64,000 nt of DNA from Crossaster papposus (taxonomy: Eukaryota; Echinodermata; Asteroidea; Velatida; Solasteridae): contig JBAIAA010000602.1 in assembly GCA_037893245.1 (NCBI GenBank), forward strand, positions 62,001 to 126,000, given 5' to 3'. Of the stretch, positions 1 to 64,000 are shown in pieces; position 1 is the stretch's first letter, and each line of letters opens with the position of its first letter. The notes below the pieces were generated by a model. It was not told where the DNA came from and did no database searches. It was given only the letters and a program-made list of their open reading frames with translations. The position numbers and the translations under genes were made by a program.

Positions 1-788
1 TGTCCACCGTGTCCTCAACGTTTCCATTCCGTCTCCTTACCGGGTTCTTACCACATACAACGTCCTCGTACCAGCTAGTGTCACTAGTGTCACTGTGTCT
101 GGAACGGTTTCTGAACGGGTGCGATGTAAACCACACGGCAACAGGCCGGTATGGAGACTTTATGAGGACAGTAGAACGGTAAGAGGACGAAGTAGGTCGG
201 TAAGAGAGCGGTTGAAAGTTAATAGACCGGTGAGGGGTCAGTATGTAGCCGGTATGAGGTGGTGGGTCAACGTTGAGCAAACGGCGAGAGCCCTGCGAGA
301 ACCCGGTATGAACACGGTGACAACCCGTTGGACAAAATATGACACGTCGTCACCGTTTTCACCGCCCCAAAAATTGGGTCCATAACGGCCTCGTACAGGC
401 CCACTATCCTTTTACCGGGTTCTCGCCGTGTGGTACAAGCGGTGGCACACGGCGAAAGTTTTGGGCATGCCCAAAACTTTTGCCGTGTCTTGCCGGCCAC
501 TAACGGGCCCCCACCGTGTTCACCGATCGCGCAACGCCCCGCCATGTGCCCTTACCGTGTTCCACCGTCCGCACAAAATGTACCACACGGTGGCACACGG
601 TAGGCTTAGCCGGCGCCATAGGACAGCTACTTTACCATCTTGCTTTTCCCCATTTTTAACCTGTTGTTTTAACATTGTTTCAAAATTGTTGCTAGTATCG
701 TGCCTTTGGCGTGGAAATTTCGATTTGATGGCTTCAGACTAGCACCCCTGAACAAAAATATTGACATATTTGGGTAACCAACAACATA
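1..788. other. Gene-free GC-richer stretch with recurring ACCG/CGGT motifs
   Basis: I see no exon with usable splice signals here. The left part is rich in CGGTA/ACGGT words and the right part in ACCGTG/TACCG words, so the two halves partly mirror each other around the palindrome at 447-488. This resembles a decayed foldback element. Short open frames here have no recognisable domains. Confidence 0.35.
447..488. repeat. 42 bp near-perfect palindrome
   Basis: The sequence reads the same on both strands apart from one mismatched pair. It is centred on GCATGC, with arms running from ACACGGC to GCCGTGT. It could extrude a cruciform or mark the centre of a foldback transposon; no function can be assigned. 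Confidence 0.8.
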
Positions 789-789
789 G

Positions 790-860
790 CGCCGGATAGC
801 TCAGTTGGTAGGGCACCGTAATGGCAATCGGGATGTTGGTTCAAGCCCCGCTCCAGTCAA
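790..860 (+). repeat. tRNA-derived SINE head or tRNA pseudogene
   Basis: There is a good pol III A box (TAGCTCAGTTGG, about 797-808) and a B box (GGTTCAAGCCCC, about 838-849), spaced as in a tRNA. The acceptor arms pair poorly and the anticodon region (GTAATGGCAATCG) does not fold into a clean arm. I therefore read it as the tRNA-like head of a SINE rather than a functional tRNA gene. Confidence 0.6.
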
Positions 861-1085
861 TTTCTTTGTTCAAATGTCTTTGATCCAAAAACTGTGAGTC
901 TGTAACCTTCTTGACCATTACTAGATAATAGATGTATACAATTTGGAATAAAACAAAATGTGCAGGTTTATAAACTGAGTTGGAAAAACTTTAAATGCAC
1001 AGCTCTAAACCTTTTCGAAAATGAAAAGAAGTATGTGTGCTTAGATTTACAGCATTCTCTTGTAATTTCCTTCGTGCAAATGTAG

Positions 1086-1249
1086 GATGAGTTTATGGAG
1101 CATTCCGCCAGCTACCACGCCTTAGCCAACCACACCATCTTAGCCTCCTCAATGATACAGAAACGTGGTCTAGATAGAGTGCTGAACCCGCTCCTAACTA
1201 AGACAGAGAACCCACCCTGGAGAGATGACAGAGAAGAATGGTCTAATAG
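1086..1249 (+). CDS. Internal exon of unidentified host gene A
   Basis: The exon follows a TGTAG acceptor and ends before a GTATGG donor. It encodes about 54 residues beginning DEFMEHSASYHALANHTI and ending RDDREEWSN, a normal globular-looking composition. It ends with two bases (AG) of a split codon. The next exon proposed here (3072) begins with T, which restores a Ser codon and keeps the frame open, so the two exons are phase-compatible and probably consecutive. I do not recognise the protein. A TIR element (1283-2399) fills most of the intron that follows. Confidence 0.55.
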
Positions 1250-1282
1250 GTATGGCTGTGTCCTGAATCACCTGTCTATTAT

Positions 1283-2399
1283 CGTCCGTCGATGTCATTT
1301 TTTTAATAATAATCGATATATCGGAAATTCAATATCGAGTATACCTCGATATATCAATTATTTCCCGTGTACAAGATGAAGCCTAAAAACAGCGCTAAAT
1401 ATACTAAAGACCGACAGTTTAATAGGTACGTTGCATACAGGTTTTCGGCTTGATCCTCCGCGCATGGTCCGAACAATATCAAATTGCGCCAGCCCGCGTG
1501 TTTATGGTTTATTGAGGGCGCCCTTAAAGGTAGTAAATATCATTTAACTGACCTGTCCGAAGTTTTACAATCATGGATGCCGAGAAAATTGAGAAAAACA
1601 GCATTTGTTTTTAACCGGTTTTTAGCCGGACGGCGATCGTGATTTTTTTAAAAGAAAATTATATTTTTCGGAATAATTACAGGATATCTAGCGCCATCAT
1701 TTTGCTGGATGCCTAGAATCATTATTTACTTTCAATTGAGTAAGATTTTTCCTAATAATTCGGTAATAAATATTTTCGATATCTGCAAATGGTGTATACT
1801 ACACTATACCTTCAATTATAAGGGCGCCCTCAATAAGCCCAGATAACAGACAGCGCGCCCCGGAACAAATGAACGAACAGCTCGGTCTTGGAATCCAGAC
1901 TGGCTTGCTAGGCCAATAGCAGGGTGCAGAGAACGCTCCTCGCAATTCCCAACTCGTGATTGGCCACCCCAAAATGTTATCAGAACAAGGGAGGGTTACG
2001 TCCCAAACAACCGATAGGCGCATGGCTGGGGCGGCATGGCCGGTTTCTTTTGAGATTTCACTGCGCAAGTGATTGTGAACTATAGCGGCGGGGCGGGTGA
2101 AACACAAAGAACAACTTCACAACCGCAGTTGGTCGTCGAACGTATTTTATTTAATAGGCCTACTCAAATGTTCTAAGCTACAAATAAAGACGGCAGCTTT
2201 TCTAATATACTAAAGCCCTGAGATTTTCTGGATAATCTGACACTCTTTCAGTGTTTTCGATATCATTTAGGAACATCAAAATTTAGATACATCAAAATTG
2301 TCGATATATCGAAATGTAGATACATCAAAATTGTCGATATATCGAAATGTCGATATTTTGATATTATTAAAAAAGTGACATCGGCGATATCGACGGACG
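1283..2399. mobile_element. TIR DNA transposon, non-autonomous, about 1.1 kb
   Basis: The left end reads CGTCCGTCGATGTCA followed by a T-run and AATAATAATCGATATATCG. The right end is its inverse, finishing in a run of CGATAT words and CGACGGACG. Both subterminal regions are dense in CGATATATCG motifs (1315-1360, 2255-2400), a usual arrangement for transposase binding. No transposase frame is present. TTAT lies next to both ends and may be a short target duplication. The superfamily is not determined. Confidence 0.6.
1509..1836. repeat. Inverted repeat pair nested in the TIR element
   Basis: An 18 bp sequence (TTATTGAGGGCGCCCTTA) at 1509-1526 recurs inverted at 1819-1836, enclosing about 290 bp. 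It may be a second foldback element inserted inside the larger TIR element, or an internal arm of it. Confidence 0.5.
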
Positions 2400-3071
2400 T
2401 TATAGGTTACTGTCTATGGCTACCGGTAGCGCATGATGTGTATATAGAAAGTAGACTCTGCCGTAACCAATATGCAACCTATGTAAAAACGACAATTATT
2501 GTCCAATACTACTTTGACTTTTATCAAATGTAGTTATAGTCAACATTTTGTTTGCAATTAGTTACACATCCTCGAATGGGTGCAACCCAACTAGTCTAGT
2601 TCCTTAACCTGATAATTCCCGGATGTCTGTAAATTTCTCTCTTTTTTGGGGGGGTGGGAAACCAGACTACAAGAACAAATTTGTTTTTCTTTTTGTTCCA
2701 GCATTTATGAACACAAACTTTTAATGTGAGTGTAACAATATTTGCTATTCCCATTTCCCCCTTTTTTTTTATTACAACAGAAGCAAATAGCGTATACTAC
2801 CTTTAAAATCGAAAATCTTGTGGCTAAAGCCAGTTCATACTTTATGCGGAAGCGATACGAATTTGACGTCACAGAGCATTCGCTGAAAACATTTGTCGGA
2901 GTTGAAATGTGTTCAACTTTTGAGAATTCGCACCCTGAAAATTTCCTGTGATTAACAAAAATTGCATTTGTGTTTGCTTTTGTGCCGAGTGTAAACCAAG
3001 TCGCTCTGAATGAGCTACTTGAATGCACCCTTATTTACAATCATTGTATTTCTGTTGCCTTTTATATCCAG
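2400..3071. other. No confident gene
   Basis: An open frame at about 2779-2951 sits after a plausible ACAACAG acceptor and reads KQIAYTTFKIENLV..., ending at a stop. Its phase does not fit the exon at 1086-1249, so I do not call it. The rest is AT-rich intron-like sequence with a T-run and G-run near 2642. Confidence 0.3.
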
Positions 3072-3311
3072 TCCCATCTTCAATGCCACATTTGCCAAGA
3101 AACCCACCCAACAAGGCTACACACTTGCAACAAGCACCTTCTTGGAAACCTTGACGCCCAACCTCAACCTCGGGGGTGGCACCCCGGGGCAGGACCAAGC
3201 TGGGCCTAGTGGCGGGTTACTAGCTGGCACTGGTCCAGGCAGGTTGGATCTGGATAGAACCGGTATGGGTAAACCGGTCTCTCAAGGTTTGATGGCCGAT
3301 CGGAATACCAG
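3072..3311 (+). CDS. Exon of unidentified host gene A, Gly/Pro-rich
   Basis: The exon follows a pyrimidine-rich tract and a TCCAG acceptor, and continues the split codon from 1086-1249 in frame. It encodes SPIFNATFAKKPTQQGYTLA, then a Thr/Leu stretch and a Gly/Pro/Gln-rich low-complexity segment. The 3' border is uncertain: possible donors are at 3287 (CAAG|GTTTGA) and 3312 (CCAG|GTCCTA), and the frame would otherwise stop at 3327. A DNA transposon starts only about 20 bp further on, so the true border may have been disturbed. Product not recognised. Confidence 0.5.
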
Positions 3312-3330
3312 GTCCTATGCTACATGATTA

Positions 3331-4299
3331 CCGTAATTTCCTGCGGTAAAGCCGCACGGCGGTTAAGGCGCAGGTCCCTAAAATCACCCAAACAAATTTC
3401 AAACGTCAACAGATAAAGCGCACTGCCGAATAAGGCGCATGCTTGAACGCACCCAGAAGAACACCAGGCGCCACCTGGTGTAGGTACATCGCCACAAAGG
3501 GGTCATTTTGTTGCCTTAGAAGGATCCCACTATTCCAAGCAAGAATTTGCTGAGTACTTGAGTTTATCTGGCACGCAAACAATGTATGAAAACTTCAAAC
3601 CGGTAGTCACAATATCGCACGAGGTTTGCCGATACATATCATGTATCACTGCAGTATAAACTGCATGCACATGTACATCACATGCAGCGATCGCAGGCAT
3701 GGTATCCCTAATTGCGACACCCCCTAGTCTTTTTTCCAGTCGTTGTGAATGCTCCGCGCTGTGTAGTTCGGATGGTGAATTGCATGAAGCCGGAACGTAG
3801 ACGAAAAAACGTTTAGAAAAAGGCCACATAGTACGGGCCAGCTTTTTATCGCTGTTGTATGCGTCATGCAGCGCACGCTGTAGTCTTGTTTGCAAGACGA
3901 TCTTAATCGCGGTATATGCAGCGCGCGTAGGCCGCCGATGCGGTAATTCGCGCGTGGTCTACGGCGTACGTTAGAGGGCGCCCCGCATCGCGAAAAACGT
4001 CTTGCAAACAAGACTACGCACGCTGCCGAGTGCTAAATCACATACATGTACGGTCGTAGGGGGATCAACACATCGCGGCATTGTTAATGGAAACACGGTC
4101 ACAATGTCCGGAGAGTTGGGCTAATTGGTTGACCGCATTATTGAGTAAGATTGCGGCGTTCAAAGAATTCTTCACACAAAGACCATCACTTTGAACTCAA
4201 GCGACATCATATATACGGCGCACTGAAAGATAAGGCGCGGCGATGTTTTTGTGGTCTAGAAAGTCAGATAAGCCGCGTCTTTACCGCAGGAAATTACGG
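3331..4299. mobile_element. Non-autonomous DNA transposon, TA target duplication
   Basis: The terminal inverted repeats are about 25 bp: CCGTAATTTCCTGCGGTAAA at the left and its inverse at the right, each bordered by TA (3329-3330 and 4300-4301). Subterminal AATAAGGCGC/GATAAGGCGC words repeat at both ends. An internal inverted repeat (about 3869-3902 versus 3990-4026) surrounds GTCTTGCAAACAAGACTA. No transposase is encoded. The TA duplication would fit Tc1/mariner-like or related superfamilies, but the TIR is not one I can name. Confidence 0.7.
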
Positions 4300-4301
4300 T
4301 A

Positions 4302-5107
4302 CACCAAATATTTATCCACACAAGTAAAATATACCTTTTCTTTCCTTGTTCTTATAAGAAATGTAACTATTGATCTTTAAAGATAACAACAAATAATTGT
4401 AAATGGATATTTCGTCTCTGAGATATGGTACATATGGTTAAAGATTGCATGTGCCAAACCTGCTTATAAGAGCTTGATTTAAAAAAAAAAAAATAATACA
4501 CTTCAACTAAGGAGTTTTATACTTCAATTTCTTTTTCAAGTGTTTCTTTAATATCATCAAAGTTTAAGTATATTATGACTATTTTTTTCCTTTCCATGTT
4601 CTTTAGAAATATTTCCTAGAATTAAAATAATGATGTGCATTAATTGATCAACTTCAGATACGCACTCAAACTCTGTCAAAAGTGTTTCCTTCTTTCTTTT
4701 ACGACCCTGTACTATTCATGGCTTATCTGACAACAGCAGAGTACTCCCTGGTGGACAATCAATCAGATTTCCCCAGCAGTGCTAAGCTTCCTGGCCCAAG
4801 TCCAACATAATCCATTAAAATGTATTCACATTGGGCCTGCAGGACTAAGTCCCCCCAAAAAATCTGCCAAAATAGGGGAAGGATTTTGATGGATTTGGCA
4901 AGGTTAGGGTTAACAAATGGATCCGCAAGCTTTTTCATGACCTCGTTAACATTCTGGTGAATATTACAGGAAACTGATTTTCTGGGAGCAGTTTTTCACA
5001 TGTCGGAGAGTGACCTCGACAAAGGTGATGCAAATAAATCAGATAAAGATGTCCTAGCTCTTCCAAAATGGCCAAACAAAGGTGAGAATGGGTGCATGTC
5101 ACAGACC
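4302..5107. other. No gene seen
   Basis: AT-rich, intron-like sequence with an A-run near 4482. I see no exon with coding character, no TIR pair and no RNA gene. Confidence 0.4.
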
Positions 5108-5283
5108 CCGTTCCCACTTGATCCTCCAATTGGGGGATCCGATCCGGCAATTTGGTGATGAGTGGGAACGCTAACCGCAAAAAGGGCGATCAAGATCCAA
5201 AAGGGGGATCTTGATCCTACTTTCGAGCAGGATAGAGATCCCCCAATTGCAGGAATTGGTGGATCAGGATCAAGTGGGAACGG
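5108..5283. repeat. Foldback (MITE-like) element dense in GATC
   Basis: The ends are inverted copies (CCGTTCCCACTTGATCC and GGATCAAGTGGGAACGG). Inside, GGATCC, GATCCG, AAGATCC and related GATC words recur about every 10-20 bp, and GAGTGGGAACG appears again at about 5159. The element has no coding capacity. Confidence 0.65.
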
Positions 5284-6374
5284 AAAGGTGGATCATGATC
5301 CACCAATTTGACCTGGTAACTTCCGACCAGCTGGGCATTTAGAGCGAAAAAATATAAACCGCGCCAAATGTTGTTTATACCATGAACTCCATACAGCATA
5401 CGTACATGGCGCTAGTTCCTTTTGTGACTGGCACACATGTCGTGTACTTCGTGTTACAAAAGGAACAGTGTTGCGCCATGCATTGTGAGGGAACCTGAAC
5501 TTTGTGTTCTATATGTATACGTTATAGCTTGCATTGCACATGCGCAAACATGGATTTCGATCGCGTCCTTTTTCAATGTTGTAGCTTCGATTCCTTCCTC
5601 GTGTAGTTTTCCTCTGCTGACAATTTCATTTAAATATCTGCATTTTTCTTTCACTTAAGTTCAAAATATTTCTATTAGATTGCTCATTTTTACATCCTGT
5701 AATTGGCATCAACTGCAACTGCCTTCGGAAGTATAGTTGCATTTGTCCGGTAGTTTTGTTTGTTAAGCCTGCTCGCAAAGCTAGAGCGCAGTCAAAGATG
5801 GCGACTAACGTTAGTAGCAAATCGGGCAAATGTTCGCATGCATGTTGCACACGTTACCAGTTTGCATGGGAGGATGTGTATACACGCAAAGTTTTCCGGA
5901 ATTAAAAACGGATGACAGTTAAACACGTCACAAGCAAGGCCAGAAATATCTGTCAGCAACTGGCTCGCAGTGCAACATCAGGGTATGCTACCCACAGATG
6001 CCAGCCTGAACACGTCTCGGATCAAGGTTTGTAAAAAGCAATCCTGCTTCTGGGCCCGGTCAATGTCAAAATAATGCAGGAGCAAACTTGTCGAAGAATC
6101 CTGGATTAGGTGCGTCAAACTGGGCATGACTGACACGAGCCTGGTGTTGCCTCGGAAAATGACTCTTGCCGAATTTAGTGCTATAGGCGTTGAACCTTTT
6201 TATTTTTTGTGATGAGTGTTTATAAATCTGTCCTTGTGTTCTTATGTTCTTATATATTTGAGACCGACATTGCAAAAATAATGTCTAGAAGCAGAGGAAA
6301 ATACAGTTTTCTTTTTAATAATAAATAATAAATGTTCCTACCTAAAAAGTTCAACAGCATTAAAAATCATTGTG
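5284..6374. other. No gene; contains one dispersed repeat
   Basis: Nothing coding is supported. The only structure I can point to is the dispersed repeat at 5875-6045, which has a diverged second copy at 27971-28138. Confidence 0.4.
5875..6045 (+). repeat. Dispersed repeat family R1, copy 1
   Basis: It starts TGTGTATACACGCAAAG and shares, in order, GGATGACAGTTAAAC-, AAATAT.TGTCAGC- and GCTACCCACAGAT- blocks with 27971-28138 on the same strand. The copies are clearly related but diverged. No terminal repeats or coding frame. Confidence 0.6.
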
Positions 6375-6600
6375 TCAGTCAGGTTGGCGCAGTGGTTCTT
6401 CTCTTTCCTTTTTGTATATGGCATGGGTTAGATTCCTGCCCTGGTCCACATGTGGATTGGGTTTTCAGTTCCTGCTTTATTGTTTGTCTAAGATTTCCTC
6501 CCACCTCTGAAACTGAACGCTTCTTCATTGAATCTTCTCTCACAGTTTTCTATAGACTTGTGCGCTATATAGTGCCTTAGGAATTTTGTGAGAGATCCAT
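6375..6600 (+). repeat. SINE-like element, copy 1
   Basis: There is an A-box-like GGTTGGCGCAGTGGTT near the start and a B-box-like GGGTTAGATTCCTGC. They are followed by a conserved body (CCACATGTGGATTGGGTTTTC, then TTTCCTCCCACCTCT). A second diverged copy at 22970-23250 shares the same order of blocks. Confidence 0.55.
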
Positions 6601-6763
6601 GGTTTCATCAAAGATTTAAACAATTAAATTGACTGGGTTTGGCCCTTTAACCTAGGGATTACCGTTCTAGTGCTCTGCCAAATGAGCTAACAGCCCTGTG
6701 TTACCGTTTCCTTAAATTTGTCAATATTCGATTTTTCCTTTGTGTTTTTTTTGTTGGAAGCAG

Positions 6764-6913
6764 AAATCTCTCCAGACCTCTGCCATTCCCGAGCCCCTGA
6801 GTTCCCAAGACAGACTAGAAGCAATCTGGAACTCATTACAGATGCCCGACAATCTCAAACTGGACATGGCCATAAAATACAGCTCAGATAACCACATGGA
6901 CAAGCTAGAAAGT
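6764..6913 (+). CDS. 150 bp internal exon of an unidentified plus-strand gene
   Basis: The exon follows a long T-rich tract and an AAGCAG acceptor and ends AGT|GTAAGT, an excellent donor. It is 150 nt, phase 0 at both ends, and encodes KSLQTSAIPEPLSSQDRLEA then IWNSLQMPDNLKLDMAIKYS, ending at KLES. The central segment has helical, coiled-coil-like character. It probably belongs to the same gene as 1086-1249 and 3072-3311, but a missing exon is needed because the phases do not join directly. I cannot name the protein with confidence. Confidence 0.6.
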
Positions 6914-7369
6914 GTAAGTACTAGTCCACAAGTGAAAGCAGCTGGCTAAAGAAGCAATTACGTAAGATCTGAAGAAACTGGTACCGGTAATTAGCACAGA
7001 AACAGGATCACATCAACGCAAACATGGCCACCACTCACTACAGTTGCTTTTTTGTGTTGTTTCGTTAGGAAAGTGGACACAAATCCAATTGTGACTTTTA
7101 TGATTACAGTCCACAGCAAAACAGTTGACCATCGCGAGGTAGCATTTATTGACCAATTTACCAAATGATTTACTTCACTTCAAATGCCCGTGCAGTACTG
7201 GGTGCATCAGTTGCCAAGTGTGTGACTTGATCTATCACTAGAGTTACGAAACGCTTCTCACATTGCATAATTAGACTTCAATGTTAGCCAGTACATATGA
7301 TTGTAAATTCATTGCCGGTTCAAATCAACATTACAGATTCTATAGTAACCCCAAATTAGCCATATATGG
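6914..7369. other. No gene seen
   Basis: Intron-like sequence following a strong splice donor. No further exon, repeat or RNA gene is evident before the DR1-containing repeat begins. Confidence 0.4.
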
Positions 7370-7991
7370 AGCCAATCTGTAAAAAAAAATTAAAAGAAGC
7401 TAATTTTAACTGATTTTGGTGGGTATGGGTATGGACAACTACCAAAAAAAGGAAGGAAGGTTGGGGAATGTTTTTTTATTAGAGGTCAAAGGTTATTGAC
7501 CCCTGCCAGCTAATCACTACAAATTATATTTCAGCAACAAAATATGGTATATAGATGATCTTGGTGTCAAAATGTACAGAATTACAAAAGAAGATGACAT
7601 AAAATAATTATTGACCCTTAAGACCAAATCCTGACCTCCGAAAATGAGGTCAAAGGTCAAAAAAACTATTGTATTACTAAAATGTCATATTTGTAACAGG
7701 AAAATTACCATATATAAAAAGAGGCCCAAACAAAGGGGGAGGGGAAATTTCTTTATTTCTTTGTTTGGGTCAAATGTCATTGACCCTGAAATAAAACACT
7801 ATGAATTGTATCTCGGGAACTACATATGGTACATGTATGATCTTGGTGTCAAAATGCTCATAATTACACTGGAAGTAGAAAAAATGTAAATTCTTGTGAT
7901 GAAGGATAACAAATTGACCGCCACATATGACCTCAAAGGTCATTATTCGGAGCCCCATATTGAATATACAAACAACCACCCCAGAGATATA
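7370..7991. repeat. Dispersed repeat R2 with nuclear-receptor half-sites, left copy
   Basis: About 300 bp of this segment matches 12760-13050 closely, including ATGATCTTGGTGTCAAAATG and ATGGTATATAGATGATCTTG. It contains a perfect direct repeat AGGTCAAAGGTCA (7647-7659), a one-mismatch copy (7483-7495) and an everted pair TGACCTCAAAGGTCA (7928-7942). The segment after 7690 is a diverged second unit that again contains GATCTTGGTGTCAAAATG. The gypsy element is inserted right at its end. Confidence 0.65.
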
Positions 7992-7996
7992 CATAT

Positions 7997-8275
7997 TTGG
8001 GGATTGCAAGTATTCATACAAAAAGTCCCCAATCTTGTAGAAAAACTACGATGTTTTATTCGACTAAACTCCTACAATGAATCACCGGACAAAACGCGAA
8101 GAACTCGAGAGAAACAAGATGGCGAACGGCATGGCTTTTGGAACCAGCTAAAAAGTCTACGGTGGAACAACAGAAAACCGTCTACCAGCGATCCATGAAA
8201 GTCGGACGCTGATTGGTAATACAAAATCACGTGACATTGTTTACATGTCAAATGCCACCTGGGGTGGTCACCACA
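7997..8275 (-). repeat. 3' LTR of the gypsy element
   Basis: 279 bp, identical by eye to 12332-12610. On the coding strand it starts TGTGGTGACC and ends AATCCCCAA. It contains CACGTGA and AAGATGGCG words that could serve promoter functions, but no TATA box is obvious. Confidence 0.9.
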
Positions 8276-8295
8276 TTAGCCCTCCCCAGAGAGCT
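8276..8295 (-). promoter_or_regulatory. Polypurine tract
   Basis: On the minus strand the bases just before the 3' LTR read AGCTCTCTGGGGAGGGCTAA. The GGGGAGGG core next to the LTR is the expected plus-strand primer for LTR retrotransposons. Confidence 0.7.
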
Positions 8296-8429
8296 TCTGC
8301 ATAAGGAAGTGAACGAAACAATGAAATATATACAATGTACAATGTTCAATCACAGTCAAATTGAGTAAGGTGTAACGGCCAGTGAACGTGACGTCCTGAA
8401 CGAGTTATCCGCTCACTTCGGTGTCCTGG

Positions 8430-8872
8430 TCAGCTGGTGCAGTTAATGCAGGTGTATCCGGCACAGTGCGTCGAGGTTGCGACACGGGCAGTGGCGACAC
8501 GGGCGGTTGCGACACGGGCGGTTGCGGGATCCGTTTCAAGATAGGCGACTTTCAATCTATCTACACTCGCAGTGTCGCTCTTGCCTTTGATGTCCAACGT
8601 GTAGTATTTGTCCGCTCACGTCAATATATACGATAGGGGCCCTTGTACGGAGGCTCGAGTGGCCGCATCACATGATCACACCGGACGAAAACGTGCGTAC
8701 AAGACAACAAGTCCTTGTGAAACTGTGTGGTGCGGGTGTGTGGTCGTGTTGGTGGTGGTGCTACTTGACGCATCACGCGTTTGAGGCGATGTACATAGTT
8801 TCCAGGGTCTAAACCGGCATCATTGACGGGTGCAACAAACTGCCCTGGTAGGCGCAGGGTAGTTCCAAACAC
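8430..8872 (-). pseudogene. pol: gypsy pol: integrase C-terminal part, frameshifted
   Basis: This frame (8621-8872) continues the integrase after a frameshift near 8870. It reads RLPGQFVAPVNDAG and later VRCDHVMRPLEPPYKGPYRI, the usual C-terminal linker and chromatin-binding region of this clade. A stop follows; homology continues at lower coordinates in another frame (KYYTLDIKGK, ASVDRLK). The 3' end runs into a short tandem GACACGGGCGGTTGC repeat (about 8475-8525). At least two lesions, so not functional as one polypeptide. Confidence 0.8.
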
Positions 8873-9863
8873 GAGCTCCGCTGTCGAACACCCAATGTCC
8901 CGCTTGACGACTGTCCGTATGCCCAGTAGAACAAGAGGAAGCGTTTCCGTCCTGCGCTTTGAGGGAAGCTTTCAACTGTCTGTGGAAACGCTCAACCAGA
9001 CCATTGGCGATGGGATGGTAAGCCGTTGTGCGAATGCGCTTAGTGCCGAGTAATGTCATCAAGGCGTTGAACAGTGCCGATTCGAATTGCCTGCCGCGGT
9101 CAGTCGTGATTGTCGATGGTGTACCAAACCTTGCAACCCAACTGCAGACAAACGCCCTGGCGACGGTTTCTGCAGTCATATCCGGGATTGGAATGGCCTC
9201 TGGCCACCGTGTAAAACGGTCGATACACGTCAGCAAGTAGGACTTGCCGTTGGACAATGGAAGTGGGCCAAAAATGTCAATATGGACGTGGTCGAACCGG
9301 GCGTCTGGGGTGATGAAGGTTCCCAGAGGCGTGATGGTATGTCTGTGCACCTTAGATTTCTGGCACTTGATGCAGGTTTTAGCCCATGAACGAACATCGT
9401 GATTCATGTTGGGCCAAACAAAACGTGCACTGACCAGCTTGAGTGTGGCTCTGATTCCAGGATGCGACAGGGAATGCAGAGAGTCGAAAACTGCTCGTCG
9501 CATGACCCTGGGGACGAAAGGTCGAGGCGTTCCAGTGGCCATGTCACATGTTAGGGTGCCCTCACTAGCGACTAGCGGAATGTCTTGCAACTGAAGAACC
9601 GAATGCTGTTTGTGACGGAGATAGTCCTCATCCTTGCGCTGCTGCTCGGCCATGACCTGGAAATCGATTGGAGATGATGACGTGGTAGAGAATGTGTTCA
9701 GGCTAATGCGTGACAACGCGTCAGCGACCTCGTTGTGTTTACCCTGAACATGTCGGATGTCGGTTGTGTACTGTGACACGTAGTCAAGCTGTCTGATCTC
9801 GCGGGGGGGATATCGATCCGAACTCGCAGCAAGTGCATGGGTCAGCGGTTTATGATCAGTCAA
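8820..9863 (-). pseudogene. pol: gypsy pol: RNase H end and integrase
   Basis: The frame begins at the TDHKPL motif that closes RNase H. It then shows the integrase HHCC zinc finger (HSLSHPG, later CIKCQKS) and the catalytic core: HIDIFGPL (first Asp), ITTDRGRQFES (second Asp) and NGLVERFHRQLK (Glu). All three catalytic residues are present. The frame breaks just after the catalytic Glu, near 8870-8900, and continues in the next frame. It is separated from the upstream RT frame by a frameshift at about 9905, inside RNase H. Confidence 0.88.
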
Positions 9864-11437
9864 GACAGAAAAAGCGCGACCCTCGACGACATGACGGAAA
9901 TGGCGAGATAGATTGCTAACAGTTCCCGGCCGAATGTGCTATATTTGGTCTCTGCAGGTTGCAGCTTTCGCAAGAAGAACGCGATAGGGTGCCAGTCACC
10001 ATGCACCTTTTGCTGAAGGACTCCACCCACTGCGAAATCGGAGGCATCGACCATTAAGCACAACTCTGCACCGTGTCGCGGATGGGACAAACGAGTTGCA
10101 TTGACCAAAGCCAACTTGACGGCCTCGAAAGCAGCGAGCGCTGTGTCGTCCAATTCGATTGTTTTCTTGGGTTTTCCAGCAAGCATGTCGGTGAGAGGTT
10201 GTGTCAAAGCAGCACAGTGGGGTACAAAACGGCGATAGAAGTTGACCAACCCAAGAAACTCTCGCAACTTCTTTGTCGAACCTGGGACAGGAAACCGCTG
10301 GATCGCTTCGACCTTCGTATCTGGTGGCCGAATTCCATCCTGGTCGATCACGTGGCCTAGGAAGTGTAGTGACGAAACGCCAAATTCGCATTTAGCGGGG
10401 TTTACCACGATACCGTACTGATCAAGGCGCTCGAAAAGCGTACGAAGATGTGACTCGTGCTCCTCGTCGCTATGGCTGGCGATTAGTAAATCGTTGATGT
10501 AGTCATACACAAAATCCAATCCGCGCAACACCTGGTCGATGAAACGCTGGAACGTCTGGGCGGCGTTCCTCAACCCGAAGGGCATTCGCACGAATTCGAA
10601 CATGCCAAACGGCGTGGTGATGGCCGTTTTCGGAATGTCACTCGGCTCCATGGGGATTTGATGGTATGCTCTAATCAAATCCACCTTCGAGAATACAGTC
10701 CGGCCGTGCAGTGACGAAGTGATGTCGTGTACGTGTGGGATCGGATAGCGGTCAGGGACAGATGCATTGTTGAGAGCGCGGTAATCACCGCATGGTCTCC
10801 AATCACCTTGCGTTCCTTTCGGCACCATATGGAGAGGCGAAGACCAACTGCTATTAGAGGGACGGATAATGTTCATTTGTAGCATGTGGTCGAATTCAGC
10901 CTTGGCGATTTTCAATTTATCCGGTGCGAGGCGTCGTGGCCTGGCGGACACTGGTGGGCCTTTTGTTGGGATGTGATGGGTGATATCGTGTTTGGGATTT
11001 GCGTCCCTGAAGCATGGTCGGGTGATGGCAGGAAACTGACCCAAAATGGCCGTGTATCGAGTGTTCGGTGATGGGCCAACAAAAACCGGGCTGAGAACAT
11101 TGGTGCTCGTTGCAATGCCTCGGACACTCAGACTAGTCGTGGAATCTATGAGTTTCCTGTCTTTCATGTCCACCAGCAACCCGAAATGGCGTAAGAAATC
11201 TGCTCCCAAAATTGCAACTGGTACATCGGCAATTGTGAAAATCCATCTGCATGCACGCCTAAGACCCAAATCAATTGTCACAGAACGCTCACCGTATGTG
11301 TGAATTTGTGTCTTGTTGACTGCTTCGAGCACAAAATCGCTTTGACGATATTGTCTATCGCGTGGCGTTGGAGGTACAATGCTGACCTCAGCACCGGTGT
11401 CCACCAGGAATCTGGCTGCTGTGAATTTGTCGTACAC
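9860..11437 (-). pseudogene. pol: gypsy pol: protease, reverse transcriptase, RNase H
   Basis: 525 codons. The protease motif LVDTGAEVS lies at residues ~11-19. RT blocks follow: [15 protein letters not shown] and [13 protein letters not shown], then YINDLLIAS where YxDD is expected: the first catalytic Asp is Asn (AAC at 10493-10495, a one-base G-to-A change on the coding strand). [19 protein letters not shown] and the RNase H segment ([16 protein letters not shown]) follow. The frame is lost near 9905 before the RNase H end. It lies in the same reading frame as gag, separated from it by a UAG at 11489-11491. The RT is predicted inactive. Confidence 0.92.
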
Positions 11438-11488
11438 ATAGAAAAGGCGACATTGATTTGGTGTGCCAGTGGGGGAAGTCGCCCCTAG

Positions 11489-12244
11489 CTATCCGCTGGC
11501 TTGGTGGTTTCCCTGAGCCGTAGTGGGATTGCGATCGTGTGTGTAATTGCATGGGTCCTTGCAGTTACGAGCTTTGTCCCCATACTTCCAATGGTACCAG
11601 CATGCACCTGTAGTATTCTCCCCTGATGCAGAAGCACTACGGTCACGTCGACTGCGCTGGTATTGATCTTGGCGAACCAACATTTCCATTTGAGTGGTCA
11701 GCTTTTCTACTTGGGCCTGGAGTAGTTGCATGTCTGATGTAGCGGGTGGCTTGACTGCAGCCACAAATGGAGCCGGTGCTGGAACTGCGGCACAGGCTTG
11801 AGCAACGGGCGGCGCAACTTCGACAATCTTGTCTGCAAGCTTGGCAAGTTGTTGAATGTCGGTGTCGCTTGTCGATGCCAAAATAAGCTGGACATTAGTG
11901 GGGAGTCGCTGCAGGAATAACTGCTTCAGGATTGAAGGCTCCAGGGTGCGATCTACGAGAAGTTGTTCCAGCTCTTCGGTTATCAAAAGTTTCTGGAGGC
12001 GTTTTTGCTCCGACTCACTGGTACGTTTGATGAGCTCTTCCTTTAGCTTGGTGTATGGGTGGTGGGCCGGTGGATTGATCAACAAGTCTCTGACTTCTTG
12101 AGCGATAGACGGTTGCAAGGAGGAGATGACGTACGAGTATTGGGTAATTTCCGATTTAATTCCCCTAGTGAGAAACTGCGCCTCGACTTGTGCGAACCAT
12201 ATCACCGGGTCATTGGGCCAGTACGGTGGAAGTTTCAAAGCCAC
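11489..12244 (-). CDS. gag: gypsy gag polyprotein
   Basis: 251 codons starting MALKLPPYWPNDPVIWFAQV, the conserved start of CsRn1-type Gag, with YTKLKEELIKRT in the capsid-like region. After a Pro/Ala-rich linker and a coiled-coil-like LQAQVEKLTTQMEMLV, a zinc knuckle reads CWYHWKYGDKARNCKDPC, i.e. C-x2-H-x9-C-x3-C. The order C-H-C-C replaces the standard C-C-H-C, a known feature of this clade. The frame ends at UAG (context UAG CUA G) and stays open beyond it into protease, so gag and pol share a frame. Confidence 0.9.
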   Translation of the reverse strand: MALKLPPYWPNDPVIWFAQVEAQFLTRGIKSEITQYSYVISSLQPSIAQEVRDLLINPPAHHPYTKLKEELIKRTSESEQKRLQKLLITEELEQLLVDRTLEPSILKQLFLQRLPTNVQLILASTSDTDIQQLAKLADKIVEVAPPVAQACAAVPAPAPFVAAVKPPATSDMQLLQAQVEKLTTQMEMLVRQDQYQRSRRDRSASASGENTTGACWYHWKYGDKARNCKDPCNYTHDRNPTTAQGNHQASG

Positions 12245-12311
12245 TGCACTTAAGTGGCGCTGCAGAGTCCGGGTTCAAAAGCTCCGACTTGGCGGCGGAT
12301 GTGGAAGTCAT

Positions 12312-12329
12312 ATCACGTCTGGGTCACCA
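12312..12329 (-). promoter_or_regulatory. Primer binding site, tRNA-Trp type
   Basis: Two bases inside the 5' LTR the plus strand reads ATCACGTCTGGGTCACCA. This equals the conserved 3' end of eukaryotic tRNA-Trp including CCA, except for one base. Minus-strand cDNA synthesis would start here. Confidence 0.85.
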
Positions 12330-12331
12330 CT

Positions 12332-12610
12332 TTGGGGATTGCAAGTATTCATACAAAAAGTCCCCAATCTTGTAGAAAAACTACGATGTTTTATTCGACT
12401 AAACTCCTACAATGAATCACCGGACAAAACGCGAAGAACTCGAGAGAAACAAGATGGCGAACGGCATGGCTTTTGGAACCAGCTAAAAAGTCTACGGTGG
12501 AACAACAGAAAACCGTCTACCAGCGATCCATGAAAGTCGGACGCTGATTGGTAATACAAAATCACGTGACATTGTTTACATGTCAAATGCCACCTGGGGT
12601 GGTCACCACA
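12332..12610 (-). repeat. 5' LTR of the gypsy element
   Basis: 279 bp, identical by eye to 7997-8275. It is followed at 12611 by CATAT, matching the five bases before the opposite LTR. Confidence 0.9.
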
Positions 12611-12759
12611 CATATAACATAAAACAACATGAATGAGGTCTTTGTTTCAGGAGTGATTACTCATAAAACCTAGTTAGCCTAAATGTACCTTGACTAGTTA
12701 CCCCAGTGAAGTGAGATGTTCCAAAAGTTTCCTATTATTAAGGAGAGGAGTTTGGTGCA

Positions 12760-13050
12760 CCTTGCATATGGGTATGGACAACTATATATATACTCAAAAA
12801 AAAGGAGGAAGGAGGAATTGCCGGAGGGGTTGGGGTATTTTTTTATTAGAGGTCAAAGGTTATTGACCCCTGCCTAAATCACTAAAAATTATATTTCAGC
12901 AACAAAATATGGTATATAGATGATCTTGGTGTCAAAATGCACAGAATTACAAAAGAAGATGACATAAAATAATTATTGACTCTTGGGACCAAATCCTGAC
13001 CTCCGAAAATGAGGTCAAAGGTCAAAAAACTTTTTTTTAACTAAAATGTC
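12760..13050. repeat. Dispersed repeat R2 with DR1 motif, right copy
   Basis: Matches 7430-7690 almost base for base over most of its length, with small indels. It contains a perfect AGGTCAAAGGTCA at 13012-13024 and the one-mismatch copy at about 12850-12862. The gypsy element lies between the two R2 copies. Confidence 0.65.
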
Positions 13051-13069
13051 ATTATTATCACCGGTAATA

Positions 13070-13315
13070 ATCAATCAGTGAGTGAACTAAAAACAAAAAG
13101 ACCACTGTTGCAAGACACAAACCAGTCATCGCGTCGCCAAAACCAGAAAATGTCTAACCCAATTGGCCTGCAGACGTTTGATGTATTTGCCTGTCCACGA
13201 ACTCCAACCACTGACTGTCATCTAGCAGATATAATGTGAATATAACTGACCCCCCAGATGCGTGTCTTACACAAAAAGGGAGAAAAAGAGTTAAGAATTA
13301 CGCTCTGGAGAGGCC
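13070..13315 (+). repeat. Dispersed repeat R3, copy 1
   Basis: Starts at TTATTATCACCGGTAATAAT and includes ATGTCTAACCCAATTGGCCT and GCAGACGTTTGATGTATTTG. The same sequence occurs inverted at 30663-30925. The copies differ by scattered substitutions. No coding frame or terminal repeat is evident. A run of about 19 C residues lies just downstream (13446-13464). Confidence 0.7.
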
Positions 13316-13711
13316 AGTCAAACAACTACTCTCTGGCATACCCACTAGATAACGTACAATTACAGATTTATCTCTGCAGACCAGTCACAAAAACACCCCC
13401 CTCTTATCCCGAGACTTTATAGGCACTCAACACTATTGTAACCTACCCCCCCCCCCCCCCCCCCTTGAAAACTAAAAGGAATTCCTGAGATTCCGGGAAC
13501 ACAATGGTCAACACAAAAGAGGGGGTGGGGGTTTCTCTGCTTCATATGTTCATTCTAGATTGTTTGAAATAGTTTGGGTAGTTTTATTGACATGAGATGA
13601 CCACCATGCTTGTAGATTTATGCTGGAATGCTGTCTGCTCCAGGAGCTTTACCAAAAGATTTATGGCTTTGTTCACCTCGTGCAGCGATGGCAGTTTACC
13701 AAGTACTTGTA

Positions 13712-14112
13712 CAATAAGCCATTTGCGCGTGACCTCGAGTTAAATTTAAATAATATCTGGTACACTGACTTGTTCACACAGCTTGGCACAGTTTAACTTT
13801 AAATTCTCCAGACCAAAGACAATGTTGCTATATCACGTGATTCGGGGCAAGCTTTTGCATAGTTACGTAAGAGACGCTCAGCACCAATACATTGTTTACA
13901 ATGGGTGAGAATGACAAAAAGACTAGACCATTCCAGAGCTGGGGGTTGCTAGCGTATGACGCGTAAGGCTTGCCGGCCCCGAATCACGTGATATAGCAAA
14001 AGCGTCTTTGGTCTGGAGACTTTAAAGTTAAACTGTGCCAAGCTGTGTGAGCAAGTCAGTGTACCAGATGTTATTCAAATTTAACTCGGGGTCACGCGCA
14101 AATGGCTTATTG
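13712..14112. mobile_element. Foldback DNA element inserted in the LINE
   Basis: About 150 bp inverted repeats begin CAATAAGCCATTTGCGCGTG on the left and end with the inverse on the right. They include CTGGTACACTGACTTG and CACGTGAT blocks, and enclose about 110 bp. No coding frame. The LINE reading continues on both sides, so this insertion is younger than the LINE. Confidence 0.8.
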
Positions 14113-14711
14113 GGCGCTGTTTGGTGGAATTGATTGCATCGTTGTACATAGAGGATTCCAGGTTTAAAAGAGAATTGAAATGCTCAGCCAAGCGGTCTAC
14201 TATTTATGTTTATGTCAGTGCACAGTTTACAGTTTATTATCGTCGACTGCATGCAGACTGCTGGTGTAGACCCACCTGACCAAAGGACCATAAACAGCAT
14301 TCAAACCCTCAAAGAAACGCTTTTGTCATGCCTGTCGACTGCTTCCTGTTACTCCTTGGCTTTATCTTCCTACCATTTGCCCAAGCTTGGTTGGCACTGT
14401 ACGCTTTGTCTCCAGGTACCTTTCTTAACACCTAACGTATTTTCACAAATGAAAACAGAGTGGGCAGTGTGTATACTGTCAAGAAGTTCGCCTATGTCCT
14501 CGTCATTTGCATCAAAGCAGTACTGGTGTTTCCTCTTTACAAAACCCAGAATTTCTGGGGCTGTATTATGTCATATACCGTAAGTATTTCAAAGATTCCT
14601 CTGCGTTACTAGAATCTGAATCATCATGACCAGCATCAGCTGTAAATGCCTCTGCAGTTTTCTGCTGCAGTTTGTCTCTTGTTTTTGTGTATTTAAAACC
14701 TGCAACACTCA

Positions 14712-15168
14712 GCTTTTTCAGTTGGTTCCTTCAAGTTGGGTGGGATGTTGAGGGAGTGACTTGATGAGGTAAGAGGATTGCAGAAAGGGTGGAGTGCTTG
14801 GTAATGGGATTGTGGGACAGTATCCCTTGTTTAATGTCTTTTTTTTTAATTGCTCCGTAATATTATTTCTGTTAATATGAATATGTAAATATAAGTATTT
14901 TTTCACTGTTTAGCTAAATTCATCATAGTTATTTATACATTTATTGTTAAATACATTTAATGTTATTCTGTGTGTCACAGTTTTCAAGTTAGGATCGGTA
15001 GGCTTTCAAGTGAAAGTGTTTTATTATACTTTTGTCGGTCCTGGCCAACTTGGATAAGGTTGTTTTTGTTTTGTTTTAATGTTAGTGTAATTTGGAATTG
15101 TATGTTGTTCATTTATGTTTGTACCCCTTGTTGAAGGCCGAATAAATAATAATAATAATAATAAAGAT
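14712..15168. mobile_element. Second insertion in the LINE with (ATA)n tail
   Basis: The LINE homology stops at about 15168 and resumes at about 14712. The inserted 455 bp is AT-rich and ends with GAAGGCCGAATAAATAATAA and more ATA units, like the 3' tail of a SINE or a truncated LINE. I find no second copy in the window, so the family is unknown. Confidence 0.45.
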
Positions 15169-15889
15169 TTGTGTTTAAGCTGTAACGACACCTGGCTTCT
15201 CACGAGTCTATAGTCTGACAAGCAGTATGCACCTCATTGATCGTGTGTTAATGACATCTTTACAATATGCTTGTCGGGCAATAACATATAGTCAATTATA
15301 GATGTCACAGTTTTGAGCGAGGGTGCATTCAAGTACAAGAACGAGGGTTTTATACTTGTTGGTCTGTTGGAAGACTGTATTGGTGATGACAAGCTGATGT
15401 TCTGCACACTTTGAAAGAAGCAGAAGCTTATTTGAGATACATTTCATAAATACCTATTATTGTATTCCATGTACCACTGTCACATCCCACTTTCGTATCG
15501 AAGTCGCCTAGTAGAATGAGCTTGTCACTATGTGGAACTGCATGGAGGACGTACCGTACCGAGTTATTCATAGAATGCTTGTTTTACGTCATCTGTCTGG
15601 GACATTGTTGGGGCATAAGCACTGATGATTGTTGCAAAGCTATCATTTTAAGTTCTAACGCGCATGTGTCATGTGTCTGTCATGCCTCTTGGTAAAGTAT
15701 TCAGGTTGCGAGCAATTCAGTAAAATGTGTAACCAGTTCATATTTCTTTCAGGTGTGACTCCGATAATCTGGTTTTGCTGAGGACAGCAATGTCATTGTC
15801 GTAGCGCTTGAGAGTTTGGGCAATTAGAGCAGTCCACGATAGTGTCCTGACATTCCATGCACCAATATTTAGAGTGTATATCTCTTCTT

Positions 15890-17140
15890 ATTTCGACCGC
15901 TGATTAGTGGATGTCTAACCAGGTGCGGCTACCCGGCCAAAACTAGTATTTTTCTAACCTCTTCCTCTTATTGAAAGAGCAGCGCTACTCCTAAATAGGT
16001 CTTTTCTGTCATCCTGAGAACACGAAGGCGACATCTGCCCAACTTGTCGATCGTTGTGGCTAAAACATTTCAGCAGCATCCTCTGCCTGTTCCCGTTACC
16101 ATTTCCTCATCGATACTTGGCTTCCACACACAAAACTCAGAAATTAAGTAACTCATCATTGATAAATAACTTCAATACACAAATGAAAGGATTTTGATGG
16201 AAACGTTGTGCGTATAGTCTCTTCCCACTGTCTGCATCGTGCAGGCGAATGTGCGCCACACTGGTGCAGACACTGCCACAAGTGTGGCACCCTGCACGAT
16301 CCCAGGTTGGATTTTGGAGTGTTTTTCACTTAGATGGAAGGGTAATACATGACTAAGGAATTTCATCTATTCTAGAAGCACATTGACAGTTGGGGCAGAT
16401 ATGCCCTCATACGTCCTAAAGGCATTATGCTTAGTTCATACTATTTAACCCATAGCTGGGTCAAGGTTGTTACGCGCTGGAGAGTATAGACTGCTATTTT
16501 TGGCTAACGAGTTTTACGTACCCGGGTTTGTGATCAGAGTTGTCCTTCTCTTAGTCATATTGAGGACTTTGATCACAAACTCGGTTAGAGCTCGTTAGCC
16601 TGAGTTGTCCTCCTAGGCATATTACCGACCTATGCTAACGAGCTCCACCTACCCGGGTTTGTGATCAGAGTTGTCCTTCTAGATGGAATGGCAACCAACC
16701 TTACGAGTTCACCTATATACCCGAAGCAGCCTGGATATAGCGCAGGAACTTGCTGACACCCTCTGCTATTCAGTAGAAACAGGACTGGCACGAGAAGCCA
16801 GACACGAGGATTTAGCCAGGAGAGGCTAATGGTGAGACGCAGAATGAAATGGGATACTTCAGTGGGGATGGAGCGGCTCAGTTCTACATTGCAGCACATA
16901 TTGTTAACTGCATGCGTGCGGATTGTCTCGGGCTCTTAATTATCTAAATTGGAAGGTCAGTTTAAAACAAGGCTTGTAGGGCCAACAAGTTGGTAATAAC
17001 TTTAAAGAAGACATGCAGTCGAACATCTTCATTACGCAATTTTTTGTTTTAAATTAATAGATTTATGTGTATTAAATGTGAATAAGAAGCAAAGCTAGTT
17101 CTAGTGTACGTTTAGTGTGGTAATTTGCCGCCCAAAAAAA
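15890..17140. other. No gene; one local mirror repeat
   Basis: At 16500-16682 the phrase GCTAACGAG...ACCCGGGTTTGTGATCAGAG-TTGTCCTTCT occurs twice in direct orientation. A third, inverted, partial copy lies between them (16561-16599), giving a small foldback array. Otherwise I see nothing coding. Confidence 0.45.
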
Positions 17141-17148
17141 TGAGCCCT

Positions 17149-17178
17149 CCCCCCCCCCCCCTTTTTTTTTTTTTTTTT
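17149..17178. repeat. Homopolymer C run followed by T run
   Basis: Thirteen C residues run directly into about seventeen T residues. This is low-complexity sequence where base counts are likely unreliable. Confidence 0.8.
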
Positions 17179-17367
17179 AAAGTTTCGCGGCCACTCAAAA
17201 TGAGTGACGTAAACCGAAGCAGAACCCAGACAAATTTGCGATAGTCGGTACCCCACGTCTAGGTACGAGACGGGTTTGCGTGGATATGATTCGCGTACGC
17301 TTTGTGCACACACACGTAGATACACACAGTCGGCACACGCACGCTGTACAACGTAATCGAATTTAAC

Positions 17368-17520
17368 ATGGACGATAGTGAAAGTTCTTCCTCGGTTATT
17401 TTAGTGAATCCGACGAAAATAGTACTGATTCGTCTGATTCGAATCACAGTATTTCTTATTCAGACACTGAAGACACTAAGCGCTCTAGGTCGAAGCACAA
17501 CCGCTCAAAATGATTGCTGC
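17368..17520 (+). other. Possible acidic, Ser-rich coding segment
   Basis: A frame starts MDDSESSSSVI at 17368. In the neighbouring frame the same stretch reads SESDENSTDSSDSNHS followed by TEDTKRSRSKHNRS. The acidic/serine-rich content crosses a frame change near 17400, so this could be a decayed N-terminal exon (such tracts start some transposases) or chance. I cannot assign it. Confidence 0.25.
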
Positions 17521-17599
17521 AGAGGGCCGAGAATCACTATAGGCCTGCCTGGACCACTTTGCTCTGTACCCCTAGAACTCTGGGTCTCCGGACACCCGT

Positions 17600-18735
17600 A
17601 GGGCAGAGACCCATAGATGGAGAGGGTTTTTACAGGTTAACCGCCGTTAAACAATAGAAACCGTGCACAAATTTCGTGCAATAACTCCATACTGCCGCAC
17701 GGTCTACCCCAACCAAAAATGTGTAAGAGTACTTTATCAACTCGCCCAGCTGCTGCCCACCAAAAACCGGTCAAATCTCGACCAATTTCTGTAAAAAAGT
17801 GAAAACTTTCCAGTATTTATTGATCTTCATTTGATACACCCTCTCACAAAAAGGGGGGTGGGTGGGGGGGGGGGTGGAGAGGAGTGGAGGTGGGGAGTGG
17901 AGGTGGGGAGGAGTGGAGAGGTGAGGTGGAGAGGAGTGGAGAGGTGGAGAGGAGTTATTCTCATTTCACCTTCAACTTCTTTACTTCCGATTCTTAATCA
18001 CCCTGACCGCTAGGTTATAAAAGGGAGGGCGTTGACACCAGGGACGTTACGGGAGAGTGGCCGTAAATGAGCGGCGTGTATATGTCACCTTTATTCTCAC
18101 TGGGCGCAACCAGAAGCGCCAAGGGTACCAGACGTATAGGTGTTAGATCAATTATGACAAGTTCAATCTCAAAAAAGTCAAGAGAATCGGTCCTTGATTT
18201 CTGACAACAGTTGATGTCTGCCGCCTGTGTCTGGAGTCGGGTCTAAAAATGTGCATGGGATTGAAGAACCAAACGATTATGAAGGGAATACATTGCAAAT
18301 GCAAGTATAGAGGTATTCCAGCGGTGGCAGCTTTTTTGATGTTATCCCTTTATACAAACCAAATGGCTGCCGAACCCCGAGTCAACTCGTACTCCGAGAA
18401 TATTTATACAAGAAAAGTATATACAAAGTTATTTTGTTTGCATCAATTTTATGTAGGTCAAGCTATATCATTTTAATAAATATAATGCGTTTGTCTTATC
18501 CCACAGTTATCTTAAGAAGTACATGTACCGCTAATTGCAATTTAAAGTAAATCAAATAATTATGAAGACAACAATCCTGTACACAAAACCATAATGGTGC
18601 ATCTTTACGTGCACGAGGGTACGAGTTGACTCAAATACGACTTGACTATCAATTTTGGGGTATGAGTTAACCTGGGTACGATTTGACCCATTTCCAACAA
18701 AATCCACTTTGAGTTATTAGACGAAACAAGAAGAT
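17600..18735. other. No gene; purine-rich minisatellite inside
   Basis: The stretch 17848-17955 is built of GGAGTGGAGGTGGG-like words on one strand and could form purine-strand structures. At 18380-18690 words such as TACGAGTTGACTC recur on both strands. No exon is supported. Confidence 0.4.
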
Positions 18736-20911
18736 ATGAGTGAATCAGAAGATGATGAAGACTTGCCACATGACCCAATTGAAAATGAGCCTGCAGATGT
18801 CATTGTGGACACTGATTCTTTGTCAACAACATTCATCTTAGGATTGAGGGGAAAGTATAAACTCAATCATGAGGCATGCAGTTATGTTGCTGAGGAAACA
18901 CAGAATGTACTCCGATTAGCAAGAGAAAATTTACAGAAGAAAGCAAGAAATCTGTTGCCTGAAGTACAGGAAGCTAAACTAGATGGTATTTTTAGTTCTT
19001 CGGAATTGGAACAGTCATTCAGTTTTATCCGAAACATGGCCAATCTGAACTCCTACATTAAATAAAATTTTGATCTTGTTGAACCAGTGGAGCATGTGAT
19101 GGGAAGGAAACCAAACGGCAAAGTGCAGAGCGTTCAGTATGTCAGTATTCTACAGACACTGCAGGCCCTTTTAAAGGATGATAATATTTTTGCTGAGGTA
19201 ATCCAGAGACATCAAAGTGACCAATTACATGTAGTTAGAGACCATTGTGATGGTTTGAACTACCAAAGTCACTCACTGTTTTCACTGCCAAGTCCAACTA
19301 TCCAGGTTATTCTTTACAATGATGACTTTACAGTGGCTAATCCCATAGGAAACCGAGTTAAGCAGCTTAAGTTTTCTGGTTTTAATTTTTTTGTGGGGAA
19401 TATGCTGCCACAAAATCGGTCTAAGCTGTCCTCTATTCAGCTTGCTCTTTTGTGCCAGTCGGAGATAATTTCACAGTATGGAATGTCTCCCGTAATAAGT
19501 CCTCTAATTGAAGATTTGAAAACCCTTGAGACTGTTGGTGTGGATGTTGAAAAGGACGGTGTCGTGCATACTTTTAGAGGAACCCTCTCTATGTTCGTCG
19601 CAGACAACTTGGCTGCACACGGCATTGGGGGCTTTCAGGAAAGTTTCAATACTCGACGCTTCTGTAGGTTATGCAAAGTCACAAAGACAAATGTTAAAAA
19701 CTATTTTCGGGATGTTGACCTTGTTTCAAGAAGTAGAGATTCTTACAATGAACAAGTTGAAATAGTTCGGCAAATGCCAGAAGTTGCTTGCATATATGGG
19801 GTGAAAAAGGACAGTCCATTTAATGCGTTGGATCATTATCATGTTGTAGATGAACTTCCTTCAGATGTGGCTCATGACTTGTTTGAAGGTGTAATTCCAG
19901 AAGTCATGAAAAAGGTAATTCTTCATTGTGTCGAGGAAGAATATTTCACACTGCAGTTCTTAAACGAAGAAATCAAGAATTTTCCGTATTCGGGAACAGA
20001 CAAGACAAACAAGCCTTCTAAAATGGCAACACAGGTTGCCTCATTCAGTGTAAAGCAGAAAGCTGTACAGTCTTGGTGTTTTCTTCGTCTCTTGCCTTTG
20101 ATGGTCGGAAGCAAAGTACCGGTTGGTGATGAAATGTGGGCAGTTCTTTTCTTACTTGAAGAAGTAGTGCAATTGTGTACTGCACATACAGTGGATCCAG
20201 CTCTTTGTGATTTCCTTGCTGATTGAAATGTTTCTGGAGAAATACTTCACTCTATTTCCTGAAGATTGTATGAAACCCAAGTTTCATTATATTATCCACT
20301 ATCCCAAATTGATGCTAACATTTGGCCCACTTGTCCATTGTTGGACACTAAGGTTTGAAGGAAAACACTTGTATTTCAAAGAACTGTCCCACCACACCAA
20401 AAACAGACGAAATCTTTCAAAGACACTTGCAACCAGACATGAATACTATCAGGCATGGATGAGAGCTACTCATACAGGTTTTGTTGATGCTGTTGAGCAC
20501 ACTGGTGGGAATTTGTTGCTGGTACGGCTGCTGTTACGACCAATACAGGAAACACTTCAGCCACTGCTTGGGGACAATAAATTCGTTTATGTTGCAAAGA
20601 AAGTGCAGTGTAACAACACATGGTACAGTCAAGGTTTGGTAGTTGCTGTAGGAACGACACCAAGAGGTTTTGTTCAGTTTGGTGTGATTGAGCTTTGTTG
20701 TCTAATAGGCGGCAGCGTATATCTTGTTTGCAAGCCAGCTACAAATACTCGATTTGTATCCCACATCCATGCTTTTGAGTTGACACTTTCTGCTAATGAT
20801 TTTGTAGTGAAGGTTTCAGATCTGCTTGACCACTATGCACTCGGTGTCTACAATAGTGACAACGGTAAAATAGTTGTGCCACGTCATCATATAAATATTC
20901 CTGAGTTTTGA
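18736..20911 (+). pseudogene. Transposase-like protein of a multicopy animal family (CACTA/Plavaka-like?), broken
   Basis: Three adjoining frames form one product: 18736-19065 (acidic start MSESEDDEDLP), in-frame UAA at 19063-19065, then 19087-20226, then a one-base shift near 20215 into 20207-20911. Total about 720 residues. Conserved-looking strings are NPIGNRVKQLKFSGFNFFVG, ADNLAAHGIGGFQESFNTRR-FCRLC, SDVAHDLFEGVIPEVMKKVI and CWTLRFEGKHLYFKEL. I know such strings from large families of uncharacterised fish and invertebrate proteins that behave like DNA transposon products; Plavaka/CACTA affiliation is an inference. With one nonsense and one frameshift it is either a recent pseudogene or a gene with two base errors. 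No intron is needed. Confidence 0.6.
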
Positions 20912-20929
20912 AGGTATGCAGGTATCACT

Positions 20930-21310
20930 GTTGATTCCTGGTGGTCATAGATAGTAACCTAGCTGCGCAGTTGTATCACATATGTCTTGCAAAGCTCATT
21001 GCATGATACTAGATAGTCCAAAGTTGTTTGTGCTGCATCCAAAGCTTGAGAGTAGTCAATAAAGGACATGTAGACTGGGAAATTAATTTCTATAGATTTC
21101 TCTATTATGATTCTGATGTTTGCTATCTGGTCTCTTGTGCCCGGCCCTTCTTTTCACAAAACCTGCCTTTTAATTCTGGAGGGCCATATCTTACGTTGCA
21201 TGTAATTGCTTCATAAGCGTCCTCTCACTATAATAACATAATTATAAAAAGCTCTTGCTTGCATACGTGCTACAGGAATGTAACTCCACCTCCCTGCATT
21301 TCTTTTTAAG
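20930..21310 (-). pseudogene. LINE reverse transcriptase remnant (RTE-like)
   Basis: On the minus strand one frame reads PVYMSFIDYSQALDAAQTT, matching the FIDYSKAFD block of RTE-type RT. It is preceded by IANIRIIIEKSIEINF and a glycine-poor form of the GFR block. Frame changes and stops are frequent. It may be the same family as 13590-15880 but is not contiguous with it. Confidence 0.55.
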
Positions 21311-21637
21311 GAAGGACTTATTATTGTTCTACGCTGAATTCTGGTCAGATCCTTATACTGTCTTTCTCGGATTGTACACCCCTAATTGCCTTCATCATGT
21401 TTATCTTCTGTCTTTCATCTGATAGTTCAACAACTTCAGACATGTACATTCAGACAGCAAAAAAATCCAGGTTACTGGAGAACATATTGCAAATGCATAT
21501 ATACTTCCAGGCATGTGATCCAATGTGTACAACCGCAATCTGTTGACAAGAACTGATATATGTGATTACGTTACTTGGTCAAACAGTACTAAGTATAAGT
21601 CATAAAGTGAGTCTGAATTACTATTTAATAATCTGAA

Positions 21638-22152
21638 TTATAACACCTCACTCACAGATTCTGTGTCTTGATTGGCCGAGAGTGCGGCACGTGTCACTTG
21701 CTCTTTTTACTATTTTTTACTTGTGCTATCCAAAAAGACTATACCACGCAAAAAGGACTATGCGCATAGCAACACACGAAATATGCGCATAGCAACAAAA
21801 GCGTGACTAAAACCCAGACGTGTGTTTCGGTGCATTGCGTAAACATTGCTCTGTCACCTTCGCACCCGTTCATCAAGGCAACAAAGTACACGTATGATCG
21901 AGAGACGTATAATTAGGAGATTTTTTTGTCATTACTATACTTTCAGGAAGCTTAAATTGTGCAGAAACTGTGAGTGAGGTGTTATAAAACAAATATTGAC
22001 TGCTTTATTTCGCGGTATAGTAAAACTAGCCTCCCTCGGTGATCCATGGAGCATTCTATTTTCCCTCGGCTTCGCCTCGGGAAAATAGAATGCTCCCTGG
22101 ATCACCCCGGGAGGATAGTTTTACTATACCACTCAAAGCAGTCAATATTTGT
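21638..22152. mobile_element. Compound palindromic element P, copy 1
   Basis: First part: a 20 bp perfect inverted pair, TTATAACACCTCACTCACAG at 21638-21657 and its inverse at 21968-21987. Second part: a 164 bp near-perfect palindrome (21989-22152) with ACAAATATTGACTGCTTT at the outer ends and a CTCGGCTTCGCCTCG centre. No coding capacity. The same two parts recur in opposite order at 23537-23850. Confidence 0.75.
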
Positions 22153-22969
22153 ATACTGTTGACATTTTTAGATTCCTGTTTATCTACGGCAATCAACAAA
22201 AACAAGTTGACATGTCATTAGAGGATGAGGGGAGCAAGGTACATGTTGGGGACATAAAGAAGCAGGCTTGCCAGTTGTTCACCCTCCAGAAGGCCCAGGT
22301 TAAGCTATGGGATAGGACATTCGAGGACTGGGTCGATGCAGACAATGACCAGGAAGAAGTGCAAAACAATAGCAAAATACTGGTAGATGTTGCTGAACAC
22401 TAAGTCACGGCCGAAGATCCAACTCCTGATGTTCCAGCAACACTTCCACCTTCTTCATTTAGGTACGCTCGAGATTGTTCCAGACTATTAAAACAAGTAT
22501 CCAAGACAGAGGTGTAACAATGTTCTAGTTTTATGTCAGGAACTACATACATTGTACAATAACTTTGATTTATTTGTATATTTTAACTTCAGAGGACATC
22601 AGGCAGAGTCATCTTCTATCAACTGGACGGGAAGGTACAAACTACCCGATTTTCCATGCGAGGTCAGCAGTCCTGGAGGCAATCTACAGCGGTGTGAAAA
22701 AAAATACATAGTAAGCATTGTTTTAGATTTTAACACATTACATATAACAACCTTTTCTAATTTAAATATTATATTTTTGGATTGGATTGAATTTATGAGT
22801 ACAGTACTAATAATAGTCAGCAGCTGTAGTCTGCACATTCTAAAATTACCAATAGCTAATCTGTTACTGTTTTAGTATTCAGACTATACTTTCTTTAATT
22901 TGAATTTGCTATTCACTGACAAAATTCACATTATTAGGAAAAGGCAAACAAAACCAGAAATAAGGAAAT

Positions 22970-23250
22970 GTTCAGGTCGGGTGAGTCAGATTGGCACGGT
23001 GCATGTTATAATATACTCTCCTTCGGTTTCCACTGCTGTGGCCGAGGTGCGATTCCTGCTGGACCACACGTGCATTTTAGTTTTCAGTCCTTACCTGATT
23101 CTGTGTGTTTTCCCCAGAATATTTTTGGGGGGTTTTCCTCCAATCTCTCAAACTGTAATTTCTTCTTATTGTCTTCTCAGTCTATAATGTTTCTTCATGC
23201 ATGTGAGCTATAGGGTGCCTATTTCTAGGGCACTTTTAAAGAATCCTTGG
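22970..23250 (+). repeat. SINE-like element, copy 2
   Basis: Shares block order with 6375-6600: GAGTCAGATTGGCACGGTGC, GAGGTGCGATTCCTGC (B-box-like), ACACGTG-CATTTTAGTTTTCAG, TTTTCCTCCAATCTCTCAAA, and GCTATAGGGTGCC near the end. It sits in the intron between the second and third exons of the seven-exon gene. Confidence 0.6.
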
Positions 23251-23536
23251 ATTTATTACCAGAAATAATTATAATCAGATTCGCTTCTGTCAATCAGATC
23301 AACTTCTTGTTGTTAAGAAAGAATATTGAAACTTTGATACAATTCTATATTTATATGTCTATACTTAGGCTATATATATACTATATTTATATGTTTTATA
23401 CTGCAGCTACCCAACATCAGCTCAATACAACCACCTCATTGGTGTTCTCTTCGAACGGTTCCCCAAGTTGGCCAAGCAGCCAAATATGTCATTGGACACT
23501 GCATCGGTAAGTTTGAACTATAAACAAATATGTACC

Positions 23537-23850
23537 GAGTGGTGTAGTAAAACTTGCCTCCTGAGGTGATTCATGGAGCATTGTTTTCCTTAATAGGCAA
23601 AGCTATGAAGTACAGAGGGAGTTTTACTACAACACGAAATAAAGCAGTAAATATTTGTTTTATAACACCTCGCCTACATATTTTGCTTGGTTTCAAAAAT
23701 GTAATATACTTTAAATCTAAATACAGTTAAAATGAACTTCTATTTCAATACAACTTTTGTGAAAAATGTATTTGCTCACTAATCCCAAACCACCTTTTCC
23801 ATGGATGCTATTTGGCCGTGCATATAATTTGTGGGTGAGGTGTTATAATG
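23537..23850. mobile_element. Compound palindromic element P, copy 2, opposite orientation
   Basis: Here the TAGTAAAACTTGCCTCC...GGGAGTTTTACTACA palindrome comes first (23537-23650). It is joined by CGAAATAAAGCAGTAAATAT to the TTATAACACCTCGCC...GGTGAGGTGTTATAA pair (about 23661-23849). It is more diverged than copy 1 and lies in the intron after exon 3. Confidence 0.65.
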
Positions 23851-23927
23851 TAATCGATTTGGATCAATATAGATTACTACTGAAATGGGTCACAACTTTT
23901 AATAGGATTCTACTTTTACCTCTAACA

Positions 23928-24070
23928 CCTCCCCCTCCCCCTCCCCCTCCCCCTCCCCCTCCTCCTCCAAAATTAAAATGACTTTCTTATGCACCCCCTC
24001 CTCCATAATTTAATTGACTTTCTTATGCACCCCCCTCCTCCAAAATTAAAATGACTTCCTTATGCACAAG
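23928..24070. repeat. CCCCCT microsatellite and 45 bp tandem repeat
   Basis: Five CCCCCT-type units are followed by three copies of a unit containing AAAATTAAAATGACTTTCTT and ATGCACCCCCTCCTCC. It is intronic in the seven-exon gene and lies just before exon 4. Confidence 0.7.
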
Positions 24071-27000
24071 CTGTAGTGCAGTATGTCATTGTTTCTTTCA
24101 ATTAACAGACTCTCTGGAAATACAGACTTCTGTATAAATTTGCGAATTCACGTAGACGTGATGACAACAAGATCCAAGTGGTCATCAAACATAAGAGAAA
24201 GCCGGGGAACAACCCACTATTTGGATCACCTAGTGCCAAAAGACAACCACCACAATGGGGCATTGCAACTATATCAACCATCCAGACCTTCTTCTGAGGA
24301 CGATGCTTCCATTCAAGCACACATTCACTGGATGCAGCAAGAAACATCGAAGAGGAAACCTAACTATTAGCGAATCCAGTTAGCAATGTCCATGACCCTC
24401 TCTGACCGGCGTCAGCTCATCACAAAGGAAGGAGCATCACTGAAGAAGATACAACAGACGTATCCTTGGCTCTTCGATGAAGACGAGGTCCGTTTCTTTT
24501 GTGCAAATTATAAATTATAAATTATAAATACATGTATGTTGATAATCAGAACTCTTTGTCATTAAATATACAAATGTTTAATAACGTCATGGCTTTGTTT
24601 ACATATGCACTTTCCTATGGAAGTAAAGTCGGAACACCAGACGATGTAGGGACAGACTCGCTCGTAGGAAAGCGCACATGTACACATATAATCTAAACTG
24701 ATATAATCTAAACTGCTGTTAACATGTTTTAAAACATGAATCTAAACAACCTTTGAACACGACAGTGTATGGGTAATTCCTAATGATTTGCAAGGCTATT
24801 TGCCCATACACATGGATAACATAGTGCTAGAAACCTAAATAAAACTTTAACGACATCACATTAAAAAACATAAAGGTCAACCATAATCTTGTATCACAGG
24901 CACTTTGCACTTGGTGATAATCAATAATTGACAGTAATGCACGGTGCTGTAATTGTGACGCCCTGTTTCAAATAGGGCTATATTCAAGTATTTAAAATAT
25001 GTTTTGAATATACAATTTATTATCACATATTCGAAAGTGCTCGGTCAAGAGGTGACACAGACATTCCCTACATCAGACTTTATTACAATGTGTGATACAT
25101 GTACCGTAAAATCCCTGTTTTAATAGATGCAGACTGAGTTCGACGCCTTAGAGAAGAACAAGAGGGACCTCACGATCTTTTGCAGGCAGGTCTACAGAAG
25201 TATGCAACTCCGATTCTCAAGATTTACAGGGGTTCGAAGAAGATGAAACCCCTTCTTGTGCAGGCACTGGAAGAAGTTGGATTACAGCGCGAGGAGAAAA
25301 GTCGAAAAGGTACAAAAGCCTAAACTAGCCCAATGGCCTGCACTTGTCACAAATTGACAATATAACCACACAACTTAATTTTTTATTTTTTTTGTAATTT
25401 CCTAGACACCTCACATTTTTTAATAGAAAAAATGCTATTCAGATATTTTGTTGGTCAAGTATTCGATATAACAGCGTAGCCTTACAAAACTTGTTTTAGC
25501 ATTAAACCTTAAGCATATGGCACTCTAAAAGGACAATGCCACCTAGACCGTTACAGTTGTGCGCACAAATTTAATTTAATTTTGTGTGCACAACGGCATG
25601 TTCAAGTGTGTACAGCAAAACAGCTTTGGAGAAAGTGGCATGTGTCCAAAATATCCACTTCATGTATAACTTGAAGGAAATTAAACTGTGTGTGCTATCT
25701 TTTAATTTGTATATAATAGCCCCTCCCTAATGAGATTTGAAGGTTTGCATGATGAAAAGTTAATAAGATAAGTTGTTTGTGAGAGCACATCGTGGCAAAT
25801 CTCTGTGTGGCTCTCAAATTGTCTTTCTCAAATGGTCTTTTGCTTAATATATTTTTTAATAGAGGCTACTTACATTACTGCAGCTCTGGCTGTTCCATCT
25901 CTGTTGAAGGAGGACGTTGACAATCTGATGGTTCTTGGAGAGGATTCGGATTTGGTAAGTTTTATTGGGAGGTTTACAGAATTGACCTATCGCCGTTGAG
26001 AGTTAGCTTGAAACGCGCAGTTGCAATTATGTGGAATAATTGCATAAAAGCTATCTGACCGGATACAGGAGTTGTCTTAAATTTCTGAGAAAACTTTGCC
26101 CACGTGTACATGCAGACTTTCCTGAGACAACTAATTGCAAAAAGTCACTTGTTAATGTGTATCTGAATAATGCAGACTTCCCAGACCCCACTCACATATT
26201 TTAACATTCGAGAATAGGAAAAACTTAAGAAATATGAACAGAACAAACGGGCCGATAAGCATTTGCATTAAATTTGAAATGCATTTGCATATATTGCGTT
26301 TCAACGAACCGGGCATATAATGTGTATGTAGCCAAATAAATGCCTGTATATTTAGATTTTTTTCAACAGACACTACGATTGGATAATGGTCCTGAATGGT
26401 GAAAGGTCAATTCCATAAAGAAACAAGAATTTAATGAAAAACATAAGCCACATTGCATAAAATCTTGAACGGATAGTTACTGGCTTAGGTGATTTCAAAC
26501 AATGGCAATTGTTTTCAACAGAAACAGAACAGGCACATATATTGGCCCCACAATGCTTAGTATAATTGTTCAAAATCATCCAAGCAGTATTTGCGGTAAT
26601 TATGGCCTGTGATCCGTGGCTTCTTGATCGTGTCATATTTTTGATGTACAATGCAATGCATGTTATTTTATTACATATTTAGGCTTTAGATGTGTCTTTA
26701 TCATTGGAAAATTATAGAGATTGTGGTATAAAAATTAATGCATGACCTTGAACCATTATGTTAGTGCCCCGCTCGGCTGCGGCCGCAAGTTCGACTCGTG
26801 TTATGAGTAGCATTAGAGCAGTACTGTGGGTATAGGTGGAGCCGGGTCTCGGTGATGATTTTTTTTAACAATCCTTGAAATATGCTTTGTACCCCATCAA
26901 CTTTTTTACTTTTCCACATTGCTAGGGAAAATCCCTTCCTTTGGTTTTTGAGTGAGTAACAAAACAATCATGTGTCACTTGATGACACCAATTTGATTCC

Positions 27001-27445
27001 TGAATTAATTTTGTTTGGTACAATTCACACATGTAAATTTTGCAAGGTTTTAAGATTTTGGCAACACAGTATTCTTTTTAAAAATATTCTCATATTTTTC
27101 AGATATAGCTTTACGTATATCATGCTTAATACTCAATTGTTTTCTTCTTTTCTTTTATTTTGTCAACAGAAGGATTTTCCAATAATTCGGGGAGATGAAA
27201 GTAATTTCACCTCATGTACTACTTTTGATGTGGTGATTGATGGCATAGTTGTTAGCAGCTCCACTAACCTACTTATGGCCCTCTCTGTGTACTTGGCAGG
27301 ATTCTATGTCATCAACTTGGCTTATCCCTCGTGTCTTAAAAAGACATGTACTTTCTTCCAGAAGGTGATCCTGAACATCCAAGATAATCAGAAGCCTGAA
27401 CGAGATGTTGTATCCTTACTGGAGAAGCTTACACTAAATAACTAA

Positions 27446-29100
27446 GAAATCAAGATATTTCTTAAGATTGATGTTCAAATGTTTTAAAGTTGTATGTGCA
27501 TAGTTTGGTTCATGTTTCCACATGTTTCACAAAACATTAAGCAATGCTAACTCCACTTGTGCAACATTTAACTTTGCGCAATATTTAAGAAAATGTACAT
27601 AGTAAGTTTGTGACTTATGAAACAAATAATGGTGTAACTTATACAATTACATTAATTGACATAAGTTACGGCACAGAAACTTTGAATGAACCATTTTATT
27701 ATCACCTTAACAAAACATTCGTGGCATTGTTGTTTATTAACCTGTGTTGCTGTGTAATTTGAAGAAAAAAAATGAAATTCAAAATGGTAGGCAAAGGGGA
27801 TTCAAAGCCTGTTTTATGACAGAACCGAAACAATTGAAGAAAACAAGTTTCCTTGTCCAAGATGTTAAAGTTATGTAAAATGTTACACATCTTCGCAAAG
27901 TTGTTTGAAATTGACCATTATTTAATAGCAGTGCAACATATTTGTTTCTAAACCAGTTCATGTAGAAATCTGTGTATACGCGCAAAGTTTTTCCCAGAAT
28001 TTTAAACCGATGATGGATAAACCTTTACATGTAAGGCCGTAAATATATGTCAGCGACAAAGGCCGGAAATATCAGGGTGTGCTACCCACAGATACTGACA
28101 CGAAATCGAGGGTGTGAAAAACAATCCCAGATTCCTGGTACGAACTGGTTTAAATCCTAAGCATGGCACATGTTAAATACTTTTATTAACCAGCTGATAA
28201 CGATTAGAAGGTTTTAAACCATTGGTATTACCAATTAATTGTTCTTAAACGTCTTTTTGATTTATTTAAGATTACAAATTGAGACGATGATATGGTAAAA
28301 ATTTGTTGTCCTTTTCAGGAAATTTCTATGCATTCTTGCTTGAAAAAAACATGTTGAGAATGTAGTGTCAAAAGAGGTCATAATGGGGAAAAATGTACAA
28401 TGTAATTAGATGGCCACTCAAAGATCTGGGTAATCATAATAATATGGCTTAGAATTAATGTTATGGATGTTTATATTGAGGTTTGATATTAATCATTGAG
28501 ACTCAAAATATTTGGTACTTCAAATGTTTGATAAAATAAAAGCTGATTAGCCAAAATAACATACGAATGTTGTAAACTTCTAACAGTTTTGTTACACTCT
28601 TGTACATCATTTACAAATGTAAAATGTCACAAACTTTGAACCAAAATATTTGTCATGGATGATCTCAAAAACATGCGTAGAAGTGGCTTTTGACCAAAGT
28701 GTGGCATTCGACAAACAATAATCATGCAACTATGTGTTAAAGAAGACAATGGGTCTTTTTACAAGCGCTCTCATTTTATCCCCAAATGTTTTAATTGGAA
28801 AATTATTTATTGGGATTTACCCATTGTTCAAATATACTGCGTGTTACAGCAGCTGTATCTTTTTGAGAGATGTTGAAAAAATAAACAGTATTAACAAACA
28901 AAAACAGAAATCTTTGTGTTTCTCTTGGAGGTGTCATCATAATTCTGCAGTGGTAGATCCAAGGAGCTTAACATTGGCACTGTGACCCAATCCATCCAGT
29001 AAGCTAAACATGTCCTAACACCGTGCTATACTTGGATCTGCCACTGCTACAAATTTCAGTATGTCAGATTTCTGGAATGACAAATGTTAAATCATCAAAG
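27446..29100. other. No gene; dispersed repeat R1 copy inside
   Basis: After the stop of the seven-exon gene the sequence is AT-rich with AATAAA-like signals near 28533. The only identified structure is R1 copy 2 at 27971-28138. Confidence 0.4.
27971..28138 (+). repeat. Dispersed repeat family R1, copy 2
   Basis: Starts TGTGTATACGCGCAAAG and follows the same block order as 5875-6045, including GTCAGCGACAAAGGCC and GTGCTACCCACAGATAC. Confidence 0.6.
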
Positions 29101-29109
29101 CTCATTAGT

Positions 29110-29345
29110 CACTGGACTACAGTGTGATTAGTCAGAAGTTCAATTACAAGTCGCTTGACTAACAGATTAGTCGTATCAGACATGATCCTATCCTTGTCAT
29201 ATGACTAATTCGGTTAGTCAGAAGTTCAATGACGAATCGCGAAAGTCACTTGACTAAGAGATAAGTCGTATCAGACATGGTCATATCCTTGTCATAGGAC
29301 TACTTTTATAAGTCAGAGTCTTGACTGATTTAGTTAGTCATCAAC
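29110..29345. repeat. Tandem repeat, ~86-90 bp period, dense in TTAGTCA/TGACTAA
   Basis: Two full units begin GTTAGTCAGAAGTTCAATNA and contain GTCGTATCAGACATG and TATCCTTGTCATA, followed by a degenerate third. The heptamer TTAGTCA or its inverse occurs many times within about 230 bp. Confidence 0.6.
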
Positions 29346-29463
29346 AGTAGGTGACTAATTTAGGTAAGTCGTACGAGACATTGCTCTGGACAATTTTTTT
29401 TTAGTCAAAATGACAAACTAATTTTTAGAGTGTACACACACACACACGCAAGTGGGTAAATGC

Positions 29464-30040
29464 CGTCAATAGGGGACGGGGCATTGTCCGACCGTCTTTC
29501 CTCTTTTGTTTGTACTCTAACGTTTTCGGATGATCGCCATAGGGTTTGCACACGAGTCTGAATCGGGGACCTTTGCGGAATAGGGGACCCCATTGTTCCC
29601 TTTGTCCTACGTCCCCTATTTCAATCAAAAACAAACGCACACACACAGCTCTGTTTTGACCGGCAATCGTGGACGGGGTATTGTCCGACCGTCTTCCCTC
29701 TTTTGTTTATACTCTAACGTTTTTTGATGATCGCCATAGGATTTGTACATGGGAAAAGATCGTGGACGTTGTGTCAATCGTGGACCCATTGTTTGAATCC
29801 ATATTCTTTTGTCCGACGACCACGATTGCCAGTCAATACAAACGCACACGGCACACCAAGTCGTGAACCACATAACGATTGAGGCTCGATATTGTGTTTT
29901 CCTTTATTCCTATGTTATACCCAATCCCCATTGCTTTGCGCTTGCACCGTCGATCGAGGACCGAATTTTTCCATTTATACCGCCGACCGAGGGGATTTTG
30001 TTTCCTTTGTTCTCCTTTGTGTCTCGCCCCTCGGTCGTTA
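29464..30040 (+). repeat. Three-unit array of ~200 bp foldbacks with unit-specific stems
   Basis: Units 1 and 2 (starts 29468 and 29664) share long blocks (GTCCGACCGTCTT, TTTTGTTTNTACTCTAACGT, GATGATCGCCATAGG). Unit 3 (about 29876-30037) is more diverged. Each unit carries its own short word several times in direct orientation and once inverted at its end. Unit 1: AATAGGGGACG versus CGTCCCCTATT. Unit 2: GGCAATCGTGG versus CCACGATTGCC. Unit 3: CGACCGAGGGG versus CCCCTCGGTCG. Each pair is a perfect 11 bp stem. No long coding frame is shared between units. Confidence 0.65.
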
Positions 30041-30564
30041 TGTGGTACCAGAGCTGGCAGGCCCGCTGGAACACATTTTTTCCCGGGGGTGGGTACTTTA
30101 TTTGATAAAATTGTCGGCAAGCGCGAAGCCATTACGGCGTGGGGTCCGGGAGCTTTGAGTTTATAGATGCTCTGTGGTGCAATCTGAGCGTTTAATTGAC
30201 ACTTTTACTGCATTTGTAAAGTGTAAAAGATATTTCAAAATTTCGTTTTTTGGGGACACTTTTGAACAATTTTGTAATAATTTTGTATGCTGAAACTTCT
30301 TAAAAAGATGACGGATTCCAAAATATCGCTGAATACCTGTAATCCACGACTCAACCCAACTGTTAAGTAATGAGTATTTTATGTATTTTATGGTGCCCTT
30401 TATGGTGTGTACAAACAAACGAGTGTTATTCCCATCATAAGACCCCAGAGCTATTTTGTCATAAATTATGCAAGGTCTCAATAAAGCACTCTTCAGCTGA
30501 AATGTACTCTGTAGTGATCTCACAATTTTGTTGAGTTTACCCTGGATTTGGGGGAGACCCTGAG

Positions 30565-30615
30565 ATTCCCCCCCCCCCCCCCAACCCCACCCCCCTACCC
30601 CCCAACCCCACCCCC

Positions 30616-30648
<33 letters not shown>

Positions 30649-30652
30649 ACCC
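30565..30652. repeat. Long C-rich homopolymer region
   Basis: Nearly pure C, interrupted by AACCCCA and CCTACC words. It sits next to the R3 repeat, as does the shorter C-run at 13446. A spurious glycine/tryptophan-rich frame on the minus strand comes from this tract. Confidence 0.85.
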
Positions 30653-30662
30653 CCCACCCTCT

Positions 30663-30925
30663 CCTGGCCTCTCCAGAGCGTAATTCTTAACTCTTTTTTT
30701 CTTTTTTTGGTGTAAAACACGCATCTGGGGGATCAGTTCTAGCCACATTATCTCTGCTAGATGACAGTCCAGGGTTGGAGTTCGTGGACGGGCAAATACA
30801 TCAAACGTCTGCAGGCCAATTGGGTTAGACATTCCCTAAAAGCGGGAGTTTCAAACCCTGTCTCTGGTTTTGGCGACGCGATGACTTTTTAGTTCAATCA
30901 GTGATTGATTATTACCGGTGATAAT
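30663..30925 (-). repeat. Dispersed repeat R3, inverted copy 2
   Basis: On the minus strand it repeats 13070-13315, including ATGTCTAACCCAATTGGCCT and CAGACGTTTGATGTATTTG, with point differences and small indels. Confidence 0.7.
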
Positions 30926-31091
30926 ATGCCGTCCCCTTTTTTTTCTCTTTTGGAAGGGGAGCAGGGCATATTTTCTGCGTGCTATGCACTTCTTCAGTCA
31001 CCATTCTTTTAGTTCACTTTCCTTTCCTTGTTTTGATTTGTGTATCGGTTTATATGACAAGTGGCAAGGACAAATACCGGCTTTTTTTATT

Positions 31092-31111
31092 GGGGGGGGG
31101 GGGGGGGGGGG
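31092..31111. repeat. Poly-G run
   Basis: About twenty G residues just downstream of the Penelope-like remnant. Length is probably unstable or misread. Confidence 0.85.
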
Positions 31112-31137
31112 CCGTGTCTTGACTTATTTATTTTGTT

Positions 31138-31963
31138 TTAGTCTTGAGATTCATTTCCTTGATCATTGTTTTGTTCTTCCAATAGGATTTGCAGATTCTC
31201 CTCATCAAAATTTTGTTCCTCTTGGTTGGATTGTGGACTCCTAGATCGAACAAGTTCATATTTTATGTTTTTGTGCCGTTTGTATGCCAGGATGGGTTGG
31301 GTATCAAATAGCCTATTTAGGTATTCGTTTTCACTAATCAAGTGCCAGTGTTTGAGGATAGCCCGTTTGAGGGCTGTGTGCGCGACATGTGGGGAGTGTG
31401 GTAGGACGAACACCAGTGGGGTATTGTTTTTGTTTTTTTCACGCTTAGGGTCCGCGGGAGTCTTGCCTCTTTGAGAAGGGAGGGCTAGGTCTTCGTTTGT
31501 GTATCCGCGCTTTTGAAGTTTGTCTTCGAAGAATTCAACCCTCTCCTCAAAGTCTTTTAAATGGGTACATAATACGTTTGTATCTGGTCACTTCGCCCTT
31601 GATTAATCCGCTAAATACCGACTTAGGGTGTGCTGAATCTCGAGCTAGGTACTGAAATGTATCAGTTTTTTGGATAGCTACTCGAGTGCCCAATATCCCT
31701 TCATGTATGAATCGTTCGCCTTTGTAGATAAAAAGGTCGAGAAAAGTGACTTGGCGGTGTGAGATCTCAGACGTGAACTTCAGCGTTGGATGAATTTTAT
31801 TAAGTGATTGCACTAGGTCAGCAGCCTGCTTTTCATTTCCGTTAACGATTATAAGAACATCGTCTCTATATCCCATGTAGCTCACAATTGAGGGATTGTG
31901 AGGGATAATGTTTTCTTGTTTGTATTTAAATAGGGTTAGGCCACGCCAATTTTTTGTCTTCAC
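31138..31963 (-). pseudogene. Penelope-like element, C-terminal half of the reverse transcriptase
   Basis: The frame 31963-31547 shows the RT catalytic block YMGYRDDVLIIVNG (YRDD), then RQVTFLDLFIYKG, TDTFQYLARDSAHPKSVFSG and LIKGEVTRYKRI, characteristic of Penelope-like elements. After a one-base frame change near 31550 the frame continues as FEERVEFFEDKLQKRGYT, then LKRAILKHWHLISENEYLNR and PILAYKRHKNIKYELVRSR, the usual post-RT region. It stops at 31138 after an acidic tail without any visible GIY-YIG endonuclease. The 5' part is missing, as is common after truncated insertion. Confidence 0.85.
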
Positions 31964-33837
31964 ATATGCAACACGTCTGTCTCGTTACTATTGCCATCAC
32001 GTTTCTTCTGTCAGCCTGGAACCGAAATAAGACATTCAATATATATTTAAGCAAATGCATAGCACCAGATGTTGGGGTGATTCACATTTTTAGTATATTA
32101 AATAGGCCTACCTAAAGTAATAAAATTGGTGATCGGTGAATATTCAGGTGCAAATGTATAATAAAATTTAGATTTGTGGCGGCCATATTAAATTGTATCC
32201 ATGACCATTACCTCCAATCACGTCGTAACCTATTCCTAATGATTTATTTTGCCTAAAAAACATATAATAGAATTTCAAATAATTCAAATATCTCTTCTGA
32301 CAGCGAATATATGATGCATTACATATTAATGGCGGCCATCTTGGATTTTTGCACATTTAACACATTTCCGCAACAGTAATTTCTTAGGACTTTTAATATG
32401 TTATTCAGGACACCTTATAGATGACCTCTGTGCCCAAATAAATTCTGTTGCATTTTTTTCCATTTCAAAAGTTAGTTTGCCTGGACTACTATATCCACCA
32501 GGGTTTTACAAGAACTAGTTACGCGTGTCAAGAATAGACCGCCCGAACTCGGCCTATAACTGTAGAGTATGGGAACAATATTTGAAATCACACGTTGTAA
32601 ATTCGCTGCTCCCGTGATTTTTTTTACAAGCCGTCCTAAAAGGACAGTCGCATTGCGAGTCGGAAATCTGGCTAAAAATTGTTTTCTTAAAAAAAACAAT
32701 TTCTGAACGATATTTGCACACCAAGAAGCTTACATTTTACTTTTCAAAACGCACCTCGTTAGAAAACGGAGACCAGAGGTAGGTTTTTATCTTAAGCTAT
32801 CCGGAACTAGGAAATATCTGGCAGTAGGAAAACGACTGTACTACGAGTTGACTCGAGAGACATGGAATAATTAATTAACGCCCCACCTCTCCCAAAATCC
32901 ACCACTGGAAGAAAATGCCAAAACAGTTCATAAACGTGGTGAAACTGCAAGGAGAAATTTAACTCGTTCAAGTTCTGGTATCTCTGAAACTCCGATAGTC
33001 TCACTCCATCCAACGTTATCTAGCTCGTGCAGCAGATGCACGACGTACATGTACATGTGCACAAGACGCTGTTCCCGGGTACCCGGCTCGTGCAGTACAC
33101 GCATGGCCAACACACGAGCGTGCATAATCGCTGGTATCATGGTACATAGAAGTACACGTATTATGGCCATGGCCATATATGGGTTAGCCAAGGTGTATTA
33201 ATTGTACATGTACAATGTACATGTACTGCACGTGGACGACGTACGTTGTTCATGCATTTGGGCCACAGTGCGCGATGCATGGGGGTGGATTTGAATGGCG
33301 CTTTCGAGAACGTCGTCACAGGGGCGGAACATTTTTATATAAGTTTTATATTGTTTGTAGGCCTATTTTATAATTATAGTTTTCCATTTTTATAGATCTT
33401 TATTTTTGATCACGTAAGTATTCAAGTACTTATGATAAGATGTGCGTATATATACTCTCAAATATAGGGGTGCTTTAGTATTGCAGCACCCCCACCCCAA
33501 AATCCGTCCTAGGGGGGCGGCAGCACCCCCTGCACCCCCTGTTCCCGCGTGCCTGACGAGGGGAGTAGGCCGAATGGCAAAAACGTTTCAGTGTAGATTT
33601 TAGTAACAGGTTCCTTCTGGGGCTGGGAATTAGATACCACAACACTAATTACAGATAAGCTAGCAATCTGTATCATCATCTTGATTTTCATTTTTTGCTA
33701 CTTTATGCCCATTTCGTGGTAACAACATCAGGTCACATATATCATTTTAACTCTTTTAGGGTAAAAAGATTACTAAGCAGCTCATCCACCAAGATCTTTT
33801 ATCAGAGCAACGTGGTGCCTTAATTGTTCTAAAATAA
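31964..33837. other. No gene; GGCGGCCAT-containing repeat
   Basis: GGCGGCCATATTAAATT (near 32178) and GGCGGCCATCTTGGATT (near 32331) with similar surroundings suggest a two-unit degenerate repeat. CA/GT palindromic words (GTACATGTAC) cluster at 33040-33240. I found no exon with domain support; upstream TRMO exons may lie further left. Confidence 0.4.
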
Positions 33838-33909
33838 TGGAAGATCAAGAAAGTCCAGCATCATCCACACGATGTCACTCTCCACCAGTGGGGTCAGACT
33901 CGACAAGTG

Positions 33910-34091
33910 ACCCAGAAACATCTTGGCCTATCGCCGATTGGATTTATCAAGTCGTGTTTCAAGAGCAAGAACGGCACTCCTCGTCAGCCGTCCATCTGTG
34001 CCTTTTCAAGAGCCAAGCTGACGGTACTAAAAGAGGTCTTCCCCAATCAGGAGCATTCCGTCCAGGGTTTAAGCCAATTTTCCCACATTTG
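33910..34091 (+). CDS. TRMO: TRMO (tRNA m6t6A37 methyltransferase) exon, first half of the TsaA domain
   Basis: Encodes LSPIGFIKSCFKSKNGTPRQ, PSICAFSRAKLTV and HSVQGLSQFSHIW, the N-terminal half of the TsaA/TRMO beta-barrel that N6-methylates t6A37 in tRNA with SAM. The exon ends TTTG|GTGAGT, splitting the Trp codon after two bases; the exon at 42700 starts with the missing G. The 5' border is uncertain: the frame is open from 33838 and several AG sites occur (e.g. GACCCAG before AAACATC at about 33914). An ATG at 33837 lies in another frame. Codon use and conservation support a host gene. Confidence 0.85.
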
Positions 34092-35526
34092 GTGAGTCTC
34101 AAGACAGTCACTATGTAGATGTAGATGGTACCAAGGAAGTGTAGGATACTGTAGTTCTGAAGATGTTTTTAGATTCGGCCATCAGCCAGATTTGCATTTT
34201 CACAATAACTGTTTCTTCCCAATGGCACATTGTATATTCTAGCTAATTTTGAATGTTATCACACTAACAACTGACAGGTATGGGTGGGATCAAGTCAGCT
34301 AGTGAAACCATATATCAGGCCAAAACAAACAAATAAATTAGTTTCTCATCCTCGCGCACATCCTTTTTTGCTGCTGCATCAAAACAATTTGTTTATATTT
34401 GTATTTGTTTCGCATCGTCACTTTTCTCCCGATCTTAATTGTTCTCGTTTGCATTTTTTTTAGAAGAGTGAAGCCTTATTATTATCATATGACGCGACAT
34501 CATACAGTGTGGCAGGCCTGGAATTACAATTACAATTTGTTTAGGGAAAGGCCACTTTGGCCTTGGAGTATTCAAAATTTGGGAGGGCACCAAGGCCAGT
34601 AGGAAGGGCGCCAAGGCCAAAATTTGAAAATAAAAAGGGTATGTCGCTGTATATACATGTACCACTAAAATAACCAGACGAAGTCCGTGGACCCATTACC
34701 CCTATTTATTTCGCACACCGCTGATGCAGGCAGGTGAAAACTAAAGCAAAATACACAAAATAGTTATTATTAAGCATTATAATTTAAAGAAATACAAATG
34801 TGCAATAAAATAATTACATTAGGTTTGGAGAAAATTGGGCAGCACCTTGTCGGCAAAATCAGTTACAGAGGAGCAACAATCAATCAGTTATGAAAATAAA
34901 GAAACCCGTATATAAACTTACAATCGTTCCCGGGGTAAGGGATCGTCCGCACACACAGCGAGATAAACAGGAATTTACGGCGGCATTCTGGGGTGCTGCA
35001 CAAATAATAAATACACGTATATAATTCAACAAATACCACTATCATTCTAGTAATTTGCAATTACTAACCCAAACTAAGAATTCATATTTGTTTCCCCGAC
35101 GCACCATGAACTATAAAGGGCGTTGGCTCTGAGGAATGTTCGGATATTTCTAGTGTACATTAAAAGGCTTATAAACTAGAAGGCAAACAATTTAACAGCA
35201 ATATAAACCTTAAGATAAATGCTTCCATGTAAATTACATCTTCGGAAATAAACATGATATAAATCAAAGGTAAAAATACTTACAAATGGTTGACTACAGA
35301 AAGAATGTGTGAGTTGGTTGGGAGCGTGAACGCAACTGACTCAATCCCCCCGCGTGCCTCGGTGGTTAAGTGGGGCAACCAGAAATTACGTAATTACATA
35401 CCAAACATGCTCAGACCTACGGCTTATGCAAATAAGAGAACAATCATTTAACAGATGGAAAAATTCCCCAATTACATAAAGGTACTTACCTGCAATATAA
35501 TTGGAATTATATAAGACAATGGAGGA

Positions 35527-35674
35527 GAGACTCACCGAGTATAGTTTTGTTGTATTGCGATCTAGACCACCCTTAAAAGCTAAAAAAACGTCCCTCATTA
35601 GCATAAGAAAAGGTTTCTTACCAAAGGTAGTGGCGTGATGATGCTGCGTTCTCCTAAGGAATCTGTGTCTTTTT
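35527..35674. repeat. DIRS left inverted terminal repeat
   Basis: Begins GAGACTCACCGAGTATAG and pairs inverted with 40308-40455 with few differences (e.g. one short substitution around 35590). Confidence 0.88.
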
Positions 35675-35773
35675 GAAGCTAGCGGTAAGTAAAACATCAT
35701 TGGCAACCAACTAGAATAACTCGGGCGGGTTATCTGCAGAAAGAAACTGAAGAGAACAATTAGGGAGGGAGGT

Positions 35774-35880
35774 TGAGTCTCTCCTCCATTGTCTTATATA
35801 ATTCCAATTATATTGCAGGTAAGTACCTTTATGTAATTGGGGAATTATATTTCGCCAATTCCGTCGAGACTCACCGAGTA
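35774..35880. repeat. DIRS internal complementary region
   Basis: Its first 70 bp are the inverse of the left outer end (35462-35534). Its last 37 bp are the inverse of the right outer end (40439-40475). The two parts meet at ATT (35844-35846). It templates end repair of the circular intermediate in the DIRS model and lies just after the recombinase stop. Confidence 0.88.
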
Positions 35881-35884
35881 GACT

Positions 35885-36860
35885 TTAAAGCTGTTGAGTT
35901 GCCGATGACAACACAGCACCTCCAAAGTTTGACGAAGGAAGTTGTCTGTGGTAAAATCTTGCAAAAGTAGAGGCTGATGTCCAGTCTGCTGTTTTCATAA
36001 TTTCATTCGATGAAACCCCAGCTCGAGCTGCGGCTGAAGTACTTGCACTCCTTGTGGAATGCGCTTTAAAATGTGATGTGTCAATCCCTGATTGCAACAT
36101 AAAGTCCTTCAACCATCTAGAAATTGTAGAGGGAACCACTGGATGGAAGGGCTTTGAATGTGAAAGGAAAAGCTGGGTCATTCTGGAAGGACCAGTACCT
36201 CTGTGACATTGGGTTCTCTGAAGATACTCTTCTAAAGAACGGACTGGGCAGAGATTTCTGTGAGGCTGGAACCTAGAAATCTCAATCCGATGGAAGGGTT
36301 TACTGACTGAAGCACATTTTGAGGGCTTAACAAGCAGGAAACTGTATTTCCCATCAGTGGATCGAGTCATGTGATCGATGTCAATAGCCGTTAGGGAAGA
36401 TCGGCGACTGGCGGTTACAAGTGCAAGAAGCATAGCTAACTTGAGAGTTAACTGCCTTAATGACAAACGACGATTGTCAGGAAGAGACTTAACAAAGTTG
36501 AGGACCTTTGCGACATCCCATGTCAAGTTGTACTTTGGTCTCGGTGGGCGAAGCCCGAAAATACCTTTAAGGAATCTTCTCACTAAATGATGCTGACCAA
36601 TAGGAAAACCATCAATAAAAGAGTGAGCCGATGAAATTGCAGAACGATAAACATTTATCGTCCTGTAGCATAGGCCCTCATCAAACAGCTGCTGAAGAAA
36701 ATCTAAACAATTTGCTATAGAAGTTTGAACGGGATCAAATTTCCTTTGTAAACACCAGCTTGCCCATCTTTTCCAGGATGAATTATATTGCTTATTAGAC
36801 TGTGGTCTCCATGAAGCAAGGACAGTGGTTGACACCTTGTGTGAAAACCCCTCTGAAGAG
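35885..36860 (-). CDS. DIRS tyrosine recombinase
   Basis: The open frame runs up to 37720, but recombinase homology fills only about the last 320 codons; the upstream part overlaps RNase H in another frame. The N-terminal SAM-like core-binding region has LASWRPQSNKQYNSSWKRW and RTINVYRSAIS. The catalytic domain shows ALVTASRRSSL (first Arg), HSTRSAS (His-x-x-Arg) and FARFYHRQL (nucleophile Tyr). The R-H-R-Y set is intact. Its job is to integrate the circular cDNA without target duplication. It overlaps the end of the RNase H frame, as in other DIRS elements. No break is visible in this part. Confidence 0.88.
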
Positions 36861-38771
36861 AGATTCGCCCTGATAACTTCCATGCGGCCAGTTGGAGGCT
36901 GCCTATCAGAGGATGTACTTGAGACCGATCGTGGGGAAGCTGAAGGAGATCCCTTCTCCTGGGAAGGAGTAGAGGCATTTCTACTGCAAGCTCCAACAGT
37001 CTGGGGTACCAGGCCTGGGACTTCCACACCGGAGCGACAAGAATCACTGTAGCTTCCTCCTCGCTGATCTTTCGAAGAATCTTCAGAAGAAGCGAAAACG
37101 GAGGGAAAACATAACCGTTTATGTTCTTCCAGCTGAGAAGAAGAGCGTCGACTCTCCAGGCCATGGGGTCTGGTTGCCATGACACAAAGGTCTCCAGCTG
37201 CGTGTTCAAACGAGACGCGAAGAGGTCTACTGATGGGATGAAATCCAGAGCACTGGAAATCTTGTTGAATATTTCTGGGAGAAGCTGCCATTCTGTGCGA
37301 TCGTCGAAAACCCGTGACATCATGTCTGCCGTGATATTTTGAGACCCTGGTATGTGTTGTGCTACTAGAGTGATGTTTCTCTCGAGACACCAAACCCAGA
37401 TATTGACAGCGAGTTTCGACAGTGGAACCGAATGAGTTCCCCCCTGGTGATTGATATAAGCAATGGCCGTGGAGTTGTCCATCTGAAGGAGAACATGAAG
37501 GTCCCGCCGTTCTTTGAAGAAAGATTGGATGGCGTACCAAACTGCAAGCAGCTCGAGGTAATTGATATGATGGAGTTGTTCTTGCGACGTCCAACGGCCT
37601 CCTATCTTGGATTGAAGACAAGCGCCCCATCCCAACATTGACGCATCTGTTTGAAGGGTCACATCTGGTGTCAGATGAAGAAATAGCCGACCGTTCCAGG
37701 CATGAAGGCAACGAATCCATGTTCTCAGCTCCTCTCGAGAATTCTGCGAAAGAGTAACTGTGGACTCGTAACTGTTCTCCCTGCGGAGAGCGGAGATTTT
37801 GTCTTCCTGAAGACTGCGGTAAAAAACCCGAGCCTGAAGTACTGCAAGGATTGTTTAAGATAGCCTGCCTTATAGGCTGGAAAGTTGTCGAACAGTGACT
37901 TGTTCTGTTTCCAAAATCTTCTGGCAGTGACTGATGACCTGCTGGATCTTTTCTTGGTTTAAAGAGAGGGTCATATCTAAGGAGTTGATAACAAAGCCGA
38001 GGTATGTAATATCTTGACTAGGGACGATACAAGATTTTTCATCGTTGATGATGAAACCCAAATTACGAAGAAGATTGGTCGTCACCTGAGTGTTTGTCAT
38101 ACATCCATGGAAGGATGATCCAAGGACCAGAATGTCATTCAGGTAAAATATACAGCGAATACCACACTCTCTGAGGTGGAAAGCTACTGGTTTAAGAATC
38201 TTAGTAAAAGTGCGGGGGGCACTTGACAAACCGAAAGGAAGACAAGTAAATTGATAAATGACCTCATTCCAGATAAAACGAAGAAATCTTCTGTGACCAA
38301 AATCAATAGGAACTGAAAAATAAGCATCCTTCAGGTCTATTTTACACATCCAATCTCCGTGTGCTAAAAGATCTCTCACTGAAGAAATGTTCTCCATCTT
38401 GAAGTGTTGGTGCACAATAAATTTATTTAGTGGACGCAAATTAACTACTGGACGAAGATCCCCGAACGATTTTGGGACCATGAACAGAGTAGAAATAAAC
38501 TGTCCTTGTATACAGGCTGTTCAATGGTAACGGCACCTTTATCAAGCATTTTCTGTATCTCTAGGTTAAACATCGAAGCGTGTTTTTTAGATGGAGCGTG
38601 GGTTACAGGAACGAAAGACTGAAACGGAGTATAATTGAAGCTTAAACAGTAACCATTTAAGGTCTGAATGATCCAGGGATCGTGAGTTAATTTTAACCAA
38701 AAATTTGAAAAAAATCTCAAACGACCTGCTAAGGGTACAGAAAATGCTGGATTGGTACGTACGTTAGGCAA
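36715..38771 (-). pseudogene. DIRS reverse transcriptase and RNase H, broken
   Basis: RT starts near 38771 and shifts frame near 38480 into 38481-37870. It contains VPKSFGDLRPVVNLRPLNKF, CKIDLKDAYFSVPI (first Asp present), PFGLSSAPRTF and FYLNDILVLGSS. The YxDD motif reads YLND: the first Asp is Asn (AAT at 38137-38139, a G-to-A change on the coding strand). Stops occur near 37872 and 37858. RNase H is intact from 37662: LQTDASMLGWGA, NYLELLAVWYAI, LQMDNSTAIAYINHQGG and ITADMMSR keep the Asp/Glu/Asp set. The RT is predicted dead. Confidence 0.88.
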
Positions 38772-38785
38772 ACAAGACTGAGCAT

Positions 38786-40271
38786 CTAGTTTTTTAAGCC
38801 AGACTTCTCTAAAGTGCTGTTGGCCGTCCTAAAATTTCTGGATCTCTGGAAATCCTTGGGCTGTTGGTAACCTGAACCATGGTAACCCCTACCTTGGTAA
38901 CGATTAAAGGATCCCCGTGATGGTCGACGTGATCTGAAGGACCGGGAGGCAAATTGGTATGGCGAGAAACGCCTATCCTTGGATGGGTTAGACTGCAGAG
39001 ACTTCCCACCAGTGACTTTGGAGGCCAGCTTGCTGACTTTCTCCGTTTCCTCAATGTCCTTCATCAAGGATGATCCGAAGAGTTCACCTAAAGAAGGAGG
39101 ATTCTTCTTCAGCACGTCAAACTTGCGGTCAACAATGTCGTCAAACGCATGTTGTCTAGCTGAGGCCAAACCCTGACTGCCAGAGCCTAGTAAAATAATG
39201 GCCGAGGAAAGATGATCCTGAACAAGATCTTTAGGAACTTCATTGGGGCATTCGGCATCAGTAACTGCGTCAAAAAGGCGAAGCAATGGTTTGACAGCAT
39301 CAAGAATGTAATTATGAGAGGCTTTTAACTTCTCGTCACAAATAATGGTTGACGAATTTACCTGTTTGAAAACCTTCTTCAAACCGGGAGGAAGTTCCGG
39401 GGCCGAGAATAATTTCTCCTGGTCCACAGGCACGTTATACGGTGAAATCTCCTCTTTGTAATCCTCAGAGAACAACTTGTGAGTTCTCAGTTCTTCCCAT
39501 CACTGGGTCACCTTCTCGGAGATCGGGTTACCTGTCTCTTTCTTGTGGGGAAGACGAAAAGGCTCTCTTCCAGTTCCAGCCGTTTGAACGGTTGAAGTGG
39601 AGAATTCGTCGTCACTAACGGCGACAATATCAAGATGGCTGCCGTCATCAGATGGAGGGTGCTGTGCAAGTACTGGGGCCGGAGGGATGGGCGGGGCGTG
39701 TCGTTGACGAACATTCCTGGAAGGGAGTCGGAGGCTGGTCCGAAAAATCGCCTTGCAAAAATTGCTGGGGAAAATACTGCATAGGAATGCCTCACTGATT
39801 AAATGCATATGTAGATGCCCCTGGACCACCCGAGGGAGCACCCCAGGGAGCTGTCGGTGGTTGAGGATACCAGTAGTACCCTGGCTGAGCAGGACACGGT
39901 TGCATACTGGGTGCAAATTGCGGCTGATGGTGAGCCGATGGGCGTGGCGCACCGGTACCAGACGGAGCTGGAGCCGGTGAAGGCTGCCTAGGCAGATCAG
40001 TAGAGAGGGGCTTGGGGCATGAAAGCCCACTGCCCATAAAGCCGTCAGCCCACGGAGGAGCTTGGGCTTGGTCCATCAAATTTACCCCAGACGGGGCTAT
40101 CTCCTTAGCCGCCATGGCTAAAATATCCGCTGGAGGCGAGGAGGGTTTCTCATCAGGGGCTCGAGAAACCGTGCATGGGGCTGACGAAAAACTTTGTCGA
40201 GACTTCGGAATGCTGAGTGATATGGATAAAGTAACGCTAAAATCCCGGGTAGAAGTGAAGAACGCGAGCAA
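38786..40271 (-). pseudogene. DIRS ORF1 (gag-like), frameshifted
   Basis: Three overlapping frames give one product. 40271-39792 is Pro/Ala-rich (PSPAPAPSGTGAPRPSAH). 40030-39500 carries the middle part. 39475-38786 is an acidic/helical domain (KEEISPYNVPVDQEKLF; DAVKPLLRLFDAVTD) that ends in a basic Arg/Gly/Ser-rich tail (RSFRSRRPSRGSFNRYQGRG) likely to bind nucleic acid. Breaks lie near 39800 and 39480. Position upstream of RT and the basic tail fit the DIRS gag-like protein. Confidence 0.75.
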
Positions 40272-40307
40272 AATAAATTGTGGTGGTCAGACCGCGACAC
40301 AAAAAAC

Positions 40308-40455
40308 AAAGACACAGATTCCTTAGGAGAACGCAGCATCATCACGCCACTACCTTTGGTAAGAAACCTTTTCTTATGCTAATGAGGGACGTTCCATTAG
40401 CTTTTAAGGGTGGTCTAGATTGCAATACAACAAAACTATACTCGGTGAGTCTCGA
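40308..40455. repeat. DIRS right inverted terminal repeat
   Basis: Inverse of 35527-35674. It ends with TACTCGGTGAGTCTC and then continues into the 20 bp right-specific end. It lies upstream of ORF1 on the coding strand, so it should carry the promoter. Confidence 0.88.
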
Positions 40456-40882
40456 CGGAATTGGCGAAATATAATACATAGCGGTGACGATAACAGGGTA
40501 CGAAGGCCATTTAGTTATGAAAGTTATAAAACAAACTACAACCAACGGCGAACTACTTTGTTGATTCATTACTTAAACACTAAAACAGGCCTCTTTATTG
40601 AACAAGTTTCCAAGATAATAACTATTGATCCGTTGAACATTGTTACTCTATTAAATTCTTGTAGTTTAATCCGAAAAGTTTTGGACGGTGAAGGGATTCA
40701 TTCACTAAAAAAGGTTTTCTAGTCATGCGGTGCAACAATTCCACCAGAAGAGGGCGTTCAAACAACAGAAAGCGCCCTCTGTTGGTCAATGTTTTTATTT
40801 TAGACTGGTCCCTTGTTTAAAGACGTCGGGTGTTCGTGTACAACGCGAACGGGTGCCGAGAGAGTCGCGAATGCGTTGAACG

Positions 40883-41206
40883 CACTGACCTCTATACATG
40901 GACAGATCATCATTGTTCTATTTTGAAGTCGGCATGCGGAGAAGTGCAACATGGCGGACCCACGATGTCACTCTGTGAGCCAATGAAATGTCTAGGTGTT
41001 GGTACGATACGTATTACGTAATGTTTATACATGTAAATACAAAACGTACAGAGTAAATCCACTAACCTAGGCTCTACACTGGACATTTCATTGGCTCACA
41101 GCAGTGACGTCTCGGGTCCGCCATGTTGCACTTCCAGTTCGCGCCGACTTCAAGTGTTAGCACAGCAGAATATGGACAATGATCCGTCCAGGTGTAGAGG
41201 TCAGTG
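40883..41206. repeat. Foldback element in the TRMO intron
   Basis: A left arm (about 40883-40994, CACTGACCTCTATACATGGA to GCCAATGAAATGTC) matches the inverse of the right arm (about 41081-41206), with about 86 bp between. Arms share AAGTGCAACATGGCGGACCC-type sequence with scattered differences. Non-coding, MITE-like. Confidence 0.75.
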
Positions 41207-42699
41207 GTTGACTCCTCGCTGCACGTACAAACTTATCGCGGAAATTCCCATATGCAAATTAGGTGAACAGCGCCGCTCATTATGAGGTCATCGTACGTTC
41301 TCGCTTTACGCGCGTCATCGCCTTCGGCCACTTCCGGGTAGGTACGGACTCGTTTCAGTTTAATGAATGAATCATTATGCATCGGGTACTGCACATGCGT
41401 AGTGATGGTATGAGAAAAAGCTAAGATGGCCGCTGTCTAGTGCTGAAAAAAGCTTCCGAATCGGTGGAGTTTGGGTGAGTTATGACAGTTTAAAAACTTT
41501 TTGCGTCTTCCTTTTTTTGAACTCAAAGTTCAGAGAGTCCATATTTGTAATAATGTTATTCTTTCTCACCAAATTTCTTTGGAAATCAAGCGATTTAGTT
41601 CATTTGTTTAGCTGTCGAATGGTGTTACACACGTGGGTAATCGGATTGATAGCGCGATGGTCGCGAGCAATATTGCATGGCCATTTTAAGATGAAACTCC
41701 CAAAATTTGCCAATAATTCTCAAAGGATCACATGATAAACTACACGCGGCGTGTGAACGCATCAAGTTACATCGATGCATTTTTATGGAAATTGAGCGGC
41801 GGCGCATCGTTAAATATAGAATGACTGGAGGGGAATGACCAGCAAATTGGCGGGACAATCTTACGTCACAAAAGTCACTGATAATTTTGGGCATCAAATG
41901 AGTGCAAGTGCGCAGGCGTGCAAATTCCCGCATGATTTATGGGACAGGTTTGTAAAACTAACACAAGTAAATAACGCGCTGGAAAACTGGTGTCGATTTT
42001 CCTTGATTTGCAGGTCAAGAATTGATCGTGAATACCTTAGAAGTTCGTTAACTCAGCTTGGATACATATGGAAGGTTATTTAGACGATTTGTGTGGATTT
42101 TGGCGACATTTTGAACCACATTCAAGACATAATCATTCGTCAATATTCTTCTGGCTCGGCCTCTAGTACTACCTGTAGTAGCGCAAGATAATGCCCAAAT
42201 GTTAAAAAAGTGATAACTAGAAGCCAGTAACTCGGTCTACACCACACCGTGTTTTGTCGCACCGAAAAATAACTAGCTATTTACTTTACAAAATAGGGTC
42301 TGGAGCTAAAATTACTAGCCCAAATCAATATATCTTGGTATCAGTTTTCTTGTAGAAAGATTCTCCATCCATTGGTATAGGTAGTTTTGGCCTCATGGAA
42401 GTGGAAGTATGCTTGTTCGTTGAGATATTATGCTTGTTGGTTTTTTTGGGGGCCACCCTGTGTAAGTTTCTCTATACAAACACATCAAGCCAACGTCAAG
42501 CTCCCCAAAAATGTCCCCATCTTCCGCTTTTAAAAATAGTTAGGACGAGAAACATTTTTTTATTTGGCCTAACAGACCAGTTTTCACTGGTTGCGATGAG
42601 TTACCACTCAGCAATTCAGAATCAAGAACCATTGAGTTTTAGGTAAAATAAGTCTGGGACTTCAATAATTGCGCCCCAAATTGTATGTGTAATTTGCAG

Positions 42700-42859
42700 G
42701 ATACTATTCATCTCCACAAGAATGGTGATGGGCGGTTCACCAAGGCCAAAGTGAAGCCGCTTCGTTTAGACGGAGTCAAGGTTGGGGTTTTCGCCATCCG
42801 CAGTCCCCATCGACCCAATCCTATCGGCCTGACCTTAGCCAAGCTGGATAGAATCCAAG
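42700..42859 (+). CDS. TRMO: TRMO exon, second half of the TsaA core, with a one-base frameshift
   Basis: Follows TTTGCAG and ends CAAG|GTATTC. The first base completes the Trp codon split at 34091, and the next codons read ILFI. One base is then missing at 42713-42714; from 42715 the frame continues as HKNGDGRFTKAKVKPLRLDG, VKVGVFAIRS and PHRPNPIGLTLAKLDRIQ. The RSPHRPNPIGLT motif is the signature of the TsaA/TRMO family (SAM and tRNA binding region). The missing base would disrupt the protein unless it is a base-call error. The last 55 bp of the exon are the founder of the satellite that follows. The rest of the gene must lie beyond the window. Confidence 0.88.
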
Positions 42860-43016
42860 GTATTCATAACCCCATCGACCCAATCCTATCGGCCTGACCT
42901 AATAGCTCAGCTGAATAGAATCAACGGTATTCATAACCCCATTGACCCAATCCTACCGGCCTGACCTAATAGCTAAGCTGGATAGAATCCACGGTATTCA
43001 TATAATAATAATAATT
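42805..43016 (+). repeat. Satellite founder and first monomers
   Basis: Monomer 0 is the exon end itself plus ten intron bases (42805-42869, starting CCCCATCGACCCAATCC). Monomer 1 is 42870-42936 and monomer 2 is 42937 to about 43005, then an ATA run. Monomers 1 and 2 carry CCTAATAGCT in place of the exon's CCTTAGCC, a two-base gain that puts stops in frame, and CAACGGTATTC or CCACGGTATTC at the old splice junction. Confidence 0.92.
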
Positions 43017-44434
43017 GGGGAGGCTAATCATCCTTACTCGCAGCTGGTGTGCTGAATTGCGAAGGATGCAAGTGACACCAAATGACTTTTCATGTGTCAC
43101 GTCGCATTAAATAACCATTTTTTTCAAAAGAACCTAAAAACAAATGTAAACATTGGTTTTTATGTTGAGTATTTCCTAACGTTTCTAAAAATGTATAGTT
43201 TAGCAAATCTACACAAACAGTGAACGAAACTTTCAATATGTACATTATGAACCTGACTTGGAGGCAAGGGCTTTACACACAAGCCACCCAACCAATCCTA
43301 TCGGCTTGATCTGTTAGCTAAGCTTGATAGAATCCAAGGTATTATATTCCCATCGACCCAGTCCTATCGGCCTGACCTTAGCTAAGCTGGATAGAATCCA
43401 AGGTATTCATATTCCCATCGACCCAATCCTACCGGCCTGACCTAATAGCTAAGCTTGATAGAATCCAAGGTATATCCCAATCGACCCAATCCTATCGGCC
43501 TGAGCTAATAGCTAAGCTGACTAGAATCAACGGTATTCATAACCCCATTGACCCAATCCTATCGGCCTGACCTAATAGCTAAGCTTGATAGAATCCAATG
43601 TATTCATAACCCCATCGACCCAATCCTACCGGCCTGACCTAATAGCTAAGCTGGATAGAATCAACGGTATTCATATAATAATAATAGTAATTGGGGAGGC
43701 TAATCATCCTTACTCGCAGCTGGTGTGCTGAATTGCGAAGGATGCAAGTGACACCCAATGACTTTTCATGTGTCACGTCGCATTAAATAACCATTTATTT
43801 CAAAAGTACCTAAAAACAAATGTAAACATTGGTTTTTATGTTGAGTATTTCCTAACGTTTCTAAAAATGTATAGTTTAGCAAATCTACACAAACAGTGAA
43901 CGAAACTTTCAATATGTACATTATGAACCTGACTTGGAGGCAAGCGCTTTACACACAAGCCACCCAACCAATCCTATCGGCTTGATCTGTTAGCTAAGCT
44001 TGATAGAATCCAAGGTATTATATTCCCATCGACCCAGTCCTATCGGCCTGACCTTAGCTAAGCTGGATAGAATCCAAGGTATTCATATTCCCATCGACCC
44101 AATCCTACCGGCCTGACCTAATAGCTAAGCTGGATAGAATCCAAGGTATATCCCAATCGACCCAATCCTATCGGCCTGAGCTAATGGCTAAGCTGAATAG
44201 AATCAACGGTATTCATAACCCCATTGACCCAATCCTATCGGCCTGACCTAATAGCTAAGCTGGATAGAATCCATGGAAAATCCCAATCGACCCAATCCTA
44301 TCGGCCTGACCTAATAGCTAAGCTTGATAGAATCCATGGTTTTCATAACCCCATCGACCCAATCCTACCGGCCTGACCTAATACATGTAGCTTAGCTGGA
44401 TAGAATCCACGGTATTCATATAATAATAATAATT
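43017..44434 (+). repeat. Proximal satellite, diverged units with 6 and 7 monomers
   Basis: Unit A (43017-43692, 676 bp) has a spacer of about 270 bp and six monomers. Unit B (43693-44434, 742 bp) has the spacer and seven monomers. The spacer starts GGGGAGGCTAATCATCC and ends ACACAAGCCACCC. These units differ from each other and from the distal array at many sites, as expected at the edge of a homogenising array. Confidence 0.92.
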
Positions 44435-47400
44435 GGGGAGGCTAATCATCCTTACTCGCAGCTGGTGTGCTGAATTGCGAAGGATGCAAGTGACACCCAA
44501 TGACTTTTCATGTGTCACGTCACATTAAAGAACCATTTTTTCAAAAGAACCTAAAAACAAATGTAAACATTGGTTTTTATGTTGAGTATTTCCTAACGTT
44601 TCCAAAAATGTATAGTTTAGCAAATCTACACAAACAGTGAACGAAACTTTCAATATGTACATTATGAACCTTACTTGGAGGCAAAGGCTTTACACACAAG
44701 CCACCCAACCCAATCCTATCGGCTTGATCTGTTAGCTAAGCTTGATAGAATCCAAGGTATTATTTTCCATCGACCCAGTCCTATCGGCCTGACCTTAGCT
44801 AAGTTGGATAGAATCCAAGGTATTTATATTCCCATCGACCCAATCCTACCGGCCTGACCTAATAGCTAAGCTGGATAGAATCCATGGAAAATCCCAATCG
44901 ACCCAATCCTATCGGCCTGACCTAATAGCTAAGCTTGATAGAATCCATGGTTTTCATAACCCCATCGACCCAATCCTACCGGCCTGACCTAATAGCTAAG
45001 CTGGATAGAATCCACGGTATTCATATAATAATAATAATTGGGGAGGCTAATCATCCTTACTCGCAGCTGGTGTGCTGAATTGCGAAGGATGCAAGTGACA
45101 CCCAATGACTTTTCATGTGTCACGTCACATTAAAGAACCATTTTTTCAAAAGAACCTAAAAACAAATGTAAACATTGGTTTTTATGTTGAGTATTTCCTA
45201 ACGTTTCCAAAAATGTATAGTTTAGCAAATCTACACAAACAGTGAACGAAACTTTCAATATGTACATTATGAACCTTACTTGGAGGCAAAGGCTTTACAC
45301 ACAAGCCACCCAACCCAATCCTATCGGCTTGATCTGTTAGCTAAGCTTGATAGAATCCAAGGTATTATATTCCCATCGACCCAGTCCTATCGGCCTGACC
45401 TTAGCTAAGTTGGATAGAATCCAAGGTATTTATATTCCCATCGACCCAATCCTACCGGCCTGACCTAATAGCTAAGCTGGATAGAATCCATGGAAAATCC
45501 CAATCGACCCAATCCTATCGGCCTGACCTAATAGCTAAGCTTGATAGAATCCATGGTTTTCATAACCCCATCGACCCAATCCTACCGGCCTGACCTAATA
45601 GCTAAGCTGGATAGAATCCACGGTATTCATATAATAATAATAATTGGGGAGGCTAATCATCCTTACTCGCAGCTGGTGTGCTGAATTGCGAAGGATGCAA
45701 GTGACACCCAATGACTTTTCATGTGTCACGTCACATTAAAGAACCATTTTTTCAAAAGAACCTAAAAACAAACGTAAACATTGGTTTTTATGTTGAGTAT
45801 TTCCTAACGTTTCCAAAAATGTATAGTTTAGCAAATCTACACAAACAGTGAACGAAACTTTCAATATGTACATTATGAACCTTACTTGGAGGCAAAGGCT
45901 TTACACACAAGCCACCCAACCCAATCCTATCGGCTTGATCTGTTAGCTAAGCTTGATAGAATCCAAGGTATTATATTCCCATCGACCCAGTCCTATCGGC
46001 CTGACCTTAGCTAAGTTGGATAGAATCCAAGGTATTTATATTCCCATCGACCCAATCCTACCGGCCTGACCTAATAGCTAAGCTGGATAGAATCCATGGA
46101 AAATCCCAATCGACCCAATCCTATCGGCCTGACCTAATAGCTAAGCTTGATAGAATCCATGGTTTTCATAACCCCATCGACCCAATCCTACCGGCCTGAC
46201 CTAATAGCTAAGCTGGATAGAATCCACGGTATTCATATAATAATAATAATTGGGGAGGCTAATCATCCTTACTCGCAGCTGGTGTGCTGAATTGCGAAGG
46301 ATGCAAGTGACACCCAATGACTTTTCATGTGTCACGTCACATTAAAGAACCATTTTTTCAAAAGAACCTAAAAACAAATGTAAACATTGGTTTTTATGTT
46401 GAGTATTTCCTAACGTTTCCAAAAATGTATAGTTTAGCAAATCTACACAAACAGTGAACGAAACTTTCAATATGTACATTATGAACCTTACTTGGAGGCA
46501 AAGGCTTTACACACAAGCCACCCAACCCAATCCTATCGGCTTGATCTGTTAGCTAAGCTTGATAGAATCCAAGGTATTATATTCCCATCGACCCAGTCCT
46601 ATCGGCCTGACCTTAGCTAAGTTGGATAGAATCCAAGGTATTTATATTCCCATCGACCCAATCCTACCGGCCTGACCTAATAGCTAAGCTGGATAGAATC
46701 CATGGAAAATCCCAATCGACCCAATCCTATCGGCCTGACCTAATAGCTAAGCTTGATAGAATCCATGGTTTTCATAACCCCATCGACCCAATCCTACCGG
46801 CCTGACCTAATAGCTAAGCTGGATAGAATCCACGGTATTCATATAATAATAATAATTGGGGAGGCTAATCATCCTTACTCGCAGCTGGTGTGCTGAATTG
46901 CGAAGGATGCAAGTGACACCCAATGACTTTTCATGTGTCACGTCACATTAAAGAACCATTTTTTCAAAAGAACCTAAAAACAAATGTAAACATTGGTTTT
47001 TATGTTGAGTATTTCCTAACGTTTCCAAAAATGTATAGTTTAGCAAATCTACACAAACAGTGAACGAAACTTTCAATATGTACATTATGAACCTTACTTG
47101 GAGGCAAAGGCTTTACACACAAGCCACCCAACCCAATCCTATCGGCTTGATCTGTTAGCTAAGCTTGATAGAATCCAAGGTATTATATTCCCATCGACCC
47201 AGTCCTATCGGCCTGACCTTAGCTAAGTTGGATAGAATCCAAGGTATTTATATTCCCATCGACCCAATCCTACCGGCCTGACCTAATGGCTAAGCTGGAT
47301 AGAATCCATGGAAAATCCCAATCGACCCAATCCTATCGGCCTGACCTAATAGCTAAGCTTGATAGAATCCATGGTTTTCATAACCCCATCGACCCAATCC

Positions 47401-50400
47401 TACCGGCCTGACCTAATAGCTTAGCTGGATAGAATCCACGGTATTCATATAATAATAATAATTGGGGAGGCTAATCATCCTTACTCGCAGCTGGTGTGCT
47501 GAATTGCGAAGGATGCAAGTGACACCCAATGACTTCATGTGTCACGTCACATTAAAGAACCATTTTTTCAAAAGAACCTAAAAACAAACGTAAACATTGG
47601 TTTTTATGTTGAGTATTTCCTAACGTTTCCAAAAATGTATAGTTTAGCAAATCTACACAAACAGTGAACGAAACTTTCAATATGTACATTATGAACCTTA
47701 CTTGGAGGCAAAGGCTTTACACACAAGCCACCCAACCCAATCCTATCGGCTTGATCTGTTAGCTAAGCTTGATAGAATCCAAGGTATTATATTCCCATCG
47801 ACCCAGTCCTATCGGCCTGACCTTAGCTAAGTTGGATAGAATCCAAGGTATTTATATTCCCATCGACCCAATCCTACCGGCCTGACCTAATAGCTAAGCT
47901 GGATAGAATCCATGGAAAATCCCAATCGACCCAATCCTATCGGCCTGACCTAATAGCTAAGCTTGATAGAATCCATGGTTTTCATAACCCCATCGACCCA
48001 ATCCTACCGGCCTGACCTAATAGCTAAGCTGGATAGAATCCACGGTATTCATATAATAATAATAATTGGGGAGGCTAATCATCCTTACTCGCAGCTGGTG
48101 TGCTGAATTGCGAAGGATGCAAGTGACACCCAATGACTTTTCATGTGTCACGTCACATTAAAGAACCATTTTTTCAAAAGAACCTAAAAACAAATGTAAA
48201 CATTGGTTTTTATGTTGAGTATTTCCTAACGTTTCCAAAAATGTATAGTTTAGCAAATCTACACAAACAGTGAACGAAACTTTCAATATGTACATTATGA
48301 ACCTTACTTGGAGGCAAAGGCTTTACACACAAGCCACCCAACCCAATCCTATCGGCTTGATCTGTTAGCTAAGCTTGATAGAATCCAAGGTATTATATTC
48401 CCATCGACCCAGTCCTATCGGCCTGACCTTAGCTAAGTTGGATAGAATCCAAGGTATTTATATTCCCATCGACCCAATCCTACCGGCCTGACCTAATAGC
48501 TAAGCTGGATAGAATCCATGGAAAATCCCAATCGACCCAATCCTATCGGCCTGACCTAATAGCTAAGCTTGATAGAATCCATGGTTTTCATAACCCCATC
48601 GACCCAATCCTACCGGCCTGACCTAATAGCTAAGCTGGATAGAATCCACGGTATTCATATAATAATAATAATTGGGGAGGCTAATCATCCTTACTCGCAG
48701 CTGGTGTGCTGAATTGCGAAGGATGCAAGTGACACCCAATGACTTTTCATGTGTCACGTCACATTAAAGAACCATTTTTTCAAAAGAACCTAAAAACAAA
48801 TGTAAACATTGGTTTTTATGTTGAGTATTTCCTAACGTTTCCAAAAATGTATAGTTTAGCAAATCTACACAAACAGTGAACGAAACTTTCAATATGTACA
48901 TTATGAACCTTACTTGGAGGCAAAGGCTTTACACACAAGCCACCCAACCCAATCCTATCGGCTTGATCTGTTAGCTAAGCTTGATAGAATCCAAGGTATT
49001 ATATTCCCATCGACCCAGTCCTATCGGCCTGACCTTAGCTAAGTTGGATAGAATCCAAGGTATTTATATTCCCATCGACCCAATCCTACCGGCCTGACCT
49101 AATGGCTAAGCTGGATAGAATCCATGGAAAATCCCAATCGACCCAATCCTATCGGCCTGACCTAATAGCTAAGCTTGATAGAATCCATGGTTTTCATAAC
49201 CCCATCGACCCAATCCTACCGGCCTGACCTAATAGCTTAGCTGGATAGAATCCACGGTATTCATATAATAATAATAATTGGGGAGGCTAATCATCCTTAC
49301 TCGCAGCTGGTGTGCTGAATTGCGAAGGATGCAAGTGACACCCAATGACTTCATGTGTCACGTCACATTAAAGAACCATTTTTTCAAAAGAACCTAAAAA
49401 CAAATGTAAACATTGGTTTTTATGTTGAGTATTTCCTAACGTTTCCAAAAATGTATAGTTTAGCAAATCTACACAAACAGTGAACGAAACTTTCAATATG
49501 TACATTATGAACCTTACTTGGAGGCAAAGGCTTTACACACAAGCCACCCAACCCAATCCTATCGGCTTGATCTGTTAGCTAAGCTTGATAGAATCCAAGG
49601 TATTATATTCCCATCGACCCAGTCCTATCGGCCTGACCTTAGCTAAGTTGGATAGAATCCAAGGTATTTATATTCCCATCGACCCAATCCTACCGGCCTG
49701 ACCTAATAGCTAAGCTGGATAGAATCCATGGAAAATCCCAATCGACCCAATCCTATCGGCCTGACCTAATAGCTAAGCTTGATAGAATCCATGGTTTTCA
49801 TAACCCCATCGACCCAATCCTACCGGCCTGACCTAATAGCTAAGCTGGATAGAATCCACGGTATTCATATAATAATAATAATTGGGGAGGCTAATCATCC
49901 TTACTCGCAGCTGGTGTGCTGAATTGCGAAGGATGCAAGTGACACCCAATGACTTTTCATGTGTCACGTCACATTAAAGAACCATTTTTTCAAAAGAACC
50001 TAAAAACAAATGTAAACATTGGTTTTTATGTTGAGTATTTCCTAACGTTTCCAAAAATGTATAGTTTAGCAAATCTACACAAACAGTGAACGAAACTTTC
50101 AATATGTACATTATGAACCTTACTTGGAGGCAAAGGCTTTACACACAAGCCACCCAACCCAATCCTATCGGCTTGATCTGTTAGCTAAGCTTGATAGAAT
50201 CCAAGGTATTATATTCCCATCGACCCAGTCCTATCGGCCTGACCTTAGCTAAGTTGGATAGAATCCAAGGTATTTATATTCCCATCGACCCAATCCTACC
50301 GGCCTGACCTAATAGCTAAGCTGGATAGAATCCATGGAAAATCCCAATCGACCCAATCCTATCGGCCTGACCTAATAGCTAAGCTTGATAGAATCCATGG

Positions 50401-53400
50401 TTTTCATAACCCCATCGACCCAATCCTACCGGCCTGACCTAATAGCTAAGCTGGATAGAATCCACGGTATTCATATAATAATAATAATTGGGGAGGCTAA
50501 TCATCCTTACTCGCAGCTGGTGTGCTGAATTGCGAAGGATGCAAGTGACACCCAATGACTTTTCATGTGTCACGTCACATTAAAGAACCATTTTTTCAAA
50601 AGAACCTAAAAACAAATGTAAACATTGGTTTTTATGTTGAGTATTTCCTAACGTTTCCAAAAATGTATAGTTTAGCAAATCTACACAAACAGTGAACGAA
50701 ACTTTCAATATGTACATTATGAACCTTACTTGGAGGCAAAGGCTTTACACACAAGCCACCCAACCCAATCCTATCGGCTTGATCTGTTAGCTAAGCTTGA
50801 TAGAATCCAAGGTATTATATTCCCATCGACCCAGTCCTATCGGCCTGACCTTAGCTAAGTTGGATAGAATCCAAGGTATTTATATTCCCATCGACCCAAT
50901 CCTACCGGCCTGACCTAATAGCTAAGCTGGATAGAATCCATGGAAAATCCCAATCGACCCAATCCTATCGGCCTGACCTAATAGCTAAGCTTGATAGAAT
51001 CCATGGTTTTCATAACCCCATCGACCCAATCCTACCGGCCTGACCTAATAGCTAAGCTGGATAGAATCCACGGTATTCATATAATAATAATAATTGGGGA
51101 GGCTAATCATCCTTACTCGCAGCTGGTGTGCTGAATTGCGAAGGATGCAAGTGACACCCAATGACTTTTCATGTGTCACGTCACATTAAAGAACCATTTT
51201 TTCAAAAGAACCTAAAAACAAATGTAAACATTGGTTTTTATGTTGAGTATTTCCTAACGTTTCCAAAAATGTATAGTTTAGCAAATCTACACAAACAGTG
51301 AACGAAACTTTCAATATGTACATTATGAACCTTACTTGGAGGCAAAGGCTTTACACACAAGCCACCCAACCCAATCCTATCGGCTTGATCTGTTAGCTAA
51401 GCTTGATAGAATCCAAGGTATTATATTCCCATCGACCCAGTCCTATCGGCCTGACCTTAGCTAAGTTGGATAGAATCCAAGGTATTTATATTTCCATCGA
51501 CCCAATCCTACCGGCCTGACCTAATAGCTAAGCTGGATAGAATCCATGGAAAATCCCAATCGACCCAATCCTATCGGCCTGACCTAATAGCTAAGCTTGA
51601 TAGAATCCATGGTTTTTATAACCCCATCGACCCAATCCTACCGGCCTGACCTAATAGCTAAGCTGGATAGAATCCACGGTATTCATATAATAATAATAAT
51701 TGGGGAGGCTAATCATCCTTACTCGCAGCTGGTGTGCTGAATTGCGAAGGATGCAAGTGACACCCAATGACTTTTCATGTGTCACGTCACATTAAAGAAC
51801 CATTTTTTCAAAAGAACCTAAAAACAAATGTAAACATTGGTTTTTATGTTGAGTATTTCCTAACGTTTCCAAAAATGTATAGTTTAGCAAATCTACACAA
51901 ACAGTGAACGAAACTTTCAATATGTACATTATGAACCTTACTTGGAGGCAAAGGCTTTACACACAAGCCACCCAACCCAATCCTATCGGCTTGATCTGTT
52001 AGCTAAGCTTGATAGAATCCAAGGTATTATATTCCCATCGACCCAGTCCTATCGGCCTGACCTTAGCTAAGTTGGATAGAATCCAAGGTATTTATATTCC
52101 CATCGACCCAATCCTACCGGCCTGACCTAATAGCTAAGCTGGATAGAATCCATGGAAAATCCCAATCGACCCAATCCTATCGGCCTGACCTAATAGCTAA
52201 GCTTGATAGAATCCATGGTTTTCATAACCCCATCGACCCAATCCTACCGGCCTGACCTAATAGCTAAGCTGGATAGAATCCACGGTATTCATATAATAAT
52301 AATAATTGGGGAGGCTAATCATCCTTACTCGCAGCTGGTGTGCTGAATTGCGAAGGATGCAAGTGACACCCAATGACTTTTCATGTGTCACGTCACATTA
52401 AAGAACCATTTTTTCAAAAGAACCTAAAAACAAATGTAAACATTGGTTTTTATGTTGAGTATTTCCTAACGTTTCCAAAAATGTATAGTTTAGCAAATCT
52501 ACACAAACAGTGAACAAAACTTTCAATATGTACATTATGAACCTTACTTGGAGGCAAAGGCTTTACACACAAGCCACCCAACCCAATCCTATCGGCTTGA
52601 TCTGTTAGCTAAGCTTGATAGAATCCAAGGTATTATATTCCCATCGACCCAGTCCTATCGGCCTGACCTTAGCTAAGTTGGATAGAATCCAAGGTATTTA
52701 TATTCCCATCGACCCAATCCTACCGGCCTGACCTAATAGCTAAGCTGGATAGAATCCATGGAAAATCCCAATCGACCCAATCCTATCGGCCTGACCTAAT
52801 AGCTAAGCTTGATAGAATCCATGGTTTTCATAACCCCATCGACCCAATCCTACCGGCCTGACCTAATAGCTAAGCTGGATAGAATCCACGGTATTCATAT
52901 AATAATAATAATAATTGGGGAGGCTAATCATCCTTACTCGCAGCTGGTGTGCTGAATTGCGAAGGATGCAAGTGACACCCAATGACTTTTCATGTGTCAC
53001 GTCACATTAAAGAACCATTTTTTCAAAAGAACCTAAAAACAAATGTAAACATTGGTTTTTATGTTGAGTATTTCCTAACGTTTCCAAAAATGTATAGTTT
53101 AGCAAATCTACACAAACAGTGAACGAAACTTTCAATATGTACATTATGAACCTTACTTGGAGGCAAAGGCTTTACACACAAGCCACCCAACCCAATCCTA
53201 TCGGCTTGATCTGTTAGCTAAGCTTGATAGAATCCAAGGTATTATATTCCCATCGACCCAGTCCTATCGGCCTGACCTTAGCTAAGTTGGATAGAATCCA
53301 AGGTATTTATATTCCCATCGACCCAATCCTACCGGCCTGACCTAATAGCTAAGCTGGATAGAATCCATGGAAAATCCCAATCGACCCAATCCTATCGGCC

Positions 53401-56400
53401 TGACCTAATAGCTAAGCTTGATAGAATCCATGGTTTTCATAACCCCATCGACCCAATCCTACCGGCCTGACCTAATAGCTAAGCTGGATAGAATCCACGG
53501 TATTCATATAATAATAATAATTGGGGAGGCTAATCATCCTTACTCGCAGCTGGTGTGCTGAATTGCGAAGGATGCAAGTGACACCCAATGACTTTTCATG
53601 TGTCACGTCACATTAAAGAACCATTTTTTCAAAAGAACCTAAAAACAAATGTAAACATTGGTTTTTATGTTTAGTATTTCCTAACGTAACGTTTCCAAAA
53701 TGTTATAGTTTAGCCAAATTCTACACTACACACAGTGAACGAAACTTTCAATCATGTACATTATGAACCCTTACTTGGAAGGCAAAGGCTTTACACACAA
53801 GCCACCCAACCCAATCCTATCGGCTTGATCTGTTAGCTAAGCTTGATAGAATCCAAGGTATTATATTCCCATCGACCCAGTCCTATCGGCCTGACCTTAG
53901 CTAAGTTGGATAGAATCCAAGGTATTTATATTCCCATCGACCCAATCCTACCGGCCTGACCTAATAGCTAAGCTGGATAGAATCCATGGAAAATCCCAAT
54001 CGACCCAATCCTATCGGCCTGACCTAATAGCTAAGCTTGATAGAATCCATGGTTTTCATAACCCCATCGACCCAATCCTACCGGCCTGACCTAATAGCTA
54101 AGCTGGATAGAATCCACGGTATTCATATAATAATAATAATTGGGGAGGCTAATCATCCTTACTCGCAGCTGGTGTGCTGAATTGCGAAGGATGCAAGTGA
54201 CACCCAATGACTTTTCATGTGTCACGTCACATTAAAGAACCATTTTTTCAAAAGAACCTAAAAACAAATGTAAACATTGGTTTTTATGTTGAGTATTTCC
54301 TAACGTTTCCAAAAATGTATAGTTTAGCAAATCTACACAAACAGTGAACGAAACTTTCAATATGTACATTATGAACCTTACTTGGAGGCAAAGGCTTTAC
54401 ACACAAGCCACCCAACCCAATCCTATCGGCTTGATCTGTTAGCTAAGCTTGATAGAATCCAAGGTATTATATTCCCATCGACCCAGTCCTATCGGCCTGA
54501 CCTTAGCTAAGTTGGATAGAATCCAAGGTATTTATATTCCCATCGACCCAATCCTACCGGCCTGACCTAATAGCTAAGCTGGATAGAATCCATGGAAAAT
54601 CCCAATCGACCCAATCCTATCGGCCTGACCTAATAGCTAAGCTTGATAGAATCCATGGTTTTCATAACCCCATCGACCCAATCCTACCGGCCTGACCTAA
54701 TAGCTAAGCTGGATAGAATCCACGGTATTCATATAATAATAATAATTGGGGAGGCTAATCATCCTTACTCGCAGCTGGTGTGCTGAATTGCGAAGGATGC
54801 AAGTGACACCCAATGACTTTTCATGTGTCACGTCACATTAAAGAACCATTTTTTCAAAAGAACCTAAAAACAAATGTAAACATTGGTTTTTATGTTGAGT
54901 ATTTCCTAACGTTTCCAAAAATGTATAGTTTAGCAAATCTACACAAACAGTGAACGAAACTTTCAATATGTACATTATGAACCTTACTTGGAGGCAAAGG
55001 CTTTACACACAAGCCACCCAACCCAATCCTATCGGCTTGATCTGTTAGCTAAGCTTGATAGAATCCAAGGTATTATATTCCCATCGACCCAGTCCTATCG
55101 GCCTGACCTTAGCTAAGTTGGATAGAATCCAAGGTATTTATATTCCCATCGACCCAATCCTACCGGCCTGACCTAATAGCTAAGCTGGATAGAATCCATG
55201 GAAAATCCCAATCGACCCAATCCTATCGGCCTGACCTAATAGCTAAGCTTGATAGAATCCATGGTTTTCATAACCCCATCGACCCAATCCTACCGGCCTG
55301 ACCTAATAGCTAAGCTGGATAGAATCCACGGTATTCATATAATAATAATAATTGGGGAGGCTAATCATCCTTACTCGCAGCTGGTGTGCTGAATTGCGAA
55401 GGATGCAAGTGACACCCAATGACTTTTCATGTGTCACGTCACATTAAAGAACCATTTTTTCAAAAGAACCTAAAAACAAATGTAAACATTGGTTTTTATG
55501 TTGAGTATTTCCTAACGTTTCCAAAAATGTATAGTTTAGCAAATCTACACAAACAGTGAACGAAACTTTCAATATGTACATTATGAACCTTACTTGGAGG
55601 CAAAGGCTTTACACACAAGCCACCCAACCCAATCCTATCGGCTTGATCTGTTAGCTAAGCTTGATAGAATCCAAGGTATTATATTCCCATCGACCCAGTC
55701 CTATCGGCCTGACCTTAGCTAAGTTGGATAGAATCCAAGGTATTTATATTCCCATCGACCCAATCCTACCGGCCTGACCTAATAGCTAAGCTGGATAGAA
55801 TCCATGGAAAATCCCAATCGACCCAATCCTATCGGCCTGACCTAATAGCTAAGCTTGATAGAATCCATGGTTTTCATAACCCCATCGACCCAATCCTACC
55901 GGCCTGACCTAATAGCTAAGCTGGATAGAATCCACGGTATTCATATAATAATAATAATTGGGGAGGCTAATCATCCTTACTCGCAGCTGGTGTGCTGAAT
56001 TGCGAAGGATGCAAGTGACACCCAATGACTTTTCATGTGTCACGTCACATTAAAGAACCATTTTTTCAAAAGAACCTAAAAACAAATGTAAACATTGGTT
56101 TTTATGTTGAGTATTTCCTAACGTTTCCAAAAATGTATAGTTTAGCAAATCTACACAAACAGTGAACGAAACTTTCAATATGTACATTATGAACCTTACT
56201 TGGAGGCAAAGGCTTTACACACAAGCCACCCAACCCAATCCTATCGGCTTGATCTGTTAGCTAAGCTTGATAGAATCCAAGGTATTATATTCCCATCGAC
56301 CCAGTCCTATCGGCCTGACCTTAGCTAAGTTGGATAGAATCCAAGGTATTTATATTCCCATCGACCCAATCCTACCGGCCTGACCTAATAGCTAAGCTGG

Positions 56401-59400
56401 ATAGAATCCATGGAAAATCCCAATCGACCCAATCCTATCGGCCTGACCTAATAGCTAAGCTTGATAGAATCCATGGTTTTCATAACCCCATCGACCCAAT
56501 CCTACCGGCCTGACCTAATAGCTAAGCTGGATAGAATCCACGGTATTCATATAATAATAATAATTGGGGAGGCTAATCATCCTTACTCGCAGCTGGTGTG
56601 CTGAATTGCGAAGGATGCAAGTGACACCCAATGACTTTTCATGTGTCACGTCACATTAAAGAACCATTTTTTCAAAAGAACCTAAAAACAAATGTAAACA
56701 TTGGTTTTTATGTTGAGTATTTCCTAACGTTTCCAAAAATGTATAGTTTAGCAAATCTACACAAACAGTGAACGAAACTTTCAATATGTACATTATGAAC
56801 CTTACTTGGAGGCAAAGGCTTTACACACAAGCCACCCAACCCAATCCTATCGGCTTGATCTGTTAGCTAAGCTTGATAGAATCCAAGGTATTATATTCCC
56901 ATCGACCCAGTCCTATCGGCCTGACCTTAGCTAAGTTGGATAGAATCCAAGGTATTTATATTCCCATCGACCCAATCCTACCGGCCTGACCTAATAGCTA
57001 AGCTGGATAGAATCCATGGAAAATCCCAATCGACCCAATCCTATCGGCCTGACCTAATAGCTAAGCTTGATAGAATCCATGGTTTTCATAACCCCATCGA
57101 CCCAATCCTACCGGCCTGACCTAATAGCTAAGCTGGATAGAATCCACGGTATTCATATAATAATAATAATTGGGGAGGCTAATCATCCTTACTCGCAGCT
57201 GGTGTGCTGAATTGCGAAGGATGCAAGTGACACCCAATGACTTTTCATGTGTCACGTCACATTAAAGAACCATTTTTTCAAAAGAACCTAAAAACAAATG
57301 TAAACATTGGTTTTTATGTTGAGTATTTCCTAACGTTTCCAAAAATGTATAGTTTAGCAAATCTACACAAACAGTGAACGAAACTTTCAATATGTACATT
57401 ATGAACCTTACTTGGAGGCAAAGGCTTTACACACAAGCCACCCAACCCAATCCTATCGGCTTGATCTGTTAGCTAAGCTTGATAGAATCCAAGGTATTAT
57501 ATTCCCATCGACCCAGTCCTATCGGCCTGACCTTAGCTAAGTTGGATAGAATCCAAGGTATTTATATTCCCATCGACCCAATCCTACCGGCCTGACCTAA
57601 TAGCTAAGCTGGATAGAATCCATGGAAAATCCCAATCGACCCAATCCTATCGGCCTGACCTAATAGCTAAGCTTGATAGAATCCATGGTTTTCATAACCC
57701 CATCGACCCAATCCTACCGGCCTGACCTAATAGCTAAGCTGGATAGAATCCACGGTATTCATATAATAATAATAATTGGGGAGGCTAATCATCCTTACTC
57801 GCAGCTGGTGTGCTGAATTGCGAAGGATGCAAGTGACACCCAATGACTTTTCATGTGTCACGTCACATTAAAGAACCATTTTTTCAAAAGAACCTAAAAA
57901 CAAATGTAAACATTGGTTTTTATGTTGAGTATTTCCTAACGTTTCCAAAAATGTATAGTTTAGCAAATCTACACAAACAGTGAACGAAACTTTCAATATG
58001 TACATTATGAACCTTACTTGGAGGCAAAGGCTTTACACACAAGCCACCCAACCCAATCCTATCGGCTTGATCTGTTAGCTAAGCTTGATAGAATCCAAGG
58101 TATTATATTCCCATCGACCCAGTCCTATCGGCCTGACCTTAGCTAAGTTGGATAGAATCCAAGGTATTTATATTCCCATCGACCCAATCCTACCGGCCTG
58201 ACCTAATAGCTAAGCTGGATAGAATCCATGGAAAATCCCAATCGACCCAATCCTATCGGCCTGACCTAATAGCTAAGCTTGATAGAATCCATGGTTTTCA
58301 TAACCCCATCGACCCAATCCTACCGGCCTGACCTAATAGCTAAGCTGGATAGAATCCACGGTATTCATATAATAATAATAATTGGGGAGGCTAATCATCC
58401 TTACTCGCAGCTGGTGTGCTGAATTGCGAAGGATGCAAGTGACACCCAATGACTTTTCATGTGTCACGTCACATTAAAGAACCATTTTTTCAAAAGAACC
58501 TAAAAACAAATGTAAACATTGGTTTTTATGTTGAGTATTTCCTAACGTTTCCAAAAATGTATAGTTTAGCAAATCTACACAAACAGTGAACGAAACTTTC
58601 AATATGTACATTATGAACCTTACTTGGAGGCAAAGGCTTTACACACAAGCCACCCAACCCAATCCTATCGGCTTGATCTGTTAGCTAAGCTTGATAGAAT
58701 CCAAGGTATTATATTCCCATCGACCCAGTCCTATCGGCCTGACCTTAGCTAAGTTGGATAGAATCCAAGGTATTTATATTCCCATCGACCCAATCCTACC
58801 GGCCTGACCTAATAGCTAAGCTGGATAGAATCCATGGAAAATCCCAATCGACCCAATCCTATCGGCCTGACCTAATAGCTAAGCTTGATAGAATCCATGG
58901 TTTTCATAACCCCATCGACCCAATCCTACCGGCCTGACCTAATAGCTAAGCTGGATAGAATCCACGGTATTCATATAATAATAATAATTGGGGAGGCTAA
59001 TCATCCTTACTCGCAGCTGGTGTGCTGAATTGCGAAGGATGCAAGTGACACCCAATGACTTTTCATGTGTCACGTCACATTAAAGAACCATTTTTTCAAA
59101 AGAACCTAAAAACAAATGTAAACATTGGTTTTTATGTTGAGTATTTCCTAACGTTTCCAAAAATGTATAGTTTAGCAAATCTACACAAACAGTGAACGAA
59201 ACTTTCAATATGTACATTATGAACCTTACTTGGAGGCAAAGGCTTTACACACAAGCCACCCAACCCAATCCTATCGGCTTGATCTGTTAGCTAAGCTTGA
59301 TAGAATCCAAGGTATTATATTCCCATCGACCCAGTCCTATCGGCCTGACCTTAGCTAAGTTGGATAGAATCCAAGGTATTTATATTCCCATCGACCCAAT

Positions 59401-62400
59401 CCTACCGGCCTGACCTAATAGCTAAGCTGGATAGAATCCATGGAAAATCCCAATCGACCCAATCCTATCGGCCTGACCTAATAGCTAAGCTTGATAGAAT
59501 CCATGGTTTTCATAACCCCATCGACCCAATCCTACCGGCCTGACCTAATAGCTAAGCTGGATAGAATCCACGGTATTCATATAATAATAATAATTGGGGA
59601 GGCTAATCATCCTTACTCGCAGCTGGTGTGCTGAATTGCGAAGGATGCAAGTGACACCCAATGACTTTTCATGTGTCACGTCACATTAAAGAACCATTTT
59701 TTCAAAAGAACCTAAAAACAAATGTAAACATTGGTTTTTATGTTGAGTATTTCCTAACGTTTCCAAAAATGTATAGTTTAGCAAATCTACACAAACAGTG
59801 AACGAAACTTTCAATATGTACATTATGAACCTTACTTGGAGGCAAAGGCTTTACACACAAGCCACCCAACCCAATCCTATCGGCTTGATCTGTTAGCTAA
59901 GCTTGATAGAATCCAAGGTATTATATTCCCATCGACCCAGTCCTATCGGCCTGACCTTAGCTAAGTTGGATAGAATCCAAGGTATTTATATTCCCATCGA
60001 CCCAATCCTACCGGCCTGACCTAATAGCTAAGCTGGATAGAATCCATGGAAAATCCCAATCGACCCAATCCTATCGGCCTGACCTAATAGCTAAGCTTGA
60101 TAGAATCCATGGTTTTCATAACCCCATCGACCCAATCCTACCGGCCTGACCTAATAGCTAAGCTGGATAGAATCCACGGTATTCATATAATAATAATAAT
60201 TGGGGAGGCTAATCATCCTTACTCGCAGCTGGTGTGCTGAATTGCGAAGGATGCAAGTGACACCCAATGACTTTTCATGTGTCACGTCACATTAAAGAAC
60301 CATTTTTTCAAAAGAACCTAAAAACAAATGTAAACATTGGTTTTTATGTTGAGTATTTCCTAACGTTTCCAAAAATGTATAGTTTAGCAAATCTACACAA
60401 ACAGTGAACGAAACTTTCAATATGTACATTATGAACCTTACTTGGAGGCAAAGGCTTTACACACAAGCCACCCAACCCAATCCTATCGGCTTGATCTGTT
60501 AGCTAAGCTTGATAGAATCCAAGGTATTATATTCCCATCGACCCAGTCCTATCGGCCTGACCTTAGCTAAGTTGGATAGAATCCAAGGTATTTATATTCC
60601 CATCGACCCAATCCTACCGGCCTGACCTAATAGCTAAGCTGGATAGAATCCATGGAAAATCCCAATCGACCCAATCCTATCGGCCTGACCTAATAGCTAA
60701 GCTTGATAGAATCCATGGTTTTCATAACCCCATCGACCCAATCCTACCGGCCTGACCTAATAGCTAAGCTGGATAGAATCCACGGTATTCATATAATAAT
60801 AATAATTGGGGAGGCTAATCATCCTTACTCGCAGCTGGTGTGCTGAATTGCGAAGGATGCAAGTGACACCCAATGACTTTTCATGTGTCACGTCACATTA
60901 AAGAACCATTTTTTCAAAAGAACCTAAAAACAAATGTAAACATTGGTTTTTATGTTGAGTATTTCCTAACGTTTCCAAAAATGTATAGTTTAGCAAATCT
61001 ACACAAACAGTGAACGAAACTTTCAATATGTACATTATGAACCTTACTTGGAGGCAAAGGCTTTACACACAAGCCACCCAACCCAATCCTATCGGCTTGA
61101 TCTGTTAGCTAAGCTTGATAGAATCCAAGGTATTATATTCCCATCGACCCAGTCCTATCGGCCTGACCTTAGCTAAGTTGGATAGAATCCAAGGTATTTA
61201 TATTCCCATCGACCCAATCCTACCGGCCTGACCTAATAGCTAAGCTGGATAGAATCCATGGAAAATCCCAATCGACCCAATCCTATCGGCCTGACCTAAT
61301 AGCTAAGCTTGATAGAATCCATGGTTTTCATAACCCCATCGACCCAATCCTACCGGCCTGACCTAATAGCTAAGCTGGATAGAATCCACGGTATTCATAT
61401 AATAATAATAATTGGGGAGGCTAATCATCCTTACTCGCAGCTGGTGTGCTGAATTGCGAAGGATGCAAGTGACACCCAATGACTTTTCATGTGTCACGTC
61501 ACATTAAAGAACCATTTTTTCAAAAGAACCTAAAAACAAATGTAAACATTGGTTTTTATGTTGAGTATTTCCTAACGTTTCCAAAAATGTATAGTTTAGC
61601 AAATCTACACAAACAGTGAACGAAACTTTCAATATGTACATTATGAACCTTACTTGGAGGCAAAGGCTTTACACACAAGCCACCCAACCCAATCCTATCG
61701 GCTTGATCTGTTAGCTAAGCTTGATAGAATCCAAGGTATTATATTCCCATCGACCCAGTCCTATCGGCCTGACCTTAGCTAAGTTGGATAGAATCCAATG
61801 GTATTTATATTCCCATCGACCCAATCCTACCGGCCTGACCTAATAGCTAAGCTGGATAGAATCCATGGAAAATCCCAATCGACCCAATCCTATCGGCCTG
61901 ACCTAATAGCTAAGCTTGATAGAATCCATGGTTTTCATAACCCCATCGACCCAATCCTACCGGCCTGACCTAATAGCTAAGCTGGATAGAATCCACGGTA
62001 TTCATATAATAATAATAATTGGGGAGGCTAATCATCCTTACTCGCAGCTGGTGTGCTGAATTGCGAAGGATGCAAGTGACACCCAATGACTTTTCATGTG
62101 TCACGTCACATTAAAGAACCATTTTTTCAAAAGAACCTAAAAACAAATGTAAACATTGGTTTTTATGTTGAGTATTTCCTAACGTTTCCAAAAATGTATA
62201 GTTTAGCAAATCTACACAAACAGTGAACGAAACTTTCAATATGTACATTATGAACCTTACTTGGAGGCAAAGGCTTTACACACAAGCCACCCAACCCAAT
62301 CCTATCGGCTTGATCTGTTAGCTAAGCTTGATAGAATCCAAGGTATTATATTCCCATCGACCCAGTCCTATCGGCCTGACCTTAGCTAAGTTGGATAGAA

Positions 62401-64000
62401 TCCAAGGTATTTATATTCCCATCGACCCAATCCTACCGGCCTGACCTAATAGCTAAGCTGGATAGAATCCATGGAAAATCCCAATCGACCCAATCCTATC
62501 GGCCTGACCTAATAGCTAAGCTTGATAGAATCCATGGTTTTCATAACCCCATCGACCCAATCCTACCGGCCTGACCTAATAGCTAAGCTGGATAGAATCC
62601 ACGGTATTCATATAATAATAATAATTGGGGAGGCTAATCATCCTTACTCGCAGCTGGTGTGCTGAATTGCGAAGGATGCAAGTGACACCCAATGACTTTT
62701 CATGTGTCACGTCACATTAAAGAACCATTTTTTCAAAAGAACCTAAAAACAAATGTAAACATTGGTTTTTATGTTGAGTATTTCCTAACGTTTCCAAAAA
62801 TGTATAGTTTAGCAAATCTACACAAACAGTGAACGAAACTTTCAATATGTACATTATGAACCTTACTTGGAGGCAAAGGCTTTACACACAAGCCACCCAA
62901 CCCAATCCTATCGGCTTGATCTGTTAGCTAAGCTTGATAGAATCCAAGGTATTATATTCCCATCGACCCAGTCCTATCGGCCTGACCTTAGCTAAGTTGG
63001 ATAGAATCCAAGGTATTTATATTCCCATCGACCCAATCCTACCGGCCTGACCTAATAGCTAAGCTGGATAGAATCCATGGAAAATCCCAATCGACCCAAT
63101 CCTATCGGCCTGACCTAATAGCTAAGCTTGATAGAATCCATGGTTTTCATAACCCCATCGACCCAATCCTACCGGCCTGACCTAATAGCTAAGCTGGATA
63201 GAATCCACGGTATTCATATAATAATAATAATTGGGGAGGCTAATCATCCTTACTCGCAGCTGGTGTGCTGAATTGCGAAGGATGCAAGTGACACCCAATG
63301 ACTTTTCATGTGTCACGTCACATTAAAGAACCATTTTTTCAAAAGAACCTAAAAACAAATGTAAACATTGGTTTTTATGTTGAGTATTTCCTAACGTTTC
63401 CAAAAATGTATAGTTTAGCAAATCTACACAAACAGTGAACGAAACTTTCAATATGTACATTATGAACCTTACTTGGAGGCAAAGGCTTTACACACAAGCC
63501 ACCCAACCCAATCCTATCGGCTTGATCTGTTAGCTAAGCTTGATAGAATCCAAGGTATTATATTCCCATCGACCCAGTCCTATCGGCCTGACCTTAGCTA
63601 AGTTGGATAGAATCCAAGGTATTTATATTCCCATCGACCCAATCCTACCGGCCTGACCTAATAGCTAAGCTGGATAGAATCCATGGAAAATCCCAATCGA
63701 CCCAATCCTATCGGCCTGACCTAATAGCTAAGCTTGATAGAATCCATGGTTTTCATAACCCCATCGACCCAATCCTACCGGCCTGACCTAATAGCTAAGC
63801 TGGATAGAATCCACGGTATTCATATAATAATAATAATTGGGGAGGCTAATCATCCTTACTCGCAGCTGGTGTGCTGAATTGCGAAGGATGCAAGTGACAC
63901 CCAATGACTTTTCATGTGTCACGTCACATTAAAGAACCATTTTTTCAAAAGAACCTAAAAACAAATGTAAACATTGGTTTTTATGTTGAGTATTTCCTAA
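44435..64000 (+). repeat. Homogenised 606 bp higher-order satellite array
   Basis: Anchoring on GGGGAGGCTAATC gives starts at 44435, 45040, 45646, 46252, 46858, 47464, 48068 and so on to 63839: 32 complete units plus 162 bp at the window edge. The period is 606 bp (605, 604, 607, 609 and 619 in a few units). Each unit is a ~269 bp spacer, five exon-derived monomers of 62-68 bp, and an ATAATAATAATAATT link. Units appear nearly identical. Monomer 2 keeps the exon length and reads HRPSPIGLTLAKLDRIQG; the others have CCTAATAGCT, and monomers 3-5 have lost the CAAG|GT junction. The array continues past the window. Confidence 0.95.

Follow-up and report, generated by a model that had tools for sequence, protein, structure and literature searches.

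A higher-order satellite array joined to a TRMO exon in the sea star Crossaster papposus and its probable origin at an exon-intron junction

The founders of satellite DNA are usually lost or homogenised away. In a 64,000-nucleotide stretch of the Crossaster papposus genome (contig JBAIAA010000602.1, positions 62,001 to 126,000 of the forward strand; here referred to as the window) the end of a TRMO exon runs directly into a tandem array of closely related copies of itself, and this raises the question whether the exon is the sequence from which the array was made and, if so, whether the array was made in place. We report that the data favour growth of the array in situ from the exon-intron junction of this TRMO gene copy, with unequal exchange and amplification, to which we assign a probability of approximately 0.76. 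A sequence-only reading of the same DNA had drawn attention to the exon and the array; its observation is real and its direction of change mostly right, but its description of the array structure was wrong and that of the gene incomplete.

The TRMO exon as first monomer of the array

The exon that adjoins the array, the second TRMO exon in the window (exon B; 42700..42859, forward strand), follows an acceptor ag ending at 42699 and is closed by the donor gtattc from 42860, with a frame break near 42710. Its similarity to the TrmO_N domain is clear: translation of the region 42700-42861 gives DTIHLHKNGDGRFTKAKVKPLRLDGVKVGVFAIRSPHRPNPIGLTLAKLDRIQG, of which residues 4-54 are covered by a match to the Pfam family TrmO_N (PF01980; E-value 1.1e-12), and which also matches four solved chains of the TrmO_N family that we, judging by the chain names, take to be microbial. 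The identity to the TRMO protein of Patiria miniata is 88% over 50 amino acids (tblastn), and the donor gt at 42860 splits a glycine codon, which is where the TRMO homology ends. Moreover, when the translations of exon B and of the upstream exon A (see below) were joined, 417 proteins among 455 candidates matched at E ≤ 1e-5 in a protein search. The top four among the best 120 of these 417 are all sea-star TRMO proteins, with identities to sea-star TRMO of 85% (Patiria miniata), 82% (Acanthaster planci) and 78% and 77% (Asterias), and the exon B peptide is conserved across bacterial and animal proteins. Together with the retroelement protein described below, these identities most likely place the DNA close to, but outside, Patiria miniata. 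The sequence-only reading had named the exon as TRMO, which is borne out by the TrmO_N match and the Patiria identity, and had described TRMO as conserved far beyond animals, in agreement with what the peptide shows.

The first monomer of the array (block 0, monomer 1; 42805..42869, forward strand) is made up of the 55 bp with which exon B ends and the 10 bases with which the intron begins. The next two monomers of block 0 (42870..43003, forward strand) start 65 and 67 bp on, head to tail, and have 7 differences each relative to the exon copy. None of the 15-mers of the exon monomer is present in bases 1-42690. Altogether the window holds 26 distinct monomer types, and the five inner classes differ from the exon copy at 6-14 positions.

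A single diagnostic codon sets the exon copy apart; it is GCC in the exon and GCT in 25 of the 25 other types, corresponding to 175 of 175 monomers, and the difference is synonymous. At all other variable columns the exon state recurs in one or more of the other monomer types. A two-base insertion that breaks the TRMO frame is carried by 141 of the 175 monomers (in one copy together with six further bases), while 34 are without it and keep the exon length at the insertion site. The peptide PSPIGLTLAKLDRIQG, with PNPIGLTLAKLDRIQG as its counterpart in the exon, is encoded by 33 of the 176 monomers; these represent 33 of the 34 monomers without insertion and are found once per block in 33 of the 34 blocks that follow block 0. 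The coding-like (class-2) monomers differ from the exon at 4 positions in blocks 1-2 and at 6-7 deeper in the array. For the class-5-like monomers the number is 6-7 both at the edge and in the core, apart from one edge copy with 18 differences, which carries an insertion and was cut off at 67 bases.

A maximum-likelihood tree of the monomers, as proposed in the sequence-only reading, was computed for 24 of the 26 types, with b2m7 and the monomer at the window end left out and gaps not modelled. It had low support, and its midpoint root fell on the long class-1 branch and not on the exon; because of this, the rooting rests on coding homology and the one shared site. Judged from these, the satellite monomers very probably descend from the exon, as had been proposed: the peptide is conserved, GCT is present in all 175 other monomers, and the insertion in 141 of them is nested. 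The suggestion that the founder is still in place is likewise supported, in that the exon is in register as monomer 1 and the blocks at the edge are intermediate forms.

The reverse order, with the satellite first and the exon derived from it, was also considered and rejected. As the peptide is conserved in animals and bacteria, the exon segment is very unlikely to be derived from a sea-star repeat; in addition, the exon keeps the frame and 141 of the 175 monomers do not have the exon length.

Anatomy of the array and origin of the 606-bp unit

Using the core motif we located 176 monomers in 35 blocks between 42805 and the window end, with block sizes of, in order, 3, 6 and 7 monomers followed by 32 blocks of 5. 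The monomers sum to 11,547 bp (with one insertion-bearing monomer cut at 67 bases), which is 54% of the 21,196 bp in 42805-64000, and the array, more than 21 kb of which lies in the window, is still running at position 64000. The regular repeat unit is 606 bp and comprises five monomers, spaced by 63-67 bp within the regular blocks, and a spacer of approximately 280 bp. Blocks 1 and 2 (6 and 7 monomers), together with the spacer copy between them, occupy 43282..44421 (forward strand) and head two diverged units of 676 and 742 bp, while the homogenised higher-order array of 606-bp units spans 44700..64000 (forward strand) and continues beyond the window end.

The regular units (n = 31; 604-619 bp) are on average 99.5% identical in pairwise comparisons, with a minimum of 94.7%, and 22 of the 31 are identical to the consensus. 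For the two edge units after block 0, 676 and 742 bp long, 86.58% and 77.45% of the aligned columns match the consensus, values that are low largely as a result of extra monomers. Hence the repeat units are far more alike than the diverged monomers of which they consist, i.e. the array is a higher-order repeat. It is also satellite DNA, a long head-to-tail array with concerted homogenisation, as seen within one window, and the repeat could be confined to a single locus.

With respect to the array, the sequence-only reading fared unevenly. It had the copies following one another at 65-67 bp, which holds inside the blocks but overlooks that the blocks are separated by the spacer and that the unit is 606 bp. 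Its monomer of 55 exon and ten intron bases describes the founder, but within regular blocks the monomers are spaced at 63-67 bp, and most monomers have changes in the intron-derived part (AAGGTATT in 68 cases and AAGGTATTCATAA in one). That CCCCATCGACCC would be the junction in each monomer was incorrect, as it has 36 exact occurrences for 176 monomers, whereas the extent given for the array was right, with monomers reaching the window end.

The majority third monomer (29 copies) is identical, letter for letter, to the 5' part of block-2 monomer 3 joined to the 3' part of block-2 monomer 5, with a crossover point anywhere in bases 20 to 55. We take this recombinant to record a stage before homogenisation. 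Growth in place from the exon-intron junction would have begun with a tandem duplication of the 65-bp segment that covers the exon B end and the ten adjoining bases of the intron. In a descendant monomer GCC would then have become GCT, and the 2-bp frame-breaking insertion would have arisen in one branch; the states themselves are read from the sequence and we infer their polarity. A larger unequal exchange, or uptake of neighbouring intron or transposon DNA, may have brought the approximately 280-bp spacer into the unit. It is strongly indicated that an unequal exchange between monomers 3 and 5 of the seven-monomer block, with loss of two monomers, generated the five-monomer 606-bp unit. Finally, the data indicate that this unit was amplified and homogenised to at least 31 near-identical copies, with the blocks beside the exon staying diverged. 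On this account the array is non-coding DNA kept by unequal crossing-over and has no evident function.

The spacer (approximately 280 bp) is present in 35 copies in the window, the last of which is cut by the window end. The first copy (43004..43281, forward strand) starts with an ATA run followed by TTGGGGAGGC and has no detectable similarity to the monomers, the best match to exon and monomers having an E-value of only 3.5. In the region 42600-45700 no Rfam match was obtained up to E 1. The longest open stretch in the repeat unit is 62 amino acids, and for a 62-amino-acid reading of the monomers no protein was found up to E 10 among 8 candidates. The exact monomer core pattern was present in 0 prokaryote genome contigs and 0 viral contigs, as expected for an animal repeat.

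The spacer may be original intron past the junction or an inserted mobile element. Its start with ATA and its loosely matching ends, TTGGGGAGGC and GCCACCCAA, are a hint, and only a hint, of the latter; no target-site duplication is visible by eye at the spacer ends. The match between TTGGGGAGGC and GCCACCCAA is a loose inverted one, seen by eye only.

A foreign-looking spacer with an ATA run and weakly inverted ends is what might be seen if the satellite had formed elsewhere, at a working TRMO gene or in a mobile element with a captured exon end, and had later been joined to this locus by homologous recombination or insertion, and the broken local TRMO copy (see below) may itself be a relocated segment. 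We regard this origin as unlikely. The exon is in the register of the array and is without the state common to the 175 other monomers, the edge blocks are intermediates and not standard 606-bp units, and there is no copy of the spacer in bases 1-42800 (the best match, 38 bp at 74%, is taken as chance).

The state of the TRMO gene copy

Exon A, the 5' exon of TRMO in the window (33755..34091, forward strand, where 33755 marks the start of the match), was recognised with tblastn by its similarity to residues 2-114 of Patiria TRMO and ends with ..FSHIW before gtgagt. In this comparison residues 2-33 are found at 33755-33862 (through in-frame stops), residues 49-114 at 33895-34092 and residues 119-168 at 42712-42861. 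The coding sequence of exon A falls in three reading frames and contains in-frame stops, and that of exon B changes frame between its start (ILFI) and the remainder (HKNGDG...). Among the tblastn matches listed, residues 169-416 have no counterpart in the window beyond echoes in the monomers, one of which, a weak one in the array (E 0.23), extends to residue 193. Between exons A and B there are pieces of a DIRS-like retroelement (35885..38481, reverse strand) with a tyrosine recombinase (Pfam Phage_integrase, 4.7e-08) and a reverse transcriptase (RVT_1, 6.4e-24), and the best match of the recombinase open reading frame is a Patiria protein, 72% identical.

A set of 39 columns is conserved in 95% or more of 60 homologues, and the TRMO copy in the window differs at three of them: a P to Q change (P in 59 of 60), a P to L change (P in 60 of 60) and a frame break that was entered as X. 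In a leave-one-out control with 20 homologues, which as database gene models are biased to intact copies, 16 differed at 0 of 35 columns and four at 1 of 36. In the last 20 codons of exon B all conserved columns are unchanged. As judged from the assembled sequence, the copy does not have an intact open frame with the conserved residues, and the indels may be due to sequencing error. Such errors could account for single indels, and less easily for two proline substitutions. Because both exons are frame-broken and two conserved prolines are lost, the TRMO copy in the window is probably a pseudogene. The sequence-only reading had implied a working gene, which is at odds with the broken frames and the loss of two near-invariant prolines.

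Could TRMO nevertheless be working here, with the frame breaks being sequencing errors, the array lying in an active intron and exon B being spliced across it? The unchanged conserved columns in the last 20 codons of exon B and the presence of an acceptor and a GT donor are in keeping with this, but the donor gtattc is a weak one as splice sites go, the proline substitutions (prolines in 59 and 60 of 60 homologues) cannot be put down to indel errors, frame changes affect both exons with stops in exon A, and no downstream exon was found in the window among the tblastn matches listed; we therefore consider a working gene quite unlikely. An assembly chimera, in which the TRMO exon would have been linked wrongly to a distant satellite that has 65 bp in common with it, is very unlikely. 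Frame breaks in both exons could signal an error-rich assembly, and assemblers handle badly a structure in which 22 of the 31 regular units match the consensus exactly. A chimera would, however, more probably have placed a standard 606-bp unit next to the exon; the three distinct transitional blocks and the recombinant monomer argue against it, and a satellite with 65 bp of the TRMO exon would in any case be TRMO-derived.

Precedents and significance

Alpha satellite is a higher-order repeat satellite in which diverged units are located at the array edges. In higher-order repeat satellites several diverged monomers together form one amplified and homogenised unit, and the array described here resembles them, as they are portrayed in the excerpted text of PMC5615363, in its diverged monomers within one homogenised unit. 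Its diverged edge units are a further resemblance, to alpha satellite. The TRMO unit differs in including an approximately 280-bp spacer that is not monomer.

The minisatellite of IFI6 reportedly straddles an exon-intron boundary and is said to be short. According to excerpts of later papers it supplies splice donor sites (a report from 1995, cited in PMC4526556 and PMC3618361), and it thus shares with the sea-star array the arrangement of a tandem repeat within a gene, with repeat units that provide splice donors (PMC4526556). As far as these excerpts go, IFI6 is an expressed gene with alternative splicing, whereas the sea-star array is higher-order, exceeds 21 kb and lies in a probably dead copy.

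The CapA satellite of New World monkeys has been derived from an intron of NOS1AP by duplication and unequal crossing-over (Valeri et al. 2018, as cited in passages of PMC8210747 and PMC7210261). It is similar in that a satellite was traced to a single-copy sequence within a gene, with duplication and unequal crossing-over proposed (PMC8210747, PMC7210261). In the same passages CapA is approximately 1,500 bp, intronic and known from species comparison as to its source, in contrast to the sea-star source, a 65-bp, mostly coding segment that has remained attached to its array. Another short-monomer satellite array within a gene, CharSat01-52 of characiform fish, is found in non-coding parts of ppfia1, and its authors infer, in the portion of PMC8210747 consulted, that it was inserted later. 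CharSat01-52 would thus, on that account, have entered ppfia1 after it arose, while in the TRMO array the monomers consist of gene sequence.

Gene-derived satellites and splice-donor tandem repeats are consequently both already known, and two precedents, CapA from the NOS1AP intron and the IFI6 minisatellite, lessen the rarity that the sequence-only reading had attached to the locus. The titles and opening parts of abstracts among the matches listed, a coverage outside which many relevant papers lie, mention neither a satellite with a single gene's coding exon as its source nor a sea-star satellite resembling the TRMO array, and among those records there is also no higher-order array with a mostly coding-exon monomer that has its founder and transitional blocks in place.

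As a coding sequence for a conserved enzyme peptide, the founder can be identified without reference to the repeat, and the transitional units beside it include the two monomers that appear to have been the parents of the recombinant, which was amplified later. The locus thereby offers a stepwise example of the birth of a satellite and of a higher-order repeat that is comparable with models of unequal crossing-over. A stronger version, which we regard as unlikely, holds that a tRNA-modifying enzyme gene was still working when the satellite arose in situ from its conserved core, and that the birth and growth of the repeat within the gene killed it. If it were true, the array would be a fossil record, leading from a coding exon via intermediate blocks to a homogenised satellite, of a gene turning into satellite DNA.

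Retroelements and a MITE-like element

The pol pieces of an LTR retrotransposon are present at window positions 8820-12244 (-), where the protease, reverse transcriptase, RNase H and integrase domains, together with a DUF7041 ORF, occupy three separate ORFs in all. Within the intron that separates TRMO exons A and B we identified pieces of a DIRS-like retroelement (35885-38481, -), which include both a reverse transcriptase and a tyrosine recombinase; the latter corresponds to a 611-aa ORF, and its closest relative among the matches listed is from Patiria miniata (72%). A MITE-like element at 40883-41206 contains inverted repeats nested within one another, whose arms measure 28, 32 and 23 nt (complementarity 89%, 91% and 96%, respectively).

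Overlapping ORFs and a low-complexity tract

Two ORFs of 379 and 234 aa overlap each other at 19087-20911 (+), and a Pfam search with both gave zero matches at E ≤ 0.01; as a guess, the pair possibly represents a split transposase. An imperfect poly-C tract of 92 bp (81% matches) is located at 30568-30659.

Variants common to units of the array

Among the numbered copies of the 606-bp higher-order unit, units 7 and 10 (47123-49542), spaced three units apart, both carry a 2-bp deletion as well as two substitutions that are rare, and one further substitution is common to units 4 and 7. Given this three-unit spacing, the variants suggest a segmental duplication of three units within the array.
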